NCBI GenBank assembly: GCA_947247005.1
Contig: OX365955.1
Location: forward strand, 44,681,822 to 44,745,821
DNA length: 64,000 bases
Source: Spisula solida
Taxonomy: Eukaryota; Mollusca; Bivalvia; Venerida; Mactridae
Direction: 5' to 3'
Shown here: piece after piece, positions 1-64,000 of the stretch
Layout of the letters: each line of letters opens with the position of its first letter
How positions within the stretch are numbered: the stretch's first letter is position 1
The notes under the pieces: model-generated
The model's input: only the letters and a program-made list of their open reading frames with translations
Told to the model about the DNA's origin: nothing
Databases searched by the model: none
Program-made: the position numbers and the translations under genes

Positions 1-232
1 AAATATCAGGTACAACAAGATCTCGGTTTAGCTCATGTCCAGTATATACACAGTGTACCTAGGAATGATAATAAAATCGCATTTTCAAAATGGATTATCT
101 GATTGAAACTTGGCATATTATTATATCGGAGATGAATACTGCAATTGGTCAAAGGCTTGTTTCATTATAATCTATCAGATATAAGTATTAATGGGCTTAG
201 TTGCATTCCAATTTGAACAACCCTCGTATAAG
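1..232 (-). mobile_element. possible mariner-like transposon end (partial)
   Basis: Read on the minus strand, the sequence starting near 230 begins TACGAGGGTTGTTCAAATTG, which resembles the terminal inverted repeats of mariner-type elements (TA target, then a CGAGGG-type end). The rest of the element would lie to the left and run off the window. A similar TACGAGGGTTG start occurs at 15269 on the plus strand. No transposase reading frame is visible in the 230 bases present. The call rests on the short end motif alone. Confidence 0.3.
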
Positions 233-473
233 TCAATCAAGTTCTGGTCATGACAAATACCCACCCAGTTGCCCGTGTTTTCAAAGACCAGTTTCATTAA
301 ACATTTACGTGATTTCCATCGCTAGTACGTATAGGTACTTGGCAAGTATGTATTTTGTATTCTGATGTGCAAGTTGAATTATAGTACACTTAGTTGCCAA
401 AGACGGAAAAATACATTTAAATATGTAATTAATGATCAGCTAGTATAAGTGTGTTTGCTGTCACAAATTTGGA

Positions 474-518
474 GTGCGAATCAAAGACCTAAATATGTAT
501 TTAGGTCTTTGTGCGAAT
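474..518. mobile_element. 29-bp palindromic insertion flanked by an 8-bp duplication
   Basis: Bases 482-510 form an almost perfect palindrome: a 13-bp arm AAAGACCTAAATA, a 2-base centre, then the matching arm. It is flanked on both sides by GTGCGAAT (474-481 and 511-518), an 8-bp direct duplication as expected for insertion of a DNA transposon. It may be a minimal foldback element or the remnant of a larger hAT-type element that lost its middle. It is too short to be coding. Confidence 0.65.
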
Positions 519-542
519 ATACAGAACATACCACATATCCAC

Positions 543-835
543 ATTATGGCACACTCATCTCACCTAGATTGGTGTATAAGGCCTTGGTGCACCGTCTCCA
601 AATTGTGTTGGGTCTTTGGCCACAGTCCTGGCTGTTGCCCAACTGTGTCATCCGAGTTATTTCCGTTCCTGTTGTTCGGCCGTCCAACTTTCCGTTTTCC
701 TTCTGGCTGCCATGTAAGTGCTGAGCTACTGATGATGTTTTCTCTTCTTAATATGTGACCAGACCATTTCCATTTTCTATTTTTGATTGTTTTGCTGGTT
801 TGGGTTGTTTTTAGCTCTATTTTGTAACTCTTCAT
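543..835 (-). pseudogene. decayed 3' end of a LINE reverse-transcriptase ORF
   Basis: The minus-strand translation contains [12 protein letters not shown] and then [15 protein letters not shown]. These correspond to the conserved tail W-x-GH-x-LR ... G-K-R-x-x-GRP found after the reverse-transcriptase domain of many non-LTR retrotransposons. After GRP the usual continuation breaks up over three frames: [15 protein letters not shown] in one and [14 protein letters not shown] in another. There are therefore at least two frameshifts plus in-frame stops. No reverse-transcriptase catalytic region lies upstream (above 835), so the copy is 5'-truncated and dead. The match is to a family pattern; the clade cannot be told from so little. 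Confidence 0.7.
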
Positions 836-1674
836 TTCAACTCTTCATTATGGCTCACTATACAACTTTCACTAGTAGTAACCGGCTACGCCCCAGATAT
901 CGCAACTAAATTCAAGTTGCGCTTTTTGTATCTGGTAGTTGATTTAAAAAAATGAATGAAATATTTTAAATGTTGACTGAACATTGACATTAAACAAATA
1001 TCAAGTTGGTGTTAATATTGTCATCATCTCTCACACCTTGTTAACATATCTACATGACCACGTGGCTACGTGTCTGTAACAGCCTTGTTTGTGGTGACAG
1101 TGCTGTACATTGATATCAACATCGATGCCACCATAAATATTCAGATCTCGGTATAACTACATTCTAAAACATACTATTAATATGTAACGGAATTACATGA
1201 CAACTTTATAGTCGTCATCACCGAAAAGCCGTATACTAGTAAAATACCCTTAAGGAGTTGCATTTGTATTCTCTTGGTCGGCTGTACACGTATATTAGTC
1301 TCCTCAAACTGATGTTTTTGTACTCACAGTAGAGTGCCAGATACTCGTACGACATATTAACCAAATGTAAAAGTAAAGATTGGAATTAGAAATCACGTAA
1401 AGTGTTGTACCTGAAGCATCCGTTATTGTCTGGAGCGATGCGCCCGTCGTGCAAAGATACATGTATATTCAATTTGGAACAACATCACGAGTAGATTGGT
1501 GTAACATCAGACAAACGATGATTTCCTAGCACACACCAATCCGTAAGTGTATGTTCGAACTGTTACACTGTCAGCGGACACTAAATCATTACTCACTGAA
1601 GGACACGCCAGGTCCCCGTACTTTTCTATAATGCTACTACTTCTTCTTCTTCAAATACTGTGCATCGCTCCTCT
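836..1674. other. no recognisable feature
   Basis: AT-rich sequence without a coding frame, paired termini or internal repeats that I can see. Confidence 0.5.
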
Positions 1675-1834
1675 GGAGCATTGTCGCACATGGTGGAGCA
1701 TTGTCGCACATGGTGGAGCATTGTCGCACATGGTGGATCATTGTCGCACATGGTGGAGCATTGTCGCGCATGGTGGAGCATTGTCGCACATGGTGGAGCA
1801 TTGTCGCACATGGTGGAGCATTGTCGCACATGGT
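1675..1834. repeat. minisatellite, 20-bp unit x 8
   Basis: Eight head-to-tail copies of GGAGCATTGTCGCACATGGT with only two substitutions (GGATCA in copy 4, CGCGCA in copy 5). The array is exactly 160 bp. The unit is not a multiple of three and lacks stops in several frames, so it opens overlapping spurious reading frames on both strands. Confidence 0.97.
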
Positions 1835-2413
1835 ACATGGTACTATGGTAAAATCTAGTCTGATCTGTAACTGTTACAACAGAGCCTTTGCTTCTACTTA
1901 GGCAGACACTTAGTCAATACACGGTGAAGGCAATGGCATGTTTCTGTACTTCTCTAAAAGGCTGCTTTAATGATAGAAAAATCTTATTTGCACACAGCAT
2001 ACATGGCATACCTCATTTAAGTTGAATATATCGCCAAAACGAGTAGGCTTCATACATTCATGCACAAGTTTATCACGAAATTGCGTCACGTAAAGATTAA
2101 GACACCTACTAATAGCGCGTTTGAGATAAGAAACTCATATTCTTTTCAACAAAGTTTTTAATATATTTGAATCATGCAGTTGAGACAAGTTGAACTGCAA
2201 TCATTTTAGTATTAAACAGGCTATCAAAGATATGTGTGTATGAATAGAAAACACGGGTCGTACTCAGGAACAGTTATTAAATCCATAACTGGCTTACTGC
2301 ATGGCGAGCACGTGCTTAACTGGCTAAATTATCATCACTTTATTGTTTTATAATGGTTTCACACTCTAAATCTGTTATTTAATGAAGAACATATAGTACA
2401 CTTATACTTATAA
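1835..2413. other. no recognisable feature
   Basis: Ordinary AT-rich sequence; nothing repeated or coding seen. Confidence 0.5.
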
Positions 2414-2577
2414 AATATATAGAGGATCTTGCATGAGTGCTCATTACATACGAGTTTTATTAAACGAGTGGACAACATGATATGACAAGAGGCTTTGCCG
2501 AGTGTCATATTGTTTTAGTCGACGAGTTTAATAAAACTCGTATGTAATGAGCACGAATGTAAGATTCTATTTATCAC
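2414..2577. mobile_element. foldback (hairpin) element
   Basis: A long palindrome. The perfect 29-bp arms lie at 2437-2465 and 2526-2554 (GTGCTCATTACATACGAG...). The pairing continues imperfectly inward to a small loop around AGAGGCTTTGCCGAG and outward to about 2414 and 2577. It is non-coding and MITE-like. Its right end overlaps the inverted terminus of the neighbouring element at 2570. Confidence 0.8.
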
Positions 2578-2830
2578 ATAACCTTAGAAACGCTCATTAT
2601 TGATCAAAAGGATGCTGTACGCTGCATATGTTTCAGCCCAAATTCAGCGGTACAATGAGCGCGACGTCATGGTGACGTTGATATTATCCTGACGTAATTG
2701 GCGGATCAATGCATGGATTGGCTAACGTCACGTCAAGCTAATTTAAATATTTATTGCACAGTCTGGGAGTGCCGAACGATATTTACGGCACGGCTTTACG
2801 GCACTCCTGGACCGCAGGTTATGTGATAAA
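2570..2830. mobile_element. small inverted-repeat element
   Basis: TTTATCACATAACC at 2570-2583 is matched by its exact reverse complement at 2817-2830, bounding 261 bp. Inside the right end is a second palindrome, GGAGTGCCG (2766-2774) with CGGCACTCC (2799-2807). No target duplication could be recognised. It may be one element, or part of a composite with the foldback to its left. Confidence 0.5.
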
Positions 2831-4218
2831 CAAAACATTCACATATACAGGTTTTACACTTAGGGGTTGCGTAGTTTTTGTCAACGTGGTCAAGTGGTGT
2901 CTATTTATATTACAAAGGTATAGTTTATTTTAAAATCCAGCAGGTCGTAGACCTTTGAAGGTAACGTATATTTACAATCATTGTCTATGCTCATTGGCTT
3001 ACATGTTTCAGGGACTAAATGGTCAAATCTAAGGGTTCCGTTGAACCCGGAACTTTTCAAAAAGCTACATATTTACCCTTATCATTCTTGCTAATAGGTC
3101 ATTTTTTTGTGGACCATATGGTAAATTGGCTCCGCCAAATATGCAATCCTATATAAATTAAGACGTTACTTACTTACTTACTAGTTTTACACATTACACA
3201 AAGATGAAATGCGCATTTTTGCAATAAAATGGCAAATACCACAATTGACAATATACATACCATGTATTGATAATTGAACGGACGATTTCATTATCATGAG
3301 AGTGGCACCCTATTGACAGTCTTTGTCTTATGTGACATAAGGAAAACGTTCAAATGTTCCAATACTCTGTAGTGTGCGGTATAGATGTTGCCAATTGGAT
3401 AGCTTAATTCACCGGTCAGATCACAAGATACCTTCTTTCTGTAGGTTGGTATCAGTATTTCATGGTTCCATCTGATACCGATGGTCCTACAGCTAATATG
3501 TATTTCTTGAAATGCCCTGGTTCTAGCTGTCTGTCTGTCTGTCTGGACACATCATAGTTCTAGCTGACATGACTGGTCCTACAGCTGGTACTTCCCTGAA
3601 CTACTGTATGTACATGTTCTCTTGTAAACGTAACAACTATACTTACCGTCAGACCCCCAAGCTTGCCGAACTAATAATCATCTAGTTATAGGTTATATAT
3701 TTCGTATTTCTTATCGTTTTCAATCATATAGGATGCTCTACTGATATAACGCTTCGCTTATTCGGAATATGATATGTGTGTTTAAACGCTTAAATTTGGT
3801 ACGACTCACTGAAGCGCTCAGACAGAATCGACGAAATATATGAGTATATTCAGAATATTTTGACCTGCTTCGTTTAAGTGCTTCACATATGGTTTTCGTT
3901 TATTGATTTGTACTAATTGTTATTGATAATTAATTAATCGTCTGACACCCAAGTGGTTTACAGGTGCGAAATTGTCTTAAAATGTGAAATATGAGCTAGT
4001 TGGGATGTTGGAATTTCGTCTTGGAAGCATTTAAACCTTGGATTTAACCCTACCGTATGTGAATACGTTGAAGACACGGAGTAAACAGGTACATTTGATA
4101 TATCGCTGTATAATTTTGTAGTATACTATGAATGTCACTGTAACAATGCTATCGAATATAATGTTGTATAAGATAGACTTTAAACAAACCTGTATAGTGT
4201 ATTTATTTTTGGAGCTAT
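2831..4218. other. no gene; minor simple repeats and one hairpin
   Basis: Contains a short (TACT)n run near 3167-3182, a (CTGT)n run near 3526-3544 and a hairpin with arms at 3439-3455 and 3472-3492 (CTGTAGG and GGTATCAG blocks pairing). Otherwise nothing recognised. Confidence 0.5.
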
Positions 4219-4270
4219 CCGACTTAATAGCGTTGTGGTAGAGCGTCCTTTCCGAGTTCGATATCCCTTG
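4219..4270 (+). repeat. tRNA-like fragment (partial SINE head)
   Basis: Has an A-box-like TAGCGTTGTGG (4228-4238) and a B-box-like AGTTCGATATCC (4255-4266). They are too close together for a tRNA, because about 17 bases of the anticodon region are missing compared with the copy at 4363-4432. It points towards that copy, so the two form an inverted pair. It is a decayed retroposon, not a tRNA gene. Confidence 0.4.
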
Positions 4271-4362
4271 TTTTGTACCGAGCCGCGAGTCGTTGAAATG
4301 CTGTTCTTGTTCGCACGATGTCAGAGCAATGTTACTGGGTAGTATTCCTATGACTAAAAAAA

Positions 4363-4432
4363 GCCACACCAGGGATCGAACCCGGAACCTCTCTCACTCG
4401 AAGCGGACCTTCTACCACTAGGCTATCGAGGC
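4363..4432 (-). repeat. tRNA-derived SINE head or tRNA pseudogene
   Basis: The minus strand shows the two internal RNA polymerase III promoter boxes at tRNA spacing: A-box TAGCCTAGTGG (4415-4425) and B-box GGTTCGATCCC (4372-4382). It is followed by a run of T on that strand. The D- and T-arms can pair, but the acceptor ends do not, so it is unlikely to be a functional tRNA. It is most likely the head of a SINE. Confidence 0.6.
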
Positions 4433-4440
4433 GTATATAC

Positions 4441-5415
4441 GACCACCGCAAATAGTGGTACTCTTATACTGCTGAAACACAGAAACGTCACTATTGAAAT
4501 ATTTTCAGTTGACGGAATAATAAATTCACAATTAAAATTTCACGAATTCGAATTCAGATCTAAGAGTTCGTGAAGTAAAGATCGTGACTTTATCTTAATT
4601 CTGAGATCACATGACATTCTGAGGAGGAAATAAACGGAAGTCTTCCGAAGCGAGAGTGCCGGTCACTTCCGGTCTATGGCTAGACGCTGCTACTATTGCT
4701 ACAGTAATTGTTCATTGCTAACTGCTCATTTGTTACGTGATAATATGTATAATGGCCAATTTATAGATAAGGAAAAACGCATTTCATCGCCAGAATTTCC
4801 ATTATGGCACATATCAAAGCATTTCAATTAATTTCAAATTACAATGTTTATTTCTTCTGATAATTACGCTTGCTTATCGCATCCAAGAGTATCCGCTAAT
4901 AGCATACGCGCGTGCGTGAACATTTAAATGGTCACAATAAGCGTCTTGTGATACCGCGCCTTTAGTCAACTTAGCACATTCTTCCAGTATAACGAATCCT
5001 AAGCATTGTTAAGTTACACGTCCTCCGCGTAACGCATCTTTAAAACGCACCGTTTATAACGTCATCACCATGCACTCTCCTCGTATACCCACCAACGCGT
5101 CCTCTACACCATGTACTCTCCCAAAAACTAACCTCTTTGCATACTCAAAGCGGCATCCATACCCAAATAACGCTCCGTTTGTAGTAGTGCTCTTTATATA
5201 ACGTTAGTGATCTGTTCTGATATCCGTCGACAACCATAATGACCCCACACATCGCGTGGCTGTAGTAGCTTAAGCAGAGCCTGTGAATTATTTATGTGAT
5301 AATATTCAAAGATGTACACATCAACATGAGCACCTGAATACATACCCTACATAAAGTCCAGTTATATACATGTAGTTGCAAGGTGATAACATATAATTTC
5401 AAGATGATTTTACTT
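4441..5415. other. no recognisable feature
   Basis: No coding frame, tandem repeat or paired termini seen. Confidence 0.5.
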
Positions 5416-5666
5416 ACTTACACACCGTACAACCCGCTGTGTGTAAGGCAGTTATGTATGTCAAAGGCAGAGACACACGCGTTTTGTGCTACTAGAGTGG
5501 GGTAAGTATTTGTTATTTTATATGTGTTTTGCGTTGCTTGTAAGAGTGATCACTTACAAATATCGTTGACGCGATGAATGAACAATAAGTATATACAAAA
5601 CGCATGTGTCTCTGCCTTCGACATACAGAACTGCCTTACACACAGCGTGTTGTACGGTGTGACTTA
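5416..5666. mobile_element. MITE, 241 bp, 67-bp inverted repeats, 5-bp target duplication
   Basis: The element runs 5421-5661. Its left arm 5421-5487 begins CACACCGTACAAC and its right arm 5595-5661 is the reverse complement, with only about four mismatches in 67 bp. Both ends are flanked by ACTTA (5416-5420 and 5662-5666). The 107-bp centre has no coding capacity. It is a non-autonomous DNA transposon mobilised in trans. The low arm divergence and intact duplication argue for a fairly recent insertion. Confidence 0.9.
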
Positions 5667-6151
5667 GGTCGCATGTTCCACTCGCTTAAAATCTAAGGCT
5701 TGTTTACCTTACGGTAGCCCTTTGCTGTATTCTCGTTTCCCATGAGTTGTTTACCAAAACACCAGTCTTTAGTTTTATATGCTTTGAGGTTTGGATGGAA
5801 TCGAACACGTATGTGTTTGACATAACACACTTTTTACATTAAGGCATAATATGACGTGATTGAGGTTAATTGAAAGATAATTGAACTTAGATCTGTTTTT
5901 CCTATCTTTTATTATTGTTTCGCTCATTTTCTTCATATACCTCTGATTCATATACATGTAATAACATAGAGGTAGCTCACAACTTTGTAATAAAAATATG
6001 TTTTTCCGGATGTTGTGCCGTTTGTTTTCTCAGACTATTACGGGGGTAGCTGGTCTTCAGAGAGGTTATATTACCTACATTTAATAAAGTGTTACCTCGC
6101 TCTTCTACGAGCAACATTTGGAAGACAGTGGGTGTGGTTTTAGAAAAGGCT
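5667..6151. other. no recognisable feature
   Basis: No gene or repeat structure seen before the minisatellite that follows. Confidence 0.5.
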
Positions 6152-6873
6152 CTCCCAGTACAGTATTTCAGTTATCGCACTCTTTTCCAGTGCAGAATTT
6201 CTGTTATCACCCTCTTTTCCAGTACAATTTTGCAGCTATCACACTCATTTCTAGTACCATGTTCATTATTGCAGTTAGCATACTCTTTTCCAGTGCAGTA
6301 ATGCAGTTATCTTAGTTATCACACCATTTACAGTACCATTTTGCTGTAATCACACTCTTTTCACATGCATACTGCAGTTCTTGCATTCTTTATCATTGGG
6401 GTATTGCAATTGTCACACTATTTTTAAGTGTATAGTATTATTGCACTCTTTTTCTGTACAGTATTACAGTCATCGCAATTTTTTCGGTGTATATTGCAGT
6501 TATCGCACTTTTTTTCTGTGTATATTGCAGTCATCGTACTTTTTTCGGTGTATATTGCAGTCATCGTACTTTTTTCGGTGTATATTGCAGTCATCGTACT
6601 TTTTTCGGTGTATATTGCAGTCATCGTACTTTTTTCGGTGCATATTGCAGTCATCACTTTTTTCGGTGCATATTGCAGTCATCGTACTTTTTTCGGTGCA
6701 TATTGCAGTCATCGTACTTTTTTGGTGCATATTGCAGTCATCGTACTTTTTTCGGTGTATATTGCAGTCATCATACTTTTTCTGGTGCATATGACAGTCA
6801 TCGCACCTTTCTGGTGCATATTGCAATCATCGCACTTTTTCAAGTGTTGAGTATTGCAGTTATTGCATTTTTC
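6152..6873. repeat. minisatellite, about 30-bp unit, decayed at both edges
   Basis: The core (about 6476-6840) is near-identical copies of a 30-bp unit containing GGTGTATATTGCAGTCATCG plus a T-run. Towards 6152 and 6873 the units degrade in length (28-31 bp) and sequence. This gradient is typical of arrays homogenised by unequal exchange in the middle. Since 30 is a multiple of three, several frames stay open on both strands; they are not genes. Confidence 0.95.
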
Positions 6874-8267
6874 TTATAAATAATCTCGTTAGTGTTACAT
6901 TTTAATCTGGTGTTTTCAACATCATTAAGTTGTATTTAAATCAGACGTGAGAGGGTTGTCTATGCTTATGGTAATGACGAGTTTCATGTTGTAAGATGCA
7001 ATTTTGTTAATGAATATCGTTAATGGAATTTTGTATCAATTTACACCTTAAGAACTGATTGCAAATTATGTAACTTCAATTACGACGCATATTGATTAGG
7101 GTGGAGTTATCAAATGCATCATAAAAACGCTTCAAACACAATGTGTTACTTATCTCTGCTTCTGTTATTCGTCTTGGTTTATGCTAATAACCAATTAGCA
7201 CGGATTGTTCCGGCGGTGAATTTAAGGAGACGATTATATACCTTTCTCTGTCAAAAAACTGGAAAATGTAATGCATTTTCTAATAAAGGTTATTCTATAG
7301 AATTCCGATACAATGTCTAGAATTTCTGCTACAGTTTAACGGCACCCCACCCATGTGAACAATAGTTTAATTTGCACGGTGTTGTCATATTTCAAAACGC
7401 TGGTATTATGTTCTCTGTGAAAGTAATTTATACGCTTGCACGTTTACTGATAATATACCCAAATAAGTAAAATATACCCTTAACATTCCCTTATATTGTA
7501 AGTTCACGTTGTCATTAACATTTGGCTAATGGTTTGAGAGTGTTTGAGACGGTACAAAGACACATTTTTGTCTGTAAGAATTTCCCCGTCTTAGTCTGTA
7601 CCTGCGGTTATAGCATACATACTGCAGTTCATTTGCATTTGTTTATCTAAACAAACATGATACAACCATGATACATTTGCGTTTCGCCTTGTCTTAAAAT
7701 CACTTACTGCGCAATTATTGAACAATTGGTATGATCACCCATTAAAAGAGATTCTAACACGATCTGCGGATTAATCCATATAAACATATAAACAGAGAGC
7801 AGACCAGGCCATGTATTATTACCGCAATATAACATGGTATCAAATTGGCTATTACTATTTACGCCCCGTATCACGTGACATATTTATGAATGAATGAACG
7901 TAAACGTTATAGTGAAAAACTTCAACGGATCGCGAGTTGCACGAGTATCCAGTGTTACAGCTATGACGCATCTATTTTTAGAAACTACAATATACTCTCG
8001 AAAGTAAGATTCATAAAAACTTGTGATAATCAATTAATTTATATTTTTCATTTCATGAAATAGATGCATTATTTTCGTGTTATTAAAATTGTTTCAATGT
8101 TTAAAATTTCCTTCTGAAAATTACGAAGGTCGTTTTCATTAACGAGGGAGGTAATTGTACCAGCTAATAAGCCACTCAATTTCAGCGTGGAATTATGTTC
8201 AATGTCAAATAGGTGAAAATGGAATGCGCGCAGTTAAATAGTGCGGGATATTATCGTATTTAGAATT
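6874..8267. other. mostly featureless; one weak small ORF
   Basis: Apart from the small reading frame at 7141-7320 nothing is recognised here. Confidence 0.5.
7141..7320 (+). CDS. weak candidate: small secreted peptide ORF
   Basis: From the ATG at 7141 (a second ATG lies in frame at 7114) the frame encodes 59 residues. They begin MCYLSLLLLFVLVYA, which looks like a signal peptide core, followed by a basic stretch (NLRRR) and two cysteines around QKTGK. No family is recognised. No splice sites, polyadenylation context or homologue could be checked. A hydrophobic start plus a short open frame can arise by chance in AT-rich DNA, so this is most likely not a gene. Confidence 0.13.
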   Translation: MCYLSLLLLFVLVYANNQLARIVPAVNLRRRLYTFLCQKTGKCNAFSNKGYSIEFRYNV

Positions 8268-8421
8268 GAAATAAAAACCCTGTTCTTGTATTTTGTCGGT
8301 GAATAAAACACGGGCACTCGTTCGCATGCGGAAACTACGCACTCGTAATTTAATTTTTCCGCATCCGAACTCCTTTCCATGTTTTATTCACCGACAAAAT
8401 ACACGAACAGATTTTTATTTC
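8268..8421. mobile_element. foldback (hairpin) element, 154 bp
   Basis: An almost complete palindrome. The arms 8268-8310 and 8380-8421 share TATTTTGTCGGTGAATAAAA with one mismatch over the central 29 bp. The inner arms GTTCGCATGCGGAAA (8320-8334) and its near complement (8356-8370) leave a loop of about 20 bases. It is non-coding. The architecture matches the foldbacks at 2414 and 15719, although the sequences differ. Confidence 0.85.
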
Positions 8422-9500
8422 TTAAACAAAAACCTGGATTCTATGCAAGTGTTGTTTGTCTGTAAATATACTATTACCAAAGTATGCGGTGTTTTCTGTG
8501 CTCGACTGTTTATTTAAGTTAAATGCTGCTTTCTCTGTCCGATAATCTATTATCTTCTTTTGTGCCCACTGTGCAGCTAACATTTTTAGGTATACCCAGT
8601 CTCAGCATTCAGATAAACAAACCACGTGCACTTTTAATTGGTACTCAGTTTCATTCAAGTGGAAAAACCACAAACCGCAAATCTTTCAAACTCGACAAAT
8701 ATTCCACTCTAACCTTCACATAGCTGGGTGTTTGTAGATGAGTACAAAAACGTATTTAGTCTGAAAACAAATATATATGTAAAACTTTACCCCAGAAAGG
8801 AGAAATTAGAGACGAAATTTCAGCGCTAGATTTAAATTAGATCCGTAGCTTTTTGTTGAAACCACATATCTTAAGTTGTAATATGATATTAAGGGTGGTG
8901 CCGTATAAATGACTTAAAAAGCTATCTAGACCTATACCGTGGAGTCGATGGAGGTGTTTATAAAACACTAGCTTTGTATAAATATTTAGACTAAAACAAG
9001 GACCATATCTCGCTACTTAAGTCTAGTTTCACACGGCACGACTTTGTTCGGTCACATATTTCTCAAATGTGACGATGACGAAGGCATTATGGTGTTCGGG
9101 ATTTTAATGTATTTTGATGCTTCCCGTTTTGACAAATTGTAGCCAACTGTTTGAAGTTTTTGTATAAACTTTACGCACAGTATGAAAATATTTTGATATA
9201 TCTGGTAAAACTCATGACAAACGCATTTCTACAGTATTACATACACGTTTTTATAGTCAGTGATCCAAGGAGCTAACCAACTGTTACACAGTAGCACGTT
9301 GAACATGTGCTCCGATGTTACGGATGTCATGCATTGAATTTACTACTGAACGACAAGGCTCTTGCGAGTCTTCTATGAATTTTGGCTTCATTAAAGATGA
9401 CAGCGGTCGTTATTATTTCTGAACCAATCAGGCTGCCTGTTACAATTGTCGCGTTGTCTGATTGTTACCTGGCTTCGTTTTGGTGATAGAGGTAGAAAGA
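8422..9500. other. no recognisable feature
   Basis: No gene, tandem repeat or paired termini identified. Confidence 0.5.
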
Positions 9501-9555
9501 GACAGACGCTGGAAACCAAGTTGTTCTTGCTTTTGGAAGTGTTCGGTGTTTTAGG

Positions 9556-9659
9556 TTCCTGTGATCTTCACAGATCTATACCATAGATCTACTACATTAA
9601 ACAACAAACACTTTATAACTTATTATATAGTATAATTGTAATAAGCACTTGGGCAAGCT
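9556..9659. repeat. 104-bp direct repeat, copy 1
   Basis: Appears identical to 10012-10115. It opens with two small dyads, CTGTGATCTTCACAG and ATCTATACCATAGAT, and ends CTTGGGCAAGCT. The core could be read as TG...CA like a small LTR, but no primer-binding site or matching flanking duplication is present. Confidence 0.9.
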
Positions 9660-9818
9660 AGCTTACTTTCTATTATCAATACATTCATCATTCTATCAGC
9701 AACAGATCATCTCATAAATATGCATACACATTAATATACCAACATCATCTCATATACATAAAGTACATGTAACAAATTTATAGCACATAACACGCATCTT
9801 TCCCCATTTTTATGAACT

Positions 9819-10012
9819 AAAAATTATACGTCTTGTAAGCTCTAAGTGCCCAAAGCTGAATGACCACATACCTTCAATCACTGCGCACGACAACTCGTGC
9901 GCTATGGTTACCAACATAACAAGTCCTGATTCGTGCAATCAGAAGATCTTAACCAATCACAGGAAAGCATTTTCCGTCTTATGCGCTTCGCTTAACCGAC
10001 AGAAAATAAATT
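9819..10012. repeat. 194-bp direct repeat, copy 1
   Basis: Begins AAAAATTATACGTCTTGTAA and matches 14519-14712 with one visible substitution (AACCAATCAC against AACCACTCAC). The copies start exactly 4,700 bp apart. Here the copy is followed directly by the second 104-bp repeat. The near identity implies recent duplication or conversion. Confidence 0.92.
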
Positions 10013-10115
10013 TCCTGTGATCTTCACAGATCTATACCATAGATCTACTACATTAAACAACAAACACTTTATAACTTATTATATAGTATAATTGTAATAA
10101 GCACTTGGGCAAGCT
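10012..10115. repeat. 104-bp direct repeat, copy 2
   Basis: Second copy of the segment at 9556-9659. It is followed by GAACCTAAAAG, an inverted match to the TTTTAGGTTC that precedes copy 1. The 9556-10115 interval is therefore flanked by a short inverted repeat. Confidence 0.9.
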
Positions 10116-10719
10116 GAACCTAAAAGAACGGGAAAACCATACGTGCGTGCTATAAACAGTAACTATCAAATTACTAAAATCGCTTTTTAAATTGTTCATT
10201 GACATTGTGAAACATCATAATAAAGGACATTTCATATAACCACCGTATGCATATTCATAGCAACACTTGTTGTGTCTCTTAAATTCGCATTGTCATGTGT
10301 AGATTACGAAACATCAAGAATCAACATGTTCAAACGTTAATATTGTTTTAAATTGTTTCACTTTCGAAGTTGAATACAATATCTGAACGTATCAGCACAT
10401 TATTCATTGGTTAGTTCGCAGCATTCACAAAAGGTTCTTCATATAAAACCGATGTAAAAAGTAACGTACACATTGATCACTAACACTGAATCTCGGGGGG
10501 TTTCATATCAAACCAAACACGTATCCATTTGATTTCATCGTAACACTGAGTGAATTAGAATTACACATATAGGAGAAAAAGAATTGCTCATGATCGGAAG
10601 GATATCCTCTTCACCCACAATTACCTCAGGTCCACTTACTACACAATAAAAACCACTCTTGTCACTTAGGTGGTGCTGTCTGTGCGAGCGTCCTTCAGTA
10701 ATTCCGGGATCCGAGGTAT

Positions 10720-10767
10720 CTAATCCGCAGCCAATTCAGTCAAGTCATCAAATCCGTTATAATCATC
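10720..10767 (-). CDS. weak candidate: terminal exon
   Basis: On the minus strand a good 3' splice-site context, CTGTTTATTTCAG (10780-10768), is followed by 48 bases encoding DDYNGFDDLTELAAD and a stop. The acidic, low-complexity reading could be the C-terminus of a protein whose other exons lie further right on the minus strand. No partner exon was recognised, and acceptor-like sequences are common, so this is speculative. Confidence 0.15.
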   Translation of the reverse strand, partial: DDYNGFDDLTELAAD

Positions 10768-11119
10768 CTGAAATAAACAGATTGTATGAACAAACACATT
10801 CGTATAAACACCGCTAATAAAGGTCAATAACTCATTATCTACACGTATTATCAAAGCTTAACAGCCTATGTATTATACTCTTCAGCTCAAATATAAAATG
10901 ACAGACATACCTATTCATATCAAACACAAATGTTAATTGCTTGTTAAATTCATACATACATATACTGTACTGATGTGTGTATTGCTTACGGTCCGCAATA
11001 TTACCCAAACCAGACGTTAATCTAAATTCAAAATTTTATAGATGCACTGATACATATAAACATTTAATATGGCGCACTATTGTACCAAAAGTTAATAACA
11101 ACATTCCCAACTTATAAAC

Positions 11120-11640
11120 ATATTCGACGGTATTATATTATACCATGTCCACACATATTATCAAGGCTTGTCAGCCTAGACATACTATTCAATGTCTAGC
11201 GATTCTAAAGGCAGCCACGCCGATTCATATCGTCCATTACTTGTTAAAACAGTTCAAACGTAAACATATCAGATGTTAACATATACACATGAATCATTTA
11301 TACCATAACATATTGTCACGACTTGTCAACCTGAACTATACCATATCACACATATTATCAAGACTTGTCAACCTGAACTATACCATGTCACACATATTAT
11401 CAAGGCTTGTCAGCCTAGACATTCTACTCAATGTCTAGCAATTCTAAAGGCAGCCACGTCAATTCATAAACAAACAAACAAACAAACAAACAAACACACA
11501 TATCACCAAGACTTGTCAACCTGAACTATACCATGTCACACATATTATCAAGGCTTGTCAGCCTAGACATTCTACTCAATGTCTAGCAATTCTAAAGGCA
11601 GCCACGCCAATTCATAAACATGCTTATTTTCCATTACTGA
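11120..11640. repeat. three units with paired stem-loops
   Basis: Three related units whose hairpin cores lie at 11163-11199, 11402-11438 and 11550-11586. Each core reads AAGGCTTGTCAGCCTAGACA then a loop and ATGTCTAG. It forms two adjacent hairpins: AGGCT-TGTC-AGCCT and CTAGACAT-(8-base loop)-ATGTCTAG. The 8-base loop differs (ACTATTCA against TCTACTCA) while both stems are unchanged. Flanks such as CAATTCTAAAGGCAGCCACG are also shared. Partial units lie near 11320-11356 and 11715-11757. Confidence 0.88.
11468..11497. repeat. (CAAA)n microsatellite
   Basis: Seven or so CAAA units inserted between two stem-loop units of the surrounding family. Confidence 0.9.
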
Positions 11641-11934
11641 TTAAAACAATTAGTTTAAACGAAAACATATGTTAGAAGTTAGCATATTGCACCATAACAT
11701 GTTATAACTAATATCCCGACTTGTCAGCCGAACAATATATTCATTGTATAGCAACTAAGTACATGATTGTACGTAATAATATTGCTATCCTGGCTAAGTA
11801 TATTGATTTTAAAATAATTTCAACTGTAAATGTGCTATGTTTAAACACGTCATCGAAGTTTTGTCCGCTTAGAAATAATGCTCAAAAACAAGCAAAACAC
11901 GTGCAATACATAAAAATTGCTGATTACTATAGCA

Positions 11935-12135
11935 CAGTCAGGGTAATAATACAGTGACGCGGCGGTCGGGTCCACTATAACGGTGTAAAACCAATATAAA
12001 GGCTAAAACAGACAGCAATATTTTCATTGCTAAACTAACAAACTATATTCGCACTACCTATACTGGCAATACTTGTAATCTTATGTGTACACATAAACAG
12101 CTACGTCACTGTCACCAGATCCTAACTGGATTATA
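11935..12135. repeat. about 200-bp diverged direct repeat, copy 1
   Basis: Runs from CAGTCAGGGTAATAATACAG to CTAACTGGATTATA and aligns end to end with 13446-13651, with scattered substitutions and small indels. The region has no coding capacity. It belongs to the nested duplications of the 5.3-kb block. Confidence 0.9.
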
Positions 12136-12289
12136 GTTAAATTAACATGCCAAATTGAATTTAAATTTAGTAAACACCTTAACATAAGATCGAATTTATA
12201 CCGTGCCAAGTTCAAGTCAAATTTATAACAAATATTTTATAACTTATAAACAAATACGTAAACAAGCTTATCATTTCAGTGTCTACCGG

Positions 12290-12570
12290 TACACATATTA
12301 TCAAGGCCTGCAAGCCTAAACAAAATATTCCATGACAAGGAATTATGACATAAATGCCCATTTATATGCATTAAGCTTATGTATTTATGATTTTTATAAT
12401 ATGAACTACTAACATTTCGACGGTATATATACCATGTCCACACATATTATCAAGACTTGTCAGCCTAGACATACTATTCAATGTCTAGCAATTCTAAAGG
12501 CAGCCACGCCGTTTCATATCATGCATTACTTGGTTAAAACTTGAAACAGTTCAAACGTAACCATATCAAT
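12290..12570. repeat. partial and full stem-loop units
   Basis: A degenerate unit begins at 12290 (AAGGCCTGCAAGCCT keeps the first stem). A full unit follows with its core at 12452-12488. In the full unit the second hairpin, CTAGACAT/ATGTCTAG, is intact, while the first has one mismatch (AAGACTTGTCAGCCT). Downstream sequence GGCAGCCACGCC and TTCAAACGTAACCATATCA also matches the unit at 11120. Confidence 0.85.
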
Positions 12571-12924
12571 GCTATCACTTATAATCTACCAAAACAAAAT
12601 TGTTCCTCGCATCAGGTAATTCTTTTCTCAGAAAATTACTCAGTCAATGCTACCCGTCCAACAACCGTTACCCACTTCGATCCGATCATACCGATCATAC
12701 CGATTCTAACTTTCACCATTCGTAGGTGTGCCAATAGCCAATAACATTTTCTATAACTCTACCACCTTCAATTTCCAATATTTAATTCAAAGTTGGTATA
12801 TTACCAACAACGGTCCTTACTAATACAAGAACTCTTTATTTGCCAGTTTTCTAAATTTACCTTTGTGTCCTCCCTTCATCTAAACAAGACTACATTTGCA
12901 CATTAGTTCCCATAGCGTATAAAC

Positions 12925-13035
12925 AAAACCACTGTATGACTTATTGGGATACTATACATTTCAAAATTTATGACCCACCGCGAGCAAAAGCACCCATGAT
13001 TTCGATCACTGTATGACTTATTGAAACGTGAATCA
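12925..13035. repeat. fragments of a dispersed repeat (ACTGTATGACTTATTG family)
   Basis: CACTGTATGACTTATTG occurs twice here (near 12930 and 13009) with AAAAGCAC between. The same words recur in longer form at 18036-18205 and 21131-21232, so these are pieces of one interspersed family. Confidence 0.65.
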
Positions 13036-13445
13036 TTTCTACAAAGATCATGTACACCAACAATAGCTATCATTTCAACTGAGTTATCCATTAATTAACA
13101 CGAACAGTTAATCTAAGTGCTCTAGCATGGAGCATGTGCTATTAACAATTCTCATTGTAAATAAATGTATGCGGCACATTTGAATTTGCCAATCAGATAT
13201 AATATAGATATGAAAAACTCCAATACGTTCCACTGTTCTTTATCCCAGAATTAGAATTTAAAGCTACACAACCAGTATGGTTACATTTTCCAAGATTAAT
13301 AATGCATTAGTTCTGTGATATACATTTTGGATTTTCATAATATGCATACCTAATACATTGCAACTGAATTATACATCGTACTAGTATTCTGTCAGCATGT
13401 CCGTGACTGACATTCTAATACAGTATAAACAATATACATATAGTT

Positions 13446-13651
13446 CAGTCAGGGTAATAATACAGTGACGCAGCGGTCAGGTCCATTATTACGGTGTAAA
13501 ACCAATTATAAAGGCTTAAACAGACAGCCATAAAATTATATTCAATGCTAAACCAACACACTATATTCGCACTACCTATTCAGACCATGGTTCCAATCTT
13601 CTGTGTACACAAACGAATCCCTCACTGTCACCAGATTCTAACTGGATTATA
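13446..13651. repeat. about 200-bp diverged direct repeat, copy 2
   Basis: Counterpart of 11935-12135, about 1.5 kb downstream in the same orientation. Confidence 0.9.
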
Positions 13652-14518
13652 CAGTGGCATATCTTAGTAAATAATCAATTTTAGTTCGAAATCTTTTAAC
13701 AAATATATTATCTTTTCGTTTATCAAATCAATTGGGTAGAACATAAATAAGTATGACATTTATATTTTCCTACCCATCAGTGTTTACATACCAAAATCTA
13801 CTTTCCACGTGCAGCACCTGTTATAAAGTATCAAAAGCAGTATAAAACATTATGTCATATATTTTAGCCAACATTTCTGTATGTTCATGTACAAAGCTAG
13901 TAAATATTTCCATTTTAAACCCATACGGATAACAGAGATTATGATAGTATTCATATCTATACTTGGTCGCAACGTATCAAAAAAGATTTTAAATGCAAAC
14001 ATTTCTTACAATTAAGTAAAAAGCCAATCAATCTAGATGTGTAAAACTACCGAGACTTTAAACAGATTTCTTTGGACGAAATATTCGTGCGTAAATCAAT
14101 ACCACACCTATCAAAACAATAAAACACGTAAAATACTCATCTTCCATTCTGCAGTGCGTGTGTTTATTCATCTACATCGACTCGTTCTGCTTATGGAAAT
14201 CGTCCAACACGGCCATGCAAAACTCTCGCCATATTAAGTGGTTTCTTGTCCACGTCTCTTGGTAGGCATGCAATATCTGGCCCGAACGGGTTCTTCTGTA
14301 GAATTCTCCCCAACAGGATAAATGGAACGTTTGCACTGTCAGCACTCCATAGTCAAGTGCGTAGCTGTTCGTCAAACTGGCTGACTAAGACAGTCTCGAA
14401 TTTCAACTGAATCGTCCATAATGTTAATCGAAACACTATTTTTACTGAGTCCAATTGTTCTAACACTAAACATAACGTCTGCTGAATAACTGCGTTAGGT
14501 GTGGTCTCACTATCCACG

Positions 14519-14712
14519 AAAAATTATACGTCTTGTAAGCTCTAAGTGCCCAAAGCTGAATGACCACATACCTTCAATCACTGCGCACGACAACTCGTGC
14601 GCTATGGTTACCAACATAACAAGTCCTGATTCGTGCAATCAGAAGATCTTAACCACTCACAGGAAAGCATTTTCCGTCTTATGCGCTTCGCTTAACCGAC
14701 AGAAAATAAATT
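14519..14712. repeat. 194-bp direct repeat, copy 2
   Basis: Matches 9819-10012 except for one base. Here it is followed by about 38 unique bases and then the 56-bp boundary segment at 14751-14806, so its right-hand context differs from copy 1. Confidence 0.92.
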
Positions 14713-14872
14713 AGTCTCATATAGTCAAATCATGTTAAATTACTTTTCTCGACAGAAGCTGGAAACCAAATTGTTTCTGCTGTCGGAAGTGTTCGGTTTT
14801 TTAGGTAGTCACATAAGTAAAATCCTGTCGAAATTTACTTTCTCGCTGAGGCGAGCCAGGATAATGGGTGCA

Positions 14873-15108
14873 TATTAATTACACGTGCATTTTGTATTAA
14901 TAATTACACGTATTACCCGTGCATTTTGTATTAATAATTACACGTATTACCCGTGCATTTTGTATTAATAATTACACGTATTACCCGTGCATTTTGTATT
15001 AATAATTACACGTATTACCCGTGCATTTTGTATTAATAATTACACGTATTACCCGTGCATTTTGTATTAATAATTACACGCATTACACGTGCATTTAGTA
15101 TTTACAAA
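14873..15108. repeat. minisatellite, 34-bp unit
   Basis: About six head-to-tail copies of a 34-bp AT-rich unit containing CCGTGCATTTTGTATTAATA and AATTACACGTATTA. The first and last units are diverged. Confidence 0.96.
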
Positions 15109-15268
15109 CGTAATCTACATAATAGCTTGTGAAACTTTAACATGTAGAGTGTCTCTTTGTGGATACAAGTCATCGTTACAACTTACAACAAGGCAACCAT
15201 GGTGACAATGTCACGTAAAACGTAACATTATTATAGTGAATCAGACGACATCAAGTTGAAATGCCTGG

Positions 15269-15400
15269 TACGAGGGTTGACCCAGAATTACGCAGACTTT
15301 TGTCATAACTATTCATCGTACAAACAAATACTATTGTATGGAGTGACAAAAATATTTATTGCACATGTAAATAAAATTTCAAAGCCGCATCTCTGCCGGA
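15269..15400 (+). mobile_element. possible mariner-like 5' end (fragment)
   Basis: TACGAGGGTTGACCCAGAAT at 15269 resembles a mariner terminal repeat and shares TACGAGGGTTG with the inverted end near 230. No matching right end or transposase is present nearby. It could be a truncated copy or chance. Confidence 0.28.
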
Positions 15401-15548
15401 TCGCATTCTGCAGGTTCTGGGGATAGACAAGGACCATCTTTTCAATTGGTATTCAGAGCTTCCTGTGTGCATCATACGGGTATTTACGTACAAACTGCTG
15501 TATAATGTAATACAACATGTACATATATATCTTTTTTAATTGAAACAC

Positions 15549-15570
15549 TTGTTACTATATATAGTAACAA
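15549..15570. repeat. perfect 22-bp palindrome
   Basis: TTGTTACTATA followed by its exact reverse complement, with no loop. No flanking duplication was seen. Confidence 0.85.
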
Positions 15571-15718
15571 AAATGAGCCTACTTGCGGCTGATTATGGCC
15601 ATCTACCTCAGTGTATATCTACATAAGGAATATTTACGTTATTTGTTCTTCATAGATTTTATGAAATCGAACAATTGTATTAAATACTTTAATACACTTC
15701 AGAGACTGGCCTGAAGTT

Positions 15719-15796
15719 GATAATCCGCCCGGAATGAATAATCACCCTCGGGCTGAAGCCCTCGAAGTGATTATTTTATTTTCCGGGCGGATTATC
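15719..15796. mobile_element. foldback (hairpin) element, 78 bp
   Basis: The outer arms GATAATCCGCCCGGA (15719-15733) and TCCGGGCGGATTATC (15782-15796) are perfect. Inner arms AATAATCAC and GTGATTATT enclose a self-complementary tip, CCTCGGGCTGAAGCCCTCGA. It is GC-rich against an AT-rich background. It is non-coding, with the same layout as the other foldbacks in the window. Confidence 0.85.
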
Positions 15797-16360
15797 GCCT
15801 CCCTGCACGGCTGTGTCGTGTATTAACCTCTAAATAACGACGTACACGATGAATATGAATACTATGTGTCTGTATTTATAATTATTAATTCTTTAGGAAG
15901 AAATATTTCAGCTTGAAAATCCTATTATTGAATAGTATATCAAATGTTTACATAACTTAAGGTGTACAGACACCCTTTTATTAGAATTTCCGGTCGTTGC
16001 GTTTAACAAATATGTAGTGTACACATACGAAATGTATGTTTATTTTCCCTACCAGACCAATAATACGTAATGATTATTATAACAAATGAGGAAAAACACT
16101 TTACTGTAAATACGTAATTATATACAAACATACATTTATAATTGTGGATGTTGGGAAAGAGGAGCTTTCGTATCTATTGTGCTTCTGTCTGTTAGAGTAT
16201 TATCTAAGTCTTGAAGAAAAATAAATGAACGTTTTTACTCGCGTCGATTCTGAAAATGATAGTAAGCATATTATATATTTTGTAAAGACGTAAGCTAGGA
16301 AGACCCAGGATCAGGTACAAATATACTCCGAAGAGTACTCTACAATGAGGTGAAATAAAA
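15797..16360. other. no recognisable feature
   Basis: Nothing seen between the foldback and the next MITE. Confidence 0.5.
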
Positions 16361-16599
16361 CCTAGGTCCCACTGATCATGTTTTGCCTCGGCGATCAAGG
16401 TACTCCCAATTGAAACGAATGAGCTATCACGACACCGGGAACAGGTTCCTCGGGGTTCTAGGGGAAGCTTCGGGGGGGGGGGGGGGGGGGGGGAGTCATG
16501 AGACAGTTTGTGATATCGGAAGAAATTGTGATGAATCGGGTGGTATCGGAAGAAATCGGGAGAAAATCGCCGATGTGGAATTCCTCAGTGGGACCTAGG
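16361..16599. mobile_element. MITE with perfect 15-bp inverted ends and a 22-G tract
   Basis: CCTAGGTCCCACTGA at 16361-16375 is matched exactly in reverse complement at 16585-16599, bounding 239 bp. A run of 22 G lies at 16472-16493 in a purine-rich strand that also repeats TATCGGAAGAAAT twice. No target duplication is certain (TAAA-like bases lie on both sides). It is non-autonomous and has no coding capacity. Confidence 0.75.
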
Positions 16600-17359
16600 C
16601 TTAAAGTCTCGACAGCTAGAAGCAACTGCAAGTGGCAGATCACAATGGAGATCACTCCCCACAAAAGGCGTAATATAATTATATATACATTTTTAAAAAA
16701 TATGTTGGTGTCTTTTGGTGCATATATACGATGTATTTGTACTTTGCACGTGGTATATATGAGACGTGTTGTGTTCCTCATACCTCACTGTTCATAGACA
16801 TAACTTTGTGGATTAGCTTCCAATCTCTATATATTGCTAGATGTGTGTGGTCTGACTAAACTAATTAACAACTAATTCTAATAATCGGAATGATCATGTA
16901 ACTTCATTCAGACTGGCAAACTATTATACTGTGTAGTAAAACCTGTTTCTTCAGCAATCGGGGATTCATCTAATATCGATACGAGGCTAAACGCAGGTGG
17001 TTGATTAATACAGGTTGCATTCTATATAAAACAGCTGGTTTTTAAGTCAAGTCAAGTGAATTCTATTTTGAGTAGGTAAACAAACATAGTAAAAAAATCA
17101 TATTAAGTCAAACAGGGAAGGTAGCACTCAACTTAACCATACAAGTCTCAGTGCCCAACACACAACCGAACGAGTAAATGATCCGCCCAAGTCCCAGCTA
17201 CCGAAAAGCTGAATGAACTACATGTAGTTTCAGCAATAAAAAAGCTGAATGTCAAAGCTGAATGGCCCAGTTTCAACAGTAAAACGGCTGAAATACCTAG
17301 CTTAAGCTGTCTCGAGTCATAAAAAGTTGAAAATTAGCTAAAATGAGCTATTAAACCCG
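16600..17359. other. no gene; short dispersed-repeat fragment
   Basis: CAGGGAAGGTAGCACTCAAC near 17108 matches fragments at 31609 and 56951. Otherwise nothing is recognised. Confidence 0.5.
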
Positions 17360-17450
17360 ACTTAATAGTGTTGTTAGTGATGGCGCGGTGGTAGAGTGGA
17401 TTGGCTGTACAGTATGTCGTATTTGCCGTGTAAAACACCTCAGTCTTAGA
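17360..17450 (+). repeat. tRNA-like / SINE fragment
   Basis: GACTTAATAGTGTTG matches the start of the fragment at 4219. It is followed by GGCGCGGTGGTAGAGTGG, which resembles a tRNA D-arm and A-box. No B-box is recognisable. It is a decayed relative of the 4.2-kb pair. Confidence 0.35.
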
Positions 17451-18035
17451 GACAAGATAACTATGACCATATCACCATGCTCTGACGAATGCCTAGTGCT
17501 TATATTCGTAAAAACTAACAAAGTGTAATTTTAATACGATAACCAGTGGACATAAACCTTAATATTATAGATATCATAATCGATATGTGATGATATTGAT
17601 TAAAGGCGTAACTGATTAGATCAATAGAAATTATCGTCTGCTCTGAAATAGATTTCAATGATTACATAGCTCAGTTATTATACTTTTCATGAATTCATTT
17701 TCTCACAATATAATACTATGCACATTTTTGCTAATTTCACTTTTGAATTACTTGCAATCAAAGCTTGTTAAAATCTAGCTCACATTTTGACAGTGGGGGA
17801 GTTTGTTCAATGATTACATCAATGTGAATGTTGACAGGAATATTAAATGATTTACTATTTTATATCTATACTATCAATAGCTGCATTTTGGAAAGGAGAT
17901 TTTTTACGTGTGTTTGATTTTCGAACCATCTGTCAAACATTACATATAATACATACAAACTGTTATATACGTAGCGGTAGATATTTTTTTACCACTGATT
18001 GTAATAGTATTAAAGCCATGTATAAACCTAATCAC
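17451..18035. other. no recognisable feature
   Basis: AT-rich, no structure seen. Confidence 0.5.
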
Positions 18036-18205
18036 TGTATCATTTCTTGCGACGCTATATAAATCACTTACTATGACTTATTGCGAACAAAAGCACATGT
18101 AACTTCCGATTACTGTATGACTTATTGAGATACTATACAGTTCAACGTGTATGACTTCTTGTAATAACCGGATGTTGACTCGTTTATATACTGTGATTTA
18201 TACTC
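18036..18205. repeat. dispersed repeat, copy (ACTGTATGACTTATTG family)
   Basis: Contains ACTGTATGACTTATTGAGAT, AACGTGTATGACTTCTTG and TAACCGGATGTTGACTCG in the same order as 21131-21232. The words CTGTATGACTTATTG and TATGACTT recur inside, so the element is itself built of short diverged sub-repeats. Confidence 0.75.
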
Positions 18206-18221
18206 TTATATAAGCCGGCTC

Positions 18222-18282
18222 TATTGGCCTAGTGTTTTAAGTATCCGCCTTCGGTGTGAATGATCGAAGGTTCGAACGAGGA
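18222..18282 (+). repeat. tRNA-like sequence beside a MITE
   Basis: GGCCTAGTGTTTTAAG resembles an A-box region and GGTTCGAACGAGG a B-box, at tRNA-like spacing. Immediately past the MITE that follows, CCCGGGTTGAGAATCCGTGC (from 18535) again looks like a T-arm. This suggests the MITE may have landed in or next to a tRNA-derived repeat. Confidence 0.4.
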
Positions 18283-18536
18283 GGCCCCGATCTCCCGAAA
18301 TATCTCAATTCGAGCTAAATCTCATCTCAAATATTGCCATGTGTCTTTTAGATATTTTCCATAGGAAACTGGATTCAAAATGTGCATCACTAAACAGAAA
18401 ACCTTAGTCGTAGTTTATTACGGTAAAATTTAAAGCGCTTGAACTTCAGAACTTTCTCAAATTCTGACTCTTGATTCGAGCAAAATCTCAATTTGAGATG
18501 AGATTTCTACTTGAGATGCTTCGGGAGATCGGGGCC
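18283..18536. mobile_element. MITE family member, copy 1
   Basis: The perfect 17-bp ends GGCCCCGATCTCCCGAA (18283-18299) and its reverse complement (18520-18536) bound 254 bp. Further inside, CTCATCTCAAATATTG and CAATTTGAGATGAGATTTC continue the dyad. The body aligns along its length, in the opposite orientation, with 25982-26231. It is non-coding. Confidence 0.88.
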
Positions 18537-18603
18537 CGGGTTGAGAATCCGTGCTGATAATATAAATAGGAGAGTTATCAGCTAGTTAAATCAATGCTTA
18601 TCA

Positions 18604-18687
18604 TCATTCTGATCACCTCGGCCTTTATGCATTGACTATAGACTATTTACCGGAGAAAAACGGTAATGACCGAGCTTTCACGATTGT
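18604..18687. repeat. small hairpin repeat, copy 1 of 3
   Basis: CATTCTGATCACCTCGGCCT ... ACCGGAGAAAAACGG ... GACCGAGCTTTCACGATTG. The CTCGG and CCGAG segments pair. The same conserved left and right blocks, with a variable middle, recur at 42442-42509 and 53533-53613. The length is about 68-84 bp. Confidence 0.82.
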
Positions 18688-18774
18688 GGTAACCATGTGC
18701 TTTCCTGCCTTAATTACAAACTTTTGCAGTTTAAAAAACTCTGTTTTAGTTTATTTGATTTTATTTATCCTCGC

Positions 18775-19083
18775 CATCGGAAATCAATATGGGCGAGGCC
18801 CCCAGAAGAGATTAGTCAGTTTAGCTTTTGGGGAATAGTGCATGATACAGAATATGCACCAGTTTCAGAATCATCGCTGGTTCTTTTGCGGGCCGATGTA
18901 AAGCATCATACACAGGACCTCCCTTAACGTCTCTTCCGAAAGACTGTTAGTAATTTTAGTTATGGTGGGTGGGCAACACTGAAAAGCATTTCTATTCTTG
19001 TCTGTCTGGATGAGGAATCGAACCCACAACCTTCTGATCGATCAGTAGTCAGTAGCTCTGACCACTAGACCACTTGTCCACCC
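18775..19083 (-). mobile_element. MetaSINE-like retroposon
   Basis: On the minus strand a tRNA-like head has A-box GTGGTCTAGTGG (19062-19073) and B-box GGTTCGATTCC (19014-19024). It is followed by a body with GACGTTAAGGGAGGTCCTGT, GCCCGCAAAAGAACC and further matches, as I remember them, to the conserved central domain of MetaSINE-type elements of invertebrates. The 3' part ends near CGATGGCGAGG. SINEs have no protein; they are transcribed from the internal promoter and moved by a partner LINE. The copy is diverged and probably old. Confidence 0.7.
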
Positions 19084-19195
19084 TCTAAAAAACTCTGGAA
19101 CTCGAGCCCTCTTATCATCGACGCTGCGGCTCTATTGTAACTATTACCAGCATATCTGTTATTTAAAAGCGTGGGCTGTAATAGAACACAAATGG

Positions 19196-19204
19196 TTTAC
19201 TTAT
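19196..19204. repeat. 9-bp target duplication, left
   Basis: TTTACTTAT immediately outside the left end of the foldback transposon, repeated exactly at 23351-23359. Confidence 0.92.
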
Positions 19205-20145
19205 AGCTGTGTGAAGTTGGCTCAACATACGACATACGACATACGACATTCAAAAAATCGAATGTCGTCCAGCTCGACATACGACATTGGACGACATTCA
19301 AAAAATCGAATGTCGTCCAGCTCGACATACGACATTGGACGACATTCAAAAAATCATCAAAAATCGAATGTCGTCCAGCTCGACATTGGACGACATTGGA
19401 CGACATTCAAATATCATCAAAAATCGAATGTCGTCCAGCTCGACATTGGACGACATTGGACGACATTCAAAACCTCGTCTAAAATCGAATGTCGTCCAGC
19501 TCGACATTGGACGACATTGGACGACATTCAAAAAATCATCAAAAATCGAATGTCGTCCAGCTCGACATTGGACGACATTGGACGACATTCAAAAAATCGT
19601 CTAAAATCGAATGTCGTCCAGCTCGACATTGGACGACATTGGACGACATTCAAAATCACCGAAAAATCGAATGTCGTCCAGCTCGACATTGGACGACATT
19701 GGACGACATTCAAAAAAATCGTCTAAAATCGAATGTCGTCCAGCTCGACATTGGACGACATTGGACGACATTCAAAAAATCATCAAAAATCCAATGTCGT
19801 CCAGCTCGACATTGGACGACATTGGACGACATTCAAAAAATCATCAAAAATCCAATGTCGTCCAGCTCGACATTGGACGACATTGGACGACATTCAAAAA
19901 AATCGTCTAAAATCGAATGTCGTCCAGATCGACATTGGACGACATTGGACGACATTCAAAAAATCATCAAAAATCGAATGTCGTCCAGCTCGACATTGGA
20001 CGACATTCAAAAAAATCGTCTAAAATCGAATGTCGTCCAGATCGACATTGGACGACATTGGACGACATACAAAAAATCATCTAAAATCGAATGTCGTCCA
20101 GCTCGACATTGGACGACATTGGACGACATTCAAAACGTTGTCAGT
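19205..20145 (+). repeat. left arm of foldback element: about 61-bp satellite, 15 units
   Basis: The unit is CGACATTGGA repeated one to three times, CGACATTC, a spacer of about 18 bases, then GAATGTCGTCCAG and CTCGA or ATCGA. Each unit is itself a hairpin, with GGACGACATTC pairing with GAATGTCGTCC. The spacer comes in a few forms (ATCATCAAAAATC, ATCGTCTAAAATC and variants) shuffled along the array. Two units use AGATCG instead of AGCTCG. The last unit, near 20145, degenerates. Open frames in this array are repeat artefacts. Confidence 0.96.
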
Positions 20146-22205
20146 AATTGAATGCCTTGCAGCTCGAAGACGTTAAAACATAGTTGAGATGATGTTAGTA
20201 GTCAGTAATTTGGAAAATATCGTCTCTGGTGTACACTAGAATGTCGCGAAAATTAATTACATTACTCACCTTTACTAGCAATATCCTGTGTACAGTATAC
20301 CGCAGTGATGATTACATTTTAAATATTGTTACGGCATTTTGACCCCATTCAAAACAATAATTAAAACCAGTGAATGTAGTTATTTATACCCGCGCGAAAT
20401 CCCGTTCACAACGGTCCCATGATTGTGTGTACCGTATTATGGAAACATATGCGTGCACATTCTCCGCTGTCGGCGGATTCGAAATGCATGATTGTTATAT
20501 TCGAATTTTATTTGAATTGTATTCGAATTATCTTAGAAGTATTTCTAACGACATTTAGACAAGCTGTAATATTTTTGGTCATTTCGAATCATCATTCGGA
20601 ATTTGTTTCAAATTTTTAGTTTTTATTAATTCCGACTCATTCGGACCCATTCCGGCTGATTCGAGATTCGTATGATTGGGGTATCAATTACGTCTATCGC
20701 AAGCCCGATACCTGTAAAAACTACATACACATGGGTAACGAACTAGTATGTGTTTATCCACGTCCCTATTGTTTCGCTTACCAATCATGATGTAATAGTG
20801 TATGTTGAACGCATAGCTAGACTGATTCTGACCCTGTGGTTCGGCTGTGCACTTTCCACTAACGGAAGTGTACACAGCATTACTCAAGTTTTGCGGTCAA
20901 ACCTCGTAAGTTTTTTCGATTTGTTTTATGTCATTTCATGCGCATTATGAAATGAATAATAACCAAACCAGCATTGGAGACTACATATGTACATAAATAT
21001 CAAATTGCATCACATATAATTTCAGGTGTATTCGTAAGTAATATGGCGTCCATATTTGACGTCATTTTGGATTCCCGGGTTCGTACAATATGTTGATAAT
21101 TCATGCCGACAGTTATATATTCCATATATAAACCAAATCACTGTACAACTTATTGCGATACTATACAAGTCAACGTGTACTCCTTATTGTGATAACCGGA
21201 AGTTGACTCGTTTATACACTGTTCTATTAGTATTTAACATTGCTTGTTGCATTTTAGTTGTCACCTACCCATGAATAGGCTACTTTTGTGCCGAGTGTCA
21301 CTCGACTCTTGGGCACCGTGGACAGCAACTGTAGATACTAGTATACAACAGACGGACGAACAAGAGCATTCAAAATATTATCTTAAATCCTTGTCAGGCT
21401 GCCTGAACATAACTAGTAATTATTGAACAAACACAAGTTTAGATTAAATGTCCGTGACTTTATTAACAGAACTATTATTATAACAAATATTCCAGTTGAC
21501 ACAAGAAAAGTATAAAGTAAAACCAAAATATCCGGTAATATCGCAAAGCAACTCGCAAATATTCCAAACTATTCACGATTTACTGAAAGTACACAAGTCT
21601 TAGCGAATCTATAAACTCCCCTAACCAAATTGATTAAGTAAATAAAACTATATTTTGTTATGTTTCCGAAATTTTGTGCATTGTGTACCGTTGAAATTCA
21701 CGAAAAGAAACGCCCCACTTAAACTTCTGTGAATAGCCATGCAACCAAAATAACCTCAAATTGCGTTTCCTGATGCTAAGATTAAAGATTGTAAAAACCA
21801 AATAAGTTGTTCCGCACATTGAATAATTTAAACTCCTACGGTTGCTAAGCGACTCATCACAAAGAAAAACAATATAGCGGACAATAAAGTATCAACAAAT
21901 ACAAACTTTACATGACTGACTCCTTACATCAGCAAGTGACAATATTCGTTCATTCTACAATGATTGAACAAAAAGTGCAACATTTTAAATCCAAACATGC
22001 ACACATAAACAAGGTAAAGTCGCGGAAATTGATTACGTTTAGATAGGCCGTTCTGATATGGGTAAATATGCTAGATCTAAATGTAAGTAAGATTATTAGC
22101 ATAATATAACAGAGAAATGTGCTTTGTCAGTTGAGACGTTCAAAGTTAACATAGAATAACAGAAATAATGATCGTATATTAAATGCACGCCTTAATGTTA
22201 TTATA
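20146..22205. other. central loop of the foldback element, non-coding
   Basis: About 2 kb of AT-rich sequence between the arms, with no reading frame above about 75 codons and no transposase motif. It holds a copy of a dispersed repeat (21131-21232), a cluster of ATTCGAA- and ATTCGGA-like words at about 20475-20675, and GTGCACTTTCCACTAACGG followed by a partial complement near 20850-20876. Either it never coded, or the coding part has been replaced. Confidence 0.7.
21131..21232. repeat. dispersed repeat copy inside the loop
   Basis: AAATCACTGTACAACTTATTG, TACAAGTCAACGTGTACTCC and TAACCGGAAGTTGACTCG follow the same order as 18036-18205, in the same orientation. Confidence 0.75.
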
Positions 22206-23350
22206 CATTCGATTTTAGACGATTTTTTGAATGTCGTCCAATGTCGCCCAATGTCGAGCTGGACGACATTCGATTTTTGATGATTTTTTGAATGTCGTCC
22301 AATGTCGTCCAATGTCGAGCTGGACGACATTCGATTTTAGACGATTTTTTGAATGTCGTCCAATGTCGTCCAATGTCGATCTGGACGACATTCGATTTTT
22401 GATGATTTTTTGAATGTCGTCCAATGTCGTCCAATGTCGATCTGGACGACATTCGATTTTTGATGATTTTTTGAATGTCGTCCAATGTCGATCTGGACGA
22501 CATTCGATTTTTGATGATTTTTTGAATGTCGTCCAATGTCGTCCAATGTCGATCTGGACGACATTCGATTTTAGACGATTTTTTGAATGTCGTCCAATGT
22601 CGTCCAATGTCGATCTGGACGACATTCGATTTTAGACGATTTTTTGAATGTCGTCCAATGTCGTCCAATGTCGTCCAATGTCGAGCTGGACGACATTCGA
22701 TTTCAGATGATTTTTTGAATGTCGTCCAATGTCGATCTGGACGACATTCGATTTTAGACGATTTTTTGAATGTCGTCCAATGTCGTCCAATGTCGAGCTG
22801 GACGACATTCGATTTCAGATGATTTTTTGAATGTCGTCCAATGTCGTCCAATGTCGATCTGGACGACATTCGATTTTAGACGATTTTTTGAATGTCGTCC
22901 AATGTCGTCCAATGTCGAGCTGGACGACATTCGATTTTAGACGATTTTTTGAATGTCGTCCAATGTCGTCAAATGTCGAGCTGGACGACATTGGATTTTT
23001 GATGATTTTTTGAATGTCTTCCAATGTCGTCCAATGTCGAGCTGGACGACATTCGATTTTAGATGATTTTTTGAATGTCGTCCAATGTCGTCCAATGTCG
23101 AGCTGGACGACATTCGATTTTAGACGATTTTTTGAATGTCGTCCAATGTCGTCCAATGTCGAGCTGGACGACATTCGATTTTAGACGATTTTTTGAATGT
23201 CGTCCAATGTCGTCCAATGTCGAGCTGGACGACATTCGATTTTTGATGATTTTTTGAATGTCGTCCAATGTCGTATGTCGAGCTGGACGACATTCGATTT
23301 TTTGAATGTCGTATGTCGTATGTCGTATGTTGAGCCAACTTCACACAGCT
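22206..23350 (-). repeat. right arm of foldback element: about 61-bp satellite, 18 units
   Basis: The reverse complement of the left-arm repeat, with 18 units counted by their GGACGACATT cores. Seven units use the GATCT variant against two of 15 on the left, and spacer types are again mixed. The arms therefore share end sequence but not unit order or number. This implies independent expansion, contraction and conversion after or between insertions. Confidence 0.96.
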
Positions 23351-23359
23351 TTTACTTAT
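23351..23359. repeat. 9-bp target duplication, right
   Basis: TTTACTTAT directly following the right terminus of the foldback transposon. Confidence 0.92.
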
Positions 23360-23997
23360 TTATAAATTACTGAACATGTATGTACTTCTTTGTATCTATG
23401 TATTTATATATAGGTCTGAAATTACAAAGAATGAAAAATACGCATGGTTTGTAAGCTTGTATCTGAGTATAGAATCCAGCATACCGGCGTATAGAAACGA
23501 TATTCCAGGCCTCTGTGTTAAATACACGTAATGTGATAATGTACCATATTACATTTATATTGAATTACCTGATAAAACAGTATACGATGGTAGCGATAAA
23601 AATAGTTGAATTTTTATTACAAAAACTGGTGTATGCTTACCACAGGACGTGTAGGGCTCACCGATCTGTTCAGTAATTCACCTGTCTCTGTAGCTATTAT
23701 ATCCCACCTTTGATTTTGATTTAAATACTCTGTATATACTTTCAGTAATCATCTAACATATATAAAGCTGTTCTGGTACATTGTAAAACATAAATTAATT
23801 TTAACTTTGAACCATTTATCGTGTACGTCTGGTGAAGCTTGTTGTACTTATGCTGGTTCTATTCTTCGTCTAGTAGATGTATACGGAACTTTTATGTTTT
23901 CCTGTTCTTAATTAAATAGACTTGTGGCTCGCTAAATATTTCTTTAATAATGTGTATGACGTTAGTAAATGATTACAAGCTAAAACGAGCGTGTTGG
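23360..23997. other. no recognisable feature
   Basis: Unique-looking AT-rich sequence. Confidence 0.5.
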
Positions 23998-24790
23998 AGG
24001 CAAATTGCTCGTAATATACATGTCCTAGGCAAAATTGTTCAAGATAAAACTGTTCGAGGCAAAAAGCTCGAGACAAAATTGTTCGAGGTTAAACTACGCA
24101 AGGGACAAAACTGCTCCAGTTAAAAGTGTTCGAAGTAAACCTGATTGAGATAAAACTGTTCGACTGTTCCAAGAAAAACAGATCGAGGTAGAATTATTCG
24201 AAGTAGAACTATTCGAGGTAAAACTGTTCGAGGTAAATCTGTTCGAGGTAGAACTATTCGAGGTAAATATTTTCCAGGTAAATCTGTACGAGGTTAAATT
24301 ATTCAAGGTAAAACTGTTCGAGGTAAAACTATTCGAGGTTAAACTGTTTGAGGTAAAACTGTTCGAGGTAAAACTGTTTGAGGTAAAACTATTCGACGTA
24401 AAACTGTTCGAGGTAAAACTGTTCGAGGTAAAACTGTTTGAGGTAAAACTATTCGAGGTAAAACTTATCGAGGTAAAACTATTCGAGGTAGAATTATTCG
24501 AAGTAGAACTATTCGAGGTAAAACTGTTCGAGGTAAATCTGTTCGAGGTAGAACTATTCGAGGTAAATATTTTCCAGGTAAATCTGTACGAGGTTAAATT
24601 ATTCAAGGTAAAACTGTTCGAGGTAAAACTGTTCGAGGTCAAACTGTTTAAGGTAAAACTGTTTGAGGTAAAACTGTTTAAGGTAAAACTGTTTTAGGTA
24701 AAACTATTCGAGGTAAAACTGTTCGAGGTAAAACTGATCGAGGTAAAACTGTTCGAGGTAAATCTGCTCGAGGTAACTATGTTCAAGATT
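23998..24790. repeat. minisatellite, 15-bp unit, about 50 copies, higher-order repeat
   Basis: The unit is GTTCGAGGTAAAACT with variants (ATTCG, GTTTG, AAATCT, GAACT). A 147-bp block at 24184-24330 recurs, as far as I can read without any difference, at 24484-24630, exactly 300 bp later. A recent 20-unit segmental duplication therefore sits on top of the 15-bp periodicity. The left edge decays. A 182-codon minus-strand frame of TSNSF repeats is a product of the 15-bp unit and not a gene. Confidence 0.96.
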
Positions 24791-25981
24791 TCTTGCCATG
24801 CATTATACACATACGACTCAAACAAATCAGTAATTGTGCTGAACATTCCATCTGTTCTTTAATGTCTTCTAGCTTATTTCATGTAGACGGTGAAGCACGT
24901 GTTTACAATTTGTACCAATCACTCTCGACACCTCATCCCTGATGGTATTCGTCGGCATAAACGGAATAGGGCATGCTGTTGAAGAACTGTAATTAAGTTA
25001 AATGTGCGCGTAACTTTAAGATTTCCGTAAGTGCTTTGATAAAATACTACTCCTAGATCTTCCGCATACATTGAAACAACATGTGTCTACAACCTATATT
25101 GTATATACGTAAATACTTGCACAAGTTTGAAATAATTCTAACTTACTACCTATACACATCTAGTAATCAAGTTTTTGGTGTCGATAATTAAATTTCGAAA
25201 TAAAACAGTGGGTAGAAATCAAATGAAAATGTCAAGAATTTTTATAACTTAACTTTACACCACTGCAATGATTTTAAATTACCAACTCTAACAGTTAGTA
25301 AAAAGATTAAAGTAAAATTGCAAGAATGTTTATGGCACATCTTCCCTACATACACGACTGAACTTTATTTTCCATACCATTATGTTTTATAGATCTATGA
25401 ACGTTGCAAAAGTTTTAGTTGTTTTATAACTTTACTGTACCAGTCCGTATTTTTTGTTCCGTATTTTTATTATTTGGAAAAAAAACAACTTTTTATAATC
25501 TTCAGTGCAAGTCGCACCTATAGTGTTACGTACATGATTGAGATAAGTTCCTTCAGATGTTTAAATTAAGCACAGATTTATGTTTATCATATGAGACTGA
25601 GATACGATCGTCACTCAGTTATTTCCTTTATAGTTTTATGCTTCATACATTCAAAATCATACCACGTCACGGTCTTGCAGTTTTTAACAGCATATTTATT
25701 TAAACGAGAATTTGACCTAATTTAATATAATATTTTCACAAACTTGTCTCTATTCATTAATTCAAGCGATATATTAAACAAGATACGGAAAACATCCTGT
25801 CAGCATTTTTCTTCAGAAATTGTGATCGTTTAATATTTTTACTGTCTGGGACCATGGGTACTGCGTCTTTATACAACTTGATGGTGAAACTATTGTACAT
25901 ATCATAGCGTAATATATCGTACATTGACATGAAAAACTTACACACCAGAACAAGGAATTTGTACCTTCTGTCCCAAACAGG
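24791..25981. other. no recognisable feature
   Basis: No paired ends, tandem repeats or convincing frames. An open frame on the minus strand near 25757-26005 runs out of the MITE and is not supported. Confidence 0.5.
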
Positions 25982-26231
25982 TCTCAATCTCCCAATGCAT
26001 CTCATGTAGAAATATCATCTCAAATTGAGATTTTGCTCAAATCAGAGTCAGAATTTGAGATAAATTTGAAGTTCGAGCTATTTAAAATTTACTGTAATGA
26101 ACTAAGAATAAAGTTTTCTGTTTTGTAATGCGAATTTTGAGTCCAGCTTCCCATGGATATTATTTAAAAAACACATAGAAATATTTGAGATGAGCTTCAG
26201 TTCAGCTGAGATGTTTCGGGTGGTCAGGACC
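25982..26231. mobile_element. MITE family member, copy 2 (inverted relative to 18283)
   Basis: In reverse complement it aligns along its length with 18283-18536, sharing CTCATCTCAAATATT, AAAACAGAAAAC, CTCAAATTCTGACTCT and GAGCAAAATCTCAATTTG. Its ends have decayed (CACCCGAA and TTGGGAG), so it is older than copy 1. It is non-coding. Confidence 0.88.
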
Positions 26232-26291
26232 ATGACCGTTTTATTTCCACTGTTGCACCGGGAAGGGGATTAGTGAGGAGTGGCTTGGTGT

Positions 26292-26358
26292 CATCCTCAT
26301 ACATCCGTGGTTAGTCAAGTTGCCAGACTGGTGAAGAATACTCTGGTGAACGAGAATG
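26292..26358 (+). repeat. dispersed repeat fragment, copy 1
   Basis: CATCCTCATACATCCGTGG, TAGTCAAGTT and GAATACTCTGGTGAACGAGA recur in the same order at 56997-57069. Confidence 0.8.
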
Positions 26359-27368
26359 CTTGGTGTTTGCATACCGGTTCTATTTTAACTGGAATGATCT
26401 CTGCTGCACTCGCTCTGCCGAAAGCCCAGATCCTAGGGAGACAACTACGTAGAGTTTGCTGTAATGTACGAAATCCCGTTAGGGCCACCAATGTGTCTGT
26501 CAATAACGAGATATACGAACCGTAGATTAAGAAAAAGTACGATGATTAAAACGCGAAATCACATTTATACGATGACTAAAACGCGAAAGGGCGATAACGG
26601 AGTGGAAGAAAGACAAACTCAAAGGGGATATAACCCTAACAGAATTCCGTAGTAATTATAATCTACGTAACAGTAAATAATATAGAGTTTGAAGGTATGA
26701 AGCCATCAAATCAAAATGATTTCGTTCTTGAAATAATATTTCCTAATATTCTTTCATGAGAAAACAAATATACACATCACCGATCTCCAGAGAGCTTCGA
26801 TACAGCTTTCATATCAAATTGAATGTTGTTAACTAACTTTTAACACCCTTTATGTATTAAATTCAAATACGTAAAATGTGGCTTATAAAATTAAATCGTG
26901 TTAAAATTCAAATGAAGATAAAGTTCATTTTATAAAATTCAGCATAAACATATTAAGAATACATACATGTATATATAGGCCGATACTAACATCAAAGTTT
27001 AGGTTATCAAATCATGTTCAATGCTGATTCATTGAGTCAGTGGGGTATCGGGCAAACTTATAACATATTCAATGAATAACATACCTCGTTAGCTCCGAAT
27101 AAACAGGGGAGCAGTATTTTGTCTTATATGTGTGAAATCTGAGTAAAATCGCTTTAACCATTGAGGCCCCGCTGTGATGTCGCCTTGTAGTATATGTTAC
27201 GATAAAGCAACAATTATCGTCACTTGCATTGCGTGACCGCTGACTTAGACTTCATAAAACGATTGAATAACATCTTTAATACGATCAGAAAATTAATATA
27301 GGTCACAAGTTCAAGATTTTTATTATTATAGTATATTATTTGTTAATTGTTAATTGTTACTGAGTTAC
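26359..27368. other. no gene recognised
   Basis: A short direct repeat, ACGATGATTAAAACGCGAAA, lies near 26539 and recurs as ACGATGACTAAAACGCGAAA near 26570. No convincing coding frame. Confidence 0.5.
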
Positions 27369-27800
27369 TTAGCACAGATAATATGATCCTGACCTTTATG
27401 CATGAATAAATTACAAGTTACTTGTGATGCATATATAAATTTCCGCGAGCAAATCGTGCAATATCGGTTCTTTAGATTTGTGTTGGTATTACACCTTGAG
27501 CGTCTTATCTCAAATTATGTGTGCTATACACCAATGGAAAGCTACAATTTCAAAACGTTATTCAATATATCGCGTGAACATGTTTCTGCCAATGAAACCC
27601 TGGAATTAAGATTCTTGCAAAAAGTCTTTTTTTTCCGGTAAATGTCAAAATGACGTTCAAATTGAAATTGTTTCATGCGATATATTGAATACAATTTTGA
27701 AATTGTAGCTTTCAATTGGCATATGAAACTTTTATATAAGATCAAGCATTTTCTCATGACATTCGGTTGTAATGAGGACAGATATTATGAAACAGCCTGT
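27369..27800. mobile_element. hairpin-bearing dispersed element, copy 1
   Basis: The left part (27369-27511) and right part (to GGACAGATATTATGAAACA near 27795) match the two ends of 57992-59386. Inside is an inverted repeat: GGAAAGCTACAATTTCAAAA (about 27537) pairs with the region around 27690-27715. This copy is 432 bp, whereas the second spans about 1.4 kb. It has no coding capacity. Confidence 0.78.
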
Positions 27801-27909
27801 ATACGTCACAGGACAAACCAGTCATGTACGGTTCCTATCCTGAAACACTGAGTACCATTCATTACAGAGCTTTCACAGTGACATTCAGTCACTTTCAGGC
27901 GTGTATTCT

Positions 27910-28050
27910 AAAAAAATGCCGAGCATAGCCTTTGTTTGCCAGTCAGCTATATGCTAAAATATGGTAGACTTATATGTGTGCACCCACCCGGATTTGAACC
28001 AGGGTCGCCAGACAAGACGGCAAGCGCGTTAACCATTGAGCTACGGAGGC
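27910..28050 (-). mobile_element. tRNA-headed SINE, copy 1
   Basis: On the minus strand a tRNA-like head of about 71 bases (27980-28050) has A-box TAGCTCAATGG and B-box GGTTCAAATCC and a fair acceptor pairing. The anticodon loop is wrong for a real tRNA (C instead of T before the anticodon). The body ends GGCTATGCTCGGCATTTTTTT. Head and body both match 34225-34355, so this is a SINE family, not a tRNA gene. Confidence 0.75.
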
Positions 28051-29005
28051 CGAATTCGAGCATATCACAGAAATACAATAATTAATTGTTCATGTCGTAT
28101 TAACGATATTTTATTTCTGTAATATGAAAGTACAGGCAAATGTATCACTGATGCAGAATGTTTTTACAGAAATTGATATAAAGTTTTTACGAAAAAATGT
28201 TTTTATTAGTTTTTATTCGTTTTCAATGATACAGGTACCTGTGCTATGAAGAAACTATGAGTAATACAAATAATACGGAATGTTACTTTAGGGCCTCCAT
28301 GGATAACAGTTTAGTTTATATTTCTATTTATGTAGTTCAATAATAACATAGATCTAATTTTATTCATAAATAAGAATCACAATCATAGTCAGTGATGTAC
28401 CAGATAGTATCTCTTACTTTGTGAATTTCTAACTTCTTGCATCAGTAACTAAACTTTGCTGTCAGTTCAACAGAGAAAGAATTCAGGTATTTTTCTGTTC
28501 ATGTCAACATTTGTAAATGCTATCTTAACATCTCTGGTTAGTTTTGACAGTATTTTGATTTCCCTTGAAGAACAGAAATGCTTCAGGTGTTTGAAATCAA
28601 CGTCTCATGACTTGTCATAACACAATAATTTTCTTACTCTTCAATTGCATCACCCGAAACTACATGTTTCTCAATGTTTCGTAAATAGAAAGATATAGTT
28701 AATCAAAGCACTGTGTGGAAGTATAATTTTCTGTTCTGTACCCTTACCTTTATATAGCTAGACATTGATAACTCTAGACTTCAACTTTTGAAATATTCTG
28801 TTTTATTTGTGTTTGCTTCCCGCGCCATAACGCCGAAAACATGCGCTGCTCAGTAACTTAACAATGTCATAGCGACGTGATTGTGTAAAATTATTACGTT
28901 TAGTTTGAAATTGTAAATAACTATAATGTTTCAATGGCATCAAAAGTGCGTATATTCCGACAGTTTTATAACACTGGTTCCATCTTAACTTATATAAGTC
29001 TGGTT
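28051..29005. other. no recognisable feature
   Basis: Nothing seen. Confidence 0.5.
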
Positions 29006-29051
29006 CCCGTCGCCAAATCTTACATTACATTACTGTAAGATTTGTGACGGG
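29006..29051. repeat. hairpin with short flanking repeats
   Basis: CCCGTCGCCAAATCTTAC (29006-29023) pairs with GTAAGATTTGTGACGGG (29035-29051), with one gap, around an 11-base loop. CTGGTTCC lies on both sides, and CTGGTTCCATCT, then TAACTT or CAACTG, occurs near 28975 and 29055. It may be a small palindromic insertion. Confidence 0.7.
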
Positions 29052-30597
29052 CCCCTGGTTCCATCTCAACTGTGAATAAAGCACCTAACTTGAATTAAGA
29101 GGAATCATCAATGATCTGTTCACCTGCTTTTGTCGTCTGCTTTCTAGATTTCTGATGTTACACAAATCGACAAACAGAATCACAACATTAAATCTATTCA
29201 CGATTTATTTGGCTCGGCTTTTGTATAAAACACTTCACAAATATCCTTACAACCTGTAAAATTATTATATTTCAATTAATCTCGTATTTATAGATATGTG
29301 AATATATACTACATGTGTTAAATGTGTTAGTGCCAAGATGGATCGTATTATAATGGGGAGTATTTATTGTCATCTAACGGTACAACATGCTGGTAGCGGG
29401 CTCCTCTCCAGCTAACTAGTATCTACTGATAGTAACTTTGGCTCACATTATGAATGCTATATCCACCCGTCTGTTCGTTTGTAGTTTATTTGTGAATTAC
29501 ATGTACATGTAATAATAATACTATTGTTACCTCCAATGTTGGAGAGCTCATATAAATGTGCAACAATATATACAAAGAAAGCATATATATATGTAAATAC
29601 TAATACAAATAGCACAAAGAAAACCCTCCCTCAATTAGCCCCAAAATATAGGTGTTTATCGAGCAGCGTCACAAACACCTGCCACGAGTAACTGACTCAA
29701 AAGGAATAGTGATACTTCCTTTAAGGAGACCCCAACTTCAAACAAATAATATTTCCATGCTTTCTTTTAGTCAATTGGTTAGTTAGGCCACTATCCGGTT
29801 CAAACAACAAATTTCACTAATTTCATGCGAATGTTCTAATTATTTCAAAATTAAACTAAAAAGAAATGACGACGCCAAATGATGTCTCCGGGTTAGTTTG
29901 ATTATGGATATGGATGGTTCGTTCTATGTCTGACTCTTGCGTGGACGGCTAGGTACCGTCGTCGTTTCTGTGTGACTTGGATTGTCTGTGCGCTACAGTA
30001 TTTCAATCAGAATAACATAAGACAAGTTGGCCTTGCAAGAATGTTTGACATGGACTTTTAATATATGTGACAAGGAATTAATTCCTTAAATATTAAGAAT
30101 CGGTCAATGAGTTTTACTTGCAATCGTACAAGGTTTTATACAAGTATATTATTTTTACATTAAAACTTTATAATACCATGAGCTTAACGCCAGTCAGTCG
30201 GTGCAAATTGCTTTGACATTGGTGAAGGAATAGTTAGAGAAACCGTGACCGACGGTGGAATGCCGATCCGTGGTCAACGAGCCGCATGGGTTTAGGAACA
30301 GTTTGGATCATTGATATTCTAGTAGCTTTATTATGGTAATGGTCAATCTTAATAAGCAATCCATATTGCCACGTCAGGACACTCTGCCCAATATATACGA
30401 CATACTTAAAGTAAATACAAATGTATATCTTATATTGTTGCCAAATTGCGGATAATTATATTAAGCCATCTGTAAGCGGATTAATAATGCTAAAAGTCAA
30501 AACTACAATCACATTTGTCGGCACATATGTTAGGATACGACTGATCTGATCATTAGGTATTATAGGACTTTAATCTGGTCAAGATTTTTATTTTCTC
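29052..30597. other. no gene; one dispersed repeat fragment
   Basis: The segment 29942-30005 (GTCGTTTCTGTGTGACTTGG, CTGTGCGCT) matches 61688-61748. The rest is featureless. Confidence 0.5.
29942..30005 (+). repeat. dispersed repeat fragment, copy 1
   Basis: Shares GGCTAGG, GTCGTTTCTGTGTG, TTGGATT and CTGTGCGCT, in order, with 61688-61748. Confidence 0.65.
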
Positions 30598-31041
30598 TTT
30601 AATATTTAAAATGCATAGTCGACAATATGGTTCGCACGTTGTCGCATTCCAGCATGATGCCATGAAACATTATTACTAATCTTGCTAATCAGATCAGTGA
30701 ATGCAGTTCCTAACATAGTTGTCATCCATGGCGCTTTTTCAAGATTAAGTTCAAGGCATTCTCCAAACACGTGTAGTGTAAAAGACACATATCCACCTTT
30801 CCATGCAAAGTTAACATACATAAGCATCACACATTCCTCATCGCAGGAGTTTGTGTTTAAGTTCCACTGTCAGTATCGCAGTCGTTCGTGGACTAGCAAG
30901 TTTATAATGCGTAGTCGACAATATGGATCGCACGTTGTCGCATTCCAGCATGGAGCCATGAACTTCATTACTAATTTTGCTAATCAGAGCAGTGAATGCA
31001 GTTCCTAACATAGTTATTATCCGTAGCACTTTCAAGCACAC
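30598..31041. repeat. direct duplication, about 140 bp, 298 bp apart
   Basis: 30608-30740 and 30906-31040 share AGTCGACAATATGG, CGCACGTTGTCGCATTCCAG and AGTGAATGCAGTTCCTAACA in order, at roughly 85-90% by eye. About 160 unique bases lie between. Short minus-strand frames share LGTAFT-LISKISN across both copies but then read in different frames, which argues against a conserved protein. Confidence 0.85.
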
Positions 31042-33572
31042 TATCCTGACAATGCTTTAGTGGTTGGGAGCGTTCTCACTTTTATACCAATTACTACCAC
31101 TGGAACGAGCAATGGTAATATTTAAAATGGCCGTCCGAAATACTGACACATCACCCTTATAAGTCCTATATTTGGTTTTCATGGTAACAAAGCAACCAAA
31201 CCTATAAGCGACAACGAAATACAATGCTTAAGAACAAGGCTAAGAATTTAGAAAGGATGTCAAATGTTGCTCCCATCTTATGAATGTTTGTTTGACTGTC
31301 CGAATCCGTGCAGACTTAAGATTTATTTTGCGGTTGTCATATTTTCAAGTATCTGACAACAACACTAACAAAGGACCATCTGGCAATGATCCAACTTGCG
31401 GTTTGATTAATAACTAAATAATTAAAAGAGCTAACGGAGCCTAGTGCTTGATCGGTTTGTGTTTTTGAGAAAGCAGACCTAATTAAGAATACCGATCGAT
31501 TGTAGTTTAGAACTGATCAGAGGGTTCTAGTCGTACATGATGTTCATTTTCGAGATGTAATGTAGATCTACGATAATGACTTAATATTTCAAAAAGATGA
31601 AAAAAATCGGACAGGGAATGCAGAACTCAACTTAAACAGCCGAGCAGCGAAAACATAAAAAAAACATCACATACCAGAAGTACACCACACAGTGTCCAAC
31701 TTACATATGAACACACACGTCTCGGAACCACTATGCATGGACATACTATTATAACGTTTCTCTTAAGCTGATTATAAACAGCAAGTAAAGATGTTAATGT
31801 ATTTGAAATGCTTAGTTTTGACTGCAAGACGTGTAAGTGATTACATTGTGTTCTTGTAATAGTTCAACTATAGACCTTGGGAGGGAATTATACTCATTGT
31901 AAACGACGGTATGGTTGGTTTTATGATCAATTTATCAGTCAAGTTTGAGATATATTATAGTGTTGTTATATGTAACCCCGGGGATGATTTTATAGTTTCT
32001 ACTCCGTATAACCCGAGTGTAGAGTCGTTTAATCTTTCTTAGAAGATGGACATTACAAGAGGAAATCAAAGATCTGATGTATTCTGATAGACAGAAGCTT
32101 ATAGACTCTTTGTTCTTTATATTGTGGTTATATGCTACAATATACATTATATGATCATTAATTCAGACTTCATACGGAATATCAGACAAAGTTGTTTTGA
32201 AAAGTTTTGGCGGTTTTAGTTGGACAAGGATAAAAGAAACCTAGAATCGGGTTACGCTAGCAGAAGATGTAACAAGTTTAATTTAATCAGTCGACAGCAG
32301 ACTGTATTATCTAAAAGGCATACATCTCACTATTTACTGTTGTTTAGCATACAGTTGTAGAATGTTGTATCTTTCTGCAGTTTCTTCTGGGTTGTCAATC
32401 ATTTAACCTGTATATGTCAGTCATTTAGCGATGTTCGAACTGTGCTTTGTACTGGAATAATCCAACAAATGAGTTTTCAGCATGTCCTCCAACTTGGTGT
32501 TTTTTCTACCTTCTTTCTATATCCAACACATCTTACAGCGCGGTTAATGTTTTTAGCACTATATCTAGCAAAATGTTTTCCAAATTGTGTAGTCGTGTTA
32601 TCCGAACCATACACTAGAACATGGAAACTTGGCTGGCTATGAATCGAACATCGTTCTGAGAGCGTAGAAGTCGCCAAGTTAAGTATGTACATGGTTTAAA
32701 CTCCGACCCCAGGGTTTTGTAATTCTTTATTTACTATAATTTTGTTTTTGTCAATTTAACACACATTATTATATTACTTGTATTTGCCAAAAGGACTGTA
32801 TAAAATAAATAATCACTTAAGCAGTATTTTGTAACAGTTTGTTTTGGAGTCAGTGTTTCCCTTTCGACAAAATCGACGAGGTGTTTTGCCCACTTTTGTC
32901 AGACTCTCTACTCGACTTGCCTACGAGGAGCCTATTATGGCATTTCGTAACCTCGTCAATAAGACGTTAAAATATTTCCCATCTCACTTCGTCAGTTCAC
33001 AGTGTAAACAAGACAGTAAAAACAACATGTGCGAGCTTTATACTTTCATCTGCACTGCGGTCTTTGATGTTAGGAAAGTACACACTCATTATGCAGGGCC
33101 ATGACAGCCTTTGTACCAAAACAAAAATGACTCATTTAAACTTTAATAACATATTCTCTGAAGCTACGTTTTATTCTATATTTGAAATCAGTTTATATTG
33201 ATTTGAAGTCTTTTTTGTTTCAATGAGATACAATAAATGATCGCCATTTTTTTCTTAATTGCCCCATAAAATTCTCTAAGTTGTAAGTTGTTATATCTAT
33301 CTATTGCAATCATATGTTGTAAGTCTATTTTCGTTCCTGTTTATTACTCTTTCCCTCTTTCTCTGCCAAAACTTATGATTCAAACTTTAATAAGGAATGT
33401 GTTTATTCCTATTTTATCTTTTCATTCTTCAAAACTCATTAACAGCTTAAGTTGATGAGCTTAAACCTACAGTTTTCTAGATCAATCAAATACATGGCAA
33501 GTAACAAAGTCTGGTCTGGTCTGGAGTTAACTGTCTTAACTTTGTCTGAAATCAAAATGTAGAACACGACAT
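31042..33572. other. no gene recognised
   Basis: CGGACAGGGAATGCAGAACT near 31609 is a fragment of the family also present at 17108 and 56949. Otherwise no structure is seen in about 2.5 kb. Confidence 0.5.
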
Positions 33573-33842
33573 CGAGGCATTTAGCTCCACAATAACGCTT
33601 GGTGCAGTTACACACACACTTAACATTTTTTATCACGAGCAGATAGACCGACCATTCGAAATCACTTGATTGCCGATACAGTCGTTTCTTGTATAAATCA
33701 CAAAATCACAAACTCGACGCACTTTGCTCCACAATGGCACATTAACCTTTGGTACACTAACACATACACACTCAACATTTTCATTACGAGCAGAGGAACA
33801 AACTACTTGATTTGGCATATAGTCGCATCTTGTGTTTAATTA
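33573..33842. repeat. diverged tandem duplication, about 140-bp unit x 2
   Basis: 33573-33705 and 33714-33842 share GCTCCACAAT, a CACACACACTYAACATTTT-like stretch, ACGAGCAGA, ACTTGATT and AGTCG, in order. Divergence is moderate and there is no coding signal. Confidence 0.7.
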
Positions 33843-34224
33843 TATTTCTAATAATACGCTCTAACAACCTATTTGAATGGAAAGTGTCTGTATGCAGTTG
33901 GTATATTCATTCATTCAATGTGTAACACTTTTCTATATACATTGTAGTTGATTAATACCCACTCTATAACTCTCTGAATATTGACTTCCGCCCATGCATT
34001 ATACAACACTATTTACTACTCCGCTAATGTATCAATATTAATCATTTTTCTGTTCTAGCAAAGAAGAAACATTTATTAACACCCGCCTACTCATTTCCAT
34101 TGGCACATCTTTGGTGATTACAATTTAAAAAACGTGCGCTATAAATATGCAAATAAGTATAAGCTTTGTAATCGACATTACTGTACTTGTGATAATTTTT
34201 GGGTTTGTCTCAATGGGTTTGTGT
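33843..34224. other. no recognisable feature
   Basis: Nothing seen. Confidence 0.5.
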
Positions 34225-34355
34225 GCCCCCGTAGCTCAACGGTTAGCGCGCTGGCCGTCTAATCTAGCGACCTGGGTTTAAAAACGTGTGGATGCAATAA
34301 TATGCCTGCCATGTTTCAACAGTAAACTGACTGACAAATTAAGGCTATGCTCGAT
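34225..34355 (+). mobile_element. tRNA-headed SINE, copy 2
   Basis: GCCCCCGTAGCTCAACGG and GCGCGCTGGCCGTCT match the head of the SINE at 27910-28050. The B-box has decayed to GGTTTAAAAAC. The body CTGACTGACAA ... AAGGCTATGCTCG also matches. The two copies are in opposite orientation 6 kb apart. Confidence 0.75.
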
Positions 34356-34360
34356 ATCTC

Positions 34361-34452
34361 GGATAGTTTAGTTGAGTGGTATAATGCTTTAAATAGAACT
34401 CATTGGTCTAGGCGATGACGCCGTACAGTATAGGTTCGAACCCTACCACATA
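34361..34452 (+). repeat. second tRNA-like sequence beside the SINE
   Basis: TTAGTTGAGTGG is A-box-like, and GGTTCGAACCC (34433-34443) is a perfect B-box inside a T-arm that can pair (TATAGGTTCGAACCCTA). The boxes are further apart than in an ordinary tRNA, so this is more likely a SINE head or pseudogene. It abuts the SINE on its left, so the two may be parts of one composite element. Confidence 0.5.
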
Positions 34453-35580
34453 CATCCTTACCACTATGTATAAACTACCTGGTATTGTATAAGGCATTTC
34501 CGTACTGTATAATGTCCGTTCGGGACGTGGTGGTGAAGGAATATTAGTTCAGTAACATTGTAAGGAGCAGAAGGAGAACAAGAAGGCAACATGATACAGT
34601 CTCAGGTTTATGATTATACTACATGGCCTTCATGTAGGCACTTCCTTGATATGAGATAATATAATCTTATCTATGAGTGCATTAAATATATATATTTTTA
34701 ATAAACATGAGTTTTACTACGTATTGTAAGAACCACTTGAGTATACTCAGACTGCATGCAGCTGCGTGGTGCAGATTTAGACTCGTGATTAGATTGTTTC
34801 TTGGTTGTTAAACTTCTAAGGTAATTGATATCATCTTTACTTTGTTTAAAATCAAATTAATTGCGAAATGCGATTACATGTACACGTTTTGCAGGGTCGA
34901 ATTTCTGTACAAAAAATGTCGATTTTCGTGCATGCTAATCATGATTTTTCAGTCATACTCTGGAGAAAGATAATAACGGGCGTTGGGGTAAAAAGAACAA
35001 AAATACTTCGTTCAATAAACGTTTATGCCCCCGACCATAATTCTGTAGAAATGTTGGATAGCATTACATGGTTTTGACTAAGTAATATGTTGATGACGAC
35101 CTACAAGTATGCTACGTTTGAAAGCGATGCCTTGTTGGACTTCAAAAATATTTGAGTTTCAACAACTTAAAAGTTTTGATTAACATTTTCGGACGAACGG
35201 ACAGACAGGGCAATCACTATATGCTTCCGCATCAGTAGATGCCGGGGCACAACAAGTATTACTATGTATTCTGAAAAGGGTACCCAATTAATACGACCAA
35301 CGTTCTGAAATATCACCCTAAGCAATAACACCATAATACTATCAACAAACACAGAAACATGGGTATGGGTGAATACTGGACAGCAAAAAAGCAACAAAAT
35401 AGCGAACAAGAGAACGTTCATTACAAATGACTAAAACTTGATGTGCATGAACGGCAGCTTGGCCTTGTTCAACAATCGATGAATAAATTTGAAGAAACAA
35501 ACTTGTTTTCAGTTTTCATTTTATGCAATGTCTATGATACAATTACCTACAGCTTTTTTGATACCGTGATTATATAATAT
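34453..35580. other. no convincing gene
   Basis: A minus-strand ATG frame at 35167-35421 (84 codons) starts MNVLLFAILLLFCCPVF, a signal-peptide-like run. The rest shows no family features and nothing else supports it. Confidence 0.45.
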
Positions 35581-35581
35581 T

Positions 35582-35640
35582 TAATAATAATAATAATAAT
35601 AAAGACTTTATTTATAGAGGGAACATACTGATGGCTTATG
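35582..35640 (-). mobile_element. retroposon 3' tail, copy 1 of 3
   Basis: (AAT)n followed by AAAGACTTTATTTATAGAGG. On the minus strand this is a 3' end of the form AAATAAAGTCTTTATTATT. The same junction recurs at 44344 and 63060, so it marks the 3' end of one LINE or SINE family. The body towards higher coordinates is not recognised. Confidence 0.65.
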
Positions 35641-37246
35641 TTAGAACTTATTATGTAGTCATGTTCAAGTACAATACGGTATACCAAAATCCTATATCGG
35701 TTGCGACTTATGTTTATCGTTACGGAAAATGAAGTTCAACCCACCGTTTTAAATGAGGTTTTAAATTGAATATGATTACTTCATCAACTTGTGTAAGTTT
35801 CTGATACGCTCATTTTACCTCGTGTGAGATGCCAGACCTACTTAATGTACCGAAATACCGGTCTTTATTCCAAACGCAAACTTTGGATGCAACCGGTCCA
35901 GTACGAGCTGGATTTCTTTTATTGTCACATCTATTCAAATCAATGAATGGGTGTAGGATTCACGCTTATCATAACCAGTTTATTTTCTCTCTAACGTTTG
36001 ATAGAATAAATTTGATCGATAAATTATGCAACACATATACTATATCAAACCATGGGATAGCATTGATATTTTAAATGTAATTTTGCGCCTCATTGCGACC
36101 AATTATGGTGTTAGTTTAATTTACTGTCGCCTTATTTGATTCGTATAGCCCGGGTATGCGACGAATTTTAAGATTATACTTTATTAGATGCATGTCTAAG
36201 TTTGCGGGGTGTTTTTTGGTGTTTTGCTTAAGTCATTCACCGATACATACATGCTAAGTATATTTCATACCCGGTCCAAATTCCTTGAAAAAAACTTAAG
36301 TTATTGCTCAGCTGAGACTGTTATTTTGAATTTATTATATGACTACAATTTTAGTCTTGTGATGTAGATTGCTACCAGAAACTGTGTATATAGTTATTGC
36401 TAAATATTGATTTAGTAGGTGATTTTCGTATAAAATGCTCATGGAAATCCAACAGTAATGAATAATGAAGAACTTCGTATTTGAGCTTATTATAACTTTA
36501 AAGCACTATTTTCTGTAAAAGTCGCACTTATTATGGATTGTTCTTTTTAATTGACATTGGCATCTCACTGTGATGAAACACTATATACAAGTAAATATGA
36601 AAGTCATTTAACAAACAAAATACATTTTTAAAATAACAGCCTCGTCTGAGCAATAATTTAAGTTTTTTCGTGGAATTGGTTGTTGGTTTGATTAAAATGA
36701 CTTATCAGTTATCGGTCCTGTGGTCTTGTGTTCAATCTTAATGCTTTCCCAATCTATGTAACATTTTCAACATTAAATTCTTAAATTTGACTGCAGTTTG
36801 CCATATTTATGTTATTAACAAAGGTGTTGTTTACATTATTAGTGTAACGAATACCTTGCTCGTCTATGCTGTTTTGTATTTAGACAGAATTTGATATGAA
36901 TTTGCAATGAAAAGGCAGTTAACACCTGTCGTACCTGGAAAAAAACTTGTTGTCACTTAACAATTTGTTTACATTGTTGGATGTGACGGATATGATATGA
37001 ATGTAATGCAGGTATTACTATCATCCCTGTTAGCATTACAAGTCATCAAAACGATAAACTAGAAAATTAACTCCGATATGGACAATTTCATATAGTTTGA
37101 TTTTAAAATCGACTACCACCCACAGTTTCATGATCGGCGGTATTACGCCTCTTCTTCAAGGAATATACTCATTGTATAAACTCCTATAAGGATGTCAGTT
37201 GACCAAATCAGTGTTCTTGGAATCAAAGTTGGCCAATACTGTCCAG
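35641..37246. other. no recognisable feature
   Basis: AT-rich; nothing beyond the possible body of the retroposon at its left edge. Confidence 0.5.
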
Positions 37247-37398
37247 CTGGGGTAGTATTCAATATTGCTCTTACTTGACTTAAGGATAAGGACAACCAAT
37301 CAGATCACGCCATATTAAACTCTTGGTCAGTAACAGGTGATATGATTGGCTATCCTTATTCTCAAATTAAATAAGATCAATATTGAATACCACCCCAG
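37247..37398. mobile_element. palindromic MITE, copy A
   Basis: The left arm, CTGGGGTAGTATTCAATATT then ACCAATCA at its inner end, pairs over about 56 bp with the right arm ending at 37398 (CAATATTGAATACCACCCCAG). The centre includes CTTGGTCAGTAACAGG. It is non-coding. It abuts a second copy in the same orientation. Confidence 0.88.
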
Positions 37399-37688
37399 GG
37401 GTAGTATTCAATATTGATCTTACTTGACTTAAGGAAAAGGACAACCAATCAAATCGCGCCATATATATATATTAAACCCTTGGTCAGTAACAGGCTACAC
37501 ACGCAAACATTCTAAAATAGATAATTAAATATAGTCAAAATAACGATAGAAACTATAAAGATAGAGAATGCTCGCCCATATGGGTTATCCCGGTGGCGAG
37601 GGTAAATAAATCCAACAACAGTAACAGGCGATATAATTGGCTATTTTTTCTCCAATTAAATAAGATCAATATTGAATACCACCACAGG
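37395..37688. mobile_element. palindromic MITE, copy B, interrupted
   Basis: The same element as 37247-37398, starting at the very point where copy A ends, with a 123-bp insertion at 37496-37618. The right arm, from about 37630 to 37688, again ends CAATATTGAATACCACC. The two copies share the CCAGGGG border. Confidence 0.88.
37485..37629. mobile_element. 123-bp insertion with 11-bp target duplication
   Basis: CAGTAACAGGC at 37485-37495 is repeated at 37619-37629. Copy A has the site only once. The inserted bases 37496-37618 contain a hairpin with CTCGCC (37571-37576) and GGCGAG (37595-37600) and end AATAAATCCAACAA. An 11-bp duplication suggests LINE-driven retroposition or a Mutator-type event. 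The family is not recognised. Confidence 0.85.
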
Positions 37689-39697
37689 AAAACTGGTTTG
37701 GTGAATCACTTGCAGTATATAACAAATAACTGACAACTTTACCACATCTTCACACGTAGACCGGTAGATAACCGTAGTCAATATCCAATATCAGGAAAGT
37801 CCTGAACCTGTCCAAAACTTGAAACCGGGTTCTCCAGATGATGGAATTTGGTTTTGTCAACTGTGCTAACCTGACAGGGCTCAAGTCTAGAAACACGCTT
37901 ACAATTATCAAACTAACTTAGAGTATTTTTGTATAATTGTATAATAATCTACTTCATTCAATTTTTACCGTATGAAATTGTAATTATATATACATTTTTT
38001 TCAAAATATATTGCGTTATACCGTCCGTTGTGACGTCATTATAACGTTGGGACAATTCCAGTTTACGTGTTTATAAATGAAATTAAATTCACAGTGATGA
38101 CAATACCTAAAATAACTAGTACCTTATTGTGCGGATATATACTAGGTAAAAATTAATTAAAACAATAGTGTCATTGTATTTATTAGTGATAGCTAAAATG
38201 TGTTTTTTCTATACCTATTCTTGCATTGGTCATATTTGTGACATCTGATGACAGTTTCCTAAATTCACGGCCAAACGCTTATTATTTGCATATGATGTTC
38301 GCGGACATGATGTCACGTCGTTAGGTCATCGTGATACAAATTGACGAAGTTTTGGCGATTTGTGATAAAAAATATCGACACAGCATGTTTATGCATCCCG
38401 CTGTCTTGCTTTGGACGCAACGTGTGACACTGTTTTTTGACGTCACTTTCTTTTGAAAACGTAGAATATAACTCTTATGAAACACGATATTCTTTAAATA
38501 TGTACATAAGAACGAAGCTCCATGTATGCTCTTTCCGTCGATATTCAGGACTTTATAGTAGTACGTTATTTATATGAATTCGGCACACTCATTACAGGCA
38601 TTACGTTCGATTTATCGAAAAGACACCAATTTCGTGCGTAACGTCAAATGAAATTTACGTTGGATGATTTGACCTCATCTATAGCAGAATCAGACTGCAT
38701 GTACATAAATATGCTAGTATTTTGTTTACTGGTAGTTCGCCATCTTGCTGTATCTCGGTGCAGGTTTCCGATTTTCATCTGAAAACAATTTGTAATTTGG
38801 CATGAGTCACGTGCTATAATTATATAGTTTTATTAGTTGTTATAAAGTTAAATATTTTGTGAATCAGATGAGATCGTCTCATGGATATTAAGACTCAATC
38901 ATATCACAGTTAGCAAATGCAGAAATTACCGACACTCTGGAAAGCAATAAGCAAGCACCCCGTGCTACCATTCATTTAGGGATAATGTGTGAGGTATTCC
39001 GAACGCAGCGTTTCATTTAATAGAATCATAATATTTTATAAAGAAATCTTAAATAATATTATGACTTATCTCTAAGATTCACAAGAAACTCTCTCGTTCT
39101 CCCCAGCATTATTCTCAAGCTAATCTTCTGTAATAGGCTGCATTTTATACCAGCATATGTCTATTACTAAATTATTACTTTTCTTATGACACGTGATCGA
39201 TCAACGAGATTTGAACCATTTGACTGTTGGTTGGTCGTCATGGGAACGGATTACATATTTTAACCAAATATCTTCTTTTATGACCCATCCCGACACAGAT
39301 GGCTTTGAATTTGACCACAGGAATTTGTAATCAGGTTTAATGCTTGGTTTCAATGATTTTGCTGTGTCGCCGATGATTAACAGACTACTGCATTCAACAT
39401 TTCTCGCAGATGTGCTGCAGTTGTTGTGTTTCTTTGTTGTTGCATGCAAAAATGCTCAAATTGTTAATCGGATTCCACAAAATATATTAATATGTGTGAT
39501 TCTTACATTATGTCATCGTCGTATGCTACGTTCACTCAAGTACGCCATGTTTTTGATAACCTGCAGTAGATATGGTACATTATTACATCACAGACATCCG
39601 ACGATAACATATTATGATGGAACTCGCTTTACAAACTTCTTTTGAAACTTTAGGGGCGCATTTTCTTTACTTGTAAAGATTTACAAACATAGTGCAA
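37689..39697. other. no recognisable feature
   Basis: About 2 kb with no clear coding frame or repeat. Confidence 0.5.
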
Positions 39698-39842
39698 CCT
39701 CTGTAGAGCAACACCACTGGGGAGCTGCAAATATTGACCGTTGTTTAGAGGTTTGTGCTTTACAAAATCTAAATTTACATTAAATATCGGCTTTGGCGAC
39801 TTTTAAAGGCATTGTTATAGAGCGATTGTTGCTCTACAGAGG
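39698..39842. mobile_element. MITE, 145 bp, perfect 16-bp inverted ends
   Basis: CCTCTGTAGAGCAACA (39698-39713) and its exact reverse complement (39827-39842). No target duplication was recognised. It sits directly upstream of a minisatellite. Confidence 0.78.
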
Positions 39843-39871
39843 GCCTCGCGGCACATATTGTGCTGTTTTCC

Positions 39872-40277
39872 TTAAAGTTAACCAGTCTATCAGTATTTCC
39901 TAAAAGTGAACCAGTCTATCAGTATTTCCTAAAAGTGAACCAGTCTATCAGTATTTCCTAAAAGTGAACTAGTCTATCAGTATTCCCTAAAAGTGAACCA
40001 GTCTATCAGTGTTCCCTAAAAGTGAACCAGTCTATCAGTTTTTCCAAAAAGTGAACCAGTCTTTCAGTGTTCCCTAAACGTGAACCAGTCTATCAGTGTT
40101 CCCTAAACGTGAACCAGTCTATCAGTATTTCCTAAAAGTGAACCAGTCTATCAGTATTTCCTAAAAGTGAACCAGTCTATCAGTATACCTAAAAGTGAAC
40201 CAGTCTATCAGTATTTCCTTTTCCTAAAAGTGAACAAGTCTATCAGTATTTCCTAAAAGTGAACCAGTCTATCAGTA
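39872..40277. repeat. minisatellite, 29-bp unit x 14
   Basis: The unit is AGTGAACCAGTCTATCAGTA plus TTTCCTAAA. There are fourteen copies; variants TTCCCT and AAACG cluster in the middle, and one copy carries a short internal duplication (TTTCCTTTTCC). Confidence 0.96.
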
Positions 40278-41573
40278 AATAGATCAATATTCACTTTTTC
40301 AACTTTGACTCTCTTACACTTGTCTTTAAGAAAAATTACGGTAATGAAGCAGGCAAAGCTAAACAGCTGTTTCTAAGAGATTGGCACACATAGATAGTTA
40401 AGTAAATTGCTTGAGAGCTATAATTGCAACGTATTACACAGTTTTTTTGTCAGATTTCAATGTATGTAAGGTGTATAGACTTAGATACAAATTACAAGAT
40501 ATCGATGAAATTTGTTCGTTGATAGATTCCCCACTTCTTCATCCTTTGATATAACATCTTCAGTTTCCGTTGGATTTGTCTAACTTCTCATAATAAGTTG
40601 GCAACTGATAGATTTATTGAGTATAAGACGCTGCATTCGTTCATTTCTCAAGTGCGTATCATCGCAACATCACTTGTTTTTCATTTATTTATCGCGACTT
40701 AAAAGTGATGCTTATGGTAGATCTATTCCGATGGCAATTTTCTTCTCATTTTTTTCATGATTTAGATGTATTTTGCGCATTTTAAGCAACTTGCTAGTTT
40801 AATCGTCCGCAACGACATATTTCACGACTCTTTAATTAGAAGTCAGAAATAGTACGCCGTCTGTTTCAATTGTTAAGATAGATCGAAAATTGTCAAACAG
40901 ACGTATACATGGGTCTGATAAGATCAGGTTAGTAAAAAACCGTGACAGCGTAGAAAACAGCCGACTCTAACTCTGTGTTGCTTATACACCAGAAAGCCGT
41001 CAGTGTTCGCTCAAATTATAGAAATAATTGCTTGAAACTTCATTCATGTTTTTCAGATACAGACAAGTTAATTTTATATTTTATTATAGGTCTATTTAAG
41101 AGATGAATTATTGGTTAAGATTGCCTATCAGTTGGTTAGGCTGTAATAGTTGTTGTACAGGATCCCTGCCACTGTGGTATAACGTTTGGGTTCAGGAAAC
41201 GAGTAGAAACTAGAGAGTGTTCCACGCTCGAACATTTCCACGAGCGTGCTTGTATACACCGACACATTACCTTTTTTCATTACAGAGTGAAGGTTGCAAA
41301 CTTTATGTATGTTTTAATTGGTCCGTATAAGACACGATCTAATTCATGGACACTTCAATCAATCAAAACTGCTGATTCGTAAACACATATTCTGTCATTA
41401 AGTTAATTACTTCCGATTAAAAGCCATTGATTAGAATGAAGTTGAATGACCATTCAAACATGTTATGTTAGAGGTTGCGAAATGTACTTGCGCGACTATG
41501 TGAACACGTTTTTGAGCATTTCGTCATCCGGGTATGTTTTTAAAGTTTTAAAAAGGAAAGGACGTCTGACAAA
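40278..41573. other. no recognisable feature
   Basis: Nothing seen. Confidence 0.5.
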
Positions 41574-41792
41574 GTGTGGTCAATGATCGAATTTCTTCCA
41601 TGTTGAATATGGTCAAAGGTCGAACCTATGCCATGGTCGCATGTGGTCATAGGTCGAATTTATGCCATGGTCGCATGTGGTCATATGTCCATATTCTTCC
41701 AAGGCCGAGTGTGGTCAAAGGTCGCCGATGATGTTCATCCATGGTCGAGTGTGGTCAAAGGTCGATGTTCTTCCATGGTCGAGTGTGGTCGG
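41574..41792. repeat. minisatellite, about 34-bp unit x 6
   Basis: Units built on TGTGGTCAAAGGTCGA, a variable stretch and CCATGGTCGAG, 34-40 bp long and fairly diverged. One unit has a 6-bp insertion. Confidence 0.92.
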
Positions 41793-44343
41793 ATTTCTTT
41801 AAACACTAATATCTAAACGAGCAGAATAACATAATTTTAATATATACGTTTATAACTTGACACGTTAAAATTGAGATGAAATCACGGTAAATTCACTAAA
41901 TTTCCCATCGAAATATTGATGGTGAATAATAGTGAATATACACATAAATTAAAATCTATGATAACATAGATGTTATGAAAATGTCGATGCAAGACAGTTT
42001 AATAATACAAAAACTTGCCAGTATCTACCGATAGTAAATACTTTCAAAATACCAACTGTTTTCTCTTTAAAGTTTAATACTTTCGCTGCACAAATAAACG
42101 TGTATCAAGTAAACGGTTCGCCAGCAGCGGGTTTAAATAATGATAACAATTTTAACGAATTTTGATAATAGCGCGCGAAATCCACATACCTTATTGCTGT
42201 CAGATAAGAAACTTGTCATTACAGTTTACGTTAAGTCACTATACAAAGGGGTCTGATTGCATCGCAATTGTTCAATTATGTTTTTGTCACCCAAATATTT
42301 GCCGCATGAAAGAGTCACTGCCTGGAAGGTATAGTATGTTACGTCTAAAGTTTGGGACCTATATTTACGCAACTAATATAATACTTGATGCGTCACATTG
42401 TATCATGTACCATTTATAATTATACTGTATGTATCATGATGCATTCTGATCACATCGGCCTTATGCATTTACCGGAGACAAACGGAAATGGCCGAGCTTT
42501 CACGATTGTATCATGATGGTGATTTTGATGTCCATGGCTTGCTTTTTGACAAAGATCATACACAAATGGATATGCTTGTCTAAAAAGAGCCAAAATATGA
42601 CTTGAAGACCTATAATGCATTGCGCGCGCTTCGGTAATTATCGGCCGTGTTCGTCTCCTGTATTCTTTGCTTTTTGACAATACACTTAATAAGGAGTAAA
42701 TATTACTCATGTGTTTAACGCAGTAAGCCAATCAAAAAATATTAATTAAGCACCCATAGATTCGATGGTAACTTGGTATTTAAATATTTAAGCATCTTGG
42801 CGGTATATATACTCTTCTTTTTCATTTTCTTCGTTCCATCTTTAACGGCTGTTCATGGGTTTAAGGATTTGTTTCCAGTTTTATATAAATTTGAAACGGG
42901 CATGTTTCTTACTTCTTTGGATGTCGTTCTATCACACTCGGAAATATTCATTTATATAATGTAGATTCATATAATAATGGTTGCTATTGGTCACTATGAC
43001 GATCCGCGTATGGTCTAGCGCCACCTATCGACGGTAAATACGAATCAAACTTGACATCCGCATTAATGTACAGTCAGCCTTAGTCGAGCTAAGAACGCCA
43101 ACATTTCATTTTTTTAAAAAATGCACGGACACGCATGGAAAAGTTGATTAAATTTGCTTCATGCTGTGGGTTAAGTAGTGCGTCCCCAGTTATAGCACGT
43201 GTAATGTCCACCCCTATGGTCAGCCATTGTCGTCTGCTCATTTTGACCACAATAGCGGTGTCCACTTAATTCAATACTTTGACATGCGGCCATACATCAA
43301 GTACGAAACGAATTGAGAACAAATGCATTTTTTCTGTTATCAGATTTTTTCATACCAACGGTGACATGTTTTATTTCTATGTCACGTGACTATATTTAAA
43401 TGGTCGAGTTCTTCTTTCTGGAGGTCTTTTTGCTCTATTTTAGACATACATGATCGCATTCACGTCTCCTTGTAACATTCCTACGTCACGTGACGTAACG
43501 ATTTGTCGGGTTAGTCTATTTTAATGAATTCAAAACTAAATAATAGCCAGTAGATCAATTTTTTGTTGACAATTTCTGTGAATTTTGCTATAATGAGACT
43601 GGATTGATAAAAGTGGTAAATACGTCAAATTAAATACCCAATGAATCAGTGCTGTCGAAAGATACTTGGCCCGGTGGTATGCATTCATTAAACAGATATT
43701 TGCAAACAAAAAACTATCAAGCGTTTGAAGAATGAGCAGTTAATATTGCAATTCTATCAAACATGCTATGTTTTGTTAACCCTTAATTGAATCTGATAAA
43801 TTGAATGGAACAGTAAGTTGGGCGTGTCGTGGCTGTACAGTATTACCAACATTTTCCTGTGAAATTATATCATTGCATATAAAATCGTAAACGATCTAGT
43901 GTGATTTTATTACAATTAAATCTTATTTTCTTGCTCGTTGAAGGGTGAGAAGAATAGGTAGCTGTTTGTTGACAATATCCTCATAGATTGACACCCTAAT
44001 TATACGTTAGTTTTTGTTTTTTTGCATTTTGTTGTGAGAGCTATTTGAAGTAAACACGTTTACCATGGTACAGACAGATTAAAATATACCTCGGTTGTTG
44101 TTGTAGTTTATTAAAGCCATTAATTACAAACTCTGCATTTAAAGGTTCATAACCGTATTTATATTACAAATATAAAAGCTAACTAAGTCACATTTTAGTG
44201 ACAATGGTCGCCATATGACACAGAACGCAGACGGCACAAGGGTAGGCTTTAAGCGCGAATGTGTCGTACATCCCAGCTTCACACAACGTGTCAAATAAGG
44301 CTAGATCAGAAAAGTACCATTATTTTGACCATCGAATTATCAG
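41793..44343. other. no gene; one small hairpin repeat
   Basis: Contains only the small hairpin repeat at 42442-42509. A frame at 42773 that reads like a signal peptide lacks an ATG start. Confidence 0.5.
42442..42509. repeat. small hairpin repeat, copy 2 of 3
   Basis: CATTCTGATCACATCGGCCT ... ACCGGAGACAAACGG ... GGCCGAGCTTTCACGATTG. It is shorter in the middle than copies 1 and 3. Confidence 0.82.
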
Positions 44344-44400
44344 TAATAATAATAATAATAATAAAGACTTTATTTAACGAGGAAACTCAATTATTAAATT
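44344..44400 (-). mobile_element. retroposon 3' tail, copy 2 of 3
   Basis: (AAT)n joined to AAAGACTTTATTTAACGAGG, the same junction as at 35600. Confidence 0.65.
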
Positions 44401-44650
44401 ATTACACGTAATAGCTGTCGCCATCCGTTTGAAGTACATGTATATTCATTAATACTGCTCATATTTTAATTTACATTCTGACACTATGACAATCACGTGA
44501 CTTACTTTGACAATCACGTGACAAGGGTAACTGATTGTTGCAGATAAAATTATTGAATAAAAATTTACATAAACTGTCAATATGGCATTTTTGATACGCA
44601 GACTGTGACGTGAGACGTATAAGACTAATGATATTGACATTACTGATGTC

Positions 44651-44710
44651 ACAGAACAGCTAGGACAGAACAGAACAGAACAGAACAGAACAGGACAGAA
44701 TAGAACAGAA
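44651..44710. repeat. (ACAGA)n microsatellite
   Basis: About nine pentamers of ACAGA/AGAAC with a few substitutions. Confidence 0.9.
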
Positions 44711-45868
44711 GGTGATAACTAACACTATCACACGTCTGGTCGCTCTCTACATGTATATATTAAGATACCGCCTCTCGTCTGTAGATAACATCTTGTCGGC
44801 GAACATCTAAATTCATGTAATAAGCATCTGTCATTAAATAGATCAAACATTTAAATAAACACATCCGAAATTCCGCATATCCGAAAAGATGCTATTAATT
44901 TCTTGCTCTGCAGCATTTTCTGCGTTGTCATGCTCGTCTGTGTTGCAACTAACAACTGCTGTTTGGGCGTGTATGTGTACAATAGGATTAATGCAGATTA
45001 TCACAACGCAGTCTTCATATTTCTGCTTCTATTCTAACGTAGGCGAGACTCCAAGCTTGTTCGATACAAGAAAATGCGAACTTAAAAATGGTTAACAGCT
45101 GATGTTAGCTCGGCATAATGATTATTATAAACGAGTTTTGCATTATCAGGGTAGTTGAAAACAATATGCAAATCGCTTAATGGAATGCCACTAACTAGTA
45201 ATTAACGGCATTTTGTTTTCTCATTGGTGTGCACTTAAACTATTAGGAAGATCATCGAATTCAGCAATGTTTTAGTCCCAGTCATTATAATATTTAGCTG
45301 AAAATAGCAAACCATTCATCACTTAAATTACCCGGCATTCACCGTTGAACGTCTTCCTACCAAAACACATAATGAAATGAATCGATGGCAACCACAGGTG
45401 TCATGCATATGGTCGCTAGTTGGAATACTTCAGTGAAAATCAAAGAGAAGCGGTTACTTATAAGTCCTATAAAACAGGTAGGGTTAGGAATAATTGGTGA
45501 TTTACGGGTAGATTACGTACTAGAAGAGGGGCGTTCTATCCGTGTTGAGCTAGTTCGAACTAGATGTTTTACTAATAAACTTGTGAACTATTTTCTCTGA
45601 ATATTGTTTATTGCTCGGCCTCCTACAAATACTTCATGGAAATGGATAATAATTAGAAGTATATAATTATATACAGTACTTACTAAGTATTAGTAAAAAT
45701 AACTTCCTCGTCACGTTTTTATATTGATAAAATAAATTATTTAATTTCTACTGAAAAAAGATGACTTAATCAAAAAAATTTTTTTTAAAAATACATGTGT
45801 TTAGATCTTTGACTTAATTGTACCCCCACTGTATTCAGCACCGATATTAGACCCACCAATAGTTTGCC
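44711..45868. other. no convincing gene
   Basis: ATG frames at 44889-45095 and 45385-45600 (68 and 71 codons) have no recognisable domains and are within chance length. Confidence 0.45.
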
Positions 45869-46075
45869 CTCAGTGGCGGGCACTGACACTCCTCAGTGGC
45901 GGGCACTGACACTCCTCAGTGGCGGGCACTGACACTCCTCAGTGGCGGGCACTGACACTCCTGAGTGGCGGGCACTGACACTCCTCAGTGGCGGGCACTG
46001 ACACTCCTCAGTGGCGGGCACTAACACTCCTCAGTGGCGGGCACTGACACTCCTCAGGGGCGGGCACTGACACTC
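45869..46075. repeat. GC-rich minisatellite, 23-bp unit x 9
   Basis: The unit is CCTCAGTGGCGGGCACTGAC plus ACT. Nine copies with only four or so substitutions. The GC content is far above the surroundings. Confidence 0.97.
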
Positions 46076-46333
46076 ACGAGAGGTAGTCTAGAATAACAGC
46101 AGACAAGAGCCATACATTGGAAGGTTATTATTGCCCGTATCTGGAATCTATATGCAATTAAATGAGCTCCAAGAAGTTAGCTTAGAAGTATGCGAGAAAT
46201 TAGTGATCGTATTAAGTTGAATACATGTATCGAACTTACTCCTGGCTGGATATTGCTTCCAGAGGGATTTGCCAACATCCCTGGGACTCTCGCCTCGGCG
46301 TCTCCATGTATCCCCCACCGGGAGAAATGTTAT

Positions 46334-46957
46334 ATATATATGAGCCAGTCTCCAGGAAAACCTGCTATTTTGACAAAAATATTGACTTTAAGATTTTCCA
46401 TAGTATTACAGGATAATATTTAATAAGCAAATTGCAAAAGAAATTATGTTATTATCTTGAGTTTTAGGGAAGTTACAGCTGTTTTTGTAGAGTCCCTATT
46501 CGGAGCTTTTTGCGTGACGTCGCAAACGTCATTCAAACATTATTCGACGTAACTGAAATAAGTATTTCATTATTACACCATTTGATCAATTCTTGACATA
46601 AACTGTTCAAAATAGTACCAAATTCTATAATTATGTTTCACTTTTCAAAATATATATCAACATCGAAATTGTTTGCATTCAGAGAAAGGCTACTTCTGTT
46701 TTAAACAACTAAATCCTCGTTTTTCTCAATCGGAGTACTTTTCTAAAATTGGTCACCATAGCAACGAAGTATGTGTTTTCGACATAATGCATAGGAAAAT
46801 TTAAAGCTAATGCATAGTACTATATGGGTCAATTACTTAAAATAGAATCAATAGATATGTATTTTCCGTATTTTAGAGCTTTATCAAAATCTTGTTACAT
46901 ATAGTTTTTACATAATGTCATTATAGCAGGTTTTCCTGGAGACTGGCTCATATATAT
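46334..46957. mobile_element. non-autonomous transposon, perfect 35-bp inverted ends
   Basis: The left end 46334-46368, containing GAGCCAGTCTCCAGGAAAAC, is matched exactly in reverse complement at 46923-46957. The element is 624 bp. Both ends start in a run of TA, which would suit a TA-targeting (Tc1/mariner-like) mechanism but also hides any duplication. No transposase frame. The perfect match over 35 bp argues for recent activity. Confidence 0.88.
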
Positions 46958-48789
46958 ACAGTATACGATCATGTGTGCATGATATTACGAGTCACATTGT
47001 TACTATACGATAGCTTTCATTCCCTTGAAGCCGGAAGTTAGTTTCCAATTAGTCTTGGATAACACCGAGTGACCGCGCACTACGAATGTCTCGTCATAGC
47101 CTACGCCAAAAAGATACTTTAGTAGTCCACATGCCATCGAACTCATGCAATCATGGGTTGTGTACATACATTTTCTTCACTCAATTTACTAGGAATTACT
47201 GGCAAATTAATACCGTTACATGTAATGCACTATATATACATTCTGTTTAAGTTCAAAGAAAGAAAAGATGAAATGTCTACTTTGAAGTTTGTAGAAAGAT
47301 AACATGACATAGTACCAGGTGTTAGTTGTACATTTACATGCACAACTTAAATATTCAATTATAGTTTTCGTTTTACCGAGCATCATTCAGGCGTGTGTTG
47401 TTTTCATGCTCATCATTATTTCGTGCTCTGGACAACGATCAATATTTTATTGATATACTTTTATATGAAGTAGATAGTCTATTTCCTGATAAACTAAACA
47501 TGGTTTGCTACACCTTAAAAGAACAAATCAAGTTCCATGCTAAAGTTGAGTGAGGGCAAGAAAAAGGATTTAGAAGCACGGTGCCAATTGCTTGGAATAT
47601 CTATGGTATACTTCTAGCTTATAAATGGCATTTTAGCAGGCTTCAGACTTTGACAGTTGATGCGCCTTATTATACCCTTAGACAGAATTCCAAAAATGAA
47701 ATTCCATGGTACGTGACTGCGCATGCGCCTCGCTCGTCAGACGGGCGCTTGCTTCCAAACGTAAAATACATTTTATCGGGAATCGTTATATATTTTATTA
47801 TAACCTCCACCTCCCTTCCTCCTTCCGCTTTAATTGTCTGCTAGTCAATTTTTGGTTTTAGGGTGGGGCGCTTTTTCTACCCATATATGTTGTATTTTAA
47901 ACGATCACGTCATATTCTGTAGTAAGGCTTTATTCTGTATTGCCTCTTTTTGATTAGTATATGACTTTTAGAACTTATACTGTGTATAAAGTTCTTGGCT
48001 TTAATAAATAAATAAAGCCCATTTTCAACTTCAATCTGTGTCGTTTTGTATTCCAACATACTAGCTTCACCAGTCACCATCACCACAAGGAATATAACTA
48101 CATGAAGTGGGAGACAGATTCCAGAATGCTATCTTAATACAATGTAGGTTGACCGCTGAGAACTATCAAGTTACGACGAATTACTTATCCATATGAGTCC
48201 CTCTTGGGCCTGTACTTGGTACGTATATAAAACATATTAAAGAGAATATAAACGGTCAGGGGATGTTTCTAGTGGAAGCAAGAATCCAAAGTGACAGAAA
48301 TCATGAAATATCGGACGACATCTTACGTTGATTGAGTCATCCTAAAGACGATATAATAACGATCAAGTGGCGCGTCAAGTAGGAATGATATCATTGAAAT
48401 GGATTATAGCAATGCTAAGCCGAGCTGGTATTCGAAACATACGCACCCGTTATGACATTGCACAATTTGCGCTAATCGGAAATCGAACCGAAATCATTTC
48501 GAGGCTAGCGAAGCGGAAGTAATGTATGTTGACATAGAATGTGATTTAGATTTTAGTAGTTGTAAAAAACAGATTTGATTTAAATACATGTCCTTGAAAT
48601 TTATTAGATTTCACCAAATATTCCAACGCGCGGATCTTCATTGTTGAAGTGATAAATGTGTTTTTCGTTTTGCTTTGATCTTGTTAACAGTATAATACGG
48701 CTTTTATATCCTGCAATGAAATAAGCAGAGTCATTTTACGATTTATATTCAATGTCAGTAGATACGTGTTTGTGATCTGAAGTTTATAA
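46958..48789. other. no recognisable feature
   Basis: A small dyad, GGCTTT ... AAAGCC, around TAAATAAATA near 47997 is the only structure noticed. Confidence 0.5.
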
Positions 48790-49223
48790 TAACATAGATA
48801 TCGGACAAATATTCAATATATTATTCAACATAGATATCAGACAAATATTCAATATATTATTCGACATAGATATCGGACAAATATTCAATATATATTATTC
48901 AACATAGATATCGGACAAATATTCAATATATTATTCAACATAGATATCGGACAAATATTCAATATATTATTCAACATAGATGTCGGACAAATATTCAATA
49001 TATTATTCAACATAGATATCGGACAAATATTCAATATATTATTCAACATAGATATCGGACAAATATTCAATATATTATTCAACATAGATATCGGACAAAT
49101 ATTCAATATATTATTCAACATAGATATCGGACAAATATTCAATATATTATTCAACATAGATATCGGACAAATATTCAATATATTATTCAACATAGATATC
49201 GGACAAATATTCAATATAATATA
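48790..49223. repeat. minisatellite, 36-bp unit x 12
   Basis: The unit combines ACATAGATATCGGACAAATA with TTCAATATATTATTCA. Twelve copies, very uniform. It yields an open minus-strand frame of NICPISMLNNIL repeats, an artefact of a unit divisible by three. Confidence 0.96.
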
Positions 49224-50822
49224 TTATTCCAAATTGCATCACTAAATGCTAATAAAGCGAGTATTATCAGTAGTAATTACATTATAATTAAAGGTTTTAT
49301 AGCATACAAAACATCAATTTATGCAAATAATATGCAAAGAAAACATGGATAATGCGGGTTTGTTTAAATTCATAATTGTAATCTAATAGAAAATTGATCA
49401 ATTAGGTACAAATAAAATGGGAATTGCACTTCATATGACGCTGTATATATTCTGATGCTTGTCGTCGGCGTGGCCCTGAAATGCGCATACGTAAAAATGG
49501 ACGTCAAAAACAACGTTTTTTATGCTATATATTCTAATTATTTATTGGTAAATTTTCGAATGAATGTTAATTTAACAAGTGGTTTTCGCTTGAACCATTT
49601 TATTACTGTCCACATATGTCGGTTTATACTAATTTCAAATCAAACAATTCTACCCTAACAATTGACCTGACTTTTATGGTCATCGACAATTACATTGCGT
49701 CATATTCCTTCGCTCGTTCATGTTAAACTTGTCCAACTAGAAAATATAATGGCCACAATTGACACAAAAGGTGTTGTTCCCTCTGAGACCGTTTTAAGCA
49801 TCGGTGAATTTTAAAGCGTCTTTGCATCATGATGATCGCAATTCTATTCTTATTGTAATTTGTTATTCATCGCTTTTAACGGGTTTTCCTTACCTAACTT
49901 TTAATTGTGACAAAATTTAACATTTGAGGTTTTAAATTGTTAGTCACTTGATACGAAATTCTCGATTATCGCTGCATGACGTATCGGAACGATCAAACCA
50001 CGTGACTACCGACTACAAAACTTCGCACGTAATTTCATTTCAAATACCGTTTCCTTTGTAAATGCTCCCACCAACATCTGCTGTTGCTGTTACTGACAGT
50101 AGTTCTTTATACTGATAGCGTACGTCATTGTGGTTCATTAGGCTAGTATACAATTGTATATTATATTATAATTTCAAGTTTTATTTTAAAAGCAAACTTA
50201 TCTTAAGCAAGACCATTGACCTCGTGCGTCAGCGTTGCATGATAATGTATATATACAGTGCTTAAGTATATTTGTTATTTCAAATTTTATTTATTTCAAG
50301 CTTATTTATGTCCAACAAGCTTATTTCTAAATTAATAAATAACTGCAGCAGATCAACACTCCATGTATCACACTTTCGGTTGTGAACCAGAGATGGTTGA
50401 TTTTGGGATGTTATTTAAATTGTTTATACAATTTTACAATGGGAACATAATATACATATTTTGGAGGTTATTGCCCTACGAAAGGATGAAAGAACTTGAG
50501 TTAAAATGAATGCCAATTTACGTTGTTGTTTATATATTTGAACCATATCGTGTACGGTTCAACTCGAGTACCATGTTTTGTTGCCTGGGTAGTATAACCA
50601 CTCTCAGTCTTCTTTATAACTGGCTACTGTGCGTTTTCTTGTTAGATACAAAACTAAGTTTTATAACATTGACTATCGTCTTGTTTAATTTGTGCAAATA
50701 TAGAAACGGTGCTGTGACTCAAAATTCAGAACTACATTTGCTATCACCCTACTGTTTGGTCAAAGATAGTGTCGAGACTCGAAGCGCGGCGTCAACTTTC
50801 TGTGACGTCACTTCTGCTATAC
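49224..50822. other. no recognisable feature
   Basis: Nothing clear. A 121-codon ATG frame at 50510-50875 runs into the element at 50823 and has no recognised domain. Confidence 0.45.
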
Positions 50823-51409
50823 CCTTTCCGCTACCACAGCGTACTAGCCGGGATGGCCATTTCGACCTTCCGTAGTTTTCGACCTAATTGCCCAAATTCG
50901 GGAATTTCGCTGTCATGGGTACACAGGCATCCCAGACTAAAGGATATTACAGGCCAAAGGTGGTGCACAGGTTTTTGGGCCCGCTGGTCCCCTTTAAAGA
51001 GGACTTTGAACGTAGATTTTCCAAAACTGAAATTACTGGTCCTACCCCCATTGCGGTACGATTCCCCGTGGAATTGCATTAACATTTAGCGCCAAAAAGT
51101 TTATATTTTTCTATAGAAGGTATATAAGGCTAGACAAAGGGGTCAGGATCACTGCCGTAAAGGGGCCAAAAAGTAGGCCTACCAAGCTAAAAAAGAAGTT
51201 TTTCGCGCAAGGGTCACTGTCACATCGTCATTTCCGGTGACCTTTAGTCGAAATGTTGACAATTTATCATACTTTCACTTTGGGGCAGGTGTGTAGCATT
51301 CAGATGTATCGAGTTTTTATCAGTGCTGCAAGTCAATAGTGTCTCAGGGACGAGGTAAAGGGACAATATGAATTTCTCATGCCCCCCCCCCATCGTGGTA
51401 GCGGAAAGG
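50823..51409. mobile_element. inverted-repeat element, 587 bp
   Basis: CCTTTCCGCTACCAC (50823-50837) is matched exactly in reverse complement at 51395-51409. The inside is GC-richer than its surroundings and holds overlapping open frames of 64-106 codons with no recognised domain. A run of ten C (51382-51391) lies near the right end. Fifteen bases of perfect inverted ends over 587 bp are suggestive, but there is no visible target duplication. Confidence 0.55.
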
Positions 51410-52133
51410 ATATGAAATTCGTTAGATATTTTAGGGAACTTCGCGAGTCTCCAGATGTAAATAGTATTTTAGGACATGAAGTGTTTAAATAATAGCAAAA
51501 TATAAACGACTGTAAAGCAACACCGCACGTGAAATAATGGTAAGCATACTAACTACATATATTACATGTACCCACCCATGTTAGTATAATATATTTTATA
51601 GAAAGGTCACAAGGGCGTCGTAGGTATTGTGGTTTGTGTGTTATACATACTAATACCTGGTATGATGCAAGTCACCTATCCATCTACTCAATAATTCAAG
51701 AATTATTTAAAAAAATAGAACACATGACGTCAACTAAATCATTACCCAATCAGCATTGACGAAGATGTTAAGAGAAATCCCGAGGGAAGATAAAAGTCAC
51801 GTATATTCAGACAGTGTAAGTAATATTCGGATATATTCAAAGTAAATCGTCCGATAAACATCAATGTACATTCATGATTGAACAATCTGACGGTAATAAA
51901 ATATTTCATTGATCTCTCGATGTTAGTCAGTGTATAAATTATTAGTCATGTACGTATATCGGAAGACACCAACTTTTAATGCAAATTGTTGTGAGATGTG
52001 TTGAACTCGCATTGTCAGTGAAAAGTCATTAAAATAACCAAATCGCATTTTAAAAATAATAATCGTATTCTGGATTGAACTTTTCTTGTACTTGTAAGTC
52101 AATTTGACATATGAGACCGTGGCGTATGTAGCA
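51410..52133. other. no recognisable feature
   Basis: Nothing seen. Confidence 0.5.
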
Positions 52134-52305
52134 ACGTTAAATGTAGCATCGACGCTAAATGTCGCACTTGACGTTAAATGTCGCAAGGCTGACGCTAAAT
52201 ATCGCAACCGACGCTAAATGTCGCAATCCCTCCTGACGCTAAATGTCGCATCTGTGACGTTAAATGTCGCAACAAACTGGCCTGACATTAACGCTAAATG
52301 TCGCA
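52134..52305. repeat. cluster of eight 16-bp motifs with irregular spacing
   Basis: GACGCTAAATGTCGCA or GACGTTAAATGTCGCA at 52151, 52170, 52191, 52210, 52235, 52256 and (AACGCT form) 52290, with a variant at 52134. Spacers are 2, 3, 5, 3, 9, 5 and 18 bases and unrelated in sequence. The GACGTTAAATGTC form is an imperfect dyad. The irregular spacing distinguishes it from an ordinary tandem repeat. Confidence 0.9.
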
Positions 52306-52884
52306 ATCATTTATAAACACTCTTTTGTAGTATTACTGTTCTAGTTTTAGTCCAGACGTATCCACAGTTATTAGGGGTGTATCCAAAGGGGTTCGACACA
52401 TAAGCCTGCAGTGATTAAAAACTTGTGAAAACGGTACTGGTGTAGCTTCCTTGCATGCTAGACGCCAAACGTATATACCAACTTGTGACGTCATAGACCA
52501 CATGATTATGCACCCAAATAATGATAGATCCAGAACTGCATTTGAGTTTATCCAGTACTGGGATTATGTAACCCAGTAGTCTCCATAACCCTTACTGTCT
52601 ATGGAGCTTCAAATAAACCCAAACTAAAACAGAATTATAAATACATATGTACATACGTACGTCAAACTTTCAAAGGGTAGTTGGGCGTAAAATCTATCGT
52701 ACAATTCAACCTCATGACTGAAGTGTTGTTGTTAGAAGTCGACAGTTCATTAACAAAATATTACAGTAATTTAGCCTTATGATGAATATTTTTCATCAAT
52801 ATGCTAATATTAGATCCCCAAGTTGAACCAGTTTAAATACATTCTCTTGTTCGCGTTGTATTATATATCTAGCCTACTGAAAGT
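52306..52884. other. no recognisable feature
   Basis: Nothing seen. Confidence 0.5.
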
Positions 52885-53075
52885 TCACTGAATTGCGTGG
52901 ACATTTAATTTCGTGGATTTTTGAAAAATTGAAATTTGTCGGGTCGTAAATAAAATTCGTGAATTGCACAACATGGAAGGGTTAACCTTATTCTCTAACT
53001 GGGAAGTCGAATAATCGTGGGAAGTAGATTTTGTGGTCGAGTTCAACAACGAAATCAACGAAAATTACCCCCTCC
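52885..53075. repeat. degenerate dispersed repeat with TTTCGTGGA / AACGAAA words
   Basis: GCGTGGACATTTAATTTCGT, AAATTCGTGAATTG, then on the other side AACGAAATCAACGAAAATTA followed by CCCCC. These words are typical of an old interspersed repeat with inverted halves. The boundaries are unclear. Confidence 0.3.
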
Positions 53076-53532
53076 AAAAAATTAATGCGTTTACAGTATA
53101 AGTTTTATGTGAAGTGGTTTTATGATATAAGATTCACAGTCTGTTATAATAATAAGAATTTTAATTGTGATTGTTTTGGCCGATATGTTGTTACATGTTA
53201 CAATTCACTAACTGGGTGTTATGTGTAACATAATATTGCATGACTAAGGTACTTTTTAGATAGATTTTACATAAGTTGACTTGCTCTTCTCGCATTGAAT
53301 TACTAATAAACAAATGAATAAAAAGATATAGCTAGACATATTGCATTAATACGTACAGTATGAATAGTCACGTACCAACGTAATGGAGCTATACGTATTT
53401 AGTCCAGCATGATGGCACAGTTTTGAAATTTTGCATGCGCATTTCTACAAATATTCCACATATATTTGAGGAATTTATTTTATATCAACATACGTACATT
53501 ACTCCATATACACAACAACCAGGGACAACGAG
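53076..53532. other. no recognisable feature
   Basis: Nothing seen. Confidence 0.5.
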
Positions 53533-53613
53533 CATTCTGATCACCTCGGCCTTTATACATTGCAATATTATAATAGCCGGATACAATCGGAAATGACCGA
53601 GGTTTCACGATTA
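53533..53613. repeat. small hairpin repeat, copy 3 of 3
   Basis: CATTCTGATCACCTCGGCCT ... GCCGGATACAATCGG ... GACCGAGGTTTCACGATTA. The middle differs from copies 1 and 2. Confidence 0.82.
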
Positions 53614-55610
53614 GGGCAAATTGAATACAAAACACAAGCACAATAGTAAAGCAAACGAATACATCATGTGTGAAGGTATGAGAAGCAGTATGTACCATGA
53701 TAGGTCTGGTTTGAAGCAGGTCGTAGAGTGGCTCTTAGTTGTAATTAAGTAATTTCTCAGTATTGGTCCGGTGCCTCGAAGTTGAATCAATGCTGACGCG
53801 GCTTACTTGTTGTTACCGAGGTTGGTTATCGAAGCCGCTATTGTTTGAGCTACAGGATTCGCTCCGCAGATTTAAAAGGGTACTTCTTGTGGGCGAGACC
53901 CTTCTGCACCGTCATCAGAAAATAATTCCCCTTTTAACATAGCATCAAAGATAGGGAACATTTATGTACCAAGTGATATACTTCAGTTACATGTAGCTAT
54001 TTCAATCTGCAGACTGAACTACTGTAGGGCATAGCAAGGCCGCTTGACACTCACTAACATCTCAGCAAGAAATATAAAAGCAAATAATTTATATTACCCC
54101 TGTAACATAATAAATGAGTGTTCGCTAAAAAGTATGTCATACTTTTAATTTCATTTTGAGACAGTCTTTGCAATTCAAATTGTTATGGTGCAACAAAAGG
54201 CTGGAGTATCTCTCCAAGTGTCATTGTAAAGCAATATTCTATGTGATATGGTGTAATTAAAACTCTTATGACATGTGAAGATACATTCGATATAAAATGA
54301 AACCATCGTAACAAGCAAACGATAAAACGTTCGGATGCATCGTCTTGATTTCAATATTGGAGTCAAAAGGTGCAGTCATTACCATAAAGTGTCACGTGAT
54401 TTTTTACGACATGGTAGTGTGTTATTCATTAACGACTACATTTTCTTCCATGTAACAGACATCGACGAGGCGTGAAATTTCCATCGCTTATGACTTGTTG
54501 ATAAGGTTTGCTCGCTCTGCACTGATGTGCGCATCTATGTTAGATTGTATTTACATTTTACGAGAAACCGACTAATTTATTAATCATTTAGTGCCTCGTA
54601 TCTTAGGAGGAAGATTTTGATGTTGTATAGATAAGAATTTATATTTGACTGCGTTTGGAAAAAAGTGACTGACGAAGTATCTTATATTATCATATAGCTA
54701 CAATTAAACACACTTTCAGTGTATGCTGAATACGATGCTTCACAGCACACCATTTAAACGTTAGCTATCTTTTTATGTAACTGGTAAAGGTTGTGGTTAT
54801 ATATGACCATAAATGTTTGCTATCAAATATTCGAATGAATTGAGGACAGACTGAAATTCCTCAAAATCAGTAATTAAAACTGATGGGTTATTTAAATAAC
54901 CTCACATAGTTATTGCTTGTTTTATGTTTGTTTTGATGCGCCGATTTTATTGTCTGCTGTGCCATAACTATCAAGTTTAGAACGCTCTATTCGGAACACC
55001 TCGGCGTGTTGAAAACACCAGCTTCCAATAATTTGGTTACTGGTGTCACATAAGAGCATTTGGTGCAATTTAACATTACAAAAGGTCCGTCAAATATTTC
55101 GTGCATTTGGTGTATTCATTCAAATATTAAAAATAGTCCGTCAAATTTTAATTAGCAAAAGGTTAAAGCCATTGACTTTTAGATCATGAGCAGCGTCAAC
55201 GTCAGTATTTTTGGCGTTAAGTAATTCTGTAAGGAATGTGCGGCATAGACAGAGAGGTGCTATTTTGATGACGATTTTCTAAGAGACCGGATATCGAAGA
55301 CTAAAAACGACACACAGGGACACGAATTGCAACCACAATCTACGTGCGCGTTTCAGTGGTTTAGAGGTTATAAGCACTTGTTAAATTGTTCTGTCTGAGC
55401 CAATGTATGCTGAGATGAAGAACATGTACTAGTACTTAGTCTGTGCCGTAAGACGAAACCCGAAGCTGACTCTGTGAAGCTAGATGCACTTTCTTCTTTT
55501 TCTTGCGTCCTGTCATTCCCTGTCCATTACCTTTTTTGTTGACTACCATCGAAGTTCATTTGTGGGGCTGTAGGGTTTAACCATTTACTGTGATTTTTTA
55601 CTTTTAGTAC
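53614..55610. other. no gene recognised
   Basis: A very weak tRNA-like stretch on the minus strand near 53775-53865 was noted but not accepted. Otherwise featureless. Confidence 0.5.
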
Positions 55611-55718
55611 TTTTTGACAGCAAAAACTAGGTCTTTCAGCTTTTTGACAGCAGAAACTAAATCGTTCGGCTTTTTGACAAAATTTTTAATGTTCAGCTTT
55701 TTGACATCTGAAACATGG
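55611..55718. repeat. short tandem repeat, about 30-bp unit x 4
   Basis: Four units beginning TTTTTGACA at 55611, 55641, 55671 and 55698. The first two are close (GACAGCAAAAACTA and GACAGCAGAAACTA). The last two are diverged. Confidence 0.85.
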
Positions 55719-56944
55719 ACTTCCGTGTGCGCTCTGTATTTGCTGTGCTCATCTGTTTCAATAGAGTTCTGCCTTCCATGTTCGATTTTTATTATCTTTT
55801 TTGTTGATTTGGTAAAGTTAAGGCTAAATAGTTACACTTGAATACATAGACTGGTTTGTCCTAGATGGTACATTCAAACATTCTATGACATTGTTTCTTA
55901 TTTTACTTACCGTCTGTTAAATTGTATACAAGCTGGAAAAACGCCCGATATGTTAAGAGATTTCATTCGCCCGAAGAATGATCGTTCTAAAATAGTTGTT
56001 AAATGAAATATCGTATGAATATTGTGTTTGAACTGTAATAGTGCGTGTTGAAATTCCATAATTATATGTTAAAGTAGAGTGCCGCCCTAAACAACTTCCA
56101 CAGATTTCTAATTATTCAATAAAATACAAGAGTAAGGGGTAACGAATATGTTTTTTAAAATATTTTTTCCGTTTGCTCTCGAATCAGCCACTCGATTTTC
56201 GTACCACACTCGCCAAAATTATAATCTAGCACGCTGTAAGTGGCCAATGCAATAAAAAAGGAACGTAAAATATGTTTGAAATTGATTTACTGATGTGCTA
56301 AATATAATAAACATGTTGGGTATATGTTCTAGTTTCGCTTCAAAATTTCATAAACAATTTATCAACACCGTTCTCTCCATTGATAAGTAACGATTGCAAC
56401 GTATATTTTTTTTTATTTAATACATAAGTTAACTTGCTCAACTCTATCTTAACTATCTTAAGTCGTAAAATTCTGGTATAAAAATATCGCTTACAATTTG
56501 TAGATTAACTTGTAATAAAACTAGTTTTTATCGAGATATTCCACTCGTGAACTGTGATGTATTGTTAGCTTTTAACCCTTGTGTGAGCAAATAACGAGGC
56601 TAGTAAGTAATATTAAGCACGTCATATATAAGATTATTAACCACAAACTTCAGCCAACATAACGTTCAGTCTATGTGTGTTTACGAACAGTCTTGAAAAC
56701 GGTTGTAAAATTATTGAGGTGATGAAATATGTGTTGTTTTTATTGACCACTAGTTACCCAGTACATTATAAGGGTTGTAGATACACGGTCGTCTCCATCA
56801 ACCTTGGTAGCGGGAGGTCAAAGCTTCGAACCCCTTTTAGGTGTTCCAGTCTATAAACCTGTGGAACTATCGCTGTTTGTGGTTCATGTTCAATTCACTA
56901 CTATTTCATTTAGTATGAACAAATTATACAAACAGTTTATAGAA
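55719..56944. other. no recognisable feature
   Basis: Nothing convincing. TAGCGGGAGGTCAAAGCTTC near 56808 is only vaguely tRNA-like. Confidence 0.5.
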
Positions 56945-57069
56945 GCTCGGACAGGGAAGGCAGCACTCAACAAAAGCAGCTGATCATGAAAGGCACCATC
57001 CTCATACATCAGTGGCTAGTCAAGTTCTCCAGACTATTCGGACGAAGAATACTCTGGTGAACGAGAATG
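56945..57069 (+). repeat. dispersed repeat fragment, copy 2
   Basis: Begins CTCGGACAGGGAAGGCAGCA, shared with 17108 and 31609. It then has CATCCTCATACATCAGTGG ... GAATACTCTGGTGAACGAGA, shared with 26292-26358. Here the two short families are joined, so they are probably parts of one larger repeat. Confidence 0.78.
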
Positions 57070-57991
57070 GAAAGGCACCAAATGGATCATACAACTAAGA
57101 TATGGACATGAGCTAACTTAACATGTACCCATGTCCATTGAATCCCTCTGTATTGTAGGCTACTTTGATTGACATGCTAGATCCGATGCTCCTTACAAAA
57201 TGATGAATTTAAATCGTTTTTGTTATTATTTCTAATGATTTATCAGTTATATTAACAGATCTATATGATTGGGTATCCCCAGGGTGCTTCATGCACATCT
57301 CATGTTTATAAACCTAGTTTGTCGCTTTAAATAATGGTGTTCAAAAAAACTAAAGTACTTTTCAGCCATTAATTTCCCAAACATTCCCCCTCAAGCTTTA
57401 TATTACCTACATTTCGACTGTTTATACATCAAATTTTCCACAGGAAAAATCCTCAAAATACCATCTACTCATTTATTAAAAGCAAAATACTAAATATTTA
57501 AACACCTCTAAAACGTGTTTACTTTGTGTGTCTTCTTCATGCTATTCATCAGATATGATAACTTTAATGAGTGACCTATTAACAGTAACATAAACTACAC
57601 CAAGGTTGTGTTTTCGAAATGTTTTCAAAATGAAGTCAGTGAAGCGTCTATGGTGGAAAATAGATCACAAATAAAGGCAGGCCTATTTATCATATATAAT
57701 AGATTATATCTTACCCATTTAATAACACAAATGTCGAAGGCTCTTCTTCTATTTGAAAACAAATATAAAAGAAGAGATTGTTAAAAGTGTCATGTCATTT
57801 ACACGATGTGTTACTTTCACGCAATATCGCCAAGATTTGATTTAGAAGACCAACCTTTAAGTCACAATGTCGAAAGCATTTTTTAAAGAGGAATGACAAT
57901 ACATATGACAATCCTGACGAGGGATGATGAATAAGTATTATGCAGTATACCTGCGTTCACCGAGCATAAATTCTTGTACAAATGTTCAATT
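57070..57991. other. no recognisable feature
   Basis: Nothing seen. Confidence 0.5.
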
Positions 57992-58324
57992 ATAGCACAG
58001 AGAATTTGACATGATCCTGACCTTTATGCATGAATATATTACAAGGTAATTGCGTTGAATATATAAATTTTCGCGAGCAAATCGTGCAAAATCGGTTCTT
58101 TAGATTTGTTTTGGTATTACACCTTGAGCGTCTTCGTGATAGTCTCCGCTAATGAAAACATACAGCCGGGGTTACAAATATAGACAATATATCAGCTGTT
58201 AAATTATGCTAATTTAAGGTCGAGAGTCGTGTCAAATTCTCTGGACTATATACCACATTATTTAATAATATTTCATGTACATATATGCACCTACATGTAT
58301 TTATAGTACTTCCCACTATATCTG

Positions 58325-58647
58325 GCCGTGTGGTCTGTGAAGTATCTGGAAGTGCCAGGAAGCTGTGTATCGGTGCTATACACCTAGCACATTAATGAAC
58401 CAGGATGTCTATTCGAAATAAGAGCTAGGCGCACTTCTGCAGCGCCGTACATGCCTGTATCTAATCTCTCTCTCTCCCTTCAGGGGCTTTCTCTCAGTTA
58501 GTCCCTCTTGTCAGATCATGCTGTATCTACACTGGTAGAGGATGCACCTGCGCCTTTGTGGCTGCTGTAACACAATAATGTAAAGTGCATTTGAACGTGC
58601 GTTCGCATGAAAAAGGCGCTGTATAAATCTGGTATACTATTATGGGT
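58325..58647 (+). mobile_element. MetaSINE-like retroposon, second copy
   Basis: GTGTATCGGTGCTATACACC, CTAGCACATTAATGAACCAG and the 3' end AAAAAGGCGCTGTATAAATC, followed by TATTAT, fit the conserved central domain and tail I associate with MetaSINE-type elements. The central part is colinear with the minus-strand copy at 18775-19083 (GTGTAT-GATGCTTTACATCGG ... AAAGAACCAG). The head is not clear. It lies inside the long form of the 57992 element. Confidence 0.6.
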
Positions 58648-58984
58648 TCGAGTTCCGGTCCCACTCTATAGGTTCAACCTATTTATGGTCCTGTCAGTAC
58701 ACCATACTTGAGAAACAGATAAGTAACACAGAGGATGTTAAAGAGAGTGTAAGATTTCAGTCCATAATTTCACATTCTTGCATATGATTATGATCAGACC
58801 CATAAATTTACATTACGTTTAGTTGTATAAGTATATGCATACTGTAGTGAACGTGTTACGCTTCTTGAATGCTTGAATAAGTTTACGCATCCATGCGCGG
58901 ATTTTAATTACGCGTCCATCATTCTACACCGTGTATATGTTTCAATGATTAAATATTAGCTAATTCTAGTTTAAGGTATTTACT

Positions 58985-59001
58985 GGGGGGGGGGGGGGGG
59001 G
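58985..59001 (+). repeat. 17-G tract
   Basis: An uninterrupted run of G with quadruplex potential, the second longest in the window after 16472-16493. Confidence 0.95.
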
Positions 59002-59386
59002 ATTCCCACAGTATTGCATTTACATACGGATTTTGAAGTCCCTAAGGGTTTGACCATGTAACCTCCAATTCATCCCAAGAAGCGAGTGCCAGCAAATCTC
59101 AACCAAAATCATAATTTTCAACCATCAACCATCAACCATTTGTCCCTGGTAATTTCGTTATAAAATACATGTTACTATGTACAAATGGATTGACTCATGT
59201 ATACGTAATGATAAATTAATTTATGGGTAGCATTGACGGTAACATGGTTATGCTATACATTGAATAAAACTTTGAAATGTTAGCTTTCCATTGACTTATG
59301 AAAATGTCAGTGAAGATCAATTATTTTCTCATGGCATTCGCCATGATTCGGTTGTAATGGGGACAGATATTATGAAACACCCTGTA

Positions 59387-59962
59387 CGTTGTTCTCTGAT
59401 GTAAAAACCGATTTCTGAAAGCTATCTCAATATTATTAAATTTTGATCATAGAGGCATACATTGATATTTTGATAATATTGACATTTAACATGATGACGT
59501 GTATTACAACGCAGATGTTTTCGCATCAAGACAGAACTCATTGTATCTCACCATCATATCTTCATTATAGATCTAATACAACCAAAATGACGTTAATATT
59601 GTGCATATATTTCATGTTTATTGTTTAAATCAAAATTTGAGATTAACGATGGAAATCTAAGAGATGTTTTCATATTAATAGATAAATGAACTGATAGGAA
59701 GTTTTTTCATTGATGAGAAAACGATGGCATCTCCGGAGGTGTCTATGTTTGTTTTTCTATGTGCATCTCATAAAAACTCGTATCAGTGCTCTATGATTGT
59801 GCGGATATGTCAATATAAAATGTAATGCATATTATAAAAATGACTTTACCGTGTGTTAGAGCATACTAGCATTAATATATCAGAATCAGTTTATTTAGAC
59901 TTATACAGAAAAGTACATCGTCATACAAAGCAAATTGTAACAATTATTCATGGTACGTACAC
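59387..59962. other. no recognisable feature
   Basis: Nothing seen. Confidence 0.5.
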
Positions 59963-60095
59963 TCTTACACAGTCACACTCCCTTTCACACGCACACACAC
60001 ACGCACACACACCCTCCCTTTCCCACACACGCACAATGCACACACACGCAAAGACCCACACATGCACACCTACTCATACACACACACACACACAG
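59963..60095. repeat. interrupted CA-rich microsatellite
   Basis: (CA)n with TCCC, GC and T interruptions. The H/T/P-rich open frames over it are artefacts. Confidence 0.92.
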
Positions 60096-61068
60096 TCACT
60101 CAACAAACTCCATTACTTGGAACAAAGTAAAGGATCATAATTATATATGTTTATACATTTTAACAAATTTGGAGAATGTTGTTTATTAACCAATGATTAA
60201 AGAAAAATGAAGAAGGTATGTTATAGTATATAGTTATATATCTAAAACAATGTAGAATATAGATTGGTAAATAAGTCTGACAAACGTGTAATTTCAGTGA
60301 CCTTGCTTTGCCGACCATCGGTTTGCCAAGAAAAATGGACTTTAGTCAACGTTGCATTTATTGATATGTTTTCACAACATCAGATCCAAAACAGAACAAG
60401 TTATACGAGATAGATATAAAACTACGAGATAAACTGGCAGTTTTTGTGTGGAGAGGAAAAACGTGATATTTTTACACTCAGAAACAAAACTATGGAATCG
60501 ATGATAAACTTCTTAACATGTAAATTAAATAAGCTATGGACAAAATAAACTAGAAACTATTCTAAAAGGTCCTCAGCAATGAACATCACCACTGTCACTC
60601 ATATAACGTATATTGCCTTAAAAACCGCCTACACCTCGCCGTACGGCCGGTCTAAAAATCGCCATCTATTGCGTTAAAATGCGCTTATCAAACGAGCGGG
60701 TCCGTGAAAATCATTTTAATTTTACAACAATATTTTTTAAAGCAATCGTTAAATATGTGACGAATAAAAAATATGTGGTTCGCGGCATAACTTAAGAAAA
60801 ATTGTATTCGAAACACACAAATAATTATGGTACGGTCAATAAACGATAAAAACGTTAATGGCGTCGGATTCGGTTACGCTAATGTACGCCAACAACGAGC
60901 GTAACGTCACAATCATTGAAAATGTTGAATAATTTGTCTACCTTGGCATTACAACGGCGCTGGTAAACACATCAAAACCATCATGGTTTCAAAAGCCATG
61001 GCTTATCTCTGCTAGGCTTCAACCATTCTTAAGTCATGAAAACACTAACGCAATGCACAACGACAAGT
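60096..61068. other. no recognisable feature
   Basis: Nothing seen. Confidence 0.5.
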
Positions 61069-61302
61069 CGCTGGCTTAAAATGAGAAGGTGGTAAGCGCG
61101 ACCTGATAAGACCTATACATATTTGAAATTTGCATCAAAAGGCGCTTCATATGAGCCTATTTTTATGAAAATCGGAAATGGTCATGTTGACCAAACTGAA
61201 GTTGAAAAAGCTCGTTTTCCATAAATAAAGAGTATTTTTCAGACAGTTGTTTTCTCAAAATAGCGTTTTTGTACTTACGACCTTCTCATTCTAAGCCAGC
61301 GA
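61069..61302. mobile_element. MITE, 234 bp, 29-bp inverted ends
   Basis: The left end TCGCTGGCTTAAAATGAGAA (61069-61097 in full) pairs with 61274-61302 with two mismatches. No target duplication was recognised and there is no coding capacity. Confidence 0.82.
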
Positions 61303-62559
61303 TGTATATTGATAGATTCCTCTACATTGTCCTCTCTTTCAAAGGCACGTGCTACCTGTTGACGTCGTCGGAACAATTTAAAGGCGAGTAATTATACTGC
61401 CGACAGACTTAAATTGCTTTCCTATGTTCACATGTTGACAGTTGTAAGCAGAAGTATAGCAAGGTAAGCATTATGAAGTGGTAATTATTAAAACAAAACT
61501 TGAACTCATTAGCGTACTTGTTCTAGTAACTCCTGAATTGTTTTCCGTTGTTACATTCTCTTTTTTATTGTTCCTATTACATATACAGTACCACGCGTCC
61601 TAGTTGCTATTTTATGAACGAAGCTTTTACTCTCAGGTACCTGATTAATATTGGATCTGATGTGCAAAATAGCTAACAATTCTTGTTGGTGGCTAGGCGC
61701 TGCTGTCGTTTCTGTGTGGCTTTGGATTTTCTGTGCGCTTCAGTGTTTAGTTTGTCCAGTCAGAGTTTTGATGATCTTAGTGTTGTTTCCCCCACTATAT
61801 TTGTAACCGGTCTGTCTTTGCTTGTCTGTGTATAGAAGTTGTGGCATTTGGATATGATATTCTTCGTACGAGACGTTCACAGTTTAATTGGGTATGATTG
61901 AACCGATGTAGTTGTTCAGACGGTCATCTAACTATTCGCTTTGCACTAAGAATACATATACCTACTTTTTTGTATTAAAGTATGCCTTAGATCGGATCGG
62001 TCATTGGGTTTAGAAACCAGTCTTTGGGGACTTAAGATCTACAACAAAATATAGATGATGTAAAGAGTGGTCTATTCAGAAGTACTAGAGCTTATCTCCA
62101 CGATTTTATACACCAAGGATAAGTGAATCATTTTGAACCTGATCAGTATGCAATATGTTTGATCACTTAATATCTTCACATCCTTAACCATTGGAACGCA
62201 AGCTGGCGAATAAACGCTCCATAAAACAGCATGCGCGGGCATCTAGTAATTATGAGTGTGGGTTTTTGTGTTAAAACAGACAACGTTTTTAAACCTCTGG
62301 TAAATAAAGTATGTTTTAATGTTGCGTTTTTTTTAAGTTAAGAGGCCGTCAGTGGTGTAGGAAACGTCTTTATAAATTTATGTAGCAATATAAAACCTAA
62401 TTATTAGTTAATTTAGTTTTACTGGTGTACGTTTATACCAGAAATTAAACAGCGTAATAAACATTTTGTTTGTATATGTAGTATCGAGCTAAGTATAATT
62501 ATGAGTCATCATATGAACTACCGGGGTACTGGTAAAGACTTTTGCAAGACGCGTAAGTC
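61303..62559. other. no gene; one dispersed repeat fragment
   Basis: 61688-61748 matches 29942-30005. The remainder is featureless. Confidence 0.5.
61688..61748 (+). repeat. dispersed repeat fragment, copy 2
   Basis: Shares GGCTAGG, GTCGTTTCTGTGTG, TTGGATT and CTGTGCGCT with 29942-30005, about 80-85% by eye. Confidence 0.65.
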
Positions 62560-62630
62560 AATTTGCTACCTATACTTTGCTCTGTGTGCTCTTTTGTCTA
62601 AGGTCTGCTGGTTCGATCCCTGTCTACGAC
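62560..62630 (+). repeat. weak tRNA-like sequence
   Basis: GGTTCGATCCC near 62610 is a perfect B-box, but no clear A-box stands at the right distance upstream. It is possibly a decayed SINE head. Confidence 0.3.
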
Positions 62631-63022
62631 ATACCGAAGTCGTGAACTTGATGGAACTGGTATAGCTCATGTGTTTGATGCTCGCATATCGGGGACGTTT
62701 AAGGACTTGTTACTCCGGTGTTAGAATGTCCACATATAGCTACATGCTCTTTCATAGATTTTTTGTAAGGCGCTGATGCAATGCCAAGGTATATGCTTAA
62801 GGATATCAACCAGCATAGAAGTGAAAACTCCATCAATATGCACAACTTAATTAAAGGCTGATTGAAGCATATTTTACATAATACTGGTCAAAACGGTAAC
62901 ACCTTTAGTTCTTAAAGACCCAATGCTAGGTTTTAAGGCGCTGGGGGAAAAGCCGATTCTGGTTTTAAGGTGCTGGGCTACCACAGCGCCTTCTACACCT
63001 GGTGAAGGGTCTTAACTGAAAA
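62631..63022. other. structured short repeats, no gene
   Basis: GGTTTTAAGGCGCTGGG (about 62931) and GGTTTTAAGGTGCTGGG (about 62961) form a direct repeat 30 bp apart. TTCTTAAAGACCC near 62918 pairs with GGGTCTTAAC near 63007. It may be the remnant of a retroposon 3' region. Confidence 0.45.
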
Positions 63023-63110
63023 AGATGATAATAATAATAATGATAATAATAATAAATAATAATTATATAATAATAATAATAAAGACTTTATTTGATTATC
63101 TCACAATCAT
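63023..63110 (-). mobile_element. retroposon 3' tail, copy 3 of 3
   Basis: An extended (AAT)n run with interruptions, then AAAGACTTTATTTGATTATC. The AAT-to-AAAGACTTTATTT junction is the same as at 35600 and 44362. Confidence 0.65.
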
Positions 63111-64000
63111 AGTATTTCACGAAATTACGAAATATTTATTGAATATTGATCCTACTGTTCAATAAATACAACACCCATCTATCTATACATGTACTAGTTG
63201 CTATGCTAACGTCTGAGTAATGCTATTTAATTTCACTTGATCAATAAAACAAACCTTTAATGGTCGCCAACCTACAGCATTTTTGGTCATTGTGTCATTG
63301 TTTTGTAAACATACTTAAAATGTTTTTACTCGCCTGCTCGGAAAATCAGCCGATATGTGAAATAAGTGCTCATGCCACACCCTGTCGTCAGGCGTGTGTA
63401 GAAATACGCATATAGCAACTGCAATTTATTCAATCACGTGTTTTATTTAATTACAGTTTTAAAGTAGATAATATCGATTGAAGGTCAAGTTCAATAGTTT
63501 AACATAGGAGGGAAACAAACGATTTAGGATATAAATGCATTTAATAACACATTATTATGTCGTCGTTGTGATGATAAAATGCATTCTTTAACAAAATGTT
63601 TTTTTAGAACATTCGTAAATGCTCTGTCACCAGATGACGTCATATCGAATGTTATACAAATTTTGCAAATGCGCCCATGGTGGTGATGCAATGTCAAATA
63701 ATTTTATAGATAATTAAACTATACATTATAAAGTTCTCCACCCTCTTTTGTTGCTATTTGTCAAATTATTCATTCAAGGAAATTAAAATGACAATGTATA
63801 AATATTGTACAAAATTAACATAAGCATGCGACCATGTTTCTTTAGGCGTGCCTTGCAAACACAGTTGTAAGCTCTCGAATCGAATACCTGTTTATCTGGC
63901 TATGGTCGTGTCTTGAGAAATACTTAATGTTTAAATACCAAGAAATCTGGTTGTGGCAACAGGTAGACATATAATGGTTAAGTTTTAATGTTAGCGACTA
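63111..64000. other. no recognisable feature
   Basis: Nothing seen to the end of the window. Confidence 0.5.

Follow-up and report, generated by a model that had tools for sequence, protein, structure and literature searches.

Structure of the element

The window analysed here, a stretch of 64,000 nucleotides, contains a 4146-bp element at positions 19205-23350, which by direct sequence comparison is flanked on either side by the target site duplication (TSD) TTTACTTAT (Table 1). From each terminus inwards, AGCTGTGTGAAGTTGGCTCAAC is followed by 3.6 copies of the 7-bp repeat ACATACG, then by units of 48 and 58 bp, and finally by a satellite with a unit of 61 bp. When delimited by unit anchors, the left arm, the right arm, and the loop are 934, 1122, and 2090 bp in length, respectively, close to the 0.94, 1.15, and 2 kb given in a preliminary description of this DNA; Tandem Repeats Finder placed the 61-bp-unit arrays at 19301-20135 and 22205-23301, with the right array reaching 22205. 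The 61-bp unit contains an inverted pair, GAATGTCGTCC...GGACGACATTC, which flanks 10-bp repeats, and a single unit folds on itself into a hairpin under RNA parameters. The foldback structure claimed in the preliminary description is thus borne out, i.e. termini exactly inverted over 103 bp, arms built of 61-bp units, a 2.1-kb loop, and a 9-bp TSD.

Table 1. Features of the foldback element and related sites in the window
Feature	Position	Strand	Basis
TSD, left copy, 9 bp, TTTACTTAT	19196..19204	+	sequence
TSD, right copy, 9 bp, TTTACTTAT	23351..23359	+	sequence
Terminal inverted repeat at the left end, 103 bp without mismatch; outer part AGCTGTGTGAAGTTGGCTCAAC, then 7-bp ACATACG repeats	19205..19307	+	
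Terminal inverted repeat at the right end, matching the left one exactly	23248..23350	-	
Left arm, 15 satellite units counted; 48, 58, and 60 bp first, mostly 61 bp thereafter	19205..20138	+	
Right arm, 18 units of the left-arm satellite in reverse orientation	22229..23350	-	
Loop, type A; longest stop-to-stop frame 79 aa	20139..22228	.	
Site related to that in which L012 is inserted, unfilled; target GTTTTACAC present once	11928..12132	-	
Another unfilled site of this kind; GTTTTACAC present once	13438..13653	-	

With up to three mismatches allowed, the window contains two occurrences of the terminal 17-mer, compared with an expectation of 0.07. No inverted pair of at least 80 nt was detected at 1-19100, and two weak inverted pairs of at least 60 nt are present at 23400-64000 (62 nt at 84% and 78 nt at 77% identity). 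The loop is taken as non-coding because its longest frame spans 79 aa. Stops are present in its translations. Neither Rfam matches nor tRNA genes were found in the window, and viral contigs yielded no match to an exact 22-mer of the element end.

Copy number and insertion sites in the Spisula solida genome

The host is the bivalve Spisula solida, in agreement with the molluscan origin suggested in advance, and its genome assembly (GCA_947247005.1; 932.0 Mb, 36 contigs) was searched for further copies. With up to two mismatches allowed, the assembly contains 549 occurrences of the terminal 31-mer (274 forward and 275 reverse), whereas the same pattern read backwards, used as a control, does not occur at all; halving the number of ends gives approximately 275 copies. 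Among 100 listed ends of the 549, 70 can be joined into 35 correctly ordered and oriented neighbour pairs; these span from 751 bp to 26.7 kb, with a median of 4.2 kb. Copies longer than 6 kb include those at C2:26073885-26100579 and C3:53291965-53299295. The partners of the other 30 of these 100 ends, which are unpaired, may lie among the ends beyond the 100 listed or may have decayed.

In total, 26 complete copies were read, i.e. the copy in the window and 25 others recovered from 34 other loci among the best 40 ends; being drawn from the best-matching ends, this sample is biased towards young and intact copies. An exact 9-bp TSD is present in 23 of the 26 copies, and all 23 TSDs differ from each other, with the probability of a chance 9-bp match between flanks being approximately 1.5e-5 per copy. 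The A+T content of the TSDs is 74%, compared with 67% in the flanks. The copy L012 sits inside a dispersed repeat, three relatives of which are unfilled: the two located in the window contain the exact target GTTTTACAC, and the third, found in L028, contains the target once with one difference. The 9-bp TSDs, together with the unfilled related sites, are what transposase-mediated insertion typically leaves behind. Mobility had been proposed in the preliminary description, to be recognized by copies with the same ends but with different 9-bp TSDs and flanks, and 23 of the 26 copies, as well as the unfilled related sites, attest to it.

Loop types and age of the family

The loop of the window element (type A) is present in 24 of the 26 copies, and the pieces found in 23 of the 25 other copies are 94-99.7% identical to it. 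In an alignment of 23 loops, from which the 12.5-kb copy and two copies with another loop (type B) were left out, the pairwise divergence of type A was 1.1% on average (median, 0.9%; maximum, 4.4%). When a 401-bp loop query was used against the whole genome and the best 40 of 796 candidates were scored, 22 reached the full score and 18 were one step lower; the 22 loops, including that of the window, are identical over the 401 bp. The low divergence and these identical stretches indicate that the elements with type A loops have undergone a recent burst of amplification.

The type B loop is unrelated to type A and was found in L019 and L023, which are 88-89% alike to each other in this region. 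Of 1024 candidates in a genome search with loop B, 40 were scored; 32 of these matched the query over its full or almost full length, with identities of 77-100%, whereas the matches at C14:17743676 and C15:30460113 are confined to its first 195 bp. Since both loops occur between the same ends, two loop lineages share these ends, and the copies with loop B are more diverged.

Variation of the satellite arms

The arms of the 26 copies contain from 7 to 41 units, and the numbers of units in the left and right arms are uncorrelated (r = -0.08). Left and right were defined by the loop and, for the two copies with loop B, by the strand. A 60-bp unit following the 58-bp unit was found in 18 of 26 left arms and in one of 26 right arms, and side-specific marks have therefore been kept. 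Runs of identical units are longer between the two arms of one copy (mean, 1.96) than between copies (1.42), and none of 10,000 permutations reached 1.96; the sharing of unit types is also slightly higher within a copy (0.162 versus 0.145; 196 of 10,000 permutations). These results support a degree of copying from one arm to the other within an element, with the permutations ignoring kinship between copies, such as that of L013 and L021. Arm length changes freely, probably via slippage or unequal exchange.

Search for the transposase

The longest frames in the interiors of the 26 copies range from 58 to 140 aa, and a loop encoding a MULE transposase, which the preliminary description had recommended looking for, was found in none of them. 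The 12.5-kb copy (C3:41767289-41779752) was considered as a candidate autonomous element and rejected; its excess length is a 7.2-kb foreign insertion in the loop, and it contains no frame longer than 140 aa outside the satellite arms.

A search of the genome with the PF10551 (MULE) profile gave 14 matches from 52 candidates, all of which were scored, but none of them lies within 45 kb of the 100 listed ends (of 549; reaching into C5 only) or of 118 places from the other searches, the nearest being 45 kb away. The PF00628 (PHD) profile gave 149 matches when 150 of 747 candidates were scored; of the 168 known places compared, which include part of the 549 ends, none has a match within 25 kb, and the nearest match is 25.6 kb away.

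Six MULE loci, each covered over 5.8 to 9.3 kb, were read as possible partners and rejected, as none has the ends of the foldback family: the 16-bp end (AGCTGTGTG...) and a 16-bp piece of the satellite unit are both absent from the six loci at up to three mismatches. With a shorter piece of the unit (13 bp), two matches in the C2 locus and three in the C11 locus appeared at up to three mismatches, and these are taken for chance. Two elements, C11 and C2, were read over their entire length. The termini of the C11 element form an exact inverted repeat of 334 bp, with a 9-bp TSD one base off, and the C2 element has termini of approximately 180 bp that are 76% alike, as well as a 23/185-bp minisatellite beside the transposase frame; the flanking repeats of both elements, judged by eye, are approximately 9-10 bp in length. 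The C8 MULE gene adjoins a 74-bp satellite (25.7 copies), and its named relatives are from Ruditapes and Mercenaria. MULE-type enzymes, some of them beside satellite-like DNA, are therefore present in this genome, and none is tied to the foldback family.

Relationship to known foldback elements

The FB elements of Drosophila have long inverted arms of short tandem repeats, a loop, and 9-bp TSDs. The Spisula family resembles FB in its inverted arms built of repeats, its loop, and its 9-bp TSD, an arrangement corresponding to the foldback architecture outlined in PMC4079207; it differs from FB in its 61-bp unit, its shared 2.1-kb loop, and its approximately 275 copies. Tetris of Drosophila virilis is also an apparently non-autonomous foldback element with tandem repeats in its inverted termini and TSDs of 8-10 bp, but its repeats are approximately 220 bp in length and three structurally complete copies are described (PMC4079207), whereas in the Spisula family the unit measures 61 bp, the loop is conserved, and the ends number in the hundreds. 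In that report, Tetris is assigned to Mutator by TSD length, its transposase not having been found (PMC4079207), and the same reasoning would place the Spisula family there. Tm1 of root-knot nematodes, a Mutator/foldback family, similarly includes non-autonomous members and an occasional copy without a TSD, but it differs in its low copy number and in having an identified transposase-bearing member (PMC3169594).

Galileo, a member of the P superfamily, likewise has tandem repeats inside its long inverted termini and includes some copies without matching TSDs, but it is described as being flanked by TSDs of 7 bp (PMC3573991), unlike the 9-bp TSDs of the Spisula family. The TSDs of MULEs are 8-11 bp in length (PMC6446971), a range that includes the 9 bp found in 23 of 26 copies. 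Most MULEs have G or C in the first three terminal bases according to an arthropod study (PMC13359780); the ends of the Spisula family start with AGC, a comparison with a rule taken from arthropods. Rehavkus has both a 9-bp TSD and satellite arrays in the inverted termini (PMC6446971, PMC10218199), and both features are present in the Spisula family. Rehavkus-1_TC of Tribolium is 9.5 kb in length and has a 164-bp repeat (PMC10218199), and differs from the Spisula copies examined, in which no transposase was found.

No molluscan foldback family was found among the openly licensed papers listed, at the level of titles and the beginnings of abstracts, and the foldback elements treated in PMC4079207 and PMC3169594 belong to flies, midges, sea urchin, nematodes, and plants. 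The bivalve elements described here form a genuine foldback family of a known structural class, which is non-autonomous and has been amplified recently. Tetris and Tm1 are both described as sparse in their hosts (PMC4079207, PMC3169594); the 549 exact or near-exact ends and the many near-identical copies in a chromosome-level bivalve genome provide material for studies of how satellite arms grow. The family is also suited to asking whether arms are copied from one to the other and whether they serve as binding platforms for a transposase. In addition, it offers an identified vehicle for one dispersed satellite, and rearrangements could plausibly occur at its paired inverted arms.

Probable mode of transposition and source of the transposase

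These data leave little doubt that the family consists of non-autonomous cut-and-paste DNA transposons with foldback architecture. A transposase supplied in trans would recognize the shared end (AGCTGTGTGAAGTTGGCTCAAC...), excise the element, and insert it at a 9-bp staggered cut, the repair of which would generate the 9-bp duplication; both the cut-and-paste mode and the action in trans are inferred. The transposase binding sites of Galileo are located within its long repeated inverted termini (PMC3688188), and by analogy the 61-bp satellite probably offers many secondary binding sites.

By analogy with elements that combine 9-bp TSDs with satellite-bearing inverted termini, the transposase is probably of the Mutator/Rehavkus kind; because no copy has a transposase-sized frame, this assignment draws on TSD length and architecture. 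Of the link to Mutator-like elements made in the preliminary description, the TSD length holds up; the 26 copies contain no transposase-sized frame, and no autonomous partner was found in the comparison with those of the 549 ends whose coordinates are known.

Two kinds of partner can be envisaged within this assignment. An ordinary molluscan MULE, several of which reside in the Spisula solida genome, is a tentative candidate: 14 MULE-domain matches are available, the C2 and C11 elements have long inverted termini and flanking repeats of approximately 9-10 bp, and minisatellites adjoin the transposase frame in the C2 element and the C8 gene, but the six loci read contain neither the end nor the unit piece of the foldback family. 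A Rehavkus-type transposase with a PHD finger, of which the family would be a satellite-armed non-autonomous derivative, is a similarly tentative, slightly less favoured candidate. Rehavkus is the closest architecture found with a named transposase: it has 9-bp TSDs and a minisatellite, its inverted termini measure 26-400 bp (PMC6446971), and in Rehavkus-1_TC the satellite array lies within these termini (PMC10218199). However, PMC6446971 lists Rehavkus from Arthropoda and Annelida only, and the PHD matches are all remote from the known places of the family, as described above. It is improbable that the ends starting with AGC, the 9-bp TSDs, and the satellite arms reflect a transposase of an undescribed kind, which would require the arms as a multi-site binding platform; if so, the satellite would be functional within the very transposon that spreads it through the genome.

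A satellite palindrome or segmental inverted duplication, which might be considered because the arms consist of satellite DNA, arrays of which are able to invert and duplicate, is refuted by the fixed termini, the 549 dispersed ends, the 23 different TSDs, and the unfilled related sites. Rolling-circle elements (Helitrons and Helentrons) generate no TSDs and have no inverted repeats at both termini. The chance that such an element carries the repeats is negligible in view of the exact inverted termini at both ends and the 9-bp TSDs, although Helentron-dispersed satellite-like arrays have been reported in oysters, likewise bivalves (PMC7492417).

Copies without matching target site duplications

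In three of the 26 copies (L015, L017, and L019), the 9-mers on the two sides differ. Galileo copies without matching TSDs have been interpreted as chimeras arising from exchange between copies (PMC3573991). A search of the genome ends for the reciprocal targets of L015 gave a single match, which fits neither of them. In L015 and L017, the nearest relatives of one half of the loop coincide or overlap with those of the other half, with no visible chimera (26 informative sites); L019, with its type B loop, stood outside this comparison. No genome end bears the reciprocal target of L015, and neither L015 nor L017 shows a clear switch between the loop halves. In a four-gamete test on the loops, 25 of 300 site pairs failed, near and far pairs alike. 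By analogy with Galileo, the three copies may be products of exchange between copies.

MULE genes and PHD matches in the host genome

Of the six Mutator-like (MULE) transposase loci read as candidate partners of the foldback family, three are described here (Table). The element on C11 carries 334 bp of exactly inverted termini, which start with GGTGTC. It is flanked by the 9-bp duplication GTCAAAGCC, with an offset of one base on one side, and looks to have been recently mobile. The termini of the C2 element are ~180 bp long and 76% alike, and a 23/185-bp minisatellite is located between its gene and one end. The C8 frame, whose named relatives are from Ruditapes and Mercenaria, is adjoined by a 74-bp satellite (25.7 copies), the unit of which also contains an inverted pair.

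In the genome search for the PHD finger (PF00628), in which 150 of 747 candidates were scored, many matches fall within long open frames (~1388-1806 aa) and have the same scores on several chromosomes. Instead of host genes, these matches may represent a protein encoded by a retrotransposon.

Repeats in the window and in the 12.5-kb copy

Besides the satellite of the element, the window contains seven more minisatellite arrays with short periods (15-36 bp), and inverted-repeat scans of positions 1-19100 (at least 80 nt) and 23400-64000 (at least 60 nt) detected no long arms around them. A stretch a short way to the left of the element is possibly a SINE, containing on its minus strand a tRNA-like internal promoter box; no tRNA was called by ARAGORN anywhere in the window.

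The loop of the 12.5-kb foldback copy on C3 harbours a 7.2-kb insertion, which has the ends TCAGGA...TCCTGA, is possibly flanked by a 6-bp duplication, as judged by eye, and carries a near-identical repeat of ~1.2 kb.

Table. Locations of the features in the host assembly (G000) and the window
Feature	Location	Fetched loci	Open frame
MULE, C8	G000:C8:40259300-40268600	L045+L042	364 aa
MULE, C11	G000:C11:48271800-48278800	L039+L036+L040	526 aa
MULE, C2	G000:C2:8873000-8881500	L037+L035+L038	776 aa
Region of 12.5-kb copy with loop insertion	G000:C3:41766900-41780200	L009+L010	
SINE-like stretch	window 18960-19083		
Minisatellite array	window 1674-1834		
Minisatellite array	window 6449-6840		
Minisatellite array	window 14878-15102		
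Minisatellite array	window 24027-24776		
Minisatellite array	window 39867-40277		
Minisatellite array	window 45868-46075		
Minisatellite array	window 48791-49222
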